A stretch of DNA of 53,575 nt from positions 1-53,575 of the forward strand of contig JACYLU010000034.1 in NCBI GenBank assembly GCA_015272325.1. The letters are read 5' to 3'. Shown here piece after piece: positions 1 through 53,575 of this stretch. The notes beneath the pieces were generated by a model. The model made no database searches. It was not told the DNA's origin and saw nothing but the letters and a program-made list of their open reading frames with translations. Every line of letters starts with the position of its first letter. The first letter of the stretch is position 1. The translations under genes were made by a program, and so were the position numbers. The DNA comes from Synechococcales cyanobacterium C42_A2020_086 (lineage in GTDB: Bacteria > Cyanobacteriota > Cyanobacteriia > Elainellales > Elainellaceae).

Positions 1-53
1 TGAAATTTACCATGCCTCTCCCGCTCGCAACCCCTCTTTCATGCAACAACGCC
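1..53 (-). mobile_element. Outer end of an insertion sequence (left window edge)
   Basis: These 53 bases are the exact reverse complement of the last 53 bases of the window (53523-53575), and identity stops abruptly after GCC at base 53. Read inward from the junction the sequence begins GGCGTTGTTGCATGAAAG, which resembles terminal repeats of IS5/IS4-type elements. Only the tip is present and no transposase can be read. The simplest view is that the contig was cut where a multicopy IS begins. Confidence 0.6.
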
Positions 54-139
54 TTTCTGGATTGGAACGCTGGAAGGCGAAGAAGATTAATCTTTTTCAT
101 ACGTACTCTATAACCTGTAGCCTGAATCATGCCATTGGC

Positions 140-1270
140 TCATCCACTCAGCGATACTCCTAATAAACGCCCGATACCAAAGGTAATCCCCGATGCCGCT
201 AACCCAAACAAAACCTGACGACTTCCTGAAAATAAAACACTCCGCCCAGTCAGGAGGGTAATGCCTGCACCAATCAGGAACAATGCCAGACCACTCAGCA
301 GTAAGCTCATCCAAAGCGCGATCGCACCTTGCAAAAACAAAAATGGCGACACCGGGATGATCGCTCCGGTTGCAAACAGAAAAAACGAAGTCAGTCCCGC
401 CATCCAGGCGGAACCACCTAATTCTTCTGGATCGACCCCCAACTCTTCACGAGCAAGCGTATCCAGCGCAGTTGCCTGATTCTGAATGATGCGAGCCGCT
501 AATTCCTGCGCCTGGTCGGGTGGCAATCCCTTCGCTTCATAAATCAGTGCCAGTTCCTCTTCCTCTTCTTCTGGGGCTTGTTCCAGTTCTTGCTTTTCGA
601 TCCGAATTTGCCGCCCGTACAATTCGCGGGAGCTTTGCACCGAGAGCCATTCTCCTAATGCCATTGAGCAAGCCCCTGCCAGTAATCCAGCAAAGCCGGT
701 GATCAAAATCGCCTCGTTTGAAGAATTCGCTCCTGCGACTCCCATGACTAAACTCAGATTTGATAGCAGACCATCGTTTGCACCCAAAACCGCAGCACGA
801 AGTGTGTTACCGCTAGCCGCCCGATGCCGACCTTCCATCTGTGCAATGCTATTGCCTTCCAGTCCTGTACTGGAAATGCTGGCGATCGTATTTAATAAAC
901 GGGCATGGGAACGTTCCTGGATGGGAAGTAGGGTGGCGTGGGTATCGGGTTGCTGACTGTAGGTGTGGCTGTCCACCTGCTCCATGGCATTAATGGTGGG
1001 TAGCACAAACTGGGGGCTGATCCATTGCGCTAGGGTGGCCAGCACCTTTGTTCTCCAGCTAATTTTGCGCCGGGGAATGGGATAGTTTTCCTGCAGCAGT
1101 TTCTCCTGCCAGAACTGAGCGTGCTCTTCTTCTGTTTGGGCAAGACGGCGGTAGACTTCGGCTAAGGCGGGTTGAGTCTCTGCATTGGCTAAGGCGCGAT
1201 ACAAGTAGGCGCTATTGACTTCGTCTTGCCAGTTTTCGAGATAGCGATCGATTTGACGTTGATCTGCCAT
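140..1270 (-). CDS. VIT1/CCC1 family transporter with N-terminal ferritin-like domain
   Basis: A 376-residue protein. Roughly residues 1-140 are helical and carry a ferritin-like pattern (EEEHAQFWQEK near residue 46, and further His/Glu such as ERSHARL near 120), suggesting a di-iron site. Residues about 150-376 match the VIT1/CCC1 membrane domain: NDGLLSNLSLVMGVAGA, the ALGEWLSVQSSRE segment, an acidic loop of consecutive Glu, then hydrophobic C-terminal helices. The family exports iron or manganese from the cytosol or into storage compartments; metal specificity cannot be read here. It is transcribed toward the IS end on the left and ends 87 bases from it. Family call is firm; substrate is inferred. 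Confidence 0.88.
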   Translation of the reverse strand: MADQRQIDRYLENWQDEVNSAYLYRALANAETQPALAEVYRRLAQTEEEHAQFWQEKLLQENYPIPRRKISWRTKVLATLAQWISPQFVLPTINAMEQVDSHTYSQQPDTHATLLPIQERSHARLLNTIASISSTGLEGNSIAQMEGRHRAASGNTLRAAVLGANDGLLSNLSLVMGVAGANSSNEAILITGFAGLLAGACSMALGEWLSVQSSRELYGRQIRIEKQELEQAPEEEEEELALIYEAKGLPPDQAQELAARIIQNQATALDTLAREELGVDPEELGGSAWMAGLTSFFLFATGAIIPVSPFLFLQGAIALWMSLLLSGLALFLIGAGITLLTGRSVLFSGSRQVLFGLAASGITFGIGRLLGVSLSG

Positions 1271-1295
1271 AATTTGGATTAAAGTATAGCTAAGC

Positions 1296-1554
1296 TTGAG
1301 TAATTCAATTAAGGTATTACTGTTTATTTTAGTTACCGATATGTTTATAGGCTTTCACTCCACCGAGGGCTGGGATGCGATTTTAACCTGGCTGAGTCGC
1401 CATTCCGGACTTCCCGAACAACCCATTGCCATCAACCTGTTTATTGCCACCGTGTCCGTGATGATAGATTCTTTACATCAAGTTCTGGATTTTTAATTAT
1501 CTGACTCGATTCTCCCCGTCTTCGTCAGCGATTTATGAGCGGATGAATACTTGA
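1296..1554 (+). pseudogene. C-terminal relic of a PxcA/CemA-like proton-extrusion protein
   Basis: The reading frame from TTG 1296 gives KVLLFILVTDMFIGFHS, then a second frame after about base 1475 gives FWIFNYLTRFSP and ends in YERMNT at 1554. Both pieces align with the last 85 residues of the full-length PxcA-like protein at 29242-30606 in this window (ILVTDMFVGFHS, FWIFNYLTRFSP, YERMNT). One base has been lost or gained near 1475, and nothing of the N-terminal 370 residues lies upstream, where the VIT1 gene starts only 25 bases away. It is therefore a truncated, frameshifted duplicate rather than a 66-residue gene. Confidence 0.82.
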
Positions 1555-1680
1555 TGTGCGATCTCATCTGTTTTTAATAGACGTTAGCAACCCTTCTGAG
1601 CGGGAAGCTGACCAAGGCAACACCCTCAACCAAAACCTAGTATTGAGGGCTAGGGGGCAAATAAATAGAATGCCATGAAT

Positions 1681-3075
1681 CTATCTAACTTGATGATGCC
1701 TCATGGCCTCCTGAATCTGCTCTAGAGTACGGTTCTTGGTTTCAGGGACAAGTTTATAGGTGAAGAGCACAGAAGCCACAGTGAGAGCCGCATAGAGCCA
1801 GAAGGCACCAGGACGCCCCAACACCTGCACAATCGAGAGGAAGGTGACAGCCACAATCAGGTTAGCTCCCCAGTTTGCAACTGTAGCAACACTCATGGCT
1901 TTCGAGCGCACATTCAGGGGATAGATTTCTGAAATCAGCAGCCAGAAGACTGGTCCAAGTCCGATTGCAAAGGATGCGACATAGAGCATCAGGATCACAA
2001 CTACAGCCATTCCTAGAGAGGATGCTAACTGGGGAAGCTGGAAGGCCAGGGCCAGCAACCCCAGGGAAATTGCCATGCCACTCAAACTGATCAGCAGTAA
2101 CGGGCGGCGTCCTGCCCGATCCACCAACCAGGCTCCTACAATCGTGAAGATCACATTAATCACTCCAATCCCGGTAGTCCCGAGAATCGACACGGCAACG
2201 GATTTGATTCCTGAGAACTCCAAAATTGTGGGAGCGTAGTAGATTACGGTATTGATCCCCGTTACCTGCTGAAAGATCGCCAATCCAATCCCAATAATTA
2301 AGGGCAGACGCAGTGCAGGCTTGAAGAGATCAGACCAACTAGAGGAACCTTCAGTGGCAAGACTATCGTGGATCTCTGCCAGTTCCGCATCCACCGCCGC
2401 AGTTCCACGAATTTTGGTAAGAACCGTGCGAGCCTGGCCACCACGATTTTTCATGATCAACCAGCGGGGGCTATTCGGCATTTTCAGCATTCCCAACCCT
2501 AAAACCAAAGCTGGAATCACTGCCAAACCAAGCATCCAGCGCCAACCACCAGGCACCGTTGTAAACAAATAATCTACCAGGTAGGCAAGCAAAATCCCCA
2601 GAGTCAGAGCCAACTGGTTCAAAAACACTAAGGTACCGCGAATGCTCTTCGGTGCTACCTCAGAGATGTACATGGGAGAAATGAAAGAGGCAATCCCAAT
2701 ACCCACACCCACAATAATGCGACCACAGATCAGAATTGATAGGTTTGGGGTAAATGCAGTTAGTAGCGCTCCCAGCAAAAAGATAATCGCAGACAGGATA
2801 ATCATGTGACGACGGCCAAACCGATCGCCCAAAATTCCACCCAAAGCTGCCCCGACTAATGCGCCCACTAGCACCACACTGACGGTGAGTTCCTGCATCG
2901 TGGAATCCAGCTGAAACTGTTCTTTGATAAACAGAATGGCTCCAGAAATCACTCCCGTATCATAGCCAAACAGAAGCCCACCAATGGCTGCGATCGCTGA
3001 GACAATGATGACAAAACCTGAGACTTTATGATGCGTTCCAGAAGGGTGGGAAATCGATGAATTTGTCATAATCAT
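1681..3075 (-). CDS. MFS sugar porter family transporter
   Basis: A 464-residue twelve-helix carrier of the sugar porter subfamily (XylE/GalP/GlcP type). Diagnostic motifs: GGLLFGYDTGVISGA in helix 1, GDRFGRR between helices 2 and 3, NSPRWL after helix 6 (the family usually has PESPRWL), QQVTGINTVIYYAP in helix 7, DRAGRRPLLL between helices 8 and 9, and PETKNRTLEQI near the C-terminus. It probably imports a hexose or pentose with protons across the plasma membrane. Two ATGs two codons apart (3075 and 3069) could serve as start. The glucosidase gene upstream (start 5791, end 3137) runs the same way with a 61-base gap, so co-expression and linked sugar use are plausible. Confidence 0.92.
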   Translation of the reverse strand: MIMTNSSISHPSGTHHKVSGFVIIVSAIAAIGGLLFGYDTGVISGAILFIKEQFQLDSTMQELTVSVVLVGALVGAALGGILGDRFGRRHMIILSAIIFLLGALLTAFTPNLSILICGRIIVGVGIGIASFISPMYISEVAPKSIRGTLVFLNQLALTLGILLAYLVDYLFTTVPGGWRWMLGLAVIPALVLGLGMLKMPNSPRWLIMKNRGGQARTVLTKIRGTAAVDAELAEIHDSLATEGSSSWSDLFKPALRLPLIIGIGLAIFQQVTGINTVIYYAPTILEFSGIKSVAVSILGTTGIGVINVIFTIVGAWLVDRAGRRPLLLISLSGMAISLGLLALAFQLPQLASSLGMAVVVILMLYVASFAIGLGPVFWLLISEIYPLNVRSKAMSVATVANWGANLIVAVTFLSIVQVLGRPGAFWLYAALTVASVLFTYKLVPETKNRTLEQIQEAMRHHQVR

Positions 3076-3136
3076 TTCTTAGTGTGATAGGACAGTCATT
3101 GAATTGAGTGATTAAAACCACAGCTAATCCTCATAG

Positions 3137-5791
3137 CTAGGAATAAAAATTGGGGTCATTTAACTGCTGAATTAGAATTGCTACCAGGGCAGTCCATCCA
3201 GTCTGCTGACTGGCACCCAACCCAAACCCGGTATCCCCATGAAAGTATTCATGGAAAAACAACAAATCTTGCCAGTGGGGATCGTGCTGGAAGGGTTGTA
3301 TCTCTCCATACATGGGACGTTGACCATTGGGTTGTTTGCGAAATAAATTGACTAACCGTTGGGATAACTCCTGCGCCACTTCCTTGAGAGTCATGTACTT
3401 GCCTGATCCGGTTGGGCACTCCACCTGAAAGGAGTCACCAAAGTAGCGGTAGTACCGCTGTAGAGATTCAATCAACAGATAATTCATCGGAAACCAGATG
3501 GGACCGCGCCAGTTGGAATTTCCGCCAAAGTCTCCCGTAGTTGATTCGGCAGGTTCATAGTTGACAGAATAAGAATGGCCCTGGTAATTCAACACATAAG
3601 GATGCTCCAGATGATAGTGAGACAAAGAACGAATGCCATAGGGGGAGAGAAACTCGTCTTCATTTAAGAGATGGCTAAGAATGCGTTTGAGTTGATCTGG
3701 CCTGGCGATCGCAAATAAAATTTGTTCCTTTTCTCCGGGGACTGACAGAAAAGCACAGTTATCAAATAAGTCAGGTCGCTTTTGCGCTAGCCAATCTAGA
3801 GCTTCCTTTAGCTCTGGCTCCAGGGTAAACAGCTCGGATTCCAAAATAGCTACAGCAAACAGGGGGGCTAATCCCTCCAGGCTATAGACCTGAATGCGAA
3901 TTTCCTGCCCATCGGGAAGCACTAAGGCAGTGAAGTAAAAGCCTTCTTCCTCATCCCAGAGAGACAACTGGTTATCTCGACCGATCTGATTCATTGCCTG
4001 AGCAATGCTCAGAGCGTGGCGTAGGAAAATGCGAGCCATCCGCCGATAGACCTGATCGTGGTGACCTAACTCGATGGCGATCCGCAAGAGATTCAACGAA
4101 AACATCCCCATCCAGGCTGTCCCGTCCGCTTGCTCCAGATAGCCTCCTGTGGGCAGGGGCGCACTCCGGTTAAAGATGGTAATGTTATCGAGTCCCAGGA
4201 ATCCCCCCTGAAACAGGTCGTTTTCCCCTTTATCCTCCAGATTCGTCCACCAATAATAGTTGCCCAAAACACCGTGAAAGATCTGCTCTAGAAAGACTCG
4301 ATCGCCAGTTCCCGTCGTCTCCTTTTCATGTTGATAGACTTTCCAGGCAGCCCAGGCCTGTATCGGCGGATTGACATCGCCAAAAGCCCATTCATAGGCA
4401 GGAATCTGCCCATTCAGGTTGGTATATCGCTCTCCACAGAGCAACAGCAATTGCTGTTTGGCAAAGTGCACATCCACCAGGGACAAGACTACACAGTGAA
4501 ACGACCAATCCCAGGCAGCAAACCAGGGATACTCCCAGGCATCGGGCATGGAGATGACATCTTTGGCATAGAGCATTTGCCAGTGGGCGTTACGGCCCGT
4601 CAGCCGGAATGCCGACGGCTTCGGTTCTGCGGGATCGCCCTGCAACCAAGTGTAGACATCGTAGTAATAAAACTGTTTGCTCCACAGCAACGCTGCGATC
4701 GCCTGCCGTTGCACCAATCGATCATCCGGGCTGGCGTGGGGCAGCAAGGTTGCATAAAACTCATCTGCCTCTTGTTGTCTCTGGTGAAATACCCTGTCAA
4801 AATCAGGGTTAAAGGCTGCATCAACAGGCTGGTTAGTAAAGCGTAACTGCACTGTAAGCGTCTGCTGGGCAGGCACCGTTAGATGATAGTGAGCCGCCGC
4901 TTTAGTCCCGATCAACTGGGGATTCACCGCTGCCCGATCGCCGTCGATCAGGTAAGTATGAAAAGCATCCTTGACGTAGGGGGTGGGATTGGCAGAATTA
5001 AAGATTCGTTTGAAGTTGGTTTCGTTATTGGTAAACAGCAGGGTTGGAGTCTGCCCCTGGAAGGCATCGCAGTACAGCCAGCGAGTGCCAAGCGTAGGAT
5101 GCTTGAGCTGAATTATCCCAGCATCTGCCTGGAAAAGATGTCCGGGGGGCTGCTCGCCTTTCCAACTCCAGGTGTTGCGCAACCAGAGGGTTGGCAGCAC
5201 ATCCAGTGGGGCGGGATTACTGCCACGATTGGTGATGTGGAGTCGAATACAAATCTCTTCTGGGGATGCTTTGGCATATTCGGCTTCGATGTCAAAGTAG
5301 CGATCGCCCTCAAAGATCCCAGTATCGATTAATTCATATTCCGGTTGTTGGCGAGATCGTTCTCCATTGACTTTTACGAGTTCGTCATAGGGGTAAGCCT
5401 GCTGGGGATACTTATATCGCCAGCGCATATAGGCATGGCTGGGAGTATTATCCGCATAAAAGTAGTATTCCTTGACATCTTCACCGTGATTTCCTTCGCT
5501 ATTGGTGAGACCAAATAATCGCTCTTTCAGAATAGAATCTTGCCCATTCCAGAAAGCCAGGGCGAAACAAACCTCCCCATTCTCATCACAAAAGCCACCT
5601 AACCCATCTTCACCCCAACGGTAGGCCCGCGATCGAGCCTGATCGTGGGGGAAATAGTTCCAGGCATCCCCGTAGTCCGAGTAATCCTCTCGTACCGTGC
5701 CCCATTGCCGTTCACTCAGGTAGGATCCCCACCGATACCAGTTTGCCTTGCCTTGAGCATTGTCGTGAATTCGCTGCTGCTCTGCATTCAT
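3137..5791 (-). CDS. GH63-like (MGH1-type) glucosidase
   Basis: An 884-residue soluble protein without signal peptide, matching cytosolic bacterial and cyanobacterial relatives of glycoside hydrolase family 63 (MGH1-like domain). An N-terminal beta-rich half (to about residue 350) precedes an (alpha/alpha)6 barrel. Landmarks are WDWSFHC (near 430), NSNWRGPIWFPMNYL (near 760) and FFHEYFHGDTGFG followed by QTGWTALV close to the C-terminus; the family's acid/base pair lies in the WDW and HEYFHG segments. Likely substrates are alpha-glucosides such as glucosylglycerate or mannosylglycerate-type solutes, but the sequence does not decide this. It is followed by a sugar porter on the same strand. 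Confidence 0.85.
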   Translation of the reverse strand: MNAEQQRIHDNAQGKANWYRWGSYLSERQWGTVREDYSDYGDAWNYFPHDQARSRAYRWGEDGLGGFCDENGEVCFALAFWNGQDSILKERLFGLTNSEGNHGEDVKEYYFYADNTPSHAYMRWRYKYPQQAYPYDELVKVNGERSRQQPEYELIDTGIFEGDRYFDIEAEYAKASPEEICIRLHITNRGSNPAPLDVLPTLWLRNTWSWKGEQPPGHLFQADAGIIQLKHPTLGTRWLYCDAFQGQTPTLLFTNNETNFKRIFNSANPTPYVKDAFHTYLIDGDRAAVNPQLIGTKAAAHYHLTVPAQQTLTVQLRFTNQPVDAAFNPDFDRVFHQRQQEADEFYATLLPHASPDDRLVQRQAIAALLWSKQFYYYDVYTWLQGDPAEPKPSAFRLTGRNAHWQMLYAKDVISMPDAWEYPWFAAWDWSFHCVVLSLVDVHFAKQQLLLLCGERYTNLNGQIPAYEWAFGDVNPPIQAWAAWKVYQHEKETTGTGDRVFLEQIFHGVLGNYYWWTNLEDKGENDLFQGGFLGLDNITIFNRSAPLPTGGYLEQADGTAWMGMFSLNLLRIAIELGHHDQVYRRMARIFLRHALSIAQAMNQIGRDNQLSLWDEEEGFYFTALVLPDGQEIRIQVYSLEGLAPLFAVAILESELFTLEPELKEALDWLAQKRPDLFDNCAFLSVPGEKEQILFAIARPDQLKRILSHLLNEDEFLSPYGIRSLSHYHLEHPYVLNYQGHSYSVNYEPAESTTGDFGGNSNWRGPIWFPMNYLLIESLQRYYRYFGDSFQVECPTGSGKYMTLKEVAQELSQRLVNLFRKQPNGQRPMYGEIQPFQHDPHWQDLLFFHEYFHGDTGFGLGASQQTGWTALVAILIQQLNDPNFYS

Positions 5792-5824
5792 TGCTACATC
5801 TACCCAGTTCCCGAACTATCCCGG

Positions 5825-6211
5825 TTAGACCAACCCGGTTAAGCTGACGCACAAAATTCCCAGGACAACCAGCGTAATTGCCACATAAAGATGATCTCGC
5901 TGCTTCCAAAAAGCAACTACTGAAAAGGCAACCCGTGCAATGGGAGTCGCAATTAATAGCAATAAACCTAGTTGGATTAATCCTCGCCGTTCGAGCAGCA
6001 AAGCCTCTGAGACGATGCCTGTGGGCGATCGCAAGCTCGACGGTTCACCTCGAAAAATGTGATAGTCCGGAGTCGTATTGCCGTAACGAAATAAATACAG
6101 AACGCCACCCAATGCAACAACTCCGGCTGCCAACAGCACTCCAAATCGGAGTAGATTCCCCACCGTTTGCTCGATCTGTTCATCACTCCATGTTCGAGTC
6201 CGTCTACTCAT
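5825..6211 (-). CDS. DUF1634 family membrane protein
   Basis: A 128-residue protein with three predicted membrane helices (around residues 20-42, 74-94 and 104-126) and a short basic N-terminus. The start TWSDEQIEQTVGNLLRFGV and the segment LLLERRGLIQLGLLLLIATPIARV are characteristic of DUF1634. Members of this family usually sit beside TauE/SafE-type exporters, as here: the exporter gene stops at 6213, two bases before this ATG. It is probably an accessory subunit for anion (sulfite, sulfonate) export. The function is inferred from context only. Confidence 0.85.
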   Translation of the reverse strand: MSRRTRTWSDEQIEQTVGNLLRFGVLLAAGVVALGGVLYLFRYGNTTPDYHIFRGEPSSLRSPTGIVSEALLLERRGLIQLGLLLLIATPIARVAFSVVAFWKQRDHLYVAITLVVLGILCVSLTGLV

Positions 6212-6212
6212 T

Positions 6213-7058
6213 TCACAACCTGCCAGTTAAGCCATTAAAAATCATCTGAATTGCCAGGATAAGAATTACTACACTAAAGACCTTGCGGAGCAGTTGCGGT
6301 CTGGTGTGGACCAGCGTTCGCGCTCCCCAGAGTGACCCTGCCAACACCCCCAACATTACCGGCATCGACAACCCAGGATCAATATAACCTCGACTTAAGT
6401 ACACACCTGCACCGGCTGCAGCGGTCACCCCAATCATAAAGTTGCTGGTGGTCGTTGATACCTTAAATGGAAGTTGCATAGCCTGGTCCATCGCCAAAAC
6501 CTTAACCGCTCCTGAGCCAATGCCCAGCAAGCCAGATAAGGTTCCTGCGGTGAACATTAAGCCAAATCCCAGCGGAACGTTCTGTACATGGTAGGACTGT
6601 GAGCCTTCCGACGTAGGGTAGCTTCCATCTAGCCGCAGGCGAGTTGCAATTGGGTCAGGTTGGGCATCCAGTGGATGATCTTGATGGCGCTGGTTAGAAA
6701 GATAGGCAGAGTACAGCAAGACAACACCAAAGATGATTGCGATGACTGATGTGGATAGTTTAGCTGCCAGAAATGCCCCCACTAAGGCACCCATGGTTGT
6801 GGCCACTTCCAAAAACATTCCAATCCGGATATTGGTGTAGCCTTCCTTAACATAAGCAGCGGCGGCTCCTGAAGAGGTCGCAATCACCGAAATTAAAGAA
6901 GCCCCGATCGCATAACGCATATCGACTCCAAAAACGAGAGTCAGCAGCGGCACCAAGACAACGCCGCCCCCCAGTCCAGTCAGAGCACCGATAAAACCCG
7001 CCCCAATCGAACTGAAAGCAAGCAATGCTGTAAGGCCGAACACAGTTAGCTGAGACAT
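6213..7058 (-). CDS. Sulfite exporter TauE/SafE family protein
   Basis: A 281-residue membrane protein with about eight helices in two repeated halves. The half-repeat signatures are visible: GALTGLGGGVVLVPLL near residues 24-40 and GTLSGLLGIGSGAVKVLAM near 172-190. The family exports sulfite or organosulfonates. The gene is first in a two-gene unit with the DUF1634 protein and is divergent from the marC gene, separated by 183 bases. Substrate is not determined by the sequence. Confidence 0.9.
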   Translation of the reverse strand: MSQLTVFGLTALLAFSSIGAGFIGALTGLGGGVVLVPLLTLVFGVDMRYAIGASLISVIATSSGAAAAYVKEGYTNIRIGMFLEVATTMGALVGAFLAAKLSTSVIAIIFGVVLLYSAYLSNQRHQDHPLDAQPDPIATRLRLDGSYPTSEGSQSYHVQNVPLGFGLMFTAGTLSGLLGIGSGAVKVLAMDQAMQLPFKVSTTTSNFMIGVTAAAGAGVYLSRGYIDPGLSMPVMLGVLAGSLWGARTLVHTRPQLLRKVFSVVILILAIQMIFNGLTGRL

Positions 7059-7241
7059 CGCCCCAGATCATTTCTTGGATTTTTGAATTTGCCGATATAT
7101 TCCCATGACTGGACTAAGATGTCTATCCAGAGTCGAAGCGAAGGCACTATAACGCAATTGGCTTAAAGCACAGCTGTGAAAGCAGACTTCGCACCTGCAC
7201 TCGTTACTTAGTGATGTCTGAATCAATGGCAAGATTAGAGG

Positions 7242-7880
7242 ATGTTACCACTAAACCAACCAATGCATAGTACCTTTTCCTTTATGCTGGGAACCCTTGC
7301 TGCGCTGTTTCCAATTGCCAATCCAATTGGAGCGATTCCTATCTTCTACAGTCTCACAGCCAACGATACGCCTAAATACCGCCTGCGACAGGCTCAGAAA
7401 ACAACCTTTAATGTGTTTATTGTTCTGGTTTCATTTTTTCTAATCGGTAAGCTTATTCTTGGCTTCTTTGGCATTTCGTTAGGAGTACTACGCATTGCAG
7501 GCGGATTAATCGTTGCCCATACTGCCTGGGAAATGGTCACTGCACGGCAACGACTTACAACAAAAGAACATGAAGAAGCTGTTGACAAAGAAGATATTTC
7601 CTTTACTCCAATGGCAGTTCCCATGATTAGTGGCCCCGGCGCGATCGGGGTGATCATTGGCTTCTCGACTCAATCCCATCTGTGGAGTGATTATCTAGGC
7701 TGTTTACTAGGGATCCTGCTGTTTAGTATTCTGCTGTATCTATGCCTAGTCCTAGGAGAACCCTTAATAGAGAAATTTGGGACAACTGGCATGGGCGCAC
7801 TCAATCGAATTTTAGGATTTTTGATTTTGGCGATCGCAGTGCAGCTCATCACTAACGGAGCACTTGAAATCTTCAAATAA
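7242..7880 (+). CDS. MarC family integral membrane protein
   Basis: A 212-residue protein with six predicted helices. PIANPIGAIPIFYSLT in the first helix region and PMISGPGAIGVIIG near residue 126 are the conserved half-repeat motifs of MarC (UPF0056). The physiological role is unresolved; a simple resistance function is not supported for the family. The start could be ATG 7242 or ATG 7263; 7242 is preceded immediately by TAGAGG, too close for a good ribosome site, so the choice is uncertain. Confidence 0.88.
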   Translation: MLPLNQPMHSTFSFMLGTLAALFPIANPIGAIPIFYSLTANDTPKYRLRQAQKTTFNVFIVLVSFFLIGKLILGFFGISLGVLRIAGGLIVAHTAWEMVTARQRLTTKEHEEAVDKEDISFTPMAVPMISGPGAIGVIIGFSTQSHLWSDYLGCLLGILLFSILLYLCLVLGEPLIEKFGTTGMGALNRILGFLILAIAVQLITNGALEIFK

Positions 7881-8423
7881 AGCAAGATTTTGATTCAAAG
7901 GTGTTATGGAAAACGCAGTTATTGGACTTTGACGCTTCAGATCTTCCTGCTCTCTACACTCCTATCCAACAGCTTTTGGCAGATCGGAACTAGTTTTTTG
8001 TTAGGGGTATGATGATTTGACCTAACAATCTAAACACTCCTGTCCGCAAAACGAAAAGCAGATGGGCATTGCTTCCAGTGCTTGGGATCTAGGCTAATGC
8101 CATAGCTTTTTCACTCTTTGCACACAGGTTTGACATGTTCAGTTCTTATCTTGGTAGATAGAACAAAATCGTGACACCTCTGGAGAGCAGGTCGTGCAGA
8201 TGAATCCAATTGGAGGAATTTACATTGACCAGTTTCTGAGTTGTCGCTTTGCACCTACCTACTGAATGAATCGGCAGGAGAAATTGCAGTGCTCGTCCGG
8301 CATTTCCTTTTGTCTCAGACTGCTCACTTCCTTCGATAGCCGAGAGCCTACCGTCGGACTGATTTAGAGATATTACGTATGCTAAATAATAAGAGCTTAG
8401 CAAATGGTTGAAGAGGAAGATCA
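7881..8423. other. Gene-free interval between marC and the emrA-like gene
   Basis: About 540 bases with no reading frame showing recognisable protein similarity on either strand. No repeat, clear hairpin-plus-T-tract terminator or known riboswitch was seen. It probably holds the promoter of the efflux operon. Confidence 0.5.
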
Positions 8424-9848
8424 ATGATGCAGTCCAACGATAGTTCCGCGTTAAATCGGCAGACAGGTCTGAATGGCAAGTCTGCTTCAGGGAAAGCAAA
8501 TATTACCTCAGAACAGTTATCTGTGCCCAGCACCAAATCCACTCCTGAAACAACGGAATTGGAGACTCCAGACTCAACTACAGAAGAGGAGGCAACAGTA
8601 GAACCTCCAGAACCGTCGATCGAACTCCGTCGGAAGCGTCCGTCCAAATGGGCAATCGGACTAATTGTTGTCGGTGCGATCGTCGCGGGAGGGTGGGGGT
8701 TGCGCTGGTGGCACTATGCCTCGACCCATGAAGAAACCGATAATGCCCAGGTGGTGGGAAATATTTACCCGATTAGCAGCCGCATCCCTGGAACGGTGCA
8801 GACGATCGCGGTGGACGATAATCAGCCTGTTCAGGCAGGACAGGTGCTGGTGCAACTTGACCCCCACGATTATCAAGTCAAGGTAGAGCAAGCCCAAGCT
8901 GCCTTAGCCGTGGCACAACGTCAGGCACAGGCTGCCCAGGCAGGGATCTCGTTAGCAAACGCCAATGCCGAGGCGCAGACCACCACCGCTCAAGGAACCG
9001 TCGGAGAGGCAATCGCCTCTGTCTCCAGTGCCCAAGCCGAATTAAAAGAAGCGCAGGCAGGTGTTCCGTTCGCCCAGGCACAACTGGCTCAATCTGAGGC
9101 GAATCTACAAAAGGCTCAGACGGACTATCAGCGGTATGAAACGCTTTATCAGCAGGGAGCAATCTCTGCCCAACAGCGAGATGCCGCCAGAGCCAATTAC
9201 GAAACGGCAGCCGCAGCGGTTGATGCCAATCGGCAACAGGTACAGCAGGCCCAAGCAAAAGTAGCCCAGGCGCAGCAGGGTATTGCCCAGGCGCAAGCTC
9301 AGTTGCAATCCAGCCAGGGTGGGGTACAACAAGCCCAGGCAACCGGAGTGCAGGCAGAAGTCAATCGCAGTCAGTATGATGCCGCTGTAGCTCAGATTGC
9401 CGAGGCAGAAGCAGCCCTCCAGGATGCCCAACTCCAGCTTTCCTACACTCAGATCAAGGCTCCGGCAACGGGGCGAGTGGGCAATAAAACCGTAGAAGTG
9501 GGGCAGCAAGTCCAACCCGGGCAGCCCTTGATGGCAGTGGTCGGAACAGCCCCCTGGATTGTTGCCAACTTTAAAGAAACCCAGGTGGCGCGAATGCACC
9601 CCGGTGAAGCCGTTGAGATTCACATTGATGCCTTTCCGAGCCAGACCTTTGTTGGACGAATCGCGAGCCTGTCCCCTGCCTCCGGAGCGCAATTCTCGCT
9701 ACTGCCCCCAGATAACGCGACAGGGAATTTCACGAAAGTCGTGCAGCGGATTCCCGTCAAGATTACCTTTGACCCCAGCAGTATTCAGCCCTACGAAAAT
9801 GCAATTACTGCGGGCATGTCGGCAACGGTCAGCGTAGCGGTGGAGTAA
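8424..9848 (+). CDS. HlyD/EmrA-type membrane fusion protein
   Basis: A 474-residue periplasmic adaptor. It has a charged cytosolic N-terminus (about 75 residues, unusually long and rich in Glu, Ser and Thr), one membrane helix near residues 76-95, then a barrel-sandwich half (IPGTVQTIAVDDNQPVQAGQ), a long Ala/Gln-rich coiled-coil hairpin (about 155-330), the second lipoyl half (IKAPATGRVGNKTVEVGQQV) and a C-terminal beta-barrel. The family links an inner-membrane carrier to an outer-membrane channel. The EmrB-like gene starts eight bases after the stop, so the two form an operon. ATG 8424 and 8427 are adjacent candidates, preceded by GAGGAAG. Confidence 0.92.
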   Translation: MMQSNDSSALNRQTGLNGKSASGKANITSEQLSVPSTKSTPETTELETPDSTTEEEATVEPPEPSIELRRKRPSKWAIGLIVVGAIVAGGWGLRWWHYASTHEETDNAQVVGNIYPISSRIPGTVQTIAVDDNQPVQAGQVLVQLDPHDYQVKVEQAQAALAVAQRQAQAAQAGISLANANAEAQTTTAQGTVGEAIASVSSAQAELKEAQAGVPFAQAQLAQSEANLQKAQTDYQRYETLYQQGAISAQQRDAARANYETAAAAVDANRQQVQQAQAKVAQAQQGIAQAQAQLQSSQGGVQQAQATGVQAEVNRSQYDAAVAQIAEAEAALQDAQLQLSYTQIKAPATGRVGNKTVEVGQQVQPGQPLMAVVGTAPWIVANFKETQVARMHPGEAVEIHIDAFPSQTFVGRIASLSPASGAQFSLLPPDNATGNFTKVVQRIPVKITFDPSSIQPYENAITAGMSATVSVAVE

Positions 9849-9855
9849 GCCAACC

Positions 9856-11484
9856 ATGAGTCATGCTAATTCTGCTAGCGTTTCTCTGCCTCGTCCATTG
9901 TTGCCTCGATCGGGTTCTCCCCATCAGAAACAGTCTGCCCCACCCAGTTGGCTAAAGTGGGCGATCGCCATCACCGCTTCTCTGGGAGCCATTCTGGAGG
10001 TGATTGACACCAGCATTGTCAATGTCGCCCTCACAGATATTCAAGCCAGCGTGGGGGCAACCATTAGTGAAATTGGCTGGGTGGTCACGGGGTACGCGAT
10101 CGCCAATGTGATCATCATTCCCCTCACCGCCTGGTTGGGGGATTATTTTGGCAAGAAACGCTATTTCGTGTTTTCGTTGACTGGGTTCACTCTTGCATCG
10201 GTGCTATGTGGACTTTCGGCAAACCTGCCGACCCTGATCGCGGCTCGTGTCTTGCAGGGGCTATTGGGGGGAGGATTACTGGCAAAAGCCCAATCCATTT
10301 TGTTTGAAACGTTTCCTCCTGCCGAACAGGGCATTGCTCAGGCGATTTTTGGTGTGGGCGTCATTGCTGGCCCGGCAATTGGCCCCACCTTGGGCGGATA
10401 CTTGACTGATAACCTGGGCTGGCGGTGGATTTTCTTTATCAACATTCCCTTTGGTATTGCCGCTGTGGTGATGGCGTTGCTGTTTTTACCGGCTGACCAA
10501 CGCAGGTCTGCGGCTCGGCAACCCCAAGTGGATTGGTGGGGCATTGGGCTACTGGCGATCGCCCTTGGGAGTCTGCAAACCTTTCTGGAAGAAGGGGAAC
10601 AGGATGATTGGTTCGATTCCAAATTCATCTGGTTTCTGGCAATCACCACCGTCATTGGATTAGTCCTGTTTATCTGGCGAGAATTATCAACCCGGAATCC
10701 AGCCGTAGACCTGCGAGTCTTGCGTCATCGTTCCTTGGCGGCAGGCAGCCTCTATTCTGGAATTGTCGGCATGGGGCTATACGGAACACTGTTCGCCGTA
10801 CCAATCTTTGCTCAAAGCGTGCTGCACTTCACAGCACAGCAAACTGGATTGTTGCTGCTACCGGGAGCACTGGCTTCAGCGATTACGATGGTGGCAATTG
10901 GTAAAATTTCCAGTCGGGTTGATGCGCGTTTGTTGATTGCAACGGGCAGCGTTCTTACTACACTGGTGATGTTTTCCCTGGCAACGATTAATCCCGATAC
11001 AGGAACCGATTCCCTATTCTATCCGTTACTCTGGCGAGGGGTTGGCACAGTCATGATGTTTTTGCCCCTCAGTCTGGCAACGCTGAGTCCCTTACCCAAA
11101 GCTGATATTCCAGCTGGATCGGGCTTTTATAACCTGACCCGACAACTAGGAGGCAGCATCGGCATCGCTGTACTTTCCACTCTTCTGGATCAACGACAGG
11201 CATTCCATCGCGCCATGTTGGCTGAAAATGTTAGTCTGTATAATTTGCAAACTCAACAGCGTCTAAACGCGCTGACCGCTGCCATTCAAAGTCGAGGGTC
11301 TGATGCAGTCACCGCTCAACAACAAGCACTGCAACTGTTAGATCAAACGCTCAGTTTACAAAGTTCGATTTTGGCATTTGAGGATGTGTTTCGCTTTGTT
11401 GGCATTGTGTTCATTTGTTCATTGCCGTTGTTATTTCTGTTGGCAAAAGGACGGGGGAACAGTGTTGGTGCAAATGTGCATTAG
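9856..11484 (+). CDS. DHA2 family (EmrB/QacA) drug-proton antiporter
   Basis: A 542-residue MFS carrier with about 14 helices. Visible family motifs are motif D1 VIDTSIVNVALTDIQ in helix 1, motif A GDYFGKKRYF after helix 2, and motif C-like AGPAIGPTLGGYLTDNLGW in helix 5. It is translated directly after the EmrA-like adaptor, so the pair should form a multidrug extrusion pump that needs a TolC-like outer-membrane partner encoded elsewhere. Substrates cannot be inferred. No local regulator gene is adjacent. Confidence 0.92.
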   Translation: MSHANSASVSLPRPLLPRSGSPHQKQSAPPSWLKWAIAITASLGAILEVIDTSIVNVALTDIQASVGATISEIGWVVTGYAIANVIIIPLTAWLGDYFGKKRYFVFSLTGFTLASVLCGLSANLPTLIAARVLQGLLGGGLLAKAQSILFETFPPAEQGIAQAIFGVGVIAGPAIGPTLGGYLTDNLGWRWIFFINIPFGIAAVVMALLFLPADQRRSAARQPQVDWWGIGLLAIALGSLQTFLEEGEQDDWFDSKFIWFLAITTVIGLVLFIWRELSTRNPAVDLRVLRHRSLAAGSLYSGIVGMGLYGTLFAVPIFAQSVLHFTAQQTGLLLLPGALASAITMVAIGKISSRVDARLLIATGSVLTTLVMFSLATINPDTGTDSLFYPLLWRGVGTVMMFLPLSLATLSPLPKADIPAGSGFYNLTRQLGGSIGIAVLSTLLDQRQAFHRAMLAENVSLYNLQTQQRLNALTAAIQSRGSDAVTAQQQALQLLDQTLSLQSSILAFEDVFRFVGIVFICSLPLLFLLAKGRGNSVGANVH

Positions 11485-11630
11485 TGTGATGAGTCTCAAA
11501 GACTGAATCGTTGTTTTTAGGAATCAGGCACATTTGCTTTTACTGAAGGTGTACCTTCCCGCTAAACCTCACCTTGATACAGATTGAACCGTTCTCGTTC
11601 TCAGTACAGGAGTTGCCCTAACAAACGAAG

Positions 11631-11665
11631 AAAGCCTCGCCTGATTGGTTCAAAGCGAGGTTTTG
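11631..11665. terminator. Probable bidirectional terminator
   Basis: The inverted pair CCTCGC (11635-11640) and GCGAGG (11655-11660) is flanked by an A-run on the left and TTTTG on the right, giving a hairpin with U-tract on both strands. It lies between the convergent emrB-like gene and the exported Arg/Asp-rich gene, which fits a shared terminator. Confidence 0.6.
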
Positions 11666-11701
11666 ATTAAAAGGCGTTGGAGGGAATGTCGCTGTTGGAA
11701 T

Positions 11702-12169
11702 TTATCGCCTCGAATTTCCTCGACCGTTGCGACCTCCATCATTATGACCGCTGCGGCCTACCCCGCCGCGATCGTGCCCTCTATCACCACGATCTTCTCT
11801 AGAGCGCTCTCCATCATCACGACTTCGATCGTCCCGCCCTCTGTCATCCCGCCTTCCTCTAGAGCGCTCTCTATCATCACGACCCTGATTGCCCCGCCCT
11901 CTATCATCACGATTTCTCTTGCCTGACCAACCGCCGCGATCAGGCAATGTTGAATCCTGAATATTATCTCGATCTCGCCGTCCCGGATCAGGTGATGTAG
12001 TGTCTTGGAGATTATCTTGATCGTATGCTCTGTTCGATGCAGTGCTAACAGTGTGGGTTTGAGCATCCAGCGAGTTAGATGAAGCCGCGAACGCAGAGCG
12101 GGCAAAACCAGTCAGACCAATCGTGCTGATGAAGGCAAACGCGATTAGACCTTTCATGATCCTTTTCAT
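11702..12169 (-). CDS. Small exported Arg/Asp/Gly-rich low-complexity protein
   Basis: A 155-residue protein of unknown function. It has a clear signal peptide (basic MKRIMKG, hydrophobic core, cleavage after FARSAFA near residue 29), a Ser/Thr-rich stretch, and a C-terminal half built of degenerate DDRGR, SRDDGER and DRGGRD-like units. The underlying DNA has a matching repeat CTCTATCATCACGA. The alternating Arg and Asp would make an extended polyampholyte in the periplasm or outside the cell. AAAGGAG lies nine bases before ATG 12169. The signal peptide resembles those at 13594 and 22938, and a shared promoter box lies about 105 bases upstream (12275-12307). Confidence 0.72.
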   Translation of the reverse strand: MKRIMKGLIAFAFISTIGLTGFARSAFAASSNSLDAQTHTVSTASNRAYDQDNLQDTTSPDPGRRDRDNIQDSTLPDRGGWSGKRNRDDRGRGNQGRDDRERSRGRRDDRGRDDRSRDDGERSREDRGDRGHDRGGVGRSGHNDGGRNGRGNSRR

Positions 12170-12274
12170 ATTCCAAATTCTCCTTTGTCAAGCTCCGAAT
12201 GTTGTCTTGAGAACAAACCTTAACTTCTTGAAGAAACGCAGTGATGAGTTTTTTCAAGCTTTAAGTTTGTTTTT

Positions 12275-12307
12275 ACTGTAGGGAGACAACGTCAAGAACT
12301 TGAAAAG
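12275..12307 (-). promoter_or_regulatory. Phased direct-repeat promoter, site 1
   Basis: Reading the minus strand: CTTTTCAAGTTCTTGAC (12307-12291), ten bases, then TACAGT (12280-12275). CTT, CTT and CT begin blocks exactly 11 bases apart. The same layout with the same spacing occurs at four other places in this window. It drives the exported Arg/Asp-rich gene, with a leader of about 100 bases. Repeats 11 bases apart placed ten bases before a -10 element are how OmpR/PhoB-type activators bind; the activator here is inferred. Confidence 0.7.
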
Positions 12308-12452
12308 ACTTCAAGACAATCACAAATTCAGATGGCTAATCATTTCTACAGATTATTCCTACAGTTCACTAAACATTTCTACTAGATGACCTGTCAAAGA
12401 TGACCTACAGTAGAGTTTAGTCGTTCTGGGTGGAGTTTAATTACTGCTATTT

Positions 12453-13358
12453 ATGAGATTCAAGGCGTGGCTATTGACTGGGGCTATATCTGCCGTCACT
12501 GTTATTTTCATGGGGTATTGGTATGTGTTCATCGCAGGTGCACCCCAATTTGATGCACCAACGATTCAACCCAACACCGGACTCACCTTTCAGCTAGAAA
12601 CTTTTGACAGCCAAGCTATGGGAATGGTGCGTCAGTATGGACTCATTTCGCCACCAAGCTATACTCAAAACCCTCAGAGACGCTATCCCGTCATTTTCCT
12701 GCTACATGGCGGACATGATGATGCTCGTGCTTTCTACGACAAATACGCCATTACCTCGGTTTTGCATCAACTTTATCAGGCTGGAAAGCTGCCAGAGTCT
12801 ATTATTATCATGCCGGATGGAAACGACAAACGAGGGTCAAGTCCCCTGTGGGATCCACAGTACTATGATGGCCCCAACGGCAATGTAGGCACATTAATCG
12901 GCTCTGAACTTCCCCAAGTTGTAAAATCTCGCTACCGGACGCTGAGTGAACCTCAGTTTTGGGCGATCGGTGGAGTCTCTTCAGGTGGATGGGGAGCCTT
13001 CAACATTGGCTTACGCCATCTCAATAACTTTAATATTTTGTTTAGTCACAGCGGTTACTTTACAGATAACAGTGGCAACGCTAATAGTCCAAACGGTTTT
13101 ATCAACCAACTTCCCCGCAGTGAATTAGAAAAGCTTCGTATTTACCTCGACGCTGGAAAGAGCGATACCGATCTATTAGCCTCAACAGAACAGTTTCATC
13201 AAACGCTCAATCGACTTGGTGTCGCTAACGTATTTTACGCTTTCCCAGGAGGTCATGGGCTTTCAGGTGCCGATTTTGGCTGGAACTACTTCCACAAGCA
13301 CTTGACTGATTCGCTCAGTTATGTCGGTGAGCAATTTAAGCAAAATGGCGCAGGATGA
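12453..13358 (+). CDS. Esterase D family alpha/beta hydrolase, membrane-anchored or exported
   Basis: A 301-residue protein with an N-terminal hydrophobic helix (residues 5-28) acting as signal or anchor. The catalytic domain shows VIFLLHGGHDDARAFY, IIIMPDGNDKRGS and the nucleophile elbow GGVSSGGWGAF (Ser near residue 175), then LDAGKSDTD and the catalytic His in PGGHGLSGADFGWNYF. This order matches the putative-esterase family (PF00756: esterase D, mycolyltransferase-like, enterochelin esterase-like). It should hydrolyse or transfer acyl esters outside the cytosol; substrate unknown. It is divergent from the Arg/Asp-rich gene and shares its upstream region. Confidence 0.85.
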   Translation: MRFKAWLLTGAISAVTVIFMGYWYVFIAGAPQFDAPTIQPNTGLTFQLETFDSQAMGMVRQYGLISPPSYTQNPQRRYPVIFLLHGGHDDARAFYDKYAITSVLHQLYQAGKLPESIIIMPDGNDKRGSSPLWDPQYYDGPNGNVGTLIGSELPQVVKSRYRTLSEPQFWAIGGVSSGGWGAFNIGLRHLNNFNILFSHSGYFTDNSGNANSPNGFINQLPRSELEKLRIYLDAGKSDTDLLASTEQFHQTLNRLGVANVFYAFPGGHGLSGADFGWNYFHKHLTDSLSYVGEQFKQNGAG

Positions 13359-13528
13359 AGACTTTGATAGGCAACTGTCCGGCATGGGCGTAGCAGGTAG
13401 TCTACTTCTGTATAACCAAAAACCGGAGCTGCGATCGAACTTCCGCATCGAGAGTGTCTAGTTCGTATTTGTATTGGTTTTCAAAGTCAAAGTGCAGCGC
13501 GATTAAAAATCTCAGATGACCTTTGAGC

Positions 13529-13561
13529 CTTCCGGAGTTCTTGACTTTTTGTTTCTAGAGT
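13529..13561 (+). promoter_or_regulatory. Phased direct-repeat promoter, site 2
   Basis: CTTCCGGAGTTCTTGAC (13529-13545), ten bases, then TAGAGT (13556-13561). Blocks are phased at 11 bases. It lies 33 bases before ATG 13594 of the exported helical protein, giving a short leader that contains AAGGAG. Confidence 0.7.
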
Positions 13562-13593
13562 GAAGCTATTCCAAAGGAAAGGAGATTTCCATC

Positions 13594-14373
13594 ATGAAAA
13601 AGAGATTTCTAATTGCAATTGCACTGCTTGGCACTCTTGGTGTTGCTGGAATAGCCCGCAGTTTCGCTGGGAGTCAACCACAAAGAACTGTTGCTGTTGT
13701 AGCTCAGCCTCAAGTAACAGCAACGGCAGCATCCAGCCAACGCAAGGAACTGAGTACTACAGCCAATGATCCTCTCAACGATACCGATACCGAAGTTCAA
13801 GATAATCCAGTGCCGCAAGCCCTTAGCAACGTAGGCGAGTATGGCGAGCAGGTATATGATATGGCGAAGATTGGTGACTGGGCTAAAGCTCAAGCTGTTT
13901 TAACAACCCTCCAACAGTCAGTCCAACAACTCAACCAGCAGTCACCCAGCAACCATTCGGGCATTCTCTCCCTCAGAAATAGGGTGGCTCGGCTCAGTCA
14001 GGCTGTAGAAGCAAAAGATCAACAGGCGACGCAACACTATGCCAATCAGGTGACTCTAATCGCAGCCCAAATGACTCAGCCATACCAAACAAAAGTACCT
14101 GTCGAAGTCACTCTACTAGACTATTATGGTCGTCAGCTTGAAGTTGACGCAGCTAGTGGCAACATGGCTCAACTCCAGTCCACAGCTAGTCAAATTGAGC
14201 AAACCTGGAATGCGCTACGTCCAGTCATTGTGAGTCACGGTGGCAGTGCTGAGGCGCAACAGTTTGATGGTCTTGTTGCCAGGGCAAAGCAGGCTAAATC
14301 AGTTACTGACTATAGTCAGTTAGCTACCCCAATTCTTGACCAGGTAGATCAATTAGAAGCCGTTTTCAAATAG
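13594..14373 (+). CDS. Exported helical protein of unknown function
   Basis: A 259-residue protein with signal peptide (MKKRFLIAIALLGTLGVAG, cleavage near FAGS). After a low-complexity segment (to about residue 75) the rest is predicted alpha-helical: alternating helices rich in Ala, Gln and Leu, for example AKAQAVLTTLQQSVQQL and DQVDQLEAVFK. The pattern of helices spaced by G-D-W/F-x-K-A is shared with the lipoprotein at 17907 and resembles the periplasmic helical bundles of iron-uptake accessory proteins, but I cannot assign a family. AAGGAG is nine bases before the ATG, and promoter site 2 is immediately upstream. Confidence 0.75.
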   Translation: MKKRFLIAIALLGTLGVAGIARSFAGSQPQRTVAVVAQPQVTATAASSQRKELSTTANDPLNDTDTEVQDNPVPQALSNVGEYGEQVYDMAKIGDWAKAQAVLTTLQQSVQQLNQQSPSNHSGILSLRNRVARLSQAVEAKDQQATQHYANQVTLIAAQMTQPYQTKVPVEVTLLDYYGRQLEVDAASGNMAQLQSTASQIEQTWNALRPVIVSHGGSAEAQQFDGLVARAKQAKSVTDYSQLATPILDQVDQLEAVFK

Positions 14374-14622
14374 ATACTGCTCTATCGTTAGAGGGTGTCT
14401 GAAAAGGATCAAATGTCCTGCGACTGTCCGCCAACTCTTTAATTCTGGGGGACTTCTAACCTAATTGCTCGGTCAGAGTTCCCCAAAGTACAGCCCTATC
14501 GGACATTCAAGCAAGGGGAATTTAGGGGATAGATCGGTTTAATTCTCATGTGATCATGTCCAGCCATACTAGAGCTTCTCTGATGGCTACGATCGAGTTA
14601 CTCTAATGGTTGAAAGGGGCCA

Positions 14623-16320
14623 TTGATAGATCAAAGAATCAGTGAGGGAAATGTGCTGACGTGGCGATCGCGACTTGGCATTTGGACAGCCGCTTTGCTA
14701 ACGGGCATCGTTGGCATTGTCAATCTAGTGTCTGCTGTTACGCCCAGTGTTGCGGCACGAGTCGAGCTAATCCGCGAGATTTTTCCGTTCCAGGTTCGGG
14801 CGGGTGCCCACTTGTTTGCCGTGCTGGCAGGCTTTATTCTTCTAACTCTTGCCTCCAGTCTGTTGCGTCGTAAGCGGGTGGCATGGCTGCTCACGCTGGT
14901 GTTGCTAGCCATCTCGATGATCAGCAATCTAGTCAAAGGACTGGACTACGAGGAGAGTACCCTGGCGGGCGTACTCTTCGTGCAATTGCTCTTCATGCGA
15001 AAGTGGTTTACGGCGCAATCCGATCGTCCGTCTATAACTCGCGGAGTGCGGGTGCTATTGGCAGCCCTTCTGTTTACACTAGCCTATGGCACACTGGGGT
15101 TTTATCTCCTAGATAGAGAATTCAACCAGCAGTTCGATCTATGGGAAGCCCTGAATCAAACCCTGGCGATGTTTTTCACGGCTGACAATGGGGGATTAGA
15201 ACCGACGAATCGCTTTGGTCGGTTTTTCGCCAATTCCGTGGAATGGGTCGGGCTACTGACCGTACTCTATGCCCTGTGGATGTTGCTGCGTCCTGTTTTG
15301 CTACGCTCGGGCGCCACACCGGAAGAACGGCAAAAAGCTCGGTTGATCGTAGAGCAATATGGGCGATCGTCTCTTGCCCGATTCGCCTTGTTGGATGACA
15401 AAGTGTACTACTTTAGTCCGTCAGGTCGTAGCGTCATTGCCTATGTGCAGAAAGGACGAGGGGCGATCGCACTTGGCGATCCCATTGGTCCATCAGACGA
15501 TCGGCGTGAGGCAATCATCGGTTTTCAGCAGTTTTGTGTCCGAAATGATTGGCTGCCCGCCTTTTACCAAACCCTCCCCGATGATTTAGCACTTTACAAA
15601 GCAGCAGGCTTTCAGGTGTTGCAAATTGGTGAAGAAGCAATTGTTGATCTACACACATTCACGCTAGAAGGCAAAGCAGGCAAAAATTTGCGAACTGCTG
15701 TGAACAAACTGACGAAAGCAGGACACAAAGTCGAGTTTTATCTACCCCCTATTGCAACTGGCTTACTCAAAGAACTGCGAACAGTTAGCGATGAATGGCT
15801 GCAAACCATGCACGGTGCAGAGAAGAAATTTTCGCTCGGCTGGTTTGATGAAGACTATTTACGCGACTGTGAGGTCGCAGTAGTTCGCTCATCTACGGGA
15901 CAAATCCAAGCCTTTGCCAATATCGTTCCTGAGTATCAATGCAACGACGCTACGATTGATCTAATGCGACATCGAGCCGAAATTGAACGAGGAACAATGG
16001 ATTTCCTGTTCATTTCATTATTTCAGCACTTCAAGGAACGCGGCTACGATGGATTCAACCTGGGATTATCTGCCCTATCTGGGGTTGGCGAAATGAACAG
16101 ATCTGCTCGTTTGGAGAAGGGAATTCACTACCTCTATGAGCATCTGAACCGGTTCTACAACTTCAAAGGATTACACGAGTACAAAGACAAGTTTCATCCT
16201 CGTTGGGAACCCCGTTATTTCGTTTTTCCCAGCTTATCAGCTTTGCCAGATGTGGTGATCGCGCTAATTAGAGCAGATTCAGGCGATCGCCTTTTCGATT
16301 ATTTGAAACCCGGATCATGA
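14623..16320 (+). CDS. MprF-like aminoacyl-phosphatidylglycerol synthetase (DUF2156)
   Basis: A 565-residue protein. About six membrane helices (residues 15-215) precede a cytosolic DUF2156/LPG synthase C-terminal domain (about 240-550): SVIAYVQKGRGAIALGDPIG, GFQQFCVRNDWLPAFYQTL, NLRTAVNKLTKAGHKVEF, and NLGLSALSGVGE followed by YNFKGLHEYKDKFHPRWEPRYF. The family transfers lysine or alanine from aminoacyl-tRNA to phosphatidylglycerol, lowering membrane charge. The start is TTG 14623 with GAAAGGGG upstream. The stop overlaps the next gene's ATG (ATGA), so the flippase-type protein is translationally coupled. Amino-acid specificity is not visible. Confidence 0.85.
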   Translation: MIDQRISEGNVLTWRSRLGIWTAALLTGIVGIVNLVSAVTPSVAARVELIREIFPFQVRAGAHLFAVLAGFILLTLASSLLRRKRVAWLLTLVLLAISMISNLVKGLDYEESTLAGVLFVQLLFMRKWFTAQSDRPSITRGVRVLLAALLFTLAYGTLGFYLLDREFNQQFDLWEALNQTLAMFFTADNGGLEPTNRFGRFFANSVEWVGLLTVLYALWMLLRPVLLRSGATPEERQKARLIVEQYGRSSLARFALLDDKVYYFSPSGRSVIAYVQKGRGAIALGDPIGPSDDRREAIIGFQQFCVRNDWLPAFYQTLPDDLALYKAAGFQVLQIGEEAIVDLHTFTLEGKAGKNLRTAVNKLTKAGHKVEFYLPPIATGLLKELRTVSDEWLQTMHGAEKKFSLGWFDEDYLRDCEVAVVRSSTGQIQAFANIVPEYQCNDATIDLMRHRAEIERGTMDFLFISLFQHFKERGYDGFNLGLSALSGVGEMNRSARLEKGIHYLYEHLNRFYNFKGLHEYKDKFHPRWEPRYFVFPSLSALPDVVIALIRADSGDRLFDYLKPGS

Positions 16321-17285
16321 ACCACTTACGTCAAACGATTCATCACTATGCCCAATGGCTTCCTGCTGGCTTGGGAATTCTTCTCTTTAGTTTATCAATA
16401 TGGGCAATCCGGCAAGAATTACGACAACACACTCCTTCAGAAATTTGGAGTAGTATACAGGCTATTCCAGCAGAGTTAATTGGAATAGCAATTATCCTGA
16501 CGCTGCTCAACTATTGGATATTAACTGGGTATGATACACTAGCAGCCTATTACATTCATGAACCCTTACCTTACCGCAAGACAGCACTGGCAGCCATTAT
16601 CAGCTATGCCATCAGCAACACCGTTGGTTTAGCTCTGTTAAGTGGTAGTGCAATTCGTTACCGTTTCTATTCTGCTTGGGGCGTCCCGGTAGGCAAAATT
16701 GCTCAAATCATTGCTTTTTGCAATCTCAGTTTTTGGCTGGGACTCTTTGCGATGGGTGGTATCCTGTTTATCATCGAACCAATCGCAGTTCCTACCCTCC
16801 TCAAGCTACCTTTTGCTTCAGTTCATCCGATCGGAAGCACATTTTTGGTGATCATTGCCGCTTACTTGCTTTGGAGCATTTTCAGTTCTCGCTCATTGCA
16901 AATTGCAGGTTGGACTCTTCCTCATCTTCCGATTCAGCTCTCACTGGCTCAAATTGTAATCACCTCCTTGGATTGGGCGTTAGCTGCCGCAGTGCTCTAC
17001 AAATTGTTGCCCTCAGCTACTCCACTCTCCTATGCAGGCTTTTTCGGAATTTATCTCTTAGCACAGATTGCAGGCATTGTTAGCAATGTGCCGGGCGGCT
17101 TGGGGGTTTTTGAAACTGTTATGTTACTGCTGATTTCACCTCCTGTGCCTGCGAATGATTTATTTGGTGCGTTAATCGCCTATCGAGTTATCTACTACTT
17201 TCTGCCATTGGGCATTGCGATCGTGTTACTTGGATTATATGAGTTAAGGCATCGTGACGCTTCAAAATCATCGAACTCAGACTGA
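16317..17285 (+). CDS. Lysylphosphatidylglycerol flippase-type membrane protein (UPF0104/YbhN)
   Basis: A 322-residue protein with eight to nine membrane helices. Family landmarks are the ISYAISNTVGLALLSGSAIRYRFY segment (residues near 91-114) and AGIVSNVPGGLGVFETVMLLL near 255-275, both typical of the N-terminal flippase domain of MprF and of YbhN proteins. It overlaps the synthetase gene by four bases, so the two genes together supply both activities of a canonical MprF, but as separate polypeptides and in reversed order. Confidence 0.87.
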   Translation: MNHLRQTIHHYAQWLPAGLGILLFSLSIWAIRQELRQHTPSEIWSSIQAIPAELIGIAIILTLLNYWILTGYDTLAAYYIHEPLPYRKTALAAIISYAISNTVGLALLSGSAIRYRFYSAWGVPVGKIAQIIAFCNLSFWLGLFAMGGILFIIEPIAVPTLLKLPFASVHPIGSTFLVIIAAYLLWSIFSSRSLQIAGWTLPHLPIQLSLAQIVITSLDWALAAAVLYKLLPSATPLSYAGFFGIYLLAQIAGIVSNVPGGLGVFETVMLLLISPPVPANDLFGALIAYRVIYYFLPLGIAIVLLGLYELRHRDASKSSNSD

Positions 17286-17330
17286 AGTTTACCGAGATAG
17301 ATTCACTGGCATTGGCAAAAATCTTTCCCT

Positions 17331-17534
17331 TTATGCTCCTCGTCTCAAGTTGTATACGATCTTTTCTAGATACCAAAGATCTGGCTTACCTGGGTTATTT
17401 CTCTTTTCCAAATTAATCAACCGTTCGAGTGTGTCCTCAGAATGCACCATGCTCAGAAGTTCTCGGCGCAGTTTGGAGCAAGCGGATGTTTCACGATAGT
17501 TTCGATACCATTGACTCAGGACATTAGTTGTCAT
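17331..17534 (-). CDS. Small hypothetical protein behind a regulon promoter
   Basis: A 67-residue basic soluble protein without signal peptide or membrane helix (NVLSQWYRNYRETSACSKL, DTLERLINLEKRNNPGKPDLWYLEKIVYNL). I do not recognise a family. The case that it is real: ATG 17534 has AAAGGA about ten bases upstream, and promoter site 3 (17573-17605) lies just before it with the exact spacing seen at the other four sites. It is convergent with the flippase gene, 46 bases apart. It may act as a cytosolic effector or adaptor of the same response. Confidence 0.62.
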   Translation of the reverse strand: MTTNVLSQWYRNYRETSACSKLRRELLSMVHSEDTLERLINLEKRNNPGKPDLWYLEKIVYNLRRGA

Positions 17535-17572
17535 AGGGCTACATTCCTTTCTTTTAATTGTGTTGTGATTTG

Positions 17573-17605
17573 ACTTTAGCGAGCAAAGGTCAAGAACTTT
17601 GCAAG
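17573..17605 (-). promoter_or_regulatory. Phased direct-repeat promoter, site 3
   Basis: Minus strand: CTTGCAAAGTTCTTGAC (17605-17589), ten bases, TAAAGT (17578-17573). It lies 39 bases upstream of the ATG of the 67-residue gene. The 11-base phasing of CTT/CTT/CT is exact. Confidence 0.7.
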
Positions 17606-17720
17606 AATAGTTTTCATGCGCTCAATACAGCGGCAGAAGTGGCAAATATTTTAGTAGCTGATAGTCATCTTTAAGCTGGGTTTCCATTCGCTTGACTAAA
17701 AAAACTCATCCTTTCATTTT

Positions 17721-17753
17721 CTTGTCGAGTTCTTTACCTTTGGTGTCTATTGT
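17721..17753 (+). promoter_or_regulatory. Phased direct-repeat promoter, site 4 (divergent)
   Basis: CTTGTCGAGTTCTTTAC (17721-17737), ten bases, TATTGT (17748-17753). It is the weakest of the five (one mismatch in TTGAC, atypical -10). It points toward the lipoprotein gene at 17907, about 150 bases away, and is back to back with site 3. Confidence 0.55.
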
Positions 17754-17906
17754 AGAGACGAGATGGGAAATGGATAAATCTGCTATTGATTGCTCGCTCC
17801 ACCTAATTGCTCGCAATGGCAATTCACAATGGCAATCAATATACACATCATGTGAGTAGATTACTGAAATCCAATCGCTCAATTGTTCTTATTTACGGAG
17901 TTTGTC

Positions 17907-18326
17907 ATGGTTCATTTGAAGCAAATGATGGTTTTCGGCGCGATCGGTATTGTCGGTTTAGCAACATTGGCAGGTTGTAACAGTGCGCCACCCGCCACTA
18001 CAGCAGCCTCACCAAGAGAAAGTTCGAGCTTCGTCACAGGTTCAACCAAGGCAGGTTTTGACGAACTGCGTAACGTCATCGTTAATACTAGAGGTGCAGT
18101 TGAGGCAGGCGATTTTGCTAAAGCGAGAGCAGACTTCGCTCAATTTGAGGATTTCTGGAAACAGGTAGAAGATCGTGTTAAAGCTAAATCTGCTAGCACC
18201 TATGATGCAATTGAGCAGAGTATGGATCAAATCAATGGTGAATTAAAAACGTCACAGCCTAATCAGGCTATCATTCTCTCTGCATTACAATCTCTTGAAG
18301 CCAACGTAAATAGCGTAGCAAATTAG
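17907..18326 (+). CDS. Small helical lipoprotein
   Basis: A 139-residue protein from ATG 17907, preferred over an in-frame ATG at 17883 because ACGGAG precedes it and the lipoprotein signal then has normal length. The signal peptide ends in a lipobox TLAGC (Cys near residue 22), so the mature protein should be lipid-anchored in the periplasm. The mature part is helical: FDELRNVIVNTRGAVEAGDF, KARADFAQFEDFWKQVED, DAIEQSMDQINGELK. This helix-turn pattern resembles the periplasmic helical domain found with FTR1-type iron permeases, a tentative comparison. Promoter site 4 lies upstream and a PepSY-type gene follows. Confidence 0.78.
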   Translation: MVHLKQMMVFGAIGIVGLATLAGCNSAPPATTAASPRESSSFVTGSTKAGFDELRNVIVNTRGAVEAGDFAKARADFAQFEDFWKQVEDRVKAKSASTYDAIEQSMDQINGELKTSQPNQAIILSALQSLEANVNSVAN

Positions 18327-18331
18327 AAAAA

Positions 18332-18384
18332 AGGTGATGTTCGTCTGTATTCAAGTTGAACCTAACTCAAACAGAACATCACCT
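18332..18384 (-). terminator. Long-loop inverted repeat with T-run on the minus strand
   Basis: Arms AGGTGATGTTC (18332-18342) and GAACATCACCT (18374-18384) are perfect complements around a 31-base loop, which itself holds TTCAAGTTGAA. An A-run precedes the left arm, so on the minus strand the hairpin is followed by six T. It could end transcripts from the two-component operon that pass beneath the PepSY-TM gene, or simply be a structured spacer after the lipoprotein gene. Confidence 0.4.
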
Positions 18385-18414
18385 GGCTATATGTTCTTTA
18401 CCAAGAAAATTGAC

Positions 18415-18699
18415 ATGAATCGTGCATTTCGTAAATATCATCGCTTTCTTGCGCCGATCCTGGCATTGCCACTTGCCTTAACCGTATTAACCGGAATGGC
18501 GGTGACTATCACCAAAGACTGGCCAATCAATACTGGACTGTCTTCAAACGTACTACTAAAAATTCATACAGGTGAAATTTTTGGATTAGAGGCAATCTAT
18601 CCTGTTCTCAATGGCGTTGGACTCATTGGATTAATTGTGACTGGGTTAAGTATGTCCAGTGTGATGAGTCGTAGGAAATCAACTGTTCCTCGAAATTAA
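18415..18699 (+). CDS. Short PepSY-associated membrane protein
   Basis: A 94-residue protein from ATG 18415 (longer in-frame starts run through the hairpin region and are unlikely). It begins NRAFRKYHRFLAPILALPL, a hallmark of PepSY-TM proteins, has two membrane helices (about 12-32 and 63-83) and a short middle segment ending KIHTGEIFGLEAIYP. Full PepSY-TM proteins have four helices, so this is a minimal version, as often found near two-component systems in cyanobacteria. Its 3' end faces the histidine kinase gene 31 bases away. Confidence 0.7.
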   Translation: MNRAFRKYHRFLAPILALPLALTVLTGMAVTITKDWPINTGLSSNVLLKIHTGEIFGLEAIYPVLNGVGLIGLIVTGLSMSSVMSRRKSTVPRN

Positions 18700-18730
18700 A
18701 ACACAAGGAGAATTGTCCGTGCCTCTTACA

Positions 18731-19957
18731 TCAGTCAATCGCTGGTAGACGTACCGTGAAACAACTGCCTACACCAGGCTGACTGGAGACTGTAATTGAA
18801 CCACCATGCCGTTGAGCAATGCCCTGAGCGATCGCCAACCCTAAACCAAATCCACCAGAGCTATAAGAACGTGCCTGATCGGCTCTCCAGAAGCGATCGA
18901 AAATGTGTTTAAGTTGTTCAGAGTCAATACCAATTCCAGCGTCTTGAACATGAATTAAAACAACATTTCTTTCGCGGATACCTTCAATATTCACCGTTCC
19001 CTTTTCCCGGGTATAGCGCAGGGCATTATCAATCAAATTGGTCAATAACCGCGTCAGTTGAACAGCATCACCACGAACTTCTAAACGATCGGATGATTGT
19101 AGTTTCAAACGAATCTGCTTTGCATCAGCGTGTGGTGTATAGAGTTGAAATAAGTTCTCTAAGATGGTTTTAAGGTCGATAATATCTTGATTAATAGTGG
19201 GTGTCTGATCAGTTCTTGCCAACATTAACAGGTCTTCGGTCAAAGCCGTCATTTGTGCGGTGGCACTGGCGATCGCTCGAAACTTTTTGATGTGCGTTTC
19301 TCTTAATCCCTCTGGATATTTCAGCGCGACAGCCGCATTACTTTCAATCGCCATGAGAGGGCTACGCAATTCATGAGACGCATCAGCCGTAAACTGTTGG
19401 AGCCGCCGAAAGCTATCTTCAATGGGTTGCATTGCTTGACGAGTCAGCCAAATGCCACCAACTCCACTCAGAGATAACGCTAGAATTACTCCCCCTGCTA
19501 ATCCCCAATCTAACCGTCGTAAATCACCGTGTAAGTCTTCCAATGATTCGCTCGCTCGAACGTAGCCAATCAGAGTTCCTCCATCCTCTGCATAAATTGG
19601 GATCGTGACAGCCTGAATAGGGTGAGGAGACGTTTGTGTTTGAACAGGTTGCCCCGGATCTAATGGTAGAGTTACAACGTAGTTCCCCTGCTGACTCACG
19701 GAAGCACCCTGCACATCAAACCACTGCAAAGCCTGAGTTGGAGTTGCTGGAACTTCATCACTCTCGACGCGCAAACGTCCATCTTCTGCTTCCAGATCAG
19801 TAGCAGCGGCTTGAGCTAGAATCATCAGCTTATCTGTGAGTTCTTGGTGTAGACTGCGGGCAAAGGTCACCCGGACGACCAGTGCAAAGGAACCCAGGAT
19901 GATCGTTAGCACAACCAAGTACGATAAGAGTAGTCGGTGCTGAATTGTGCGAAACAT
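18731..19957 (-). CDS. Sensor histidine kinase
   Basis: A 408-residue membrane kinase. Helix 1 (residues 10-30) and helix 2 (about 150-172) bracket a 115-residue periplasmic sensor without recognised metal-binding motifs. The cytosolic part shows all boxes: phosphoacceptor His in FTADASHELRSPLMAIESN (near 195), N box LLTNLIDNALRYT, G1 DAGIGID, F box IFDRFWRAD and G2 GFGLGLAIAQGIAQRHGG. It is encoded three bases after the response-regulator gene and is surely its partner. The signal is unknown; nearby genes suggest envelope or metal stress. Confidence 0.93.
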   Translation of the reverse strand: MFRTIQHRLLLSYLVVLTIILGSFALVVRVTFARSLHQELTDKLMILAQAAATDLEAEDGRLRVESDEVPATPTQALQWFDVQGASVSQQGNYVVTLPLDPGQPVQTQTSPHPIQAVTIPIYAEDGGTLIGYVRASESLEDLHGDLRRLDWGLAGGVILALSLSGVGGIWLTRQAMQPIEDSFRRLQQFTADASHELRSPLMAIESNAAVALKYPEGLRETHIKKFRAIASATAQMTALTEDLLMLARTDQTPTINQDIIDLKTILENLFQLYTPHADAKQIRLKLQSSDRLEVRGDAVQLTRLLTNLIDNALRYTREKGTVNIEGIRERNVVLIHVQDAGIGIDSEQLKHIFDRFWRADQARSYSSGGFGLGLAIAQGIAQRHGGSITVSSQPGVGSCFTVRLPAID

Positions 19958-19960
19958 TAC

Positions 19961-20656
19961 TCACCCGCAATGAGATTGCTCATCAACAACCGCCATTCGA
20001 TATCCTACACCGTAAACCGTTTCAATCAGTTCGCGTTGGCTCCCAGCTGTTTTCAGTTTACGACGAATGTTTGTAATGTGCGTTTTAATCGTTCCGCTTC
20101 CTGAGACTTGATCTAATTCCCACAGCTTATCTAGTAGCATGGAACGGGTAAACACCTGTGTTGGGTTCTGCATCAGGCATTCCAGAATTAGATATTCTTT
20201 TGGGGTGAGGCTGATCGGTTTGCTATCGTAAGCAACGGTGTGGGAGGCGGGATTCAATTCTAGTTTTTCGTGCTGCAACGTGTTTTGTCGCAATTCAACA
20301 GGACGACGCGCCAGAGCACGGATTCGGGCACTCAGTTCTTCTAGCTTAAACGGTTTGACTAAATAATCATCGGCACCTGCATCTAGCCCCATTACTTTAT
20401 CAGTGGTCGTATCTCGTGCTGTCAGCATCAGTACAAACCCTTGATATCCTTCAGCCCGTAACCGTTTGCAGAGTTGCACCCCGTCGAGCTTTGGCAGCAT
20501 CAAGTCCAGCAAAATCAGGTCATAACTAGCTGCTTGAGTATACTCCCAACCTTCTAGCCCATCTTTTGCCAAATCAACCACATAATGCTGATACCGAAGG
20601 TCTTCTGCTAACGGCTCAGCAATGCGATCATCATCTTCAACTAATAAGATCCGCAT
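19961..20656 (-). CDS. OmpR-family response regulator
   Basis: A 231-residue protein from ATG 20656 (an in-frame ATG lies four codons upstream). The receiver domain has acidic pocket VEDDD (residues 7-10), phosphoacceptor Asp near 51 in LILLDLMLP, Thr in MLTARD and Lys in YLVKPF. The C-terminal winged helix ends TIKTHITNIRRKL followed by ETVYGVGYRM, the OmpR/PhoB recognition-helix region. Such proteins bind tandem repeats with 11-base phasing, which is what the five promoter boxes around it display. I infer, without proof, that it regulates them. Confidence 0.93.
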   Translation of the reverse strand: MRILLVEDDDRIAEPLAEDLRYQHYVVDLAKDGLEGWEYTQAASYDLILLDLMLPKLDGVQLCKRLRAEGYQGFVLMLTARDTTTDKVMGLDAGADDYLVKPFKLEELSARIRALARRPVELRQNTLQHEKLELNPASHTVAYDSKPISLTPKEYLILECLMQNPTQVFTRSMLLDKLWELDQVSGSGTIKTHITNIRRKLKTAGSQRELIETVYGVGYRMAVVDEQSHCG

Positions 20657-20707
20657 ACCGCGCTCCAATACTCCTTTCCACTGAATTTATCCCACTCTAA
20701 TTGTTTC

Positions 20708-20983
20708 TCATAGATTGCGTAGTACTTCAACCCTGACTCGTTGGACAGAAACTTGCGCCCCACCACTGCCATGACAGTAGAAACAAAAGCAGCTATCAGC
20801 TTTACAAATCTGTTGTTTAACGGTCGGTAAGTAGCTGCCGTAGAAATACTCTACAACAAAGCTATGACAGGTGCATTCAGAATTGCGACATCTATAGTGT
20901 TGCTTGCCCTCAGCAGTTTTACCATGTTGGACAATGTTCGCACCACCACAACTTGGGGGGCATTGAACTGGTTCAAGTACCAT
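20708..20983 (-). pseudogene. IS1-family InsA relic
   Basis: The frame begins VQCPPSCGGANIVQHGKTAEG and HYRCRNSECTCHSF, the zinc-finger N-terminus of IS1 InsA proteins. After about residue 57 it departs into unrelated sequence (CFCFYCHGSGGAQ), although GSG and further residues in shifted frames still recall InsA. No InsB part or terminal repeat is visible. It is a decayed fragment between the response regulator and the AI-2E family gene. Confidence 0.78.
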
Positions 20984-21063
20984 CGCAGTTATTTTTGCAT
21001 CTTTAGCTTAATCTTTTACAAAAGTACTTTCATTACCACCCTTACTCGCTGATTTGAGCATTG

Positions 21064-22170
21064 TCAATCAATGATATCAGGATTTATCTTTCTCTGCGTT
21101 AGAGCGTTGCCCCTATGGAAATACTCCAACATACTCTTGATGAAGCTAGCTATCGGTACTGCCAAAATCATGCCCAACAAGCCTCCTATTTTTGCTCCAA
21201 TCAGCAGAGATACTAAAATCCAGGCAGGATTTAGTCCTGTAAACTTACCGATTAGTTGTGGAGCGATCGCATTTTCAACTACTAAATCAACTAGAAAGGC
21301 AACAACCAAAACTTTAATGCCTAACCAGATGTTTTGTAGTGCTAGCAAAAGACTGACTGTGACGATACTCAAGCTAGCTCCAAAGGGAAACAGTGCCATT
21401 ACACCAATGACTAACCCAAATAGCAATCCAAAAGGAACTTGTAATACTAAAAAACTAATTGTCATTGCACTTCCCATTAATAGGGCAAGTGTTGATTGAC
21501 CCACAAAGTAGTTATGGAAATTTTGTTTTAGGGCTTGCCGTATTTGTATCTGTAAGGTCGTAGGAAACCATTGGAAAATACCATCCCAAAGACGATCGCC
21601 ATGTAGTAGTAGGTAAAAGGTTAGAACAATTGTAATAAGTAAATCTAACAGGCGACCGACAATATCTAACAACACAGCCAATACACTGCCGCTCAAAACT
21701 TGCAGTTGATTAGATAATCGATCTTCTAATTGAGTCATCAGCTTTCCCAGGTCAACTGGCAAGTTACGGGATTGTGCCCAACTTTGTAAGAGTGTTAGCT
21801 GTTGAGTCCCTGATTGAATCCAGGTTGGAAGTTGTTTGGCAAGCTGATCGACCTGCTCGATTAAAGCAGGGATAAGCGTTATACCTAAAACAATCAAAAG
21901 CAACAGTGCTACTGTCAAAGTTAATAGAATAGCTGGTAACCGAGGCACTCTAAACCGCTGTAGCCAATAGACTGGATATTCCAGGATAAACGACAGCAAG
22001 GTTGCGATAATTACAATTGCGATGACAGAGTGAAAAAATTGAAAAAGTTGGAAAATAATCCAGATATCTAGAGCCAACAGAATGATTGCTAGGCTCAAAT
22101 TTATCCACCATGGAAATCGGTTCATCCAGTTCATAGAGTTGATTTTAAGAGGTGAGAAAAAGTGATTCAA
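21064..22170 (-). CDS. AI-2E family (PerM/YdiK) transporter
   Basis: A 368-residue membrane protein with seven to eight helices and a long amphipathic stretch between helices 3 and 4 (ALIEQVDQLAKQLPTWIQ to about residue 170). The C-terminal half contains FGLLFGLVIGVMALFPFGA and GLNPAWILVSLLIGAKIGGLLGMILAVPIASFI, diagnostic of the AI-2E exporter/PerM family. Some members export autoinducer-2 and others are Na+/H+ antiporters; the substrate cannot be told. Its start overlaps the preceding DUF1003 gene's stop by four bases. Confidence 0.88.
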   Translation of the reverse strand: MNHFFSPLKINSMNWMNRFPWWINLSLAIILLALDIWIIFQLFQFFHSVIAIVIIATLLSFILEYPVYWLQRFRVPRLPAILLTLTVALLLLIVLGITLIPALIEQVDQLAKQLPTWIQSGTQQLTLLQSWAQSRNLPVDLGKLMTQLEDRLSNQLQVLSGSVLAVLLDIVGRLLDLLITIVLTFYLLLHGDRLWDGIFQWFPTTLQIQIRQALKQNFHNYFVGQSTLALLMGSAMTISFLVLQVPFGLLFGLVIGVMALFPFGASLSIVTVSLLLALQNIWLGIKVLVVAFLVDLVVENAIAPQLIGKFTGLNPAWILVSLLIGAKIGGLLGMILAVPIASFIKSMLEYFHRGNALTQRKINPDIID

Positions 22171-22637
22171 ACACTATCAGAGCGCTGTAACTTCTCTAGA
22201 AGTTGTTTGATTTCCTCCATCTCTCTATTCTGGTTCTCTAAATGTTGGAGAATTATTTCGATCTCCTCTTCAGCTTTGACATTGGTTTCGTAATCTGCCT
22301 TCGTCCTGATCTCATCTTGTTTACCCTGCAAGGTCTGTCCCACCATAATCAGCGGCATCAACACAATCTGAAGTACGTTTGAGATAAATAGCCAAAGCAA
22401 AAAATCGGGGGACGGATCAAACCGAACTGCTTTCGGAGCCAGCGAATTCCAACCGATCCACACCACAGTCCAGATCACAACGAGTAAGAAGAATTGGATG
22501 CTGCCGACCCGCTGCGTGATGAACAGAGCAAGGCGATCGCCCCAAGTGCCTCTCTTTCGAAACTCGTGATTTGGGTTGCGGATTGGCGATCGCTGTTGGT
22601 GCAATTGTTCTAGGCTGCGGGGATGATGTTTTTGCAT
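22167..22637 (-). CDS. DUF1003 family membrane protein
   Basis: A 156-residue protein: basic N-terminus, GDRLALFITQRVGSIQFF followed by two membrane helices (about 48-67 and 82-104), then a charged helical tail (NVKAEEEIEIILQHLENQ) likely to form a coiled coil. This is the DUF1003 layout; the role is unknown. It is first in a unit with the AI-2E family gene, and a sigma-70-like promoter lies upstream at 22677-22706. Confidence 0.86.
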   Translation of the reverse strand: MQKHHPRSLEQLHQQRSPIRNPNHEFRKRGTWGDRLALFITQRVGSIQFFLLVVIWTVVWIGWNSLAPKAVRFDPSPDFLLWLFISNVLQIVLMPLIMVGQTLQGKQDEIRTKADYETNVKAEEEIEIILQHLENQNREMEEIKQLLEKLQRSDSV

Positions 22638-22676
22638 ACAGATCTTCTACAAATCTTCTACAAAGACAATAGCGTT

Positions 22677-22706
22677 ACTGTAGGTAGAGTTTCTAAACCC
22701 TGTCAA
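22677..22706 (-). promoter_or_regulatory. Sigma-70-like promoter for the DUF1003/AI-2E unit
   Basis: Minus strand TTGACA (22706-22701), 18 bases, TACAGT (22682-22677), about 40 bases before ATG 22637. It lacks the CTTGAC-N10 layout of the regulon boxes. Confidence 0.5.
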
Positions 22707-22869
22707 TCTGAAGGAGCCTGGTCAGTGTAGTTTTGATTGCGCCCTCACACGGATGGCGTTGCTCATTCATTCGTGTTGCTCACAGAGACAAATTCACCGT
22801 AGCACAGTGAAGCTCAGGATTACGCTAGCAGCATTGCGGTAGAGTATTTTCTTCAATCTAGAGCAAGAT

Positions 22870-22902
22870 CTTTCCAAGTTCTTGACCCCCGCTTCCTACA
22901 GT
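22870..22902 (+). promoter_or_regulatory. Phased direct-repeat promoter, site 5
   Basis: CTTTCCAAGTTCTTGAC (22870-22886), ten bases, TACAGT (22897-22902). Here CTT recurs three times at exactly 11-base steps (22870, 22881, 22892). It lies 36 bases before the ATG of the PepSY protein. Confidence 0.72.
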
Positions 22903-22937
22903 GAAATAGCAAACCTAGTGAACGGGAGTTTCACATT

Positions 22938-23495
22938 ATGCAAGCACCGACTAAACTCCTAATTGCCTTGTCTTTGTTGGGTACGTTAGGATTTGGTATT
23001 GCTGCCCGCAGTGCCTTTGCAAATCAAACTAGAACCGCAGCAGCAACCGTTCCTCATCACAGTATGATGATGAGCCAAACTAGTGATGGGGATGGTGAAA
23101 TGAACCCCGCAACTGAACCTCCGGAGCGCGTACAAGGTGAGATGCAACATCCAACTCAAGCTACTCAAACTCTGGGTGATGGGGACGGTGAGGTCGCAGC
23201 CCACCAGGAGGAACAGCAAGAATCGACTCAATTACAATCTTTGACTAGAATTAACGCTGATCAAGCAAGACAGGCTGCTGAAGCTGCTCAGAGGGGTAAT
23301 GCAAGTCAGGTGACGCTAGACAATGAAGACGGCAATCTTGTCTACAAAGTGATCGTTGGACAAACGGAAGTCACCGTAGATGCAGGCAATGGCAGGATTC
23401 TTCAAACCGAGCAAGCTGGGGTTGAGCAACCTGGACAGGGTGATGCAGTCTATCGCAGCAGTATTCAAGTTCCTAACGGTCAGGATGATGTATAG
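22938..23495 (+). CDS. Exported PepSY-domain protein
   Basis: A 185-residue protein with signal peptide (core LLIALSLLGTLGFGIA, cleavage after ARSAFA, the same ending as the Arg/Asp-rich protein at 11702). A low-complexity linker holds two copies of GDGDGE, possibly metal-binding. Residues about 105-160 form one PepSY domain: NADQARQAAEAAQRG, then LVYKVIVGQTEVTVDAGNG. PepSY proteins modulate periplasmic proteases or sense metals. It stands as a single gene behind promoter site 5. Confidence 0.82.
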   Translation: MQAPTKLLIALSLLGTLGFGIAARSAFANQTRTAAATVPHHSMMMSQTSDGDGEMNPATEPPERVQGEMQHPTQATQTLGDGDGEVAAHQEEQQESTQLQSLTRINADQARQAAEAAQRGNASQVTLDNEDGNLVYKVIVGQTEVTVDAGNGRILQTEQAGVEQPGQGDAVYRSSIQVPNGQDDV

Positions 23496-23631
23496 AGAAA
23501 GAACTGAATCTTAGTGGTAGCACTCTCTAGTGCTTTGTCAAGCAAGATCTGATGGGTAATGGGGGTATGGGGCCGTTGCCTCCACGCAGGGGTCTTACCT
23601 CTGCACCCCGCAAAACAAAAATGACAGCCTA

Positions 23632-25557
23632 CTACCCACTGACATGAATGTGGGGTCGCCTCAGTGGGTCGGGTTCAGCCTTGCGGAGAACCTCGCGGGT
23701 GACCAGGGGCACATCGCCCTCGCCCAAGAAAATAAAGCGCAGCAGATATTTCAGGGGGTTTCCTTCCCCCCACTCAAAGTAAACGTGGGGCAGGATACCG
23801 GTCTGGTCGCGTAGGTAGAGCAGCAGAGCCGCGATCGCGTTGGGCACTGCCGAACTTTGTGTTCGCAAAATGCGGTAGCCGCCTACCTCAACCCCTTTGA
23901 CCTGAATTACATCAATAAACACGGAGGCATCAAATACCTGCACCTCTAAAAAGAGGATCGGCTGAGAGGTGGACAGATGGCTGTCCTCCCGCACATTTTG
24001 TTCCTTCTGCTGATATTCCAGGGCAGATTCCCCTTTTGATCGACGATGAGCGATCAGCCGCACGGGCTGGGCTTGAAACTGAGCAACAAACGCCTGGGCA
24101 GTCTCGTCGAGTTCTACGCCAGTTACCCGCAGTTCTGTTGAGCGAAACACCCGCGATACCATTGAGGTCGAAATAATGGCAGTGATAAAAAACGTCGCAA
24201 TGCGAATGCCGTCGGGACGCTCAAAGATGTTGGCAATGGTGGTATAGAAAAACACCAGGGCAATCAACCCAAAGGCGATTGCTCCCCGTTTCGCCCCGCG
24301 CCGATGGAACGCGAGAGTTACCGCCACTGCCGCCGAACTCATCAATACCAGTACGCCTGTCGCATAAGCTCCGCCCTGGGCCTCAACGCTGGCATCAAAA
24401 ATCAGGGTGACGGTAAAGGCGATCGCCGTAAACACCAGTACCAAGGGGCGCACTGCCCCAGCCCACTCAGGCGCCATGCCGTAGCGGGGCAGATAGCGGG
24501 GTACCAAGTTGAGCAAACCCGCCATCGCCGATGCTCCAGCGAACCAGAGAATGGTAATGGTGCTGAGGTCGTACAGTGTGCCAAAGCCGTTGCCCAAATA
24601 CTGGTGAGCTAGGTAAGCCAGTGCTCGCCCGTTAGCTTGTCCCCCGGTTTGAAATGCTGCTGCCGGAATCAGCACTGTGGTGACAACGCTACTGGTGAGT
24701 AGAAAAAAGCTCATGATCACTGCTGCTGCGGTCAGTAGCTGGTGAGTCTGGCGAATGCGTCCCGCGGGCTGGGTGTCGGTGTCGCTGGGGTTGCCTTTCA
24801 CCAGGGGCATCAACGCCACCCCAGTTTCAAACCCCGACAGTCCTAGAGCCAGCTTCGGAAATAGTAGCATTGAGACCCCAATCATGCGCCAGGGACTAGT
24901 TTCAGTTAGGGCTGTGTGCCAATTGCCCAACAGGGTCGGCTGTTGCAGCATCTGATAGCCCGCCACCCCAATTACTACCAGATTGAGAGTTAGATAGGTT
25001 GCTACCAACACCAAGGCGACCCCGATCGCCTCCTGAAACCCCTTCAAAAAAATCACCGCCAGCAGAGTAATTAAAACCAGGGTGAGGGGCACCTGCTGCC
25101 CCTGCAAAAATGCTGAGAGCAGTGGATTCTCGACCAGGTGGGCAGTGGCATCTGCCGCTGAGAGGGTGATGGTGATAATAAAGTCAGTGCAGGCAAACCC
25201 CAGCAGCATCAGCACAAACAGTTTGCCCTGCCAGCGGGGCAAAAGTCGCTCTAGCATGGCGATTGAGCCTTCGCCGTGGGGGCTAAACTTCGCTACCTGA
25301 CGGTAAATCGGCAGTGCGCCAAACAGCGTCACCAGCACCAAAATCAGTGTTGCCAGGGGGGATAGTGCGCCCGCTGCTAGGGCGGCAATGCCTGGTTGGT
25401 AGCCTAGGGTCGAGAAGTAATCGACCCCAGTGAGACACATCACCTGCCACCAGGGATGCTTGAATGAGCGTTCGTTGGCTTTGTTGCGGTCTTGGTTGAG
25501 CAGCCAGTGGGTCAGGTAGTGGCGGTGCTGCCGGGGTGGAATGATGGGACTAACCAT
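23632..25557 (-). CDS. APC-superfamily permease with cytosolic C-terminal domain
   Basis: A 641-residue protein with about 12 helices (residues 45-470), beginning [25 protein letters not shown], a pattern of APC-family amino-acid/cation permeases, and a C-terminal soluble part of about 150 residues ending in RRPHIHVSG. The segment [22 protein letters not shown] marks helix 6. The substrate is not evident; related proteins are annotated as amino-acid permeases. The gene looks more GC-rich than its neighbours and ends 136 bases from the PepSY gene in convergent orientation. Confidence 0.78.
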
Positions 25558-25658
25558 TGGGGCGAGTGTAAGGTTCCAGGGGTGGGGTGTGGCGCATGAG
25601 GGTTTCCTGCGGGTGTGGTAAATATCAGATTATCCTCTTGAGTCCCCTTTTGAAATCC

Positions 25659-25898
25659 ATGTTCAAGCAAACCTTTCCTTCCCCAGAAACCCTCAAGCGG
25701 TTTCCCTTTGGCTTAGCGGATGTGGTTGTGATTCTGGGTACGCTGGTACTGCTGGGACTGATTGCCCAGGTGGGGGCTGGCACCCTAGTTGCCTTCGTGC
25801 CGCCGGATCAGATTCCAGAAGTTAGCTTTGACCCCAGCAATTTGCCACCCTGTTTTTCATTCGTGCCAATGCCATCGATAGTGAAGCCTAAAGTCTGA
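25659..25898 (+). pseudogene. N-terminal stub of an ABC transporter permease
   Basis: From ATG 25659: KQTFPSPETLKRFPFGLADVV, one membrane helix, then LVAFVPPDQIPEVSFDPSNLP. This matches the start of the duplicated-permease type of anion ABC transporters (COG4986-like), which should continue for 500 residues. Immediately after SNLP the frame turns into unrelated sequence and stops at 25898. The rest of the gene is absent, so it is a truncated relic. Confidence 0.62.
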
Positions 25899-26006
25899 GC
25901 GAGGGGGATTAAGCTTTCTCGCGTGTAGTTACCGCCGATGCAAATTGGGCAATCACTCGTCTACAAGTTCAGCGACTACATGCCTGTACCACATTGCCCC
26001 GTTACC

Positions 26007-27167
26007 TCAGTTTCTGTATGCTCTTCGACTCACCCAAAACAACATAGGAATGGCAGCCAATTGGATCAACACTGAAAAAACAGCCAGGGCAGGTAGCGAA
26101 AAATCGTATAAAACGCCCATCAACGCACTTCCTGCAAACCAGGCAAGTCCATAGCCGGTGTTGAAGATGCCATAGGCAGACCCGCGACGCTCTGGTGGCA
26201 CAATTCCAGCGACAGCGGCTTTCATAATCGACTCCTGAGCACCCATTCCAATCCCCCACAGCACCATGCCCAGAATCGTTAATTGAGCATTTCCCAGAAA
26301 TACGAGCGGCGCAAAGAACAGAGATAGCCCAACTGCCGCCATTAAACTCCTTAGCCCAATTTGATCAAACCAGCGACCAAATACTAAAGCCGCGATCGCA
26401 TCTATACCCATTGCCAGGGCATAGAGTAGGGGGATCTGGCTTTTTGTATCGGTTCCCGCCTGCTGTAAGTGAAAGGCAATTAACGGGAAGTCGGCATAGC
26501 CTGCGGCAATCAGGGCGATCGCTCCCAAATAGATCCAAAAGCGACGCGGTAAACCCTCGGTATGTAAGTCGGCTAGGGAGGGTGGCTCAAAGTCACGCGG
26601 ATTGGGGTAGATCTGCTGGGTAATCAATAACACAAGTAAGCCAAGGACAGCCGGAATCACCAGAATCGCAAAGCCACCGCGATAGCCAAACTGCCAGGAC
26701 AACATGGCTGCAACCATCAACGGTCCTGCAACTGCCCCAATTTGATCCATTGCTTCATGCAAGCCAAAGCCAAATCCTCGACCAACCTGCATCGCTGCAT
26801 GGGATAGCAACACATCGCGGGGAGGAGTCCGAACGGCTTTTCCGGTGCGTTCTGCGATCATGAGTCCGGCAGCCGCCTGCCAGGTTCCCGTCAGGGCCAA
26901 CAACGGCACAACGGCGGTGTTGATAAAATAGCCTAGGGTTGTAATGCCCCAGTATTTGCGAGTGCGATCGCTAACATAGCCAATCACTAACCGAAACCCA
27001 TAACCGATCAGCTCACCCAAGCCTGCAACAATGCCAACGATCGTGCCACTTGCACCCAGGCTTCCCAGATAAGCTCCGGTAATGCTACGTGCTCCTTCGT
27101 AGGTGGCATCGGCACAGAGGCTGACAACGCCTAGAAAAATGACAAACCATAATGCAGATTTCTTCAT
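26007..27167 (-). CDS. MFS transporter
   Basis: A 386-residue carrier with 11-12 helices. It starts SALWFVIFLGVVSLCADATYEGARSI and shows GYVSDRTRKYWG (motif A), RTGKAVRTPPRDVLLSHA and a C-terminal half with QESIMKAAVAGIVPPERRGSAYG, a set typical of a prokaryotic drug or unknown-substrate MFS subfamily. ATG 27167 lies five bases after the stop of a small upstream frame, and the universal stress gene precedes that on the same strand. It may therefore share the fluoride-responsive transcript. Confidence 0.88.
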   Translation of the reverse strand: MKKSALWFVIFLGVVSLCADATYEGARSITGAYLGSLGASGTIVGIVAGLGELIGYGFRLVIGYVSDRTRKYWGITTLGYFINTAVVPLLALTGTWQAAAGLMIAERTGKAVRTPPRDVLLSHAAMQVGRGFGFGLHEAMDQIGAVAGPLMVAAMLSWQFGYRGGFAILVIPAVLGLLVLLITQQIYPNPRDFEPPSLADLHTEGLPRRFWIYLGAIALIAAGYADFPLIAFHLQQAGTDTKSQIPLLYALAMGIDAIAALVFGRWFDQIGLRSLMAAVGLSLFFAPLVFLGNAQLTILGMVLWGIGMGAQESIMKAAVAGIVPPERRGSAYGIFNTGYGLAWFAGSALMGVLYDFSLPALAVFSVLIQLAAIPMLFWVSRRAYRN

Positions 27168-27171
27168 CTGG

Positions 27172-27345
27172 TTAACTTGCCCCTTCTGGTTCTTGCCTTA
27201 GCGCTATCTTGAATTTGCTGATTACTTCTGCGGGTGGACTCATGCTCTTGTAATCGTCCATGTACATGCCTCCACCTTCATGGTTTTGCCCTAGTACCTG
27301 TTGAATCAGGTAACCTTTGTTGGAGAGATGCGGGAAATGGCTCAT
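27172..27345 (-). CDS. 57-residue frame resembling the start of a Ser/Thr kinase
   Basis: ATG 27345 to TAA 27172. The first residues SHFPHLSNKGYLIQQVLGQN and HEGG closely resemble the N-terminus of many cyanobacterial Hanks-type kinases, which continue into the glycine-rich loop. Here the frame runs on as MYMDDYKSMSPPAEVISKF and ends. It fits tightly between the universal stress gene (stop 27352) and the MFS gene (start 27167). Either it is a kinase relic that kept an open frame or a small protein. No kinase catalytic motif is present. Confidence 0.4.
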   Translation of the reverse strand: MSHFPHLSNKGYLIQQVLGQNHEGGGMYMDDYKSMSPPAEVISKFKIALRQEPEGAS

Positions 27346-27351
27346 AATCAG

Positions 27352-27828
27352 TTAAGCTGCTAAAGGATGAATAGTCAGCACAGAGCAGGGAGCATGATGA
27401 ACCACATAGTTGCTAACACTCCCTAGCAGCAGTTCACTGAGTCCAGAACGACCGTGACGACCCAAAATAATGAGATCCGCTTCCCAGATACGGGCAAGTT
27501 GACAAATTTCCTGAGCAGGGTCTCCCTGACCCTGAATATACTCGGTGTTGATTCCCCTGTTGAGGGCCTCGGCAGCGCGTGAGCGCAAAAAATCCAGTCC
27601 TTCTTTTTGATAGACCTCCCATTGGTGTAAATAAAGGGTCGTCAAATCGCCTAGTTCACCCATGTATCTATCGGGTGTAGTGGGCACCGGAGACCCCTCT
27701 TCGGCAGAGGACAGGATATGAACCAGCATGAGGGAAGCACCAACGGTGCTTGCCAGATCCAGTGCTTGCTGAAACACCGATCCATTCACGTTCGCATAGT
27801 CTAATGCTACTAAAATCTTTTGAAACAT
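27352..27828 (-). CDS. Universal stress protein under a fluoride riboswitch
   Basis: A 158-residue UspA-fold protein. I take ATG 27828 as start because AAGGAGG lies six bases upstream and the protein then opens FQKILVALDYANVNGSVFQQAL; an in-frame ATG 14 codons earlier adds non-homologous residues. The ATP-binding signature GRHGRSGLSELLLGSVSNYVV is intact near the C-terminus (G-2x-G-9x-G-S). The gene follows the riboswitch at 27902-27963, so it should be induced by fluoride. UspA genes are a known though minor class of fluoride-riboswitch targets. Confidence 0.9.
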   Translation of the reverse strand: MFQKILVALDYANVNGSVFQQALDLASTVGASLMLVHILSSAEEGSPVPTTPDRYMGELGDLTTLYLHQWEVYQKEGLDFLRSRAAEALNRGINTEYIQGQGDPAQEICQLARIWEADLIILGRHGRSGLSELLLGSVSNYVVHHAPCSVLTIHPLAA

Positions 27829-27854
27829 CGTTGCCTCCTTGAAAGGACAGTAAC

Positions 27855-27909
27855 TTCTAGCTTCAGTCATCTGCGTTGCAGAGAGGACTGACTGAGACGC
27901 AAGCTAGAA
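27855..27909 (-). promoter_or_regulatory. Candidate expression-platform hairpin of riboswitch 1
   Basis: On the minus strand TTCTAGCTT (27909-27901) and CAGTCA (27894-27889) pair with TGACTGAAGCTAGAA (27869-27855), giving 15 base pairs interrupted by a six-base bulge. The first arm overlaps the 3' strand of the aptamer's P1 stem (GTTTC), so hairpin and fluoride-bound aptamer should compete. It sits just upstream of the ribosome site of the universal stress gene. Confidence 0.55.
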
Positions 27910-27963
27910 ACTATCAGCCCGGAGGCGGTTCTCTGGAAAAACCAGATGGCGAGTTTCATCACC
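27902..27963 (-). promoter_or_regulatory. Fluoride riboswitch (crcB motif) 1
   Basis: Minus strand: GGTGATGAAACTCGCC, a short variable hairpin (CTGG...CCAG), AACCGCC, then GGGCTGATAGTTTC. This is the conserved order of the crcB RNA: P1 is GAAAC/GTTTC, and GGTGATG and the ACCGCC/GGCTGAT parts form the pseudoknotted core. A -10-like CATAAT (27977-27972) lies just upstream, so transcription begins close to the aptamer. It controls the universal stress gene and perhaps the small frame and MFS gene downstream. Confidence 0.88.
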
Positions 27964-27998
27964 GTATCTTTATTATGCCATAGTGCCTTTGTGTTCCC

Positions 27999-28415
27999 TC
28001 ACCCGATCGAATTATTTTCATCCCTTACTTCCGCAACCAAACTTGCCTCCGCTTCCTCTCGAATCACCCGTCCAGGATGCTTCAACAGCATTCTGAGAGC
28101 AGTTTCTTTCTCTGGACTATTTGGAAGTTTTCTTAAAGCGCGAATGATCTCCATATCCTGCCAGACATCAATAGGATGATCGAATGCACATTCAGCCAGA
28201 GGAATTGCAGCCTTCACATCCTTGCGATTTCCTAATGTAATTATTGATCCCATGCGTGCTTCAGGATTGGGATGCTTCAATGCATGGATTAAACGTTCAG
28301 CATAGGAAGCGTGCTCTTTCTCCCATTGCTGAATATTCACACCACATGCCGGACAGACAAACGCCTCCTTTGATATTTCAGCAAAACACGCTGGGCAATA
28401 ATAGGCATGATCCAT
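27999..28415 (-). CDS. Zinc-ribbon plus HEAT-repeat protein
   Basis: A 138-residue soluble protein. Two CPAC knuckles (YYCPACFAEI and FVCPACGVNI, residues 7-25) form a zinc ribbon. Three short helical repeats follow (ERLIHALKHPNPEARMGSI, DVKAAIPLAECAFDHP, ETALRMLLKHPGRVIREEA), typical of HEAT repeats. It is likely a scaffold or adaptor; partner unknown. It ends 36 bases before the riboswitch. Confidence 0.78.
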   Translation of the reverse strand: MDHAYYCPACFAEISKEAFVCPACGVNIQQWEKEHASYAERLIHALKHPNPEARMGSIITLGNRKDVKAAIPLAECAFDHPIDVWQDMEIIRALRKLPNSPEKETALRMLLKHPGRVIREEAEASLVAEVRDENNSIG

Positions 28416-28450
28416 GGGACACCTCGTTTAACGCAATTCATAGCATTAGC

Positions 28451-29134
28451 TCAACACAACCAACCTGTGCGGGTTAACGGCAAGTTCCAGATCTTGTCAC
28501 TCTTACGCCTCAATACGGTCTGATAGATTCTTTCATAGTCGTTTTCAAAGGCAAACGCACTCCCCCTAAGATATAATTGCCACAATCGTGCTTTGCGTTC
28601 ACCCATGAGGGAAACCATCCGATCGAATACTCGCCTGAAGTTATCTGCCCAATGACTTAAAGTGATGGCGTAGTGGGGCCTCCAGGCATCGACATCGACA
28701 ATTTCCCAACCGGTTTGTTCAGCGACGGATAGCATTGTAGACAGTTGTGCTAATTCTCCATTGGGGAAAATGTAGCGGTTGATAAACCGTTCACCTAAGC
28801 TGGAACCATTACATTGTTCAGACGAAGCAATTCCGTGATTGAGAAGGAGATAGGCATCAACCAGTATCAATGGATCTTGGCTGAGAAGCAGCGATCGTAG
28901 AACCCCAGGATGATGCACCTGTAGAGACAGTTGAGAACCCGCTTTTTCTTGATCTGTTCCACCGAAAATGCAAAAATCCTGATTCCAAAAGTTAACGTGA
29001 AGCTCAAGGGGAAGATTAGATAAAAGCTCCTGAAGCCAGGCATGAATCCCTGAAGGGAGCTTACATTGAGTAAGTTCCTGTAGATTTGCTTCAGGTCTGG
29101 CATGGCTGAATGCATTGGATAAGCGATTTGACAT
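28451..29134 (-). pseudogene. Cyclopropane-fatty-acyl-phospholipid synthase lacking its methyltransferase core
   Basis: The open frame of 227 residues joins the N-terminal domain of CFA synthases (to LVDAYLLLNHG, about residue 120) directly to the C-terminal part (FINRYIFPNGELAQLSTML, VDVDAWRPHYAITLSHWADNF, LWQLYLRGSAFAFENDYERIY). In complete enzymes roughly 190 residues lie between these, including the SAM-binding motif with DIGCGWG, and none of it is present. The deletion is in frame, so a protein could be made but cannot bind SAM. I classify it as a non-functional remnant. Confidence 0.75.
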
Positions 29135-29241
29135 CTAAATTCCTCCCGCATAAAAGGCGATAATCTTTGTAATTCGATCGTTGCTATCCAAAAGAGTTAA
29201 CAGGTGAATTTAGAACCAAATTAAAGTCAAACTTATCAAAC

Positions 29242-30606
29242 TCAGGTATTCATCCGTTCATAAACGGCAGAAGCGGCGGGTGAAAACCGGGTGAGGTAAT
29301 TGAAGATCCAGAATTTGATACACGAGTCCATAAACACAGGGACAGTTGCAATAAAGCTCTTGATAAAGGTGTCATTTTCCGGCAATCCAAAGTGATTGAA
29401 CACACTCACTAAAATGACATCCCATCCCTCAACCGAATGGAAGCCGACAAACATATCGGTTACCAGAATCAGCAGAAATACCTTAACTGGATCGCTTAAG
29501 TTGAGAAACGACCAGTTTGAAAAATTGCGAATCGTGATTAATTTATCTCGGTTGAAGAAAATAAGTCCAATAAAAACTATTAGAGCAATAGCATCCGCAG
29601 CTACATTTTTCAGTCCGTTCAGGGCATGTTCTCGTGACTCATGCCAAAGTTCAGTAGCTTTTTCTTCTAACCGTTTTTTAGTTTCCTCAGTGGTCAATTG
29701 TGGTAGATTGCCAAGTAGTTGCTCGATTTCTAAAGTCTCCTTAAATTGCATAAACTCAGCATGAAATTCTTCTTGAATTTCTCGGTTGAGTTCAATTTGC
29801 TGAGGATGATGATTGCCATAGTTATCTAGCAAAGGTTCAAAAATCAAGTTCTTGGCAATAACCTGAACTGCAATGGGAACCAAAATTAAGATCAGTAGCC
29901 ATCGAACTGCTAGCTTGTTTTGCTTGCGCCTCAGTCGCAACTCATGAATCACTTGCTGTTCATATTCTGGAGTGAGTTCTTTCCCAACCTGGGTGAACCC
30001 TTTTATCAAGGCACTGGCAGTATTCGATCGATTAGCACTGGAGCGATTCCGATCTGCATCCAGCACAACTGGATCGGTCGTTATGTCAGGGTTTGAACCA
30101 TTTTTTTGATTGCCTGCGTCTGAGTTGAGATGTTGTAAGGCATGGGTAATCGATAATTCTGAATCGAGATCCTCTGATGTCAAATCTGGTTTATCTGGAG
30201 TGCGATCGCGGTATTTTCCCACCACTGACTCAATAAATTGGAGCTTCTCTAAGATATCCATTTCAACTAGAGATGGACGTTCCCGAGCTTGCACTAAAGG
30301 TTCATTGCCATTGGAAAAACTAGAGTCTGAGGTTTTGCTCAACAGCTTATGATTAAACAGAAAAGCACCGACCCTGAACTCTGCCAGGTTAATGCGAATT
30401 CTGGTTAGTTGGCGATCGCGTAAGCTCTTTACGTAGTCCACTACGGTTTTACTTTGTTGGGGAGTGTAAGCAATCTTTCCTCCAGCAAAGTAGTGTTCCT
30501 CCAATGCCTTAATCTCTTTTGCAGCATGATACGCTTCTTTGAGCGCATGGAGTTGCCTTTGGTTTAACCAACGATTGAAGTTCAACTTATTCACATCAGA
30601 TAACAT
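29242..30606 (-). CDS. pxcA: PxcA/CemA family proton extrusion protein
   Basis: A 454-residue protein. The N-terminal 220 residues are soluble and charged (ALKEAYHAAKEIKALEEHY, RIRINLAEFRVGAFLFNHKLL). Helix 1 is WLLILILVPIAVQVIAKNLIF, a long acidic helical segment follows, and then three more helices with the CemA signature ILVTDMFVGFHSVEGWDVIL and KFWIFNYLTRFSP near the C-terminus. In cyanobacteria PxcA mediates light-induced proton extrusion and pH control. A truncated duplicate of the last 85 residues lies at 1296-1554. The start at 30606 gives the usual N-terminus. Confidence 0.87.
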   Translation of the reverse strand: MLSDVNKLNFNRWLNQRQLHALKEAYHAAKEIKALEEHYFAGGKIAYTPQQSKTVVDYVKSLRDRQLTRIRINLAEFRVGAFLFNHKLLSKTSDSSFSNGNEPLVQARERPSLVEMDILEKLQFIESVVGKYRDRTPDKPDLTSEDLDSELSITHALQHLNSDAGNQKNGSNPDITTDPVVLDADRNRSSANRSNTASALIKGFTQVGKELTPEYEQQVIHELRLRRKQNKLAVRWLLILILVPIAVQVIAKNLIFEPLLDNYGNHHPQQIELNREIQEEFHAEFMQFKETLEIEQLLGNLPQLTTEETKKRLEEKATELWHESREHALNGLKNVAADAIALIVFIGLIFFNRDKLITIRNFSNWSFLNLSDPVKVFLLILVTDMFVGFHSVEGWDVILVSVFNHFGLPENDTFIKSFIATVPVFMDSCIKFWIFNYLTRFSPAASAVYERMNT

Positions 30607-30665
30607 TGCTTGTTTCTAGGTTTGCAAGTTGAATGAAATTCTCTCAGATTTATTCAAGGTGCCTG

Positions 30666-31076
30666 TTATTGTTCCGTCAATCGGTCAGTCATTGGGGAGG
30701 GATAATTTATAGATGTATTTCGGTGATCTGGTAGGTGCAGGTCTTCCTGTAAATGCAAGTCTTCATGCGGGTGGACGTGCTTAAGATCGGCACGATGGAC
30801 TTCAACAAACTCCCGCAACTTGGCTTCCTGACCAATCAATTCCAGGCGTTGGGGTAAATGATGGGGCGTGACTTCATGATGATTGTGATGCAGTTCATCA
30901 CCTTTGAGATAGCCCATATGCACCCGATGTAGCACCACCTGCTGAATCCCAAATTCTTTCGCAAGACGGGGAAGATGCCAATGTAGATGGGGAGAGGTTA
31001 GCCTGCGCCAGCGGGTCTTGCTATATAACCTAGCACCATGATTAAAGTAGAGCCGGAGCGCTGTCAAATGTCTCAT
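30666..31076 (-). CDS. DUF190-like protein with His-rich tail, linked to CLC-F
   Basis: About 136 residues from ATG 31076, which lies inside the end of the channel gene (35-base overlap; upstream in-frame ATGs at 31091 and 31124 are possible). The segment LPRLAKEFGIQQVVLHRVHMGYLKGD and LPQRLELIGQEAKLREFVEV match DUF190, a PII-like fold often encoded beside fluoride channels. The C-terminus is strikingly His-rich (KHVHPHEDLHLQEDLHLPDH), suggesting metal binding. Its overlap with the CLC-type gene implies translational coupling and a regulatory or accessory role in fluoride export. Confidence 0.65.
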   Translation of the reverse strand: MRHLTALRLYFNHGARLYSKTRWRRLTSPHLHWHLPRLAKEFGIQQVVLHRVHMGYLKGDELHHNHHEVTPHHLPQRLELIGQEAKLREFVEVHRADLKHVHPHEDLHLQEDLHLPDHRNTSINYPSPMTDRLTEQ

Positions 31077-32442
31077 GGATTTGCCATTCTCCATTTCTAG
31101 AAAACCTAAGGAAATTGATATCACTAAACAAATCGAACTCTAGTGGCTGTCTGAGGCTAGGAAAGGTTGCTAAGCCAATGCTTTCCTGTGCAAAGACTTT
31201 GGAATATTTACTTAATCCAATGCGTTGAGCACGGTAGATGCCTGTATGACCGGAAAAAAGATAGCTCACGACACAGGCAGTCCCCACAAAGGCTCCGGCG
31301 GGCAGTCCAAATAGTTCGATTGCCATGATGGTTGAAGCCAACGGGGTGTTGGCAGCACCAAACACAGCCACAAAGCCCATGCCCGCGAGCAGAGCGGAGG
31401 ATAAGGGCAAAATCAAAAACAAAACATTGCTCAACGTGGCACCAATGTAAAACAAGGGGGTGACCTCCCCACCCTTGAAGCCGACTCCCAAAGTAAGTGC
31501 CGTAAATGCCAGTTTTGCGGCAAAATCCCAGGGAGGTAATTGTGTCTGAAACGCCTCTACAATCGTAGGAATCCCCGGTCCAATGTATTTGGTGGTGCCC
31601 ACTGCCCAAACTGCGATCGCAACGATCGCGCCACCCACCCTAGAACGCAGCAGCGGATAAGCAATTTTGGACTTAAAGACATGCCCAATTTTATGCGTGA
31701 CTTCTGCAAATAGGAGTGCTACTAAGCCAAAGACCGTACCGGCAAAGACTGATGACAACAGATCAGCGGAACCAGCGGAGAAGTTTTCCAAACTGAGTGA
31801 AGGAACGTTCGCCAGTCGATAGTTGGTATGGTGAATGCCCCATTTCAACGTGACGTAATCACCGACGATTGCCGCAATGATGCAGGGAAACAATCCGTCG
31901 TAGCGAATCTTGCCGATTGCCAACACCTCCAAGCCGAAAACAGCACCCGCCAGAGGAGTGCCGAAGACAGAAGCAAAGCCACCGCTAATCCCCGGCATTA
32001 GAAGGATACGGCGAGCCGATCCTTTCAGGTGCAAGACTTTGGTGAGTTGATCGGCAAGGGAGGCACCCATTTGTAATGTCGTACCTTCTCGCCCTGCGGA
32101 ACCGCCCAAAAAATGGGTCATCACGGTTCCCAGTAGCACGAGCGGAGCCATTCGCAATGGAATCGTCTGTTTGGAATTGTGAATCTCCTCCAACAAGAAA
32201 TTGTTGTCTGCTTTAACAGATTGACCAAAGTGGTGATAAATCAATTCACTCAGTAACTCACTCAGCGGCAACAGGGCAATAATCCACCAATGTGCTTCAT
32301 GCCAATCCGTTGCCCATTCTAACGAGGCTAAAAGGGCAGCCAAAGCTGTTCCTGCCAGAACACCTGCGATCGTGGCGATTGCTAACCACTTGGCAATTTG
32401 AGGTCGGGCAAAAAACTGTTCGATATCCTGTAGCCCTTTCAT
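31042..32442 (-). CDS. CLC-family fluoride/proton antiporter (CLC-F type)
   Basis: A 466-residue CLC protein with about 12-14 helical segments. The gating glutamate motif GREG is near residue 119 (GGSAGREGTTLQMG). The anion-site motif reads GISGGFASVFGTPLAG instead of the GSGIP of chloride channels, as in fluoride-specific CLCs. FKGGEVTPLFYIGA marks the second half. Its leader carries a fluoride riboswitch (32722-32784), which with the motif divergence argues for fluoride export. It overlaps a 69-codon upstream frame at its start and a DUF190-like gene at its end. Confidence 0.88.
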   Translation of the reverse strand: MKGLQDIEQFFARPQIAKWLAIATIAGVLAGTALAALLASLEWATDWHEAHWWIIALLPLSELLSELIYHHFGQSVKADNNFLLEEIHNSKQTIPLRMAPLVLLGTVMTHFLGGSAGREGTTLQMGASLADQLTKVLHLKGSARRILLMPGISGGFASVFGTPLAGAVFGLEVLAIGKIRYDGLFPCIIAAIVGDYVTLKWGIHHTNYRLANVPSLSLENFSAGSADLLSSVFAGTVFGLVALLFAEVTHKIGHVFKSKIAYPLLRSRVGGAIVAIAVWAVGTTKYIGPGIPTIVEAFQTQLPPWDFAAKLAFTALTLGVGFKGGEVTPLFYIGATLSNVLFLILPLSSALLAGMGFVAVFGAANTPLASTIMAIELFGLPAGAFVGTACVVSYLFSGHTGIYRAQRIGLSKYSKVFAQESIGLATFPSLRQPLEFDLFSDINFLRFSRNGEWQIHETFDSAPALL

Positions 32443-32648
32443 AAATGCATCGAAAAATGATGGGGAAAATGAATCGATAACCGAGTTAATTTGTAATGAT
32501 ACTCAGGCGGATCGCTTGAATGATACCCAGACCCCAGCGTTAGGAAGTATTTCAGCCGCAGCGATTGAAACGCCGACGCACAACCCAGCAAATGCCTAAT
32601 CGATGAAACCTGACAGTCAAATGAATCCTTAAATGCTTGAAAATTCAC
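32439..32648 (-). CDS. 69-codon leader frame coupled to the CLC-F gene
   Basis: It starts at GTG 32648, with GAGAGG eight bases upstream, and its TGA overlaps the channel's ATG as ATGA. The peptide (FKDSFDCQVSSIRHLLGCASAF, YHYKLTRLSIHF) resembles nothing I know and has no membrane helix. It lies wholly between the riboswitch and the channel gene. It may be a leader that couples translation, or a chance frame. Confidence 0.3.
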   Translation of the reverse strand: MNFQAFKDSFDCQVSSIRHLLGCASAFQSLRLKYFLTLGSGYHSSDPPEYHYKLTRLSIHFPHHFSMHL

Positions 32649-32674
32649 AAAAAAGAACCTCTCAAAAACTAAAC

Positions 32675-32738
32675 GCTAATACTTCACAAATGCTTTTCGC
32701 CAAAGCATCGATCGAAACATGAAGTAGAAACTATTAGC
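32675..32738 (-). promoter_or_regulatory. Candidate expression platform of riboswitch 2
   Basis: Minus strand GCTAATA (32738-32732), seven bases, CTTCA (32724-32720) pair with TGAAGTATTAGC (32686-32675). An inner stem TGCTTT/AAAGCA (32707-32691) lies in the loop. The first arm is the GGCTAATA segment of the aptamer itself, so this fold should exclude the ligand-bound form. The same design occurs at riboswitch 1 with unrelated sequence. Confidence 0.55.
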
Positions 32739-32784
32739 CTTGAGGGCGGTTCTCTAGCCGCGCTAGAAGGTGAGTTTCATCACC
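32722..32784 (-). promoter_or_regulatory. Fluoride riboswitch (crcB motif) 2
   Basis: Minus strand: GGTGATGAAACTCACC, a variable hairpin (CTAGCGCGGCTAG), AACCGCC, then AAGGCTAATAGTTTC. It matches riboswitch 1 at all conserved elements with one change in the GGCTGAT segment (GGCTAAT). An extended -10 TGCTATACT lies at 32802-32794, about ten bases before the aptamer. The gene downstream is the CLC-F type channel. Confidence 0.88.
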
Positions 32785-32793
32785 GCACATTCC

Positions 32794-32802
32794 AGTATAG
32801 CA
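32794..32802 (-). promoter_or_regulatory. Extended -10 promoter of the CLC-F transcript
   Basis: Minus-strand TGCTATACT, a TGn-extended -10. The predicted start falls a few bases before the riboswitch aptamer. Confidence 0.5.
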
Positions 32803-33067
32803 AGTCAACTTAAATTTTACAAGCAAAGTCCGTTAGTAAATCTCTGAAACCCTGCTATGGAAATAAACATGTGTAGATTACGCTCAGGAGCAATCACCTT
32901 GCTAGAAGGAATCACCCTTAGCTAGGATGGTTCGGGCAAAAGCAACCCTATACCCAAGACGAACAAATTAAATCAAAAGGCTGTGCCTGCTCAAACTTGA
33001 GTCAAGGCATTCACTAGCCTGTAAACCTGAATTACGCCTTCTATGCAGATAACAGTCAAGAAAGATT

Positions 33068-33300
33068 ATGGATCTCATTCAAGAAATATTCCAGGCGATC
33101 GTCCTGGGACTGGTGCAAGGAATTACCGAATTTTTGCCAATTAGTGGCACGGCTCATCTACTTGTTGTCACTAAAGCCTTCGGCTGGACTGATTTAGTGG
33201 GGCAAAATGGTTTGTTGATGCCATCCAATTTGGCAGCGTCGTTGCTGTTCTGCTCTTGCTGAGCTTGGTAGATGGCTCCTTTAGAGGTAACGCACTCACC
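33068..33300 (+). pseudogene. Undecaprenyl-diphosphatase (UppP/BacA) N-terminal relic
   Basis: From ATG 33068 the frame reads [21 protein letters not shown] and [17 protein letters not shown], the conserved UppP start. Near base 33215 the frame shifts, since the other frame continues [20 protein letters not shown]. After about base 33300 the homology ends at the neighbouring ParB-like gene. Roughly 75 of about 270 residues remain. It cannot encode an active enzyme. Confidence 0.78.
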
Positions 33301-33940
33301 CAGTAGCATCTGAGATGTACCCAGGCAAATGGCTTACTGCTGGCGTTCGACACAACTGCAACGCCGCGTTAATTGCCTGTTGAAAGCCTGCCTCGGTGTT
33401 TTCAAACGAAAGGTGCTGACGAAAATAATTACCCCACAAGAACTCCTGAAAAGGGACATCGGATTTGGCATATCCTCCTGCTTGCAAAACGCCCCAGGCT
33501 AAACTGCGGTAGGGGTCATCCTGCAACTGGTCTAAACTGGCTGGAATGGATTCAACATCAACTCGTTGCCCATCTTTGTCGTAGGGATACACCCAGGCTT
33601 TCTCCTGCATCAACTGCCAGAACTCAGCCCTTGACCAGTCTTTGCAGTTTTCCCACACTTTGACATAAACGGTTTCTCGTAAACCCGTCATCTGAATCGC
33701 ACGGGCACGATGATGGTGATCCACTACATAGGGCAGGTGATCGGGTGCAACCACAACGGGTAAAAAATGCTCCAACAGGTAAGCATCTAATTCATCCGCA
33801 GTCATTGCCTGAAACTGTTGAATTCGGTACTCTACTTCTCGATAGCCCAATGCCACTTGAGCTGGATGGAGCAAGTCAACCACCGCAAGACTGAGTGTAC
33901 CTGGAGGTAAGTTTGGATTGTAGTCTGGTAGAGTTGGCAT
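33296..33940 (-). CDS. ParB-like (ParBc_2/Srx-type) protein
   Basis: A 214-residue soluble protein. PGTLSLAVVDLLHPAQVALG and VEYRIQQFQ lead into a ParB-like fold with VVVAPDHLPYVVDHHHRARAI, where the DHHHRARA segment aligns with the ExxR-like nucleotide-binding motif of ParB/sulfiredoxin proteins of the ParBc_2 group. That group is annotated as putative nuclease without firm biochemistry. It follows the double-DUF190 gene by 11 bases at the end of the crcB operon, an unexplained partner for fluoride export. No good ribosome site precedes the ATG, which favours coupling. Confidence 0.72.
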   Translation of the reverse strand: MPTLPDYNPNLPPGTLSLAVVDLLHPAQVALGYREVEYRIQQFQAMTADELDAYLLEHFLPVVVAPDHLPYVVDHHHRARAIQMTGLRETVYVKVWENCKDWSRAEFWQLMQEKAWVYPYDKDGQRVDVESIPASLDQLQDDPYRSLAWGVLQAGGYAKSDVPFQEFLWGNYFRQHLSFENTEAGFQQAINAALQLCRTPAVSHLPGYISDATG

Positions 33941-33951
33941 TTTTTTTAATC

Positions 33952-34686
33952 CTATTCAATGGGTGCATGGTGAACAACATTGACGGCATCGCGTACCACA
34001 ATTCCTCCGGCTACCATCTCTTGGACAAGCGGTAAAAATTGCTCAATCTTGTCAGTCCGATCAATCAGAGTAACGACCATTGGTAAATCAGAGGAAAGCT
34101 CAATAATCCCCAGAAACATAATACGCTCCTGGTTATGTTTGCCATACCCGGTCATACCGCGCACAACGGTGGCTCCTACTAATCCGTGGCGGCGAGCTTC
34201 TTCCACTAATGCCAGATGAACGGGCTTACCTTGCCACTGATCCGATTCACCAACGTAAATCGTTAATCGCTCAAAGTCTGTCATCGGATTCTCCTGATTG
34301 CTGAATGGTGTAAATTGTTGCGCGGGCTGTGCCAGCTCATCAGGCGATACTGGAGCATGATGCACGACGGTAATGGGTTCCTTGATCACCAGACCATATT
34401 TAACCAGGGCTTGAACCTGCGGGAGGTAGCGATCGATTGCCTCCGGTTGATCAATTGCTGTCAGCACCATAATCATTTGCATCGCCAGTTCTGGCATCCA
34501 GTCCACACTGATGTGGCGATAGCGTTGCCCATAGCTCACAGCCGTTCGCATCACCGTTATTCCTGCAATGCCGGATTGACGCGCCGCATCCATCAACGCC
34601 CGGTAGAGTAATTTACCCTGAACGTAGTCCTCCTCTGCCACATAGATCGTTAATTGTTCTGCACTTTTCATCCGCTTCTCCTGCAA
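33952..34686 (-). CDS. Two-domain DUF190 protein
   Basis: A 244-residue protein made of two DUF190 domains. Repeat 1 has QLTIYVAEEDYVQGKLLYRAL and ITVMRTAVSYGQRYRHI; repeat 2 has RLTIYVGESDQWQGKPVHLAL and ATVVRGMTGYGKHNQERIM. DUF190 is a PII-like trimeric fold found beside CrcB channels. The duplication within one chain mirrors the duplicated crcB genes before it. It starts three bases after the second crcB stop. A role as sensor or regulator of the channels is inferred. Confidence 0.85.
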   Translation of the reverse strand: MQEKRMKSAEQLTIYVAEEDYVQGKLLYRALMDAARQSGIAGITVMRTAVSYGQRYRHISVDWMPELAMQMIMVLTAIDQPEAIDRYLPQVQALVKYGLVIKEPITVVHHAPVSPDELAQPAQQFTPFSNQENPMTDFERLTIYVGESDQWQGKPVHLALVEEARRHGLVGATVVRGMTGYGKHNQERIMFLGIIELSSDLPMVVTLIDRTDKIEQFLPLVQEMVAGGIVVRDAVNVVHHAPIE

Positions 34687-34689
34687 ATG

Positions 34690-35073
34690 CTATAGCTGTT
34701 GTGCCAGAGCAATACCCAATTCGACTCCTAAAAACCCCATCAATGGACTGCCCAATCCATATAGCATTGCCCGTTTATAACTTGCCAGTTTGAGCAGATT
34801 TAACATATCTAAGGCGTAGGTGGAAAACGTAGTGTAAGACCCTAAAAAACCAATAATGACAAAACTATTGAGCAGTGGGTCAGCTTGGAGGGATTGAAAC
34901 AGTGTTGCAAAGAACCCAATCAAAAACGTCCCAGAGAGATTAATGATAAACGTGCCAAAGGGGAACTCCCCGCCAAGTTTTTCCACACAAACCAGCGTTA
35001 AATAATAGCGGCTAAGGGCACCTGGCATGGCTCCTAGCGCAATCCAAAGGGTTAGCAAAAGAGGGGTTTCCAT
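34690..35073 (-). CDS. crcB: CrcB/Fluc fluoride channel, second subunit
   Basis: A 127-residue protein from ATG 35073; an upstream frame extension to 35196 overlaps the first crcB gene and is unlikely. It has four helices with SRYYLTL, the polar-track INLSGTFLIG, and the family signature GFLGSYTTFSTYALD. Fluc channels are antiparallel dimers. With the neighbouring paralogue this could be a heterodimer. Confidence 0.9.
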   Translation of the reverse strand: METPLLLTLWIALGAMPGALSRYYLTLVCVEKLGGEFPFGTFIINLSGTFLIGFFATLFQSLQADPLLNSFVIIGFLGSYTTFSTYALDMLNLLKLASYKRAMLYGLGSPLMGFLGVELGIALAQQL

Positions 35074-35125
35074 GTTGGGTGTATTGATGAACGGGGAGAC
35101 ATGAGATATCGCTAACCCGAAGGGG

Positions 35126-35590
35126 TCAGTTTGACCGATCGCGGTTGTGGGGCGTTCCCCTGGAAGGGTCAAGCTTGCCAAGGAGCCATTCTGCAAATGC
35201 GATGCCGAACTGCAAACTCATGAATCCTAACATCACACTTCCTACCCAATAAAACAAGTCTGCCTGTAAGCGATCCTGCTGCAACAAATGGGCACTATCG
35301 AGTTCATAACCGGAAAAGGTGGTATACGACCCCAAAAAACCCGTCAGGAGCAGCAGACGAATATCAGGATGTAGACTAATTACCTGTCCTAAAGATAGCG
35401 TTGCCAGGAAGCCCATTGCCAAACATCCGGTTACATTAATGACCAAGGTGCTGTAGGGGACATCGATTCCCAGAAGGTGATTCATGGCCAGTCCAAAATA
35501 ATATCGTCCCAATGCACCAGCAATCGCTCCCAGGGAAATGGCGGCAACGGTTCGCACAACGGGTTGTCGCAAAATTGGCTGTTTCAGCAT
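35126..35590 (-). CDS. crcB: CrcB/Fluc fluoride channel, first subunit
   Basis: A 154-residue protein from ATG 35590, which has TTTGGAG upstream (a GTG three codons earlier is less likely). Helices carry GRYYFGLAM, INVTGCLAMGF and GFLGSYTTFSGYELD, matching Fluc signatures, with Gly in place of the usual Thr after TTFS. The C-terminus has a short hydrophilic extension (KLDPSRGTPHNRDRSN). The second crcB follows after 52 bases. No fluoride riboswitch was found directly upstream, unlike the CLC-F and stress-protein genes. Confidence 0.9.
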   Translation of the reverse strand: MLKQPILRQPVVRTVAAISLGAIAGALGRYYFGLAMNHLLGIDVPYSTLVINVTGCLAMGFLATLSLGQVISLHPDIRLLLLTGFLGSYTTFSGYELDSAHLLQQDRLQADLFYWVGSVMLGFMSLQFGIAFAEWLLGKLDPSRGTPHNRDRSN

Positions 35591-35610
35591 GGTAAACACT
35601 CCAAATTAAG

Positions 35611-35745
35611 TCAACGAACCGTCAATGCGTTTGCCTTGGCTTTCACTAACAGCACATGGAGCGGTCTGTTTTCTAAAATAGCTTGAGACACCCACCCGAC
35701 TAAACCAGGTTGCCTCCAACAGGTGGCAAGTTCATCGGGATAGCG
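35611..35745 (-). pseudogene. C-terminal relic of a universal stress protein
   Basis: The end of this frame reads QPGLVGWVSQAILENRPLHV followed by LLVK, which matches the C-terminal ATP-loop region of UspA proteins (G-x-x-G-x-VSQAIL-x-N-x-P-x-HVLLV). The N-terminal 110 residues are missing and the upstream frame is unrelated. It ends 21 bases before the first crcB ATG and is probably debris of an earlier stress-protein gene. Confidence 0.5.
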
Positions 35746-35874
35746 CATTTTAGAATTCTTCTGATTTTCAGGCAGCAGTCCCCCCGCCTTCAGCAGGAGG
35801 AGTAGGGGCAAGCACCAGAGCAACCATAGGGGATGATCCACCCAGTCAACGGGGGAGAGCGAATGGGTTCATGG

Positions 35875-38751
35875 CTACAACCCCACCGGAGCGATCGGCT
35901 CAATCTCGGGTATCGTGCCGCCCACCTGGGTGGTACGCAACACCAGCACGGTGGCTCCCCGTTGTAGAAAGGATGTGATCACCGCATCACTGGCGATTCG
36001 GGGCAGTACGGTACGCCAGCTCACTAGGGCAGTGGCCAACTGCTTGACGGGGTCATCTTCGAGACTGCTACCCAAAACAGCTTCGTGGTTCTGCCAGTCG
36101 GCTCGGGCGGTGCCCCAGGGCAGCAAATCACGCTTGAGCGAAAGTCCAATTTGCTGAAGCTGCTTGACCTGCCCAGCCTGGTCAGGATGCGTCTGAAGCC
36201 AGGACACTGAGTTGGACAGGGTTGTCGTAGCCCGGTTGATCTGCTGGAGGGCAGCATAAAGTGCCTGATTAGAGTCTTGAGCACAGTTGTTAGCGGGTCC
36301 GACGTAGGTGATGCCGCTGCCATCACCAGTTCGGTAGCGGGCCATCATGATTTGGAGTTGGTGCTGCAGCAGTTCTAAGGGACAGACAACATCGCCGTCA
36401 ATGTCGTAGCGGTTGGTGAAAGCATCGAGTTTGATCACAGCATCGCGCACCGGGCGCAGGTTAAGCCACCCAAACTGGCGATCGCCCATGTAGTTTGACC
36501 AATGGTGACGGCAAGCAATCAACCCGTCACCATTTTGGGTATAGACCTGAAAGTACTGCATCTCTAGCCGCAAGTCGTCAGTTAGAGGCTCTTGTACCAC
36601 CTCTGCCAATCCATAGGCAAAGTGACCAAAATAGATTGGGCCCCGCGCCGCTGGTTCGGTCATTTGTCCGCCCACGCCGCCGTAGACGTGGTTGAGAAGC
36701 AGCCGATCACCCAGATGAAAGGAGGAAGAATCCTTTTCGCTTGCCCGCAGCAGTACGGAGCTGATCGTACCCTTGACTCCCTTAACTGTCCAGGAGACCT
36801 GTTTAAGGTAGCGACGGGTGGCGGTTTTGCCAACGATCTCTTGATCAGGGATAAGGGTAAACAACGCACGGGGGGCCAGAGCCTGTACCACAAACCGCCC
36901 ACTGCGGTCGGGCGCACCGTAGAGATACCAGCCATCCGGGTTGCAGGGCGATCGCTCCAAGTTTTGGTTACTAGAGGGACGCAAACCATTGATGTTGGGC
37001 ACTACCTGGGGCAACCACACCACCTCTTCGAGTCCATCGAACTGGCGGGTACTTCGGTTGAAATGACGAATGCGATAGAGCATACCGTCAGCAGTGGTCT
37101 GACTAGGGGCAATAAACTGGGCGATTGCATAGAACCGACCGCTGATCTGAGCCGGGTCCTGATCGATCAAGACCTGCACTACCCCATTTGGCAGGGAATC
37201 TATCTGCACCGGGCCATTCAACATCACTACCATGTTGTCTGTGGGCCTGGCCCCAGCCAGTGACTCCAGGGGTCCCACCTGTCGCCAACCGTTGAGCCGT
37301 TCGGGCACCACCTTGCCCTGGCGACGGCTATAGTCAGCATCGGCACTGAAGTGCAGATCCCGCGTCACTGTGCTCAAGTACTGGCGTACCCAGGGAGTGT
37401 TTTGCCAGCTCAGCCAGACCCGTTGACCTACTAGGTGGCTATAGTCAGCAGTAGCATGGTGTACTTCAAACCAGACCCCATCTTGGGGTTGCCGCTGATC
37501 TAAGGTGGGCAATATCAGCCGACCCATCCAGGGGGCAATGGGACGGTAGTGGGCAGCATCGACCACCACCCCCAGGGGATAGGCTTCTGGTTGGTTAAAG
37601 TCTCCCTGTTGAGCCAGGCTATAGCTGCTGGGGCAAGGAGCAGTGCTGGGTTGCTCCAATGGCAGCTTTTCCTGCAAAATGTTGGTCACCCAGTCCACCG
37701 TTTGCTGGAGGTGGGTGCGACCGTCGGGTAAGCGCAGGTTAGGGTCAAACACCCCTCCCGGTGTCTGATGCCCCACTGGGCCCAGGGAAATAAACGTCAC
37801 TAGCCCGCGCTTTTTAGCTCGATTCCAGTATGAGAGGAACATAACTTTCCAGCGCTTGGGAAACAGCACCGGGCCGGTGCGCTCCACTGGGTCTTTGTCG
37901 CCTACGAGGTGGTAGATGTGGTTGAGGTTGAGAATTTTGTTGTGCCCGCAGAAGACTCCCGCCAGGGAGATAATATCGAGGGGAGCATCCAGCGATTGTT
38001 GCAACAGCGGAGCTGCCCCCATGGCGATTTCGCTGCCGCCGCTAAAGCCTAGCAGCGTGATCGGCACCCGACTGCCTGGACGGTAGCCCTCATTGATCAG
38101 TCCGTTGTAGATCACCTGGGCCATGCCACGGTTGTAGACAGGACCGTAGCGCGTATCAGTCGACACCAGCACCACTAGCAAATTGCGAATGTTAATTAAC
38201 ATTCCCAGAACTTTGAAGAAGTGCTTCGATCGCAGCCAAGTCACCAGTCGCCAAAATGCCGACATCGGTCGATCTTCTATCAGGGGTTTGTTCAATACCG
38301 AGTAGGGCGTAATACCCCGCACCACTACCATGTCTGGCAGGGACTGACCCAGAGCACTAAGAAACTGCTCCGCCTCTGGGGCATAGGTAGACTTAAACTG
38401 GCCGATACCGTCGAGATAGACGATGTAGCGCCTCGCCTGAGTTGGAGGCAATGGCTCTTCGGCGGTGCAGGGTGTTCTGTGCGGGTCTACTTGATCGCCA
38501 TACCATCCAGCCCACCAACCCAGCGTCTCCAAGGGACTGAGTAGGGCTGCAACAATGAGTGCGCCCAGTCCCATCAGCAGCAGATCTAAGAAGATCCGTT
38601 CGGTCTCATGCCCCACATTACCCCTGACCAAGGCTAGTGGGGGCGGCATTTGGGGTAGCAACACTAAGGGTAACAACACTAACCCCCCAGGGGCGATGTA
38701 CCTGGCCTGACGAAAAGTGTGCATCATCTGATTCCCCATGCTAATCCTCAT
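35875..38751 (-). CDS. Large membrane-anchored protein with lipase-like elbow
   Basis: A 958-residue protein I cannot name. Two hydrophobic segments near the N-terminus (about 15-35 and 48-68) precede a soluble region. Residues near 105-330 look like an alpha/beta-hydrolase: RRYIVYLDGIGQFKSTYAPE, then a nucleophile elbow ITLLGFSGGSEIAMGA (Ser near 235) and HIYHLVGDKDPVERTGP. The middle (about 380-700) has beta-rich repeats, and the C-terminus is helical. It is probably an envelope protein with serine-hydrolase activity. It follows the Yip1-like gene by 102 bases on the same strand, and this block seems more GC-rich than its surroundings. Confidence 0.65.
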   Translation of the reverse strand: MRISMGNQMMHTFRQARYIAPGGLVLLPLVLLPQMPPPLALVRGNVGHETERIFLDLLLMGLGALIVAALLSPLETLGWWAGWYGDQVDPHRTPCTAEEPLPPTQARRYIVYLDGIGQFKSTYAPEAEQFLSALGQSLPDMVVVRGITPYSVLNKPLIEDRPMSAFWRLVTWLRSKHFFKVLGMLINIRNLLVVLVSTDTRYGPVYNRGMAQVIYNGLINEGYRPGSRVPITLLGFSGGSEIAMGAAPLLQQSLDAPLDIISLAGVFCGHNKILNLNHIYHLVGDKDPVERTGPVLFPKRWKVMFLSYWNRAKKRGLVTFISLGPVGHQTPGGVFDPNLRLPDGRTHLQQTVDWVTNILQEKLPLEQPSTAPCPSSYSLAQQGDFNQPEAYPLGVVVDAAHYRPIAPWMGRLILPTLDQRQPQDGVWFEVHHATADYSHLVGQRVWLSWQNTPWVRQYLSTVTRDLHFSADADYSRRQGKVVPERLNGWRQVGPLESLAGARPTDNMVVMLNGPVQIDSLPNGVVQVLIDQDPAQISGRFYAIAQFIAPSQTTADGMLYRIRHFNRSTRQFDGLEEVVWLPQVVPNINGLRPSSNQNLERSPCNPDGWYLYGAPDRSGRFVVQALAPRALFTLIPDQEIVGKTATRRYLKQVSWTVKGVKGTISSVLLRASEKDSSSFHLGDRLLLNHVYGGVGGQMTEPAARGPIYFGHFAYGLAEVVQEPLTDDLRLEMQYFQVYTQNGDGLIACRHHWSNYMGDRQFGWLNLRPVRDAVIKLDAFTNRYDIDGDVVCPLELLQHQLQIMMARYRTGDGSGITYVGPANNCAQDSNQALYAALQQINRATTTLSNSVSWLQTHPDQAGQVKQLQQIGLSLKRDLLPWGTARADWQNHEAVLGSSLEDDPVKQLATALVSWRTVLPRIASDAVITSFLQRGATVLVLRTTQVGGTIPEIEPIAPVGL

Positions 38752-38853
38752 AACATTTTTCGTCTGGCGGTACTAATGCCCCCAAGAGAAATGACCGACT
38801 GAAGTGACAACTGATGGAGGAGTAACTGAGTCAACGATCACTTAATCACCGCC

Positions 38854-39528
38854 TTAGTTTCTGTTTGGATTATCAACTGCTTTGGTAAAGCTGCTTTGTA
38901 CCGTTTGCTCCAGTTGACGCAGATTAGTAACCAGCGGAACCCCGGCCACTGAGCTAGAAACCCAATGCCCTAGTGCAATCGCCGGGCGGCCAATCGTCCG
39001 TTGCATGATCTGAAACACCATCCAGCCGCAGATAGCACTGCCTAGCACTTGCCAGCGATCAAGCTCAGTCACTACGCTGAATCCGCGTACAAAGGCCAAC
39101 AGACTCCAGACTGACAGAACCACGTTAATTGGTACCCCTAGGTAGGGAATGGCCACTAAAAAGCTCCACAGTAGAGGGGCGTAGGACAGCCCCAATACCC
39201 GAAACACCTTCAGAAATGAAACATCAACCCCATATAGCAGATGACTCACCACCCACACACTCAACACCCAAAAGGCGACGCTAAAGACAAACAAAATTGC
39301 CGCAATGCCCAGACTCAACACAAACCGAATCGGTTTTACCTGGTTCAAAAACAGTACAATTCCCTGTCCTATGCTCTGGGAGAGTCCGACCAGCAAAATT
39401 ACTGTGATCGCTAGCAGGATGCCCGCAGGATGAACCTCAATCGCTCGAAAAGCATCAGGATTGAGGGCGTTGGCTCCCTGCACCAGCGACCAAAACTGAA
39501 CCAGCTTAGCTGTCATTGACTCAGGCAT
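38854..39528 (-). CDS. Yip1-like multi-spanning membrane protein
   Basis: A protein of about 224 residues from ATG 39528 (an in-frame ATG at 39543 adds five residues). It has five hydrophobic segments (near 37-57, 72-95, 97-117, 125-150, 165-185 in the longer form) with polar ends, and a segment FLKVFRVLGLSYAPLLWSF typical of the Yip1 domain family. Role unknown. It precedes the 958-residue protein on the same strand and may be a partner at the membrane. Confidence 0.6.
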   Translation of the reverse strand: MPESMTAKLVQFWSLVQGANALNPDAFRAIEVHPAGILLAITVILLVGLSQSIGQGIVLFLNQVKPIRFVLSLGIAAILFVFSVAFWVLSVWVVSHLLYGVDVSFLKVFRVLGLSYAPLLWSFLVAIPYLGVPINVVLSVWSLLAFVRGFSVVTELDRWQVLGSAICGWMVFQIMQRTIGRPAIALGHWVSSSVAGVPLVTNLRQLEQTVQSSFTKAVDNPNRN

Positions 39529-39634
39529 GAGAGCAGCCTCCACTATGATCAGCCCGTGGTTGAGACAGCACTAAGGTCACTATATTCGTTTAGAGGTGGG
39601 ATCATCTAAACTGCTGCCATTGTACAGTTGTGCC

Positions 39635-39709
39635 ATGCCAGTTTATCGTTTCAACGGTACAACCTATGTTGCTAACACGAGTGACATCACTGACGGCAGC
39701 CTGAGCTTC
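39635..39709 (+). pseudogene. Interrupted 5' stub of an unknown gene
   Basis: From ATG 39635 the frame gives PVYRFNGTTYVANTSDITDG and then runs into IS-derived sequence after SLS. It looks like the first 25 residues of a protein cut by insertion of the neighbouring IS5-type relic. The remainder is not found in the window. Confidence 0.4.
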
Positions 39710-39779
39710 TATAGAACCCATTTGAAATCGGATTTTCGTCATGATCTGGGAATATACCTTCTCTAACTCTGCAATCAAA

Positions 39780-39875
39780 AAACGGTCGGGTTCGCTTTTT
39801 TCGGGGTAATATCTGGAGCAACAGAGGTTTAGATATCTCCCATTCTGCGTCAGTTAGACTGCTCGAATAGCTCAT
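39780..39875 (-). mobile_element. IS5-type transposase N-terminal relic
   Basis: Minus-strand frame from ATG 39875: SYSSSLTDAEWEISKPLLL and PRKKRTRP, the standard start of IS5-family transposases, decaying after about 32 residues. No catalytic residues remain. Confidence 0.72.
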
Positions 39876-39974
39876 CGTCGTCGAATTTGAGGCGTTGTGA
39901 TGACGAATCCTGAAGTGGAAGTGACTGGCATTGCCGTAACCGTCCCCACGACTTCCGACCATCCTTCCCCCCTC

Positions 39975-40265
39975 ACCCTTTGCCCAACTCCTGCACCATG
40001 CGCTGGTGGGTGATATCAGAGGAAATGTAGTAACGGGTTTCAGGTTGACTAACGATTTCGTGTCCTCCTTTGAATACCGTGCGAGTCGAGATGACGCGAA
40101 TGACGGTGCAAAGTCCTGCCCAAGGACGAATACCATCGAGTGTTTGGCAAATACTCACCACTCGCTCTTCAATCCGTCCATGTCCTTTGTCATGTTTTGT
40201 GTAGGTTTCTTCAGCTTGAAAGTGTGTCGCTACGTCTTTATACAGTCCCGGTTGACTGTGTTTGA
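39975..40265 (-). mobile_element. ISAs1-family transposase relic
   Basis: The minus strand encodes QPGLYKDVATHFQAEETY, KGHGRIEERVVSICQTLDG, RPWAGLCTVIRVISTRTVF and SQPETRYYISSD in one continuous frame, the central part of ISAs1 transposases. Both ends are missing. Confidence 0.78.
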
Positions 40266-40317
40266 GCGCTCCCAGATAGTGATTGCTGCTCTCAGAGGAT
40301 GTTTATAAAGTAGCCTC

Positions 40318-40581
40318 GTGGTTGAGGTAGAAGGTGAGATTAGCCTGCGGGTCAGAATCGATGGCGAGGACTCGCAGCTTGAATTCACGCCTGAGTTAGC
40401 GTATTTGCCGACTACGGCAGGCATTGAAATTCATGCTCTCCTGCATCATGAGCAGCGTCAGTTGAGTTCTCTGTTAGAGACGGATGAGTATGACGAGCGG
40501 ATTGAGTCCCTGATAGACGCCGGTATTGATCCAAAAGCAATTCGCTTGGTCTATAGCAAAGGGCGACCGGTTGCTGTTTAA
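40318..40581 (+). CDS. Small acidic hypothetical protein or gene remnant
   Basis: An 87-residue frame from GTG 40318 (EGEISLRVRIDGEDSQLEF, GIEIHALLHHEQRQLSSLLE, LIDAGIDPKAIRLVYSKGRP). Composition looks like a real protein, but no family is recognised and no ribosome site is evident. It begins right beside the ISAs1 relic, so it may be the 3' part of a gene truncated by that insertion. Confidence 0.4.
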   Translation: MVEVEGEISLRVRIDGEDSQLEFTPELAYLPTTAGIEIHALLHHEQRQLSSLLETDEYDERIESLIDAGIDPKAIRLVYSKGRPVAV

Positions 40582-40766
40582 TGCCCCAGAAGGTTGTCTC
40601 CTTCCCAGCAGTTTATCCTCTGTCTATGCTCCTGCCCCAATCTGCACAGGTTGGGGTTTTTGCTGCGTCTGGCGCTTGGGCTAAAAAGAGTGCTAGAGGG
40701 TAAGAATTAGCTCAGAGTTGGGAACGCTGGTTTCGACCTCACTGGCTCTACTGGCTCTATGTCGCT

Positions 40767-41119
40767 ATGCCCAAACTCCCTGAGTGCAATCACTGTTTGC
40801 TCTATGCCCAAACTCCGTACTTGGTCTGTGCGGTCCATCCGAATGGAATTGAGTGCGAGCATTGCCCGGATTTTCAGCCCGATGCCAATACCGCACCGGA
40901 AGTGCTGTGGGAGCCGATGGGGGCGAGCTACTACAACGGGGAGTTGAATCTGCCAGCCGGATGCTCGTCTTAGTCGAGAGGAGCAGCAGTAGCTATTAGA
41001 TTGGCACCCTCTCTTTACAGGGCACTGTCCGGAGTGTGAGATGCCAATGCTGCCAACCGATTTGCCTCGGTTCCATTAGGATTGTGAGCACTGCGGCTGA
41101 ACGGATGATTCGGTGTAGG
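40767..41119 (+). pseudogene. Decayed cyanobacterial Cys-rich protein gene
   Basis: The first 68 codons are open and read CNHCLLYAQTPYLVCAVHP, CEHCPDFQPD and LWEPMGASYYNGEL, a Cys-rich pattern of a conserved cyanobacterial hypothetical protein. After a frameshift near 40975 the homologous text continues (LLDWHPLFTGHCPECEMPML, LPRFH, DCEHCG) but is broken by in-frame stops: TAG before LLDWH, TAG after LPRFH where Trp is expected, and TGA after DCEHCG. It is a pseudogene with one frameshift and about three nonsense changes. Confidence 0.72.
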
Positions 41120-41181
41120 AGGGATGATTCGGTGTAGGTAGAAGATTGACTTTGGAACGTGGTGCAGGTACCTGAAGACTA

Positions 41182-42108
41182 AGAGCTGATTTGTGAAGTA
41201 AACCTTAAGCAGCAAGCCGTTTAATCATCAAGCGCATCAAGGAACAATAAATCATGGCTTCGCTCACCTCGGAGTACAAATCATAATCTTTGCTTGAGCG
41301 CCGAAATCGATTCAACCCTCCAAACGTTCTCTCCACAATCCATCGCTTCGGCAAGGGCTCAAAGGTCTTTGCTATCCGTTCAATCCCTTCCACTCGAACA
41401 TCCTCACCACAAACCTGCCGCACTGCTTGGGCAAACTTCTCACCCGAGTACCCCTGGTCTACCCGAATCACTTTCAATTGGCGCAGTTTCTCCTTCGCCT
41501 CCTCGAGCACCACAATTGCTCCGAGTCGTTCTGAAGCATTCGCTTCACTCACAACCACCCCTAGCAAAAATCCCTGGGAATCAACCCCAATATGCCGCTT
41601 GCGCCCCTTCACCTTCTTGCCGCCATCAAAGCCGTAGACCTCCCCCTTGGTTCCGTCGTCTTCACCGACTGGGAATCGGCAATCGCGACGGTGGAGTCTT
41701 CTCGGACTAGCTTTTTACGCAGCTTGTGGCGGACCTCGTCGTGCATCTTTTGCCACACGCCTTTGCGCTGCCATTTCTTGAAATACCCATACACCGTGGA
41801 ATAGGGCGGTAAATCGTGAGGCATCATTTCCCACTGGCAGCCGGTGCGTTGCACATAGAAAATGCCATTGAGGATTTCTCGAAAATCCACCTCAACGGGA
41901 TGACCACATCCTTTGGCTTGAGGCAGCAAGGGTTTAAGAATTTCCCACTCGGCATCGCTCAAATCACTAGGGTAGGGTTTGTGCTGAGGATTGGCAATAT
42001 CAGGTAGACGAGTCATGGTCAAACAGTCACAGCAATTGCCCTAACTAGCCTAGAAGCAAATCGAAATGGTGCTCCTAGCCCTTTAGATTGTCTTTACAAA
42101 TCAGCTCT
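41182..42108 (-). mobile_element. IS5-family insertion sequence, apparently complete
   Basis: A 927-base element bounded by imperfect inverted repeats: AGAGCTGATTTGTGAAG at 41182 and, on the opposite strand at 42108, AGAGCTGATTTGTAAAG. It contains a two-frame transposase. A second, inverted copy of its left 58 bases abuts the right end. No clear target duplication was identified. Confidence 0.78.
41205..42022 (-). CDS. IS5-family transposase made by -1 frameshift
   Basis: Frame A (42022-41609) holds the N-terminal half: SDLSDAEWEILKPLLPQAKG, RTGCQWEMMPHDLPPYSTVY and the first catalytic Asp in VAIADSQSVKTTE. Frame B (ending at 41205) holds KGRKRHIGVDSQGFLLGV, VIRVDQGYSGEKFAQ with the second Asp, and FGGLNRFRRSSKDYD with the Glu region. 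The joint is a run of five G in AAGGGGGAG: a -1 slip there restores GEVYGFDGGKKVKGRKRHI. This is the usual layout of the IS427-like group, so the frameshift is likely programmed and the enzyme potentially active. Confidence 0.82.
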
Positions 42109-42165
42109 GATGCGCTTGATGATTAAACGGCTTGCTGCTTAAGGTTTACTTCACAAATCAGCTCT
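42108..42165 (+). repeat. 58-base inverted fragment of the adjacent IS
   Basis: These bases are the exact reverse complement of 41182-41239, the left end of the IS5-family element including its transposase stop codon. It is what remains of a second copy in opposite orientation, fused to the right end of the complete one. Confidence 0.85.
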
Positions 42166-42188
42166 AAAACAAGACCATTAAAGTGAAT

Positions 42189-42361
42189 GTCGCAATTCCC
42201 AAATCCCGGTCTACGGGACTGAAACGCTGTGCAAGTCGCCTGAGGACTGGGGAGCGCTTAAGTCGCAATTCCCAAATCCCGGTCTACGGGACTGAAACGC
42301 GGCTGAATCTGACGTTGCAGAGTGTTACGAGAGGTCGCAATAGTTCGTAAAATACTGAAAC
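42189..42361 (+). CRISPR. Orphan CRISPR remnant: two repeats plus one decayed repeat
   Basis: Identical 37-base repeats lie at 42189-42225 and 42262-42298, beginning GTCGCAATTCCC and ending GGGACTGAAAC, with a small internal palindrome TCCCG/CGGGA. A third, shortened repeat at 42334-42361 keeps only GTCGCAAT and ACTGAAAC. Spacers are 36 (42226-42261) and 35 bases (42299-42333). A 23-base piece before repeat 1 (42166-42188) may be a third spacer cut by the IS. The decayed repeat suggests the trailer end is on the right, so the leader was lost on the IS side. No cas gene is in the window. Confidence 0.85.
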
Positions 42362-42383
42362 CCGATAGACTCGCCGCAACTAC

Positions 42384-42878
42384 ATGCTGAGATCCTCTGA
42401 AGCAGCTCGTGGAGCATTGCCCGACGCAACGACTCAAAACACGTTGGCAGAAAAGACAGGCAGGACGGCTGCGCTGGCAAGGCTATTCCCACTCAGGCGA
42501 TTGAGAGGCGGGTTATTGTTTGCCGTTGGCTACCTGCTTTCGCCACTGTGCTGGTGGAACGACTTGATCGTTAATCTGCCGGTTGCCTATGGGGTAGGCT
42601 ATTTGTGCAGTTTGGTTTCTGTCGAGGGAATGCTGCCCGGTCTAATCGGCGGCTATTGGCTCTCGAATGTGCTTGGTTTTGTTTTGATGCAGTTTGGCGC
42701 GGTCGATGCGCTGCAAAACCAAACCGAAGCGAAGCCGCGCAATCCGCACAAAGAGCTGTTTATTGGAGTGGCGTCTTCTACGGTTTACACCCTTGTGATT
42801 CTAGCGCTGATGCAGTTCCACATTATTAACCCTACAAGCTTGCTGCCTCAAGAGCTGTTGAATTTGCTGCCTAGCTAA
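42384..42878 (+). CDS. Hypothetical membrane protein
   Basis: A 164-residue protein of unrecognised family. After a hydrophilic N-terminus (about 38 residues) come a basic stretch LFPLRRLRG and about four hydrophobic segments (GGLLFAVGYLLSPLCWW, VAYGVGYLCSLV, GLIGGYWLSNVLGFVLM, ASSTVYTLVILALMQF). Codon use and topology look genuine. It begins 22 bases after the decayed CRISPR repeat. The start could also be further in. Confidence 0.6.
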   Translation: MLRSSEAARGALPDATTQNTLAEKTGRTAALARLFPLRRLRGGLLFAVGYLLSPLCWWNDLIVNLPVAYGVGYLCSLVSVEGMLPGLIGGYWLSNVLGFVLMQFGAVDALQNQTEAKPRNPHKELFIGVASSTVYTLVILALMQFHIINPTSLLPQELLNLLPS

Positions 42879-43217
42879 GGGCAGTGATGCATTCCGACTT
42901 TCAGGTCTCAAGTTCTGAATGATTCTGAGGATTCTGGAGGGGCTAGCCTAGGTGGACTGATAACCGCTCCGGTACCGGCAGCATTTTGCGGTCCTTCGGC
43001 GCTATGGGATACCTTGGATTTGGGTGTCTGGAAGCCTAGTCGTGGCTCGGCGCTTTATGAGTGCTGATTGCAGCAAAACTGATTGCAGCAAAACTGTGTT
43101 AGCGGCTTCCCCAATGCTCATTACAGTTTGTGCTTTATCTGCTGCTGATCCGGATGAGCTGGAAGTGGGTGCATGTTGCTTAGTCTGTCGAGTTGACCTA
43201 GCTCTTAATCTCTGACT
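42879..43217. other. Gene-free interval
   Basis: There is no convincing gene. A frame of 63 codons (43024-43215) has no family resemblance and includes a 15-base tandem duplication (43066-43095), so I do not call it. Confidence 0.5.
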
Positions 43218-43946
43218 ATGTCACTTGTTTATCTTTGGAAACACCTGCAGTCGTTTATTGTCTTTCTCGGCCAGTGGTGGCGTTGGCATTGGAAACCCTT
43301 ACTCTTTTTATTTGGCACTTACGTTCCTCTAGCCATTTTTGCCATTTTGGCACTGCAGATCTGGCAGTTGGAAGGCGGGTTAGCATGGGATATAGCCATC
43401 ATGCAGGCAATTCACGCTGCTGCTCAGCCCACCCTGGATCAAATCGTTCCAATTGTGACAAAGTTTGGCACCCAGTGGGGCGTGATTCCTGTCTCCCTGG
43501 CGATTAGTGTGGGCTTCCTCTATGGCCGTCGCTGGCGATTTTTGCTCTACTGGCTGCTGACCGTGGCAGGCTGTAGGCTGATTAATTGGGGCGCTAAACT
43601 TTGGCTGCATCGAGCGCGCCCTAACCTCTGGGAACATCCGCCTGTACCAGAGTTTTCGTTTCCCAGCGGTCATGCCATGTTGAGCATGGGGTTTGTGATG
43701 GCGCTGATCGTTCTCACCTGGAATACCCGCTGGCGAGGCTGGGTTGCAGGGTTGGGCAGTCTCTTTGTGGTTACGATTGGCTGGACTCGTCTCTATTTGG
43801 GTGTTCATTATCCTAGCGACATTGTAGCCGGCTGGATGCTGTCGATTGCCTGGGTAACTGGAGTCAGCTTGGTTGTGAATCCCCTAGCGTCTGCTCCTCA
43901 AACACCGTCCCACCAGCAGATTAAGGAGGAGAAGCTGGTTGACTGA
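43218..43946 (+). CDS. PAP2 superfamily phosphatase
   Basis: A 242-residue membrane protein with about six helices. The three acid-phosphatase motifs are in place: KLWLHRARPNLW (near residues 129-140), PSGHAMLS (near 149) and TRLYLGVHYPSDIVAGW (near 192), which provide the phosphate-binding Lys/Arg and the two catalytic His plus Asp. It should hydrolyse lipid phosphates such as phosphatidate or undecaprenyl diphosphate at the outer face of the membrane. Substrate cannot be set from sequence. Possibly relevant: the UppP gene relic at 33068 lost the same type of activity. Confidence 0.9.
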   Translation: MSLVYLWKHLQSFIVFLGQWWRWHWKPLLFLFGTYVPLAIFAILALQIWQLEGGLAWDIAIMQAIHAAAQPTLDQIVPIVTKFGTQWGVIPVSLAISVGFLYGRRWRFLLYWLLTVAGCRLINWGAKLWLHRARPNLWEHPPVPEFSFPSGHAMLSMGFVMALIVLTWNTRWRGWVAGLGSLFVVTIGWTRLYLGVHYPSDIVAGWMLSIAWVTGVSLVVNPLASAPQTPSHQQIKEEKLVD

Positions 43947-44445
43947 CAAGACTCGAACTGCCCACTGCTCTGCAGAAGCAAGCTACACTCCACCCTTCAG
44001 GGCAGGCAGGATGCCAAGCTAAATGGGCTTGCAGCAGTCAGAAACTCCATGAGAAACTCCATCCTGGGCTGCTAGATAACCTTAAACGCTCACAGACAAC
44101 CTCTCGACGGTCAGTGTGCAACGGGAGTTAGCTTGCCTATTACTCGGCGCAGACAACCCTGCATTAAACCGATCATTTCTTGGCAATTGTGGTGAATGGA
44201 CTCTGTTAGCTGACGATTGCTTGCTCAAAGTGCGTACAGTTCAAATTTCTCTCCTCTTACGCTCGCCTCACACAGAATCGTTGCTGCTCAGTACAGCCAA
44301 AAGAGGGATCTCCGCCACCTGAAAGCTTTGGTCTTGACGGTGACGGTCCTGGTGTTTAGCAGCACGTTGAGCCTGACCAAGTGGGAAGCTCACATCACAA
44401 GCTGGGCGCAGCAGGCGCAAGGCGATGACAGGGAGAAGCCGTAAA
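43947..44445. other. Gene-free interval
   Basis: About 500 bases with two short overlapping frames (44116-44322 and 44217-44444) that show no family resemblance and no ribosome site. One contains a hydrophobic stretch but nothing decisive. Confidence 0.45.
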
Positions 44446-44916
44446 TTAGTCTTTGCAGTGATGCCAATCCACGTAGGAGATGTCTCTGTAGCGCCCCTCT
44501 GAGGTGACGATTTCGACACACTGACCGGTATTGCCTTCAATCCAGAACGAAGCAACCGATGTGTTGGATATTCTTTTTTCATTGCCTCCTAGAAAGAGCA
44601 CTTCTGCTCGAAAGTCCGCTTTGGTAAGTTGCTCGAAGAAGGCAAAAACTTCATCAGCTCCTCGTTTAGTGCCTGCAAGAGGATGATGTCCAGGAATCTT
44701 CCAAGTGATATCAGACGCAAAGATAGAGCGGACGGTAGCCAAGTCGCCTCTGCTATAGGCTTCATAGTAGCGTTTGATGATCGCCACGTTTGGATGATCT
44801 GCTTGAGCGGCGATTGCAGGTAGGGGATGATCTTTTCCAACTTGCCCCAACAGGAATGAAAATCCTGCGATCGCCCCTGATTGCAAGAGCGTCTTGCGCG
44901 TGAAAAGGGAACTCAT
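44446..44916 (-). CDS. Exported SnoaL/NTF2-like protein
   Basis: A 156-residue protein with a Tat-like or Sec signal (FTRKTLLQSGAIAGFSFLLG; only one Arg, so Sec or lipid-free export is more likely). The mature part has the SnoaL-like opening VAIIKRYYEAYSRGDLATVRSIFASDITW and HPLAGTKRGADEVFAFFEQL. The last 25 residues do not follow the usual fold ending. GGAG lies six bases before ATG 44916. It is 50 bases downstream of the hydrolase gene on the same strand. Confidence 0.75.
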   Translation of the reverse strand: MSSLFTRKTLLQSGAIAGFSFLLGQVGKDHPLPAIAAQADHPNVAIIKRYYEAYSRGDLATVRSIFASDITWKIPGHHPLAGTKRGADEVFAFFEQLTKADFRAEVLFLGGNEKRISNTSVASFWIEGNTGQCVEIVTSEGRYRDISYVDWHHCKD

Positions 44917-44966
44917 TGATTTCTCCTACAGAGTTTTGAGATTAAAACAAGGGTGATGCACTCAAC

Positions 44967-45998
44967 CTAGAGAGAATGATTCAAGTGGTTAACGGCTGCC
45001 TGTACGGCTTGGTTAACGGTAGATTCTTGATCATAGAAATCAAACTGGGTTCCTGGCAGCCATACAAAGTTCTTAGGAGCGGAAACATTGGCAAAAAATT
45101 GTTCAGCACCCGCAGGAATAGCAGCCTCTCTGCTGTGAACGAATAGAGTAGGCACGTTAATCTGACTAGCTTGAGGCATCGCGCTAAACGTTAGCCATTC
45201 TACCCATGACATCACCGCGAATTGATTTTCCCACTGGGCGATCGCTCCTCGTTCTGGATTGAGATAGTAATCAAATTCGCCAAACATGGCTGCATTTTCA
45301 TCGCTGGTGCTGATAGCGGGGACATACTCAACCGTTCCAGTTTGCTCAAAGTTGCGTCTAGCAGCACGTCCAGCTTCTATCCTCGCTGCAACTCCAGATG
45401 CTCCTCCATAAATCACTTCAACAAGGCTACTGTCATGAAGCCAAGGAGCGATCGCCACGAATGACCGAAGACGCGAGTCTTGGGACACTGCAACAGCCAT
45501 GTATCCTGCACTAGCACAGATACCCAACCCTCCAATGCGTTGAGCATCGACCGCATCTATCGTTTGCAGGTGGGTGACAGCGTTTTGAATATCTCTAATT
45601 TTGGCAGCCGGAGACTCATAATTGCGGGGACTCCCGCCGCTCTCACCAAAATAGCGAAAGTCGAAGGCAAAGGCAGCGTAACCTTGCTCTGCAAGTTTGC
45701 GGGCGTAGAGTCCTGCCATCTGTTCTTTTACTGTTGTCCAGGAACCTGTAACAACAACCGTAGGTAGCTGATCTCCAGTTCTGTAGGTAGCAGGAAGGTA
45801 AAGAATCCCAACCATCTCCTCTCCTTCGCTTTGGAATGTAACCCGGTTCTCACCAGGTCGTAAAGCAGTGTCTACCACGATCGCTTCTCCTTGAACATTT
45901 GAGAGATTGGGTGTCGATGCAGAGATTTGAGGAGATACGTTGTTAACAAGCACCAGCGATAACGCAGTCAGTGGTACAAGAGCTTGAATAAATTTCAT
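44967..45998 (-). CDS. Exported alpha/beta hydrolase
   Basis: A 343-residue protein from ATG 45998, chosen because AAGGAG lies seven bases upstream and a signal peptide then begins at once (KFIQALVPLTALSLVLVNN). Core: VGILYLPATYRTGDQLPTVV, a GSWTTVKEQMAGLYARKLA loop, FDFRYFGESGG, elbow GLGICASAGYMAVAV, and LFVHSREAAIPAGAEQFF with a C-terminal His. It resembles dienelactone-hydrolase/acetyl-xylan-esterase-like proteins; substrate unknown. Probably co-transcribed with the SnoaL-like gene. Confidence 0.82.
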   Translation of the reverse strand: MKFIQALVPLTALSLVLVNNVSPQISASTPNLSNVQGEAIVVDTALRPGENRVTFQSEGEEMVGILYLPATYRTGDQLPTVVVTGSWTTVKEQMAGLYARKLAEQGYAAFAFDFRYFGESGGSPRNYESPAAKIRDIQNAVTHLQTIDAVDAQRIGGLGICASAGYMAVAVSQDSRLRSFVAIAPWLHDSSLVEVIYGGASGVAARIEAGRAARRNFEQTGTVEYVPAISTSDENAAMFGEFDYYLNPERGAIAQWENQFAVMSWVEWLTFSAMPQASQINVPTLFVHSREAAIPAGAEQFFANVSAPKNFVWLPGTQFDFYDQESTVNQAVQAAVNHLNHSL

Positions 45999-46107
45999 TA
46001 CCGTTCTCCTTGCAGGTTGCATCAAGTGGATGCTCTTACTCTAAGAAAATCGACAACAGGAATCACGCCCGATTCTTGCGTGGTTTTGTCAAAATCTTGC
46101 GCGATCT

Positions 46108-46220
46108 TTAAGACGCACTCTCCCGGTACTGTTTTGGGATTGCCCCTACCCATTTGCGGAACTGCGATGTAAAGTGGCTTGGATTGGCAAACCCACCCCG
46201 ATAAGCAACTTCACGTCGTA
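46108..46220 (-). pseudogene. AraC-family regulator, C-terminal stub
   Basis: The frame ending at 46108 reads EVAYRGGFANPSHFTSQFRK then WVGAIPKQYRE, the second helix-turn-helix of AraC-family activators. Upstream it ends at the boundary of the IS1-family element (about 46222). About 37 of roughly 290 residues remain; the other part was not found beyond the IS. Confidence 0.78.
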
Positions 46221-46222
46221 CA

Positions 46223-47047
46223 TCAGATTATTGTTGGATAGGTCATCAGATTCCGCCAAGTCCAAGCTTGATCCGCTAACCCTGCTCGTTGGGCGGTCGT
46301 TGTTTTGAAACGACTGTGCTGCCAGATCCAGTTGAAGTAGCTCACCACTAAGCGTGTCGTCACTTTCGTCTGCTCCCACAGCTTGCCAAACTTATTCTGT
46401 CGTCGGTGCCATCTTCCCGTCTGTTACCTCACGATGCCATTGGTGCGCTCTAATCGTTGCGTTTGGTCTTTGCTGATGTAATGCTTCACCTGTGCGGGTA
46501 GTACTCTTTCGTAACCTCCCCAGTCATCACTGTCCCATCGCTTGCAATCGGTTTTACCTTCTGTCGTGACCACTACTTCTTCTAACAGTTCGTCAGTGTG
46601 TTTTCCCACTCGTGCGGCTAAGATTAACCCACTCGAATCCGCTAAACTAATCGCAATCCAACAATCTCCTCCTTCGAGTTCCTCTGGCAAACATTGCTTT
46701 TGTTTTTTTACACGAACGACCACATTGCATCACCGCTCACTTCCTCAGTTTCCACTGCCTCTACTTGGTCGTTATGGACTAATTGCGCTTTTGGATGAGC
46801 GAATGATACTGACTACGGTGTTGTAAGCCAGTCCACTGATACGGCTGATGCCTCGCAAACTAGTGCCTTCACTGTGAACCTGTAGCACTTGGTCGATTTG
46901 CTCTGGGCTAACGTGGCGATAGTAGTAGAGGGTATCGAAGCGTTCATCGAAGGTTGGCTGGCAACCAGGGCAAAAATACCTTTGGAATCCATTAGATGTC
47001 TTGCCGTGCTGATGAACCTTCAGATGTCCACATAATGGGCATTCCAT
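46223..47047 (-). mobile_element. Decayed IS1-family element
   Basis: InsA-like frame (47047-46772): CPLCGHLKVHQHGKTSNGFQ, YYYRHVSPEQIDQVLQ. The InsB-like part continues in shifted frames: KAQLVHNDQVEAVETEEVSG, then KQKQCLPEELEGGDCWIAIS and LERTNGIVR, an in-frame TAA where Gln is expected, then TGRWHRRQNKFGKLWEQTK up to the stop at 46223. At least one extra frameshift near 46705-46715 and one nonsense change make the transposase inactive. Outer terminal repeats could not be fixed with confidence. Confidence 0.82.
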
Positions 47048-47145
47048 AGCCTGAACAACCTGGTAATTGTTCTTCTACCTTACTCGAACCACTGAAATTT
47101 GACGCACAATCTAAAAAATGAGTGCAACATTTTTGAGCGGAGCCA

Positions 47146-47230
47146 GCTAACGATTGAGATAAGCAGCAGCAGACAACCTTGGCTTCTCCACTAAGATCTC
47201 TTGACCGTCCGCTTCATCGACTTGTTAGGC
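47146..47230. repeat. attC-like imperfect palindrome, site A
   Basis: It runs from GCTAACGATTGAGATAAGC to CGCTTCATCGACTTGTTAGGC. The two ends are near-complementary (GCTAACgATTGAgAT against ATCGAcTTGTTAGGC) with single-base bulges, and end in the RYYYAAC/GTTRRRY-type cores of integron attC sites (GTTAGGC fits, the other end only partly). A related element in the same orientation is at 52851-52937. Confidence 0.5.
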
Positions 47231-47290
47231 TGTCGCACAACCGTCGATTGCAGCATCTATCCAAGCAGGACTGATAGCCCCAGTAACTGA

Positions 47291-49306
47291 TTAATCGGCA
47301 GTCTCCGTGACCGCGACTCGATTGTCATCGGGTACTTTGTCGATCAGCTTATGGAGAGGATCAATCCCAGCCTTGGCGGGTCGTTGATTTACCATGATGG
47401 TGAGTTTCGTTGTGCCAATGGAGAAGGGATGTTTTTTTAGATAAATAAGCTGGCCCGCAGCATCGTATATACCGATGTCGATTTCCTCATTCTTCATATC
47501 TGTGGAGGTTTCGTTACCGACATTGTCCGATTGAACTTTCTGGGTACTTAGGGTCAGGGTGACATCATACTTACCATCCAGGCGTGGTTTAACCGTTGCC
47601 GATTCAGCTTTGTTGTTGTACAGCGTTACGGTTTCAAACAGATCGGTGATCAAATACTGATACTTTGCGGGCGTCACCTGCCGCAGAGCCGCCACCAGAT
47701 CTTGAGCAGATGGATAAGGCGGAACTTTGGAGTGGTCCTGCAAGAACTTCGCCAGAGTGCGGTTCACCACCTCCTCACCCAGGTAGTCTTGCAGGGCAAA
47801 CATCGCTAGCGAACCTTTCTGGTAGACCAGGTGATTCTCAGATGCTTCCACCAGGGGCACATCCGATTTACTCCGATTCTGTAAATAGGTATTCAAGTTA
47901 TCCCGCAGTGCCACTTCCAACCCGACCTGCCCAAATTGTTTGGCATAGACTTGATTGGCTGTGTATTCTGACAGGGATTCAGTCAAAATTTTGCTGCCTG
48001 GGACAGTTGGCGAAATGTGGACCTGATGCCCCCACCACTGGTGCGCCACTTCATGGGCCGCAAATCGAAAGGCTGAATTGACGACGGTGGCATCGTTATC
48101 ATTCAGGTTCGTTAAAAAGGCGAGTTTTTCACCCATATTGATGTGCCCGCCGGGGTGGCTAAGGGCTTCGCTGACATAGGGGGTTTCCACAATGCGGAGA
48201 GATTTGTGGGGATAGGGGCCAAAGTGCTGGGAGGCGTAGTCTAACCCCTGTTTGGCACCGTTTAAGAGGTGCTGCACATTGCGATCGTGGCCTGGATGGT
48301 AATAGATCGCGATGGGAATACCCTGCCACTCGTCCCGTCGCACCTCATACCGTCCAGAGATAAAGGGAACCAGTTTGGCAACGGGCACCTGGCTTCTGTA
48401 CTCGAAATAGCGGCGGTTTCCCTCTGTCCATTCCCGCACCAGGTCGCCAGCGGTAAAGATGATCTGGTCAGGGGCAGTGCTGAGGATAGCTGAATACCGA
48501 GCCAGATTGGTATCGGGATGGTTGGTATTAAATTGGGAGGCTCTGGCTTGCTCGGTGGCAGGGTCGAGGGGAGGCAGACCCGACTCTTCCCGCGTTTTGG
48601 GATTAGTTACCAGCAGGCGAGCTAGACCAATCTGGGGCAAAATGTCAGTGCTCAGAAAGGAGGTACCGTTGGTCAGGTAGCCATCAAAATCGCCCGTATT
48701 TGCCACAAAGCCTGCCGGGGGGTGCCGGAGTAGGTCAAAGGTGGCTGTGAGGGTTGCCCCCGGTTTGAGCGGAGCAGGCAGGGAAACAGTGTAAACCCGC
48801 AGGCCGGGGTACTGAACCCCCGGTTTGCCCACAACCCCGTTAAGGGTGAGTTGGTTCACCTGAACCGCTTGCGGGATGTTAATCAAAATTGTGTCGATCG
48901 CCTGTTGGGTCTGGTTTTGCAAGGTATAGGTGCCCTTCACCGCAAAGCGAGACTCTTCATTGGGATAGAGATCTCCTTTGAGATTGATGGCGGTAATTTT
49001 GGGTTGGGCATCGCGCAGGTGCCCGTAGGCTTTTTCGTAGGCGATCAGTTGGGGAATGGCTTCGGCAATCGAGGTGCCCCCGTTGAGGATCTGGGTGTTG
49101 TAATAAATCCAACCGCCCAGGATCAGCGCCGCCACCGCACTCAAGGCCATTACCGTCTGCATGGGTCGGGTAAACCGTTGTCGAGCAATGCGCCAGCGTT
49201 GTTGGGGTTGGGTATCGACTCCGCGTACCCAAAACAGAACTGCAATGCAGAGCAGGAGCAGGGCGATCGCCAACCAGTACCCCTGGAACCAGCGCACTGG
49301 CTCCAA
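47291..49306 (-). CDS. M1-family metallopeptidase part of a split ABC permease-peptidase
   Basis: A 671-residue frame with two N-terminal helices (YWLAIALLLLCIAVLFWVRG and MALSAVAALILGGWIYY), then an M1 peptidase fold. The zinc site is HEVAHQWWGHQ near residue 415 with the third ligand Glu in LTESLSEYTA 18 residues later. SHPGGHINMGEK replaces the usual GAMEN exopeptidase loop. Related proteins in other genomes are fused to an ABC-2 permease. Here the first codons overlap the 3' end of the permease frame (49150-51054), and TTG 49306 is only a formal start. It probably acts as a membrane-tethered peptidase linked to the exporter. Confidence 0.82.
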   Translation of the reverse strand: MEPVRWFQGYWLAIALLLLCIAVLFWVRGVDTQPQQRWRIARQRFTRPMQTVMALSAVAALILGGWIYYNTQILNGGTSIAEAIPQLIAYEKAYGHLRDAQPKITAINLKGDLYPNEESRFAVKGTYTLQNQTQQAIDTILINIPQAVQVNQLTLNGVVGKPGVQYPGLRVYTVSLPAPLKPGATLTATFDLLRHPPAGFVANTGDFDGYLTNGTSFLSTDILPQIGLARLLVTNPKTREESGLPPLDPATEQARASQFNTNHPDTNLARYSAILSTAPDQIIFTAGDLVREWTEGNRRYFEYRSQVPVAKLVPFISGRYEVRRDEWQGIPIAIYYHPGHDRNVQHLLNGAKQGLDYASQHFGPYPHKSLRIVETPYVSEALSHPGGHINMGEKLAFLTNLNDNDATVVNSAFRFAAHEVAHQWWGHQVHISPTVPGSKILTESLSEYTANQVYAKQFGQVGLEVALRDNLNTYLQNRSKSDVPLVEASENHLVYQKGSLAMFALQDYLGEEVVNRTLAKFLQDHSKVPPYPSAQDLVAALRQVTPAKYQYLITDLFETVTLYNNKAESATVKPRLDGKYDVTLTLSTQKVQSDNVGNETSTDMKNEEIDIGIYDAAGQLIYLKKHPFSIGTTKLTIMVNQRPAKAGIDPLHKLIDKVPDDNRVAVTETAD

Positions 49307-51054
49307 CTCGAGCCGTAGCCGCTGATGTCGCTGTAGTAAGCCTGGGGTCTAAAGCCATACTGAAGCAGGCGCGCATTTCTGAACAGAGGCACCGTATCGC
49401 CCGCCAGAAACACCATCACCAGCGCTGCCGACAGAAAGTATCCCAAAAACTTTTGGTTCACCAACACCTGAATGACGATCGCCAGCACGGCAATCAATAG
49501 CAAATCCACCAGGGCGATCGTCAACAAACCAATGCCATAAACACCGAGATTGTAATGGGTATAAGCATTGACCGTTTGAGCCACCAGCCCCCCCACCATC
49601 AGCAGCCCCAGCGTCAACAGCAGCAGCAGCCCCATCGCCAGCAGCTTGCCGCCCACAAAGATCCAACTGCGGGTTGGCAGCGCCCCAATCAGGGAGTCTA
49701 TCTTCACCTCCCGTTCTCGCCAGACCAGATCTCCAGCTAAAAACACAATCAGCAGTGGCGCGACAAATCGCAGCAACAAACTGAGTCCGTCAACTACGAC
49801 TTCCGTGACCGGCAACACAGGCATGCCCCCACCGCTACTGAGCACCAGCACCATCAAAAAACCCGTTGCAGTTATGCTGATCGCCAGGATGGTGAGGACT
49901 AGCGGATTCCCGATCAGGCGTTTCAGTTCGAGCAGGGCAATGCGCCAAACCTGACCCAGTTGGGCACCCAGCCCGTGGTGTAAATGGGCTGTGGGGGCGA
50001 TCGGCAATGTGGCTTCGGCAGGGGGCATTCCAGCAGTGGGGGGCTGAGCGGTTGGCGCAGTCTCTGCCCCAGAGGAACGCTGCCGCCAAACCATCAACCG
50101 TCGTTCTGCCCAGATCAGCAGTTGCTCCAGTCGTTGAGGGGCAGCATTCCGGCTCGAAAAACTAAACTGCCGCCAGACCCAAACCATAAAGGCGACACTC
50201 AGAGCCAGATAAAGCAAGCGAGACAGCCAAATGACCGGAGCAAAGGGAACATTCAGCGTATTTTGCTCAACCTTTGTCCAGAACTGCACCGTGTACTCAA
50301 TGGCGCTGCTCCCCAAAGGATTGATCAGAACGTTCAGAAAACGGCCAGCTTTGAAGAGACCGAGCAGTGCTTCGAGGACCACCTGAAGCAGCAGAACAGC
50401 GACTAACCCCAGATAGCCCGCCAGGGGACGACGGGTAAGTAACCCCAGCCCAAAGCTCAGCAGTCCAAAAATGATAATGTTGGGAACGATTAGATAGAGG
50501 TAGGGCTGAAGGTAGGTAAGCAGACTAAAAGCGCCAATGTAAGCTGAATTCATCCAGGGCAGGGCTTGCCCCACCAGCAAACCCAACCCTAACCCCAAAG
50601 AGATGAACACGCTGATCACCAGGCTGACAATCCATCGCCCCGCCCCAAACTGCCATTCCTTAAGGGGAGTGGTAAACAGCAACGCATCCATGTTACTGGC
50701 AAAATCTTTGGTGGCGCGTTCGGTAAAGATACCGACGGTTAAAATGATCAGAAACAGATTGGCAACCCCAAATACCCGCATGATCCGCACAGGCGCATTG
50801 GCATAGGGCACCAGTTCACCCGGTCTTGAGGTCATGCCCATTGCGGTTCGGATCGCTGGAAAGAAGAGTAAATCGCTGGCAAGAGCATGGATAACCAGCA
50901 ACCCAACGATAAAAAATACGCCAAACGCGATCAGGGAAAATCGGTTGCGGAGACTTTCTTGCAATTCAAACCGGATGATTTCCCAGACGGGTTGCCACGG
51001 GGAGGGGGCAGTGGACGAGGAATGGGATGGCGTAGTGGGGGGATGAGGGGTCAT
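49150..51054 (-). CDS. ABC-2 type transporter permease, frame-split from its peptidase domain
   Basis: A 634-residue frame with two sets of ABC-2 permease helices (about residues 25-310 and 375-570). Homology ends at FGLRPQAYYSDISGYG (about residue 590). The remaining 40 residues (SSWSQCAGSRGTGWR onward) are an out-of-frame reading of the peptidase gene. Continuing in the other frame gives LEPVRWFQGYWLA with no gap, so a one-base shift near 49308-49318 separates what should be one chain of about 1,250 residues. Start ATG 51054. Confidence 0.82.
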   Translation of the reverse strand: MTPHPPTTPSHSSSTAPSPWQPVWEIIRFELQESLRNRFSLIAFGVFFIVGLLVIHALASDLLFFPAIRTAMGMTSRPGELVPYANAPVRIMRVFGVANLFLIILTVGIFTERATKDFASNMDALLFTTPLKEWQFGAGRWIVSLVISVFISLGLGLGLLVGQALPWMNSAYIGAFSLLTYLQPYLYLIVPNIIIFGLLSFGLGLLTRRPLAGYLGLVAVLLLQVVLEALLGLFKAGRFLNVLINPLGSSAIEYTVQFWTKVEQNTLNVPFAPVIWLSRLLYLALSVAFMVWVWRQFSFSSRNAAPQRLEQLLIWAERRLMVWRQRSSGAETAPTAQPPTAGMPPAEATLPIAPTAHLHHGLGAQLGQVWRIALLELKRLIGNPLVLTILAISITATGFLMVLVLSSGGGMPVLPVTEVVVDGLSLLLRFVAPLLIVFLAGDLVWREREVKIDSLIGALPTRSWIFVGGKLLAMGLLLLLTLGLLMVGGLVAQTVNAYTHYNLGVYGIGLLTIALVDLLLIAVLAIVIQVLVNQKFLGYFLSAALVMVFLAGDTVPLFRNARLLQYGFRPQAYYSDISGYGSSWSQCAGSRGTGWRSPCSCSALQFCFGYAESIPNPNNAGALLDNGLPDPCRR

Positions 51055-51091
51055 GGTCGGATGGAAGGGCTAGAGATCAATTGGGCGGATT

Positions 51092-51619
51092 TTAGCAGCC
51101 AGCATCACCTACGACCTCGGCTGAGGTTTCCTGAGCATTGGGGCCGACAAGGGTTAGGGTTCCTTTAACACTCCTGACTTCTTCTGGCTCTGCTGTGGCA
51201 GTCACCTCCGTATCAACTGTAACGGTCAGGTTGCCATCAAGACTTTTGAAAACTTGACGGTTGAACTGCCCGTAATATTCCTCCCCTTCCCCGACCGTGC
51301 GCCGAAACTTCACGATGCGGCCATCCACCTTCATACGCATCGTGCCCTCAGAAGCGCCATTAGGAGGTTCGATGCCGTTAAACAGGTAGATACCATCGGA
51401 TCGAGGGTCACTTCCCGGAGCCCAGAGAGACATCCCACAACCTCTGATATCGACTTCATCAAAGGTGAATGTGTCCATCTCAGGAGCGCTTTCCGCTGTT
51501 TCCACCGGGGAATCCGTTGCGCTGGGGGTAGGCTCAGCGGGAACAGTGGTATTGGCATTACAGGCCGCGAGGCAGAATGCACAACAACTGATTAATATGA
51601 ACTGTTTGATTGCAGGCAT
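51092..51619 (-). CDS. Lipoprotein of unknown function
   Basis: A 175-residue protein with a lipobox FCLAAC at residue 19-20, a Pro/Thr/Glu linker, and a beta-rich mature domain (DTFTFDEVDIRGCGMSLW, GTMRMKVDGRIVKFRR, GNLTVTVDTEVTAT). Two Cys (near CGM and the final Cys) might bridge. No family is recognised. It lies between the ABC ATPase and permease genes on the same strand, suggesting a periplasmic partner of the exporter or a passenger gene. Confidence 0.72.
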   Translation of the reverse strand: MPAIKQFILISCCAFCLAACNANTTVPAEPTPSATDSPVETAESAPEMDTFTFDEVDIRGCGMSLWAPGSDPRSDGIYLFNGIEPPNGASEGTMRMKVDGRIVKFRRTVGEGEEYYGQFNRQVFKSLDGNLTVTVDTEVTATAEPEEVRSVKGTLTLVGPNAQETSAEVVGDAGC

Positions 51620-51771
51620 ATCTCTTCTTACGTGAAAATGTTCTGACGCCCCTGGGCAATGAATACTCTCCTCAAATTAAGAGACTATTTGCAAAGTCCT
51701 GTAGAGGGATGATTGTTTGACGACCTTTCGTAGTTCAACATTTGGAAGTAGGACAATCTTTGGTTCGGCAA

Positions 51772-52716
51772 CTAGATCTGGCTGACTGGATCTAACGTGC
51801 TCGCCATCCGATGCAATTGCAACGCCGGAATCTCTTTCATCACACAGAAATAGACATCCTCTAAATCCGGTTCAACCACTTCAAAGCCTGTTCCAGGGTC
51901 GGTTTCGCTGTAAATCCGCGCGATGATATCGCCCATAAAGAAGCGAGTGGAGAGGATCTGAAACGTTTCCTCGTAGGTGGGTAGCTCATCCCGCTTTAGG
52001 TGAATTCGCCAGACCTTACCCGTCAGTTGCTGCATCAAGCCCATCGGCTGTCCAGTAGCGCGAATTTGACCCGCAATCAGCACCGCCATCTGGGGGCACA
52101 GTTCGCTGACGTCTTCCACAATGTGGGTAGAAAGAATGATCGCTGCTCGCTCGGAAATTTCGCTCAACAAATTCAGGAAGCGCACCCGTTCTGCGGGGTC
52201 GAGGCCAGCCGTGGGTTCATCTACAATCACCAAACGCGGATCGCCCAAGAGAGCCTGGGCAATGCCAAATCGCTGCCGCATCCCACCCGAAAATCCACTA
52301 ACGGCGCGATCGCGCGCCTCATACAAGTTCACTTGATGCAGCAGATGTTTCACCACGTCTTTCCGCTCTTTGCCGTTGGTAATGCCTTTCAAGGTGGCAA
52401 AGTGAGTGAGCAGATCCTCGGCGGACACCCCCGGATACACCCCAAAGGACTGGGGCAGATAACCCAACATCTGACGCACCTTCACTTTCTCTTCTAGAAC
52501 GTTGATATCGCCCCACTGAATCATGCCCTCGGTAGCTTCCTGCAGTGTAGCAATGGTGCGCATCAGGCTGGATTTGCCAGCCCCATTTGGCCCTAGCAGA
52601 CCAAACATTCCCATAGGAATATCTAGGTTCACGCCATTCAGGGCTTTGTAACCATTGGGATAGGTTTTTGTGAGATTCCGAATTTGAATTGAACTCGGTG
52701 CCAGGTTTGGGCGCAT
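51772..52716 (-). CDS. ABC transporter ATP-binding protein
   Basis: A 314-residue ATPase. Walker A is GPNGAGKSS (near residue 39), Q-loop LPQSFGVYPGVSAEDLL, signature FSGGMRQRFG (near 140), Walker B RLVIVDEPTAGLDP and switch His in ILSTHIVEDV. The C-terminal 80 residues form an accessory domain (RIHLKRDELPTYEETFQIL, EPDLEDVYFCVM). It should power the ABC-2 permease encoded downstream (49150-51054), with the lipoprotein gene between. Confidence 0.93.
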   Translation of the reverse strand: MRPNLAPSSIQIRNLTKTYPNGYKALNGVNLDIPMGMFGLLGPNGAGKSSLMRTIATLQEATEGMIQWGDINVLEEKVKVRQMLGYLPQSFGVYPGVSAEDLLTHFATLKGITNGKERKDVVKHLLHQVNLYEARDRAVSGFSGGMRQRFGIAQALLGDPRLVIVDEPTAGLDPAERVRFLNLLSEISERAAIILSTHIVEDVSELCPQMAVLIAGQIRATGQPMGLMQQLTGKVWRIHLKRDELPTYEETFQILSTRFFMGDIIARIYSETDPGTGFEVVEPDLEDVYFCVMKEIPALQLHRMASTLDPVSQI

Positions 52717-52850
52717 AGCTTGGAGAACTTATCTCTTCAGTTTATGAAATAACGCATCCTCCATAAGACATAAGTCACGTGAAAGCAAGAACCCAAAAAA
52801 TACAGGGATACTTAATATTTCTGTAAAACCTATCACAAAATTTGCTTGCA

Positions 52851-52937
52851 GCCTAACGATTGAGATGAGCCACCGCAGACAATCTCGGATTTCTCGCAGA
52901 TAACCTTGATGCGGTCGGCTCCATCGATTTGTTAGCC
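52851..52937. repeat. attC-like imperfect palindrome, site B
   Basis: It runs from GCCTAACGATTGAGATGAGC to GGTCGGCTCCATCGATTTGT then TAGCC. The arms pair (TAACgATtGAgATGAGCC against GGCTCCATCGATTTGTTA) with small bulges. GCCTAAC fits the RYYYAAC core; the right core GTTAGCC is off by one base. It has the same polarity as site A at 47146. The toxin-antitoxin pair begins 41 bases downstream. Confidence 0.5.
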
Positions 52938-52978
52938 CCTCTTCGCAACTGTACCCTAAAATTGAAGAAGCGTATTTT

Positions 52979-53218
52979 ATGGATTCTAGTCACATGGAAA
53001 GAATTACGGTTGATCCTCAAATTCACTTCGGCAAGCCTTGTATTGCTGGTACTCGTGTTCCAGTGCAAAGCATTCTGGAACTGCTAGGTGAAGGTCTTTC
53101 TTTCGCTGAAATTATCGCTGACTACTATCCTGATCTACAAATTGAGGATATTCGTGCATGTCTACGATATGCTGTCGCACTGATAGCGTCTGAAGACATT
53201 CGTCTCGTATCGGCTTAA
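52979..53218 (+). CDS. DUF433 antitoxin
   Basis: A 79-residue protein (ATG 52979; ATG 52994, giving ERITVDPQIHFGKPCIAGTR, may be the true start as most family members begin there). It shows the DUF433 helix-turn-helix: GKPCIAGTRVPVQSILELLG, GLSFAEIIADYYPDLQIEDI and a final helix. DUF433 proteins are DNA-binding antitoxins paired with DUF5615 PIN-like toxins, and the toxin frame starts two bases after this stop. Confidence 0.9.
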   Translation: MDSSHMERITVDPQIHFGKPCIAGTRVPVQSILELLGEGLSFAEIIADYYPDLQIEDIRACLRYAVALIASEDIRLVSA

Positions 53219-53220
53219 TT

Positions 53221-53575
53221 ATGAGATTCCTCCTTGACCAAGATGTTTATGCTATCACTGCAAGATTTCTGTCCGATGCTGGACACGATGTAGTTCTAGT
53301 TTCTCAGATTGGCTTATCACAAGCCAGTGATGAAGAGACCAGGGATAGAGACTACGGAAACCTTGTTTTTGTTCGAGCAATTGGCTATGGGGTACTCTAT
53401 CTCCGGGTTTTACCATCTACTGCACACTCAGTCCATGACGAACTTGCACGAGTTATACAAAGCTACTCTGAGAAAGGACTAGCTGGTGCATTTGTGGTTG
53501 TAGAACCTTATGGGCACAGATTGGCGTTGTTGCATGAAAGAGGGGTTGCGAGCGGGAGAGGCATGGTAAATTTCA
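53221..53575 (+). CDS. DUF5615 PIN-like toxin, altered and cut by the IS
   Basis: An open frame from ATG 53221 to the window edge. RFLLDQDVYAITARFLSDAG has the first acidic residue of the PIN-like site, and DRDYGNLVFVRAIGYGVLYL the second. Family members have about 14 more residues between SDEE and TRDRDYG (a helix plus the RILVT strand); here SDEET joins RDRDYG directly, an in-frame deletion. The C-terminal VVVEPYGHRL runs into the IS end at 53523, replacing the last few residues. The toxin is probably impaired. Confidence 0.78.
   Translation, partial: MRFLLDQDVYAITARFLSDAGHDVVLVSQIGLSQASDEETRDRDYGNLVFVRAIGYGVLYLRVLPSTAHSVHDELARVIQSYSEKGLAGAFVVVEPYGHRLALLHERGVASGRGMVNF
53523..53575 (+). mobile_element. 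Outer end of an insertion sequence (right window edge)
   Basis: It begins GGCGTTGTTGCATGAAAG and is the exact inverted copy of bases 1-53. It interrupts the toxin frame around codon 101. The element continues outside the window. Confidence 0.62.

Follow-up and report, generated by a model that had tools for sequence, protein, structure and literature searches.

The window that we analyzed, an entire 53.6-kb cyanobacterial contig, contains a row of genes that a sequence-only reading had described as a fluoride-defense locus of unusual completeness. This raises the question of whether the row is a working fluoride-resistance island and which of its genes are linked to fluoride. We examined it against a sample of 291 cyanobacterial genomes that includes G186, from another genus than the source genome, and G190, from another family. 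The explanation that we favor, and consider probable, is a laterally acquired fluoride-resistance island that is now partly eroded.

Gene content of the fluoride locus

Domain matches bore out the tandem crcB genes, both of which exceed the TIGR00494 cut-off, the protein with two DUF190 domains, the ParB-like protein (ParBc_2), whose gene also occurs in G186 and G190, and the universal stress protein (USP) gene (Table 1). The gene proposed to encode a CLC-F type channel does encode a CLC-F protein, closer to CLC-F structures (best solved relative 6d0j) than to ClcA (4.5e-5), but "channel" does not apply since CLC-F proteins are F-/H+ antiporters. Much of the cluster recurs in order in G190 and G186, so these are not chance neighbors, and the same kinds of gene recur behind fluoride riboswitches in other cyanobacteria. 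Judged from sequence, the cluster is fluoride-linked.

Table 1. Features of the fluoride locus in the window, with one fused gene from a relative.
Feature	Position	Strand	Evidence
MFS transporter, downstream of USP	26007..27167	-	PF07690 2e-28
Universal stress protein (USP)	27352..27828	-	PF00582 1.2e-32, 113.8 bits (cut-off 24)
Fluoride riboswitch 2, leader of USP gene	27898..27972	-	RF01734 31.6 bits, E 1.2e-5
HEAT-repeat protein, weak zinc-ribbon match, also in G190	27999..28415	-	PF13646 1.8e-9
Cyclopropane-fatty-acid synthase (CFA) remnant, 227 aa	28451..29134	-	PF02353, C-terminal part only
PcxA/CemA-type proton extrusion protein	29242..30606	-	PF03040 6.5e-79
His-rich DUF190-like frame, detached C-terminal domain of CLC-F-DUF190 fusion	30666..31124	-	PF02641 24.3 bits
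CLC-F type F-/H+ antiporter gene, judged to be eroding	31042..32442	-	Voltage_CLC 7e-59; 6d0j 3e-47
Fluoride riboswitch 1, leader of CLC-F gene	32718..32793	-	RF01734 38.1 bits, E 4.6e-7
Fragment resembling the N-terminus of what we take to be UppP/BacA, frame broken	33068..33262	+	sequence read directly
ParB-like protein (ParBc_2), last gene of crcB operon	33296..33940	-	PF08857 2.4e-53
Tandem DUF190 (PII-like) protein	33952..34671	-	PF02641 3.5e-52, 175 bits, two stretches
CrcB2 (Fluc fluoride channel subunit)	34690..35073	-	PF02537 5.5e-25, TIGR00494 99.3 bits
CrcB1 (Fluc fluoride channel subunit)	35126..35590	-	PF02537 7.7e-26, TIGR00494 95.5 bits
Probable C-terminal remnant of cation/H+ antiporter-USP gene	35611..35841	-	27 residues aligned, E 5e-6
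CLC-F-DUF190 fusion of G077	JACQYI010000033.1

In relatives, the operon of two crcB genes and a double-DUF190 gene is headed by an antiporter behind a riboswitch. The window has lost both from its crcB operon except for a scrap of the antiporter, which occupies the place that the antiporter has in the operons of G039 and G122; the scrap has no Pfam match, and its E value comes from a search of three sequences only. Scanning positions 26000-36500 up to E 1 returned riboswitches 1 and 2 and no match upstream of the crcB pair, and on this basis we rejected a hidden riboswitch there. A CRISPR model also gave a hit at 34829-34900 (E 0.57), which we disregarded as accidental.

The row also includes MFS, HEAT-repeat, CFA and PcxA genes. 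Searches with tblastn and blastp placed relatives of the MFS gene in riboswitch-led fluoride operons of G043, G004 and G091; in G039 and G186 they are next to fluoride genes. The PcxA gene lies downstream of CLC-F in the same direction, and its best NCBIfam models are PcxA models, below their cut-offs. The CFA relative in G190 (L063 1026-2378) is 450 aa long; the window copy lacks about half of this, from the middle. With this internal deletion, a split and eroding CLC-F-DUF190 gene, and a crcB operon missing its riboswitch and antiporter, the locus cannot be called unusually complete. Sister G186 has its Fluc pair side by side with an unbroken CLC-F gene and lacks the CFA-HEAT-riboswitch-USP stretch at the corresponding place. 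Further parts of the fluoride regulon lie elsewhere in the source genome.

Riboswitch leaders of the CLC-F and USP genes

Two fluoride riboswitches had been proposed ahead of the USP and CLC-F genes, and both match RF01734. Riboswitch 1 exceeds the curated cut-off of 34 bits, and riboswitch 2 lies just under it. The CLC-F start codon is 275 nt 3' of riboswitch 1, and G186 and G077 have a counterpart of this element ahead of their unbroken fusion genes; riboswitch 2 has a counterpart before the USP gene in G190. Both have a 6-bp pseudoknot, GAAACU/AGUUUC, differing from the commonest form, GGAGCU/GGCUCC, with all six pairs standard. Across the sample, the pseudoknot between the first loop and the 3' strand had six of six pairs in 58 of 67 parsed elements, compared with a mean of 43.5 and a maximum of 49 when partners were shuffled; some of the other nine were perhaps misparsed. 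The 67 came from 70 elements taken as credible (three were unparsed), leaving aside ten weak matches (23-29 bits) in unrelated places. A low score alone was not a ground for exclusion, as riboswitch 2 and an element on contig C35 (27.2 bits) are also below the cut-off.

The survey found 81 riboswitch matches, and we examined 80, omitting one of 22.7 bits. The gene 3' of the element was an antiporter-USP gene in 57 (counting one remnant in G190 and two-frame genes in G220 and G267), CLC-F in eight, USP in two, CrcB in two and none of these in 11, namely the ten weak matches and one in G190 that precedes a CLC-F scrap. The G253 element has an antiporter-like frame behind it. In published work, fluoride riboswitches likewise precede exporters and a Na+/H+ antiporter (PMC2864571, PMC11139923), and according to a 2024 review antiporters rank directly behind exporters in frequency as targets (PMC11139923). 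The present data differ in that antiporter-USP is the first gene at 57 of the 80 matches of this cyanobacterial sample, in the four riboswitches of the source genome (G190 also has four), two of which share a contig, and in a window crcB pair that has none.

Based on these matches, a response can be outlined. HF would enter the cell and dissociate, and free fluoride would bind both leaders. Fluoride-bound riboswitch 1 would turn on the CLC-F transcription unit, which probably runs into pcxA, and CrcB1 and CrcB2 probably assemble into a (hetero)dimeric Fluc channel through which fluoride leaves. Proton-handling partners, PcxA here and an antiporter elsewhere in the genome, would offset the acid load. 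Binding to riboswitch 2 would turn on USP, probably at translation, since the predicted ligand-free fold pairs the Shine-Dalgarno GGAGGC with GCCUCC of the aptamer itself. The USP start codon follows an AAGGAGG Shine-Dalgarno capable of pairing with riboswitch 2, and the switch pairing recurs in both leaders that we folded, those of the window and of G190. Shuffling the linker left this pairing in place in 130 of 200 leaders, and when the aptamer form was imposed on the fold the Shine-Dalgarno was still mostly paired, locally; we therefore only infer this switch from the leader folds.

A universal stress gene and crcB also occur together in a genomic island with a fluoride riboswitch in Enterobacter cloacae FRM, where the operon is given as ppaC-uspA-eno-gpmA-crcB-orf5249 (PMC5533749). 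In that study, uspA rises about 120-fold with fluoride, and a double deletion of uspA and crcB left a reduced fluoride resistance, so the two genes are not necessarily decisive. That locus is one operon whose six named genes do not include CLC-F, DUF190, PcxA or an antiporter, whereas the window has several units, some with their own leader.

Erosion of CLC-F-DUF190 and origin of the locus

The CLC-F and DUF190 regions that are split in the window form a single protein in G186 (601 aa) and G077 (548 aa). Close CLC-F proteins occur in 15 genomes (E up to 2.3e-165), and the other 12 lack the C-terminal DUF190 domain. G190 keeps a mere CLC-F scrap, and no CLC match to the fusion came from its genome. 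Scanning genome contigs for the fused domain recovered one relative, G077, by a short-pattern method that would miss distant fusions and may leave out the source genome. The His-rich frame had been read as a DUF190-like protein coupled to CLC-F. The DUF190 match stands, though weak (cut-off 23.4 bits; 24.9 bits for the fused domain of G186), but the frame is a broken-off domain and, being fused to CLC-F in both relatives, not a separate accessory gene by origin. The fused domain of G077 has no Pfam match up to E 1. Its model (pLDDT 71, built on a two-row alignment) is strand-helix-strand-strand-helix-strand, and the window frame lacks the residues that form the last strand. Foldseek with this model gave weak matches (best E 4.3e-3; 2dcl_C at rank 20, 1o51 at rank 46); hhalign of a three-row alignment of the fused domain gave a probability of 69 and E 4e-5.

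Alignment of the DNA with the fused form reveals a frameshift in the window CLC-F gene. The protein has 25 unique changes at conserved positions compared with none in the sister copy of G186, and 12 of them fall where all 14 other aligned CLC-Fs agree; in six neighbor genes such changes total 23 in the window and 11 in G186 (Fisher p 0.0014 for the CLC-F contrast). One codon is lost in a conserved loop, and there is a change adjoining the residue aligned with M79, a position at which the protein has Asn, not serine. The dN/dS of CLC-F is 0.216, compared with 0.090-0.119 for MFS, PcxA, ParB2 and CrcB1 and 0.157 for the double-DUF190 gene (p 0.015 for N/S counts against MFS, PcxA and ParB2 together); CrcB2 equals CLC-F at 0.213, though on about 15 differences, and the His-rich frame reaches 0.31 on about 27. 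By these comparisons the window CLC-F is no longer an intact gene and is eroding. The gene retains a 466-codon open frame, a dN/dS well below 1 and the glutamates that correspond to E118 and E318 in the antiporter structure (GREG, GGEVTPLF), whose roles are described in PMC12035849; thus it may still work.

The origin of the locus is suggested by its likeness to G186. Six blocks of more than 1 kb are 93-97% identical to that genome and the island's dS to it is 0.08-0.31, although silent sites of rpoB are saturated (pS 0.73). Lateral acquisition is therefore likely, on the comparison of one housekeeping gene, rpoB. The island would originally have had CLC-F with a C-terminal DUF190 (PII-like) domain and a crcB operon starting with a riboswitch and an antiporter. 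CLC-F-DUF190 may be decaying because it is redundant with other fluoride loci, while the Fluc-DUF190 module would still be under constraint in the source genome, without a riboswitch.

These observations allow other readings. The island could be fully working, with CLC-F and the His-rich DUF190 as two translationally coupled subunits and the split functional rather than damage. The two frames are long, share one orientation and overlap; that of DUF190 starts with GTG and is 89% identical to its fused counterpart, and CLC-F keeps its catalytic glutamates. We consider this quite unlikely given the excess of unique changes, the lost codon and the change beside the M79-aligned residue, the raised dN/dS and missing last strand of the His-rich frame, and the reduction of CLC-F to a scrap in G190. 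It is more improbable still that a sequencing error produced the frameshift and that the contig comes from a G186-like contaminant. The larger blocks along the 53.6-kb contig are 93-97% identical to G186 while rpoB is far apart, the G+C of the first 37 kb (0.48) is slightly closer to G186 than to G000, as is the tetranucleotide composition of each of three pieces compared, and the estimated contamination of the genome is 2.16%. But sequencing error does not explain 25 substitutions, and the two copies here of a 37-nt CRISPR repeat are exactly identical to the repeat of another contig of the source genome, C14, which has 129 copies in the part read. C14 terminates in the same insertion-sequence end that adjoins the repeats here, and the CRISPR/insertion-sequence stretch has no match in G186. 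Because C14 too is short (41 kb), this link is strong but not final.

DUF190 as a candidate regulator of fluoride export

The partly eroded island leaves the role of DUF190 to be considered. The tandem protein matches solved DUF190/COG1993 proteins, 2dcl and 1o51 (the latter titled putative PII-like signaling protein). It differs from them in having two domains per chain, as do its relatives in G186, G190, G122, G039 and G218, and the further divergent His-rich version was once part of an antiporter. One reading confines the fluoride link to crcB and the genes driven by riboswitches, with DUF190, ParB-like, HEAT, PcxA and MFS genes as passengers. ParB2 is at only three of the loci compared, riboswitch-antiporter-crcB-crcB loci without DUF190 occur (G237, G005), and in six of the 20 genomes inspected, out of the 28 cyanobacterial genomes with DUF190, the fetched stretch contained neither CrcB nor an antiporter. 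This reading is unlikely as 12 of the 20 have DUF190 no more than 1 kb from CrcB and two have it near an antiporter alone; it is also fused to CLC-F in G186 and G077, and its four matches in the source genome lie only at fluoride loci.

These associations make DUF190 a candidate regulator of fluoride exporters. PII proteins bind and tune other transporters, and descriptions of fluoride exporters mostly treat them as stand-alone proteins. By analogy, DUF190 could, as we tentatively propose, be a fluoride-linked PII-like cytosolic sensor that binds and tunes or gates both exporters, the separate tandem protein binding Fluc and a built-in C-terminal domain acting on CLC-F. In the open-access literature, we found no paper linking DUF190 (UPF0166/COG1993/PF02641) with fluoride. 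A text match with crcB refers to DUF1906, one with PII-like proteins mentions DUF190 solely as a former designation for CutA1, and the remaining fluoride matches apparently refer to DUF1908.

The locus illustrates how a fluoride regulon may spread and then decay once duplicated. A PII-like domain accompanies exporters of two unrelated families, and in two relatives it is part of the same protein as one of these exporters. If the sensor reading is true, fluoride export would be regulated post-translationally as well as by riboswitches, and DUF190, a domain of unknown function, would have its first testable role.

Fluoride riboswitches and gene order

The sequence-only reading had placed two crcB-type riboswitches before a universal stress protein (USP) gene and a CLC-F gene, and both were matched by RF01734, the one before the USP slightly under the cut-off. 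Domain and structure-relative searches agreed with its gene identities as well. The pseudoknot of both elements keeps six of six pairs (GAAACU/AGUUUC), in letters unlike the commonest cyanobacterial form. All six pairs were present in 58 of 67 riboswitches parsed from 70 elements taken as credible, versus a mean of 43.5 and a maximum of 49 when the partners were re-dealt.

Features of the window
Feature	Position	Strand	Remark
MFS transporter	26007-27167	-	
Fluoride riboswitch 2	27898-27972	-	RF01734, Rfam, slightly under curated cut-off
pcxA/cemA	29242-30606	-	proton extrusion
His-rich domain	30666-31124	-	detached C-terminus of CLC-F fusion
Fluoride riboswitch 1	32718-32793	-	RF01734, Rfam, over curated cut-off
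Broken-frame fragment	33068-33262	+	between the two transcription units
Insertion sequence	41182-42300		perfect 58-bp inverted repeats

The minus strand reads [antiporter remnant]-crcB1-crcB2-DUF190x2-parB-like, then riboswitch 1-CLC-F-(DUF190 domain)-pcxA-CFA remnant-HEAT, and then riboswitch 2-USP-MFS, where DUF190x2 is a tandem DUF190 protein. Only a short piece matching the last residues of the antiporter remains before crcB1, so the crcB operon appears to have lost its former leader. The plus-strand fragment resembles the start of UppP/BacA. The pcxA gene directly follows CLC-F behind riboswitch 1 both here and in the sister copy of another genus (G186); in G190, a genome of another family, it is broken into pieces.

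The genome (5.9 Mb, 38 contigs, the window being C9) contains four fluoride riboswitches with E < 1e-4, two of them in the window. The third, on C22, precedes a cation/H+ antiporter with a universal-stress tail, and the fourth, on C35 (27.2 bits), precedes crcB-crcB-DUF190. The four CrcB and four DUF190 matches found in this genome all fall on C9 or C35, at fluoride riboswitch loci.

Origin of the island and its contig

The island was probably acquired laterally, to judge from sequence divergence. For eight block genes, dS against G186 is 0.08-0.31, and rpoB of the two genomes is saturated (pS 0.73). Against G190, six genes have dS of 0.29-0.87 and rpoB has a pS of 0.74; the G190 copy carries a DDE_3 transposase-type gene. 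Against a further genome, G039, dS is near 0.9 for the crcB and DUF190 genes and about 2.2 for rpoB. When the contig was aligned with 180 kb of the G186 chromosome, six blocks exceeded 1 kb, at 93-97% identity; there was an inversion, and one block lay out of place. Four short blocks aligned at 68-90%. Nothing in those 180 kb matched the last 14 kb of the contig, for which G186 had a single match, of 93%, in another part of its genome.

The contig most likely belongs to its assigned genome because it has a CRISPR repeat and an insertion-sequence end in common with C14 of that genome. The insertion sequence adjoins two 37-nt CRISPR repeats, and C14 contains 129 exact copies of the repeat and ends in the same insertion-sequence end, so an array of more than 130 repeats was probably interrupted by the element.

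A DUF190-like domain of CLC-F and its decay

A His-rich DUF190-like protein had been read as coupled to CLC-F. The domain is the fused C-terminus of CLC-F in G186 (601 aa) and in G077 (548 aa, same family as the window); in the window the two frames are split by a frameshift, as seen in the DNA alignment with G186. The remaining 12 close CLC-Fs end shortly past the transport domain. The domain as query matched 3 of 291 genomes, and a three-row profile found the same three among 36 genomes of the family. Pfam placed the window and G186 domains barely over the DUF190 cut-off and did not recognize DUF190 in the G077 domain, hhalign against 22 DUF190 domains gave a probability of 69% (E 4e-5), and a moderate-confidence model of the G077 domain gave a weak fold search in which DUF190 structures ranked 20 and 46. 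Membership in DUF190 is thus probable, not proven. The model has the order strand-helix-strand-strand-helix-strand, which is the PII-like topology.

The island had been called unusually complete; it is eroding instead. Of the positions that its sister copy shares with four near relatives, the CLC-F of the window deviates at 25 and the G186 protein at none; 12 of the 25 are invariant among all 14 other aligned CLC-Fs. The like count for six neighbor genes was 23 versus 11, an approximate comparison since only residues 1-268 of PcxA were counted and the outgroups were not the same for every gene. Unique changes in the window numbered zero in CrcB1, three in CrcB2, two in DUF190x2, and eight in the ParB-like ParB2 (two in G186). 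CLC-F had a dN/dS of 0.216 and the DUF190 domain one of 0.310; the values were 0.090-0.119 for MFS, PcxA, ParB2, and CrcB1, 0.157 for DUF190x2, and 0.213, on few changes, for CrcB2. Between window and G186, with direction not polarized, amino-acid-changing codons showed 28 G>A/C>T versus 10 A>G/T>C differences and silent ones 20 versus 27. One CLC-F change adjoins the residue aligned with M79, a position that replaces the chloride-binding serine according to PMC12035849. The catalytic glutamates are retained. Taken together, these comparisons indicate recent decay, with a likely loss of CLC-F function.

Distribution and proposed role in cyanobacteria

In a survey of 291 Cyanobacteriia genomes, RF01734 matched in 69 (E up to 1e-3), DUF190 occurred in 28, and a close relative of the window's CLC-F (E up to 2.3e-165) in 15. 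Of 81 riboswitch matches, 80 were examined: 57 (56 genomes; one remnant in G190 and two broken frames included) are followed by the antiporter-USP, eight by CLC-F, two by USP (window and G190), two by CrcB, and 11 by none of these. Ten of the 11 score 23-29 bits at unrelated places; the other, in G190, precedes a scrap reading like CLC-F. In this cyanobacterial sample, riboswitches that lead the antiporter-USP thus greatly outnumber those placed immediately before an exporter gene (57 versus 10).

Of the 20 genomes (among 28) whose DUF190 neighborhoods were inspected, 12 had CrcB no more than 1 kb away (G159 with only a 51-residue match), two had only the antiporter nearby, and six had neither, including G229 at a contig end. 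The survey of co-occurrence proposed earlier found riboswitch-antiporter-CrcB(s)-DUF190 as a frequent order, in G039, G122, G107, G043, and G004. G218 has antiporter-DUF190x2 with neither CrcB nor a riboswitch match, and G237 and G005 have CrcB pairs after riboswitch and antiporter without DUF190. At locus L063 of G190, an additional single DUF190 gene (7976-8338) separates the tandem DUF190 gene from the ParB-like gene; it shares 98% identity with domain 2 of the tandem protein in the window. Relatives of the MFS transporter lie inside riboswitch-led fluoride operons of G043, G004, and G091 and adjoin one in G039 (L058, L059, L172, L067); it could be another fluoride-linked transporter.

The USP leaders of the window and of G190 both have a lowest-energy fold in which the Shine-Dalgarno pairs with GCCUCC of the aptamer. 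We predict a translational on-switch in which fluoride binding would free the Shine-Dalgarno. The pairing was still present in 130 of 200 shuffled-linker controls, and when folding was constrained to the aptamer form, a short local hairpin kept the Shine-Dalgarno mostly paired. As in the window, a universal stress gene stands under a fluoride riboswitch in E. cloacae FRM; there, losing uspA and crcB reduced resistance without abolishing it, according to PMC5533749. Fluoride export may be coupled with proton handling, for which a 2024 review (PMC11139923) makes the general case; since CLC-F exchanges F- for H+, the downstream pcxA and the riboswitch-driven antiporter elsewhere fit such coupling.

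The riboswitches, Fluc pair, CLC-F, and USP are ordinary parts. What appears new, within the searches made, is that DUF190 often accompanies cyanobacterial fluoride exporters and is, probably, a built-in domain of CLC-F.
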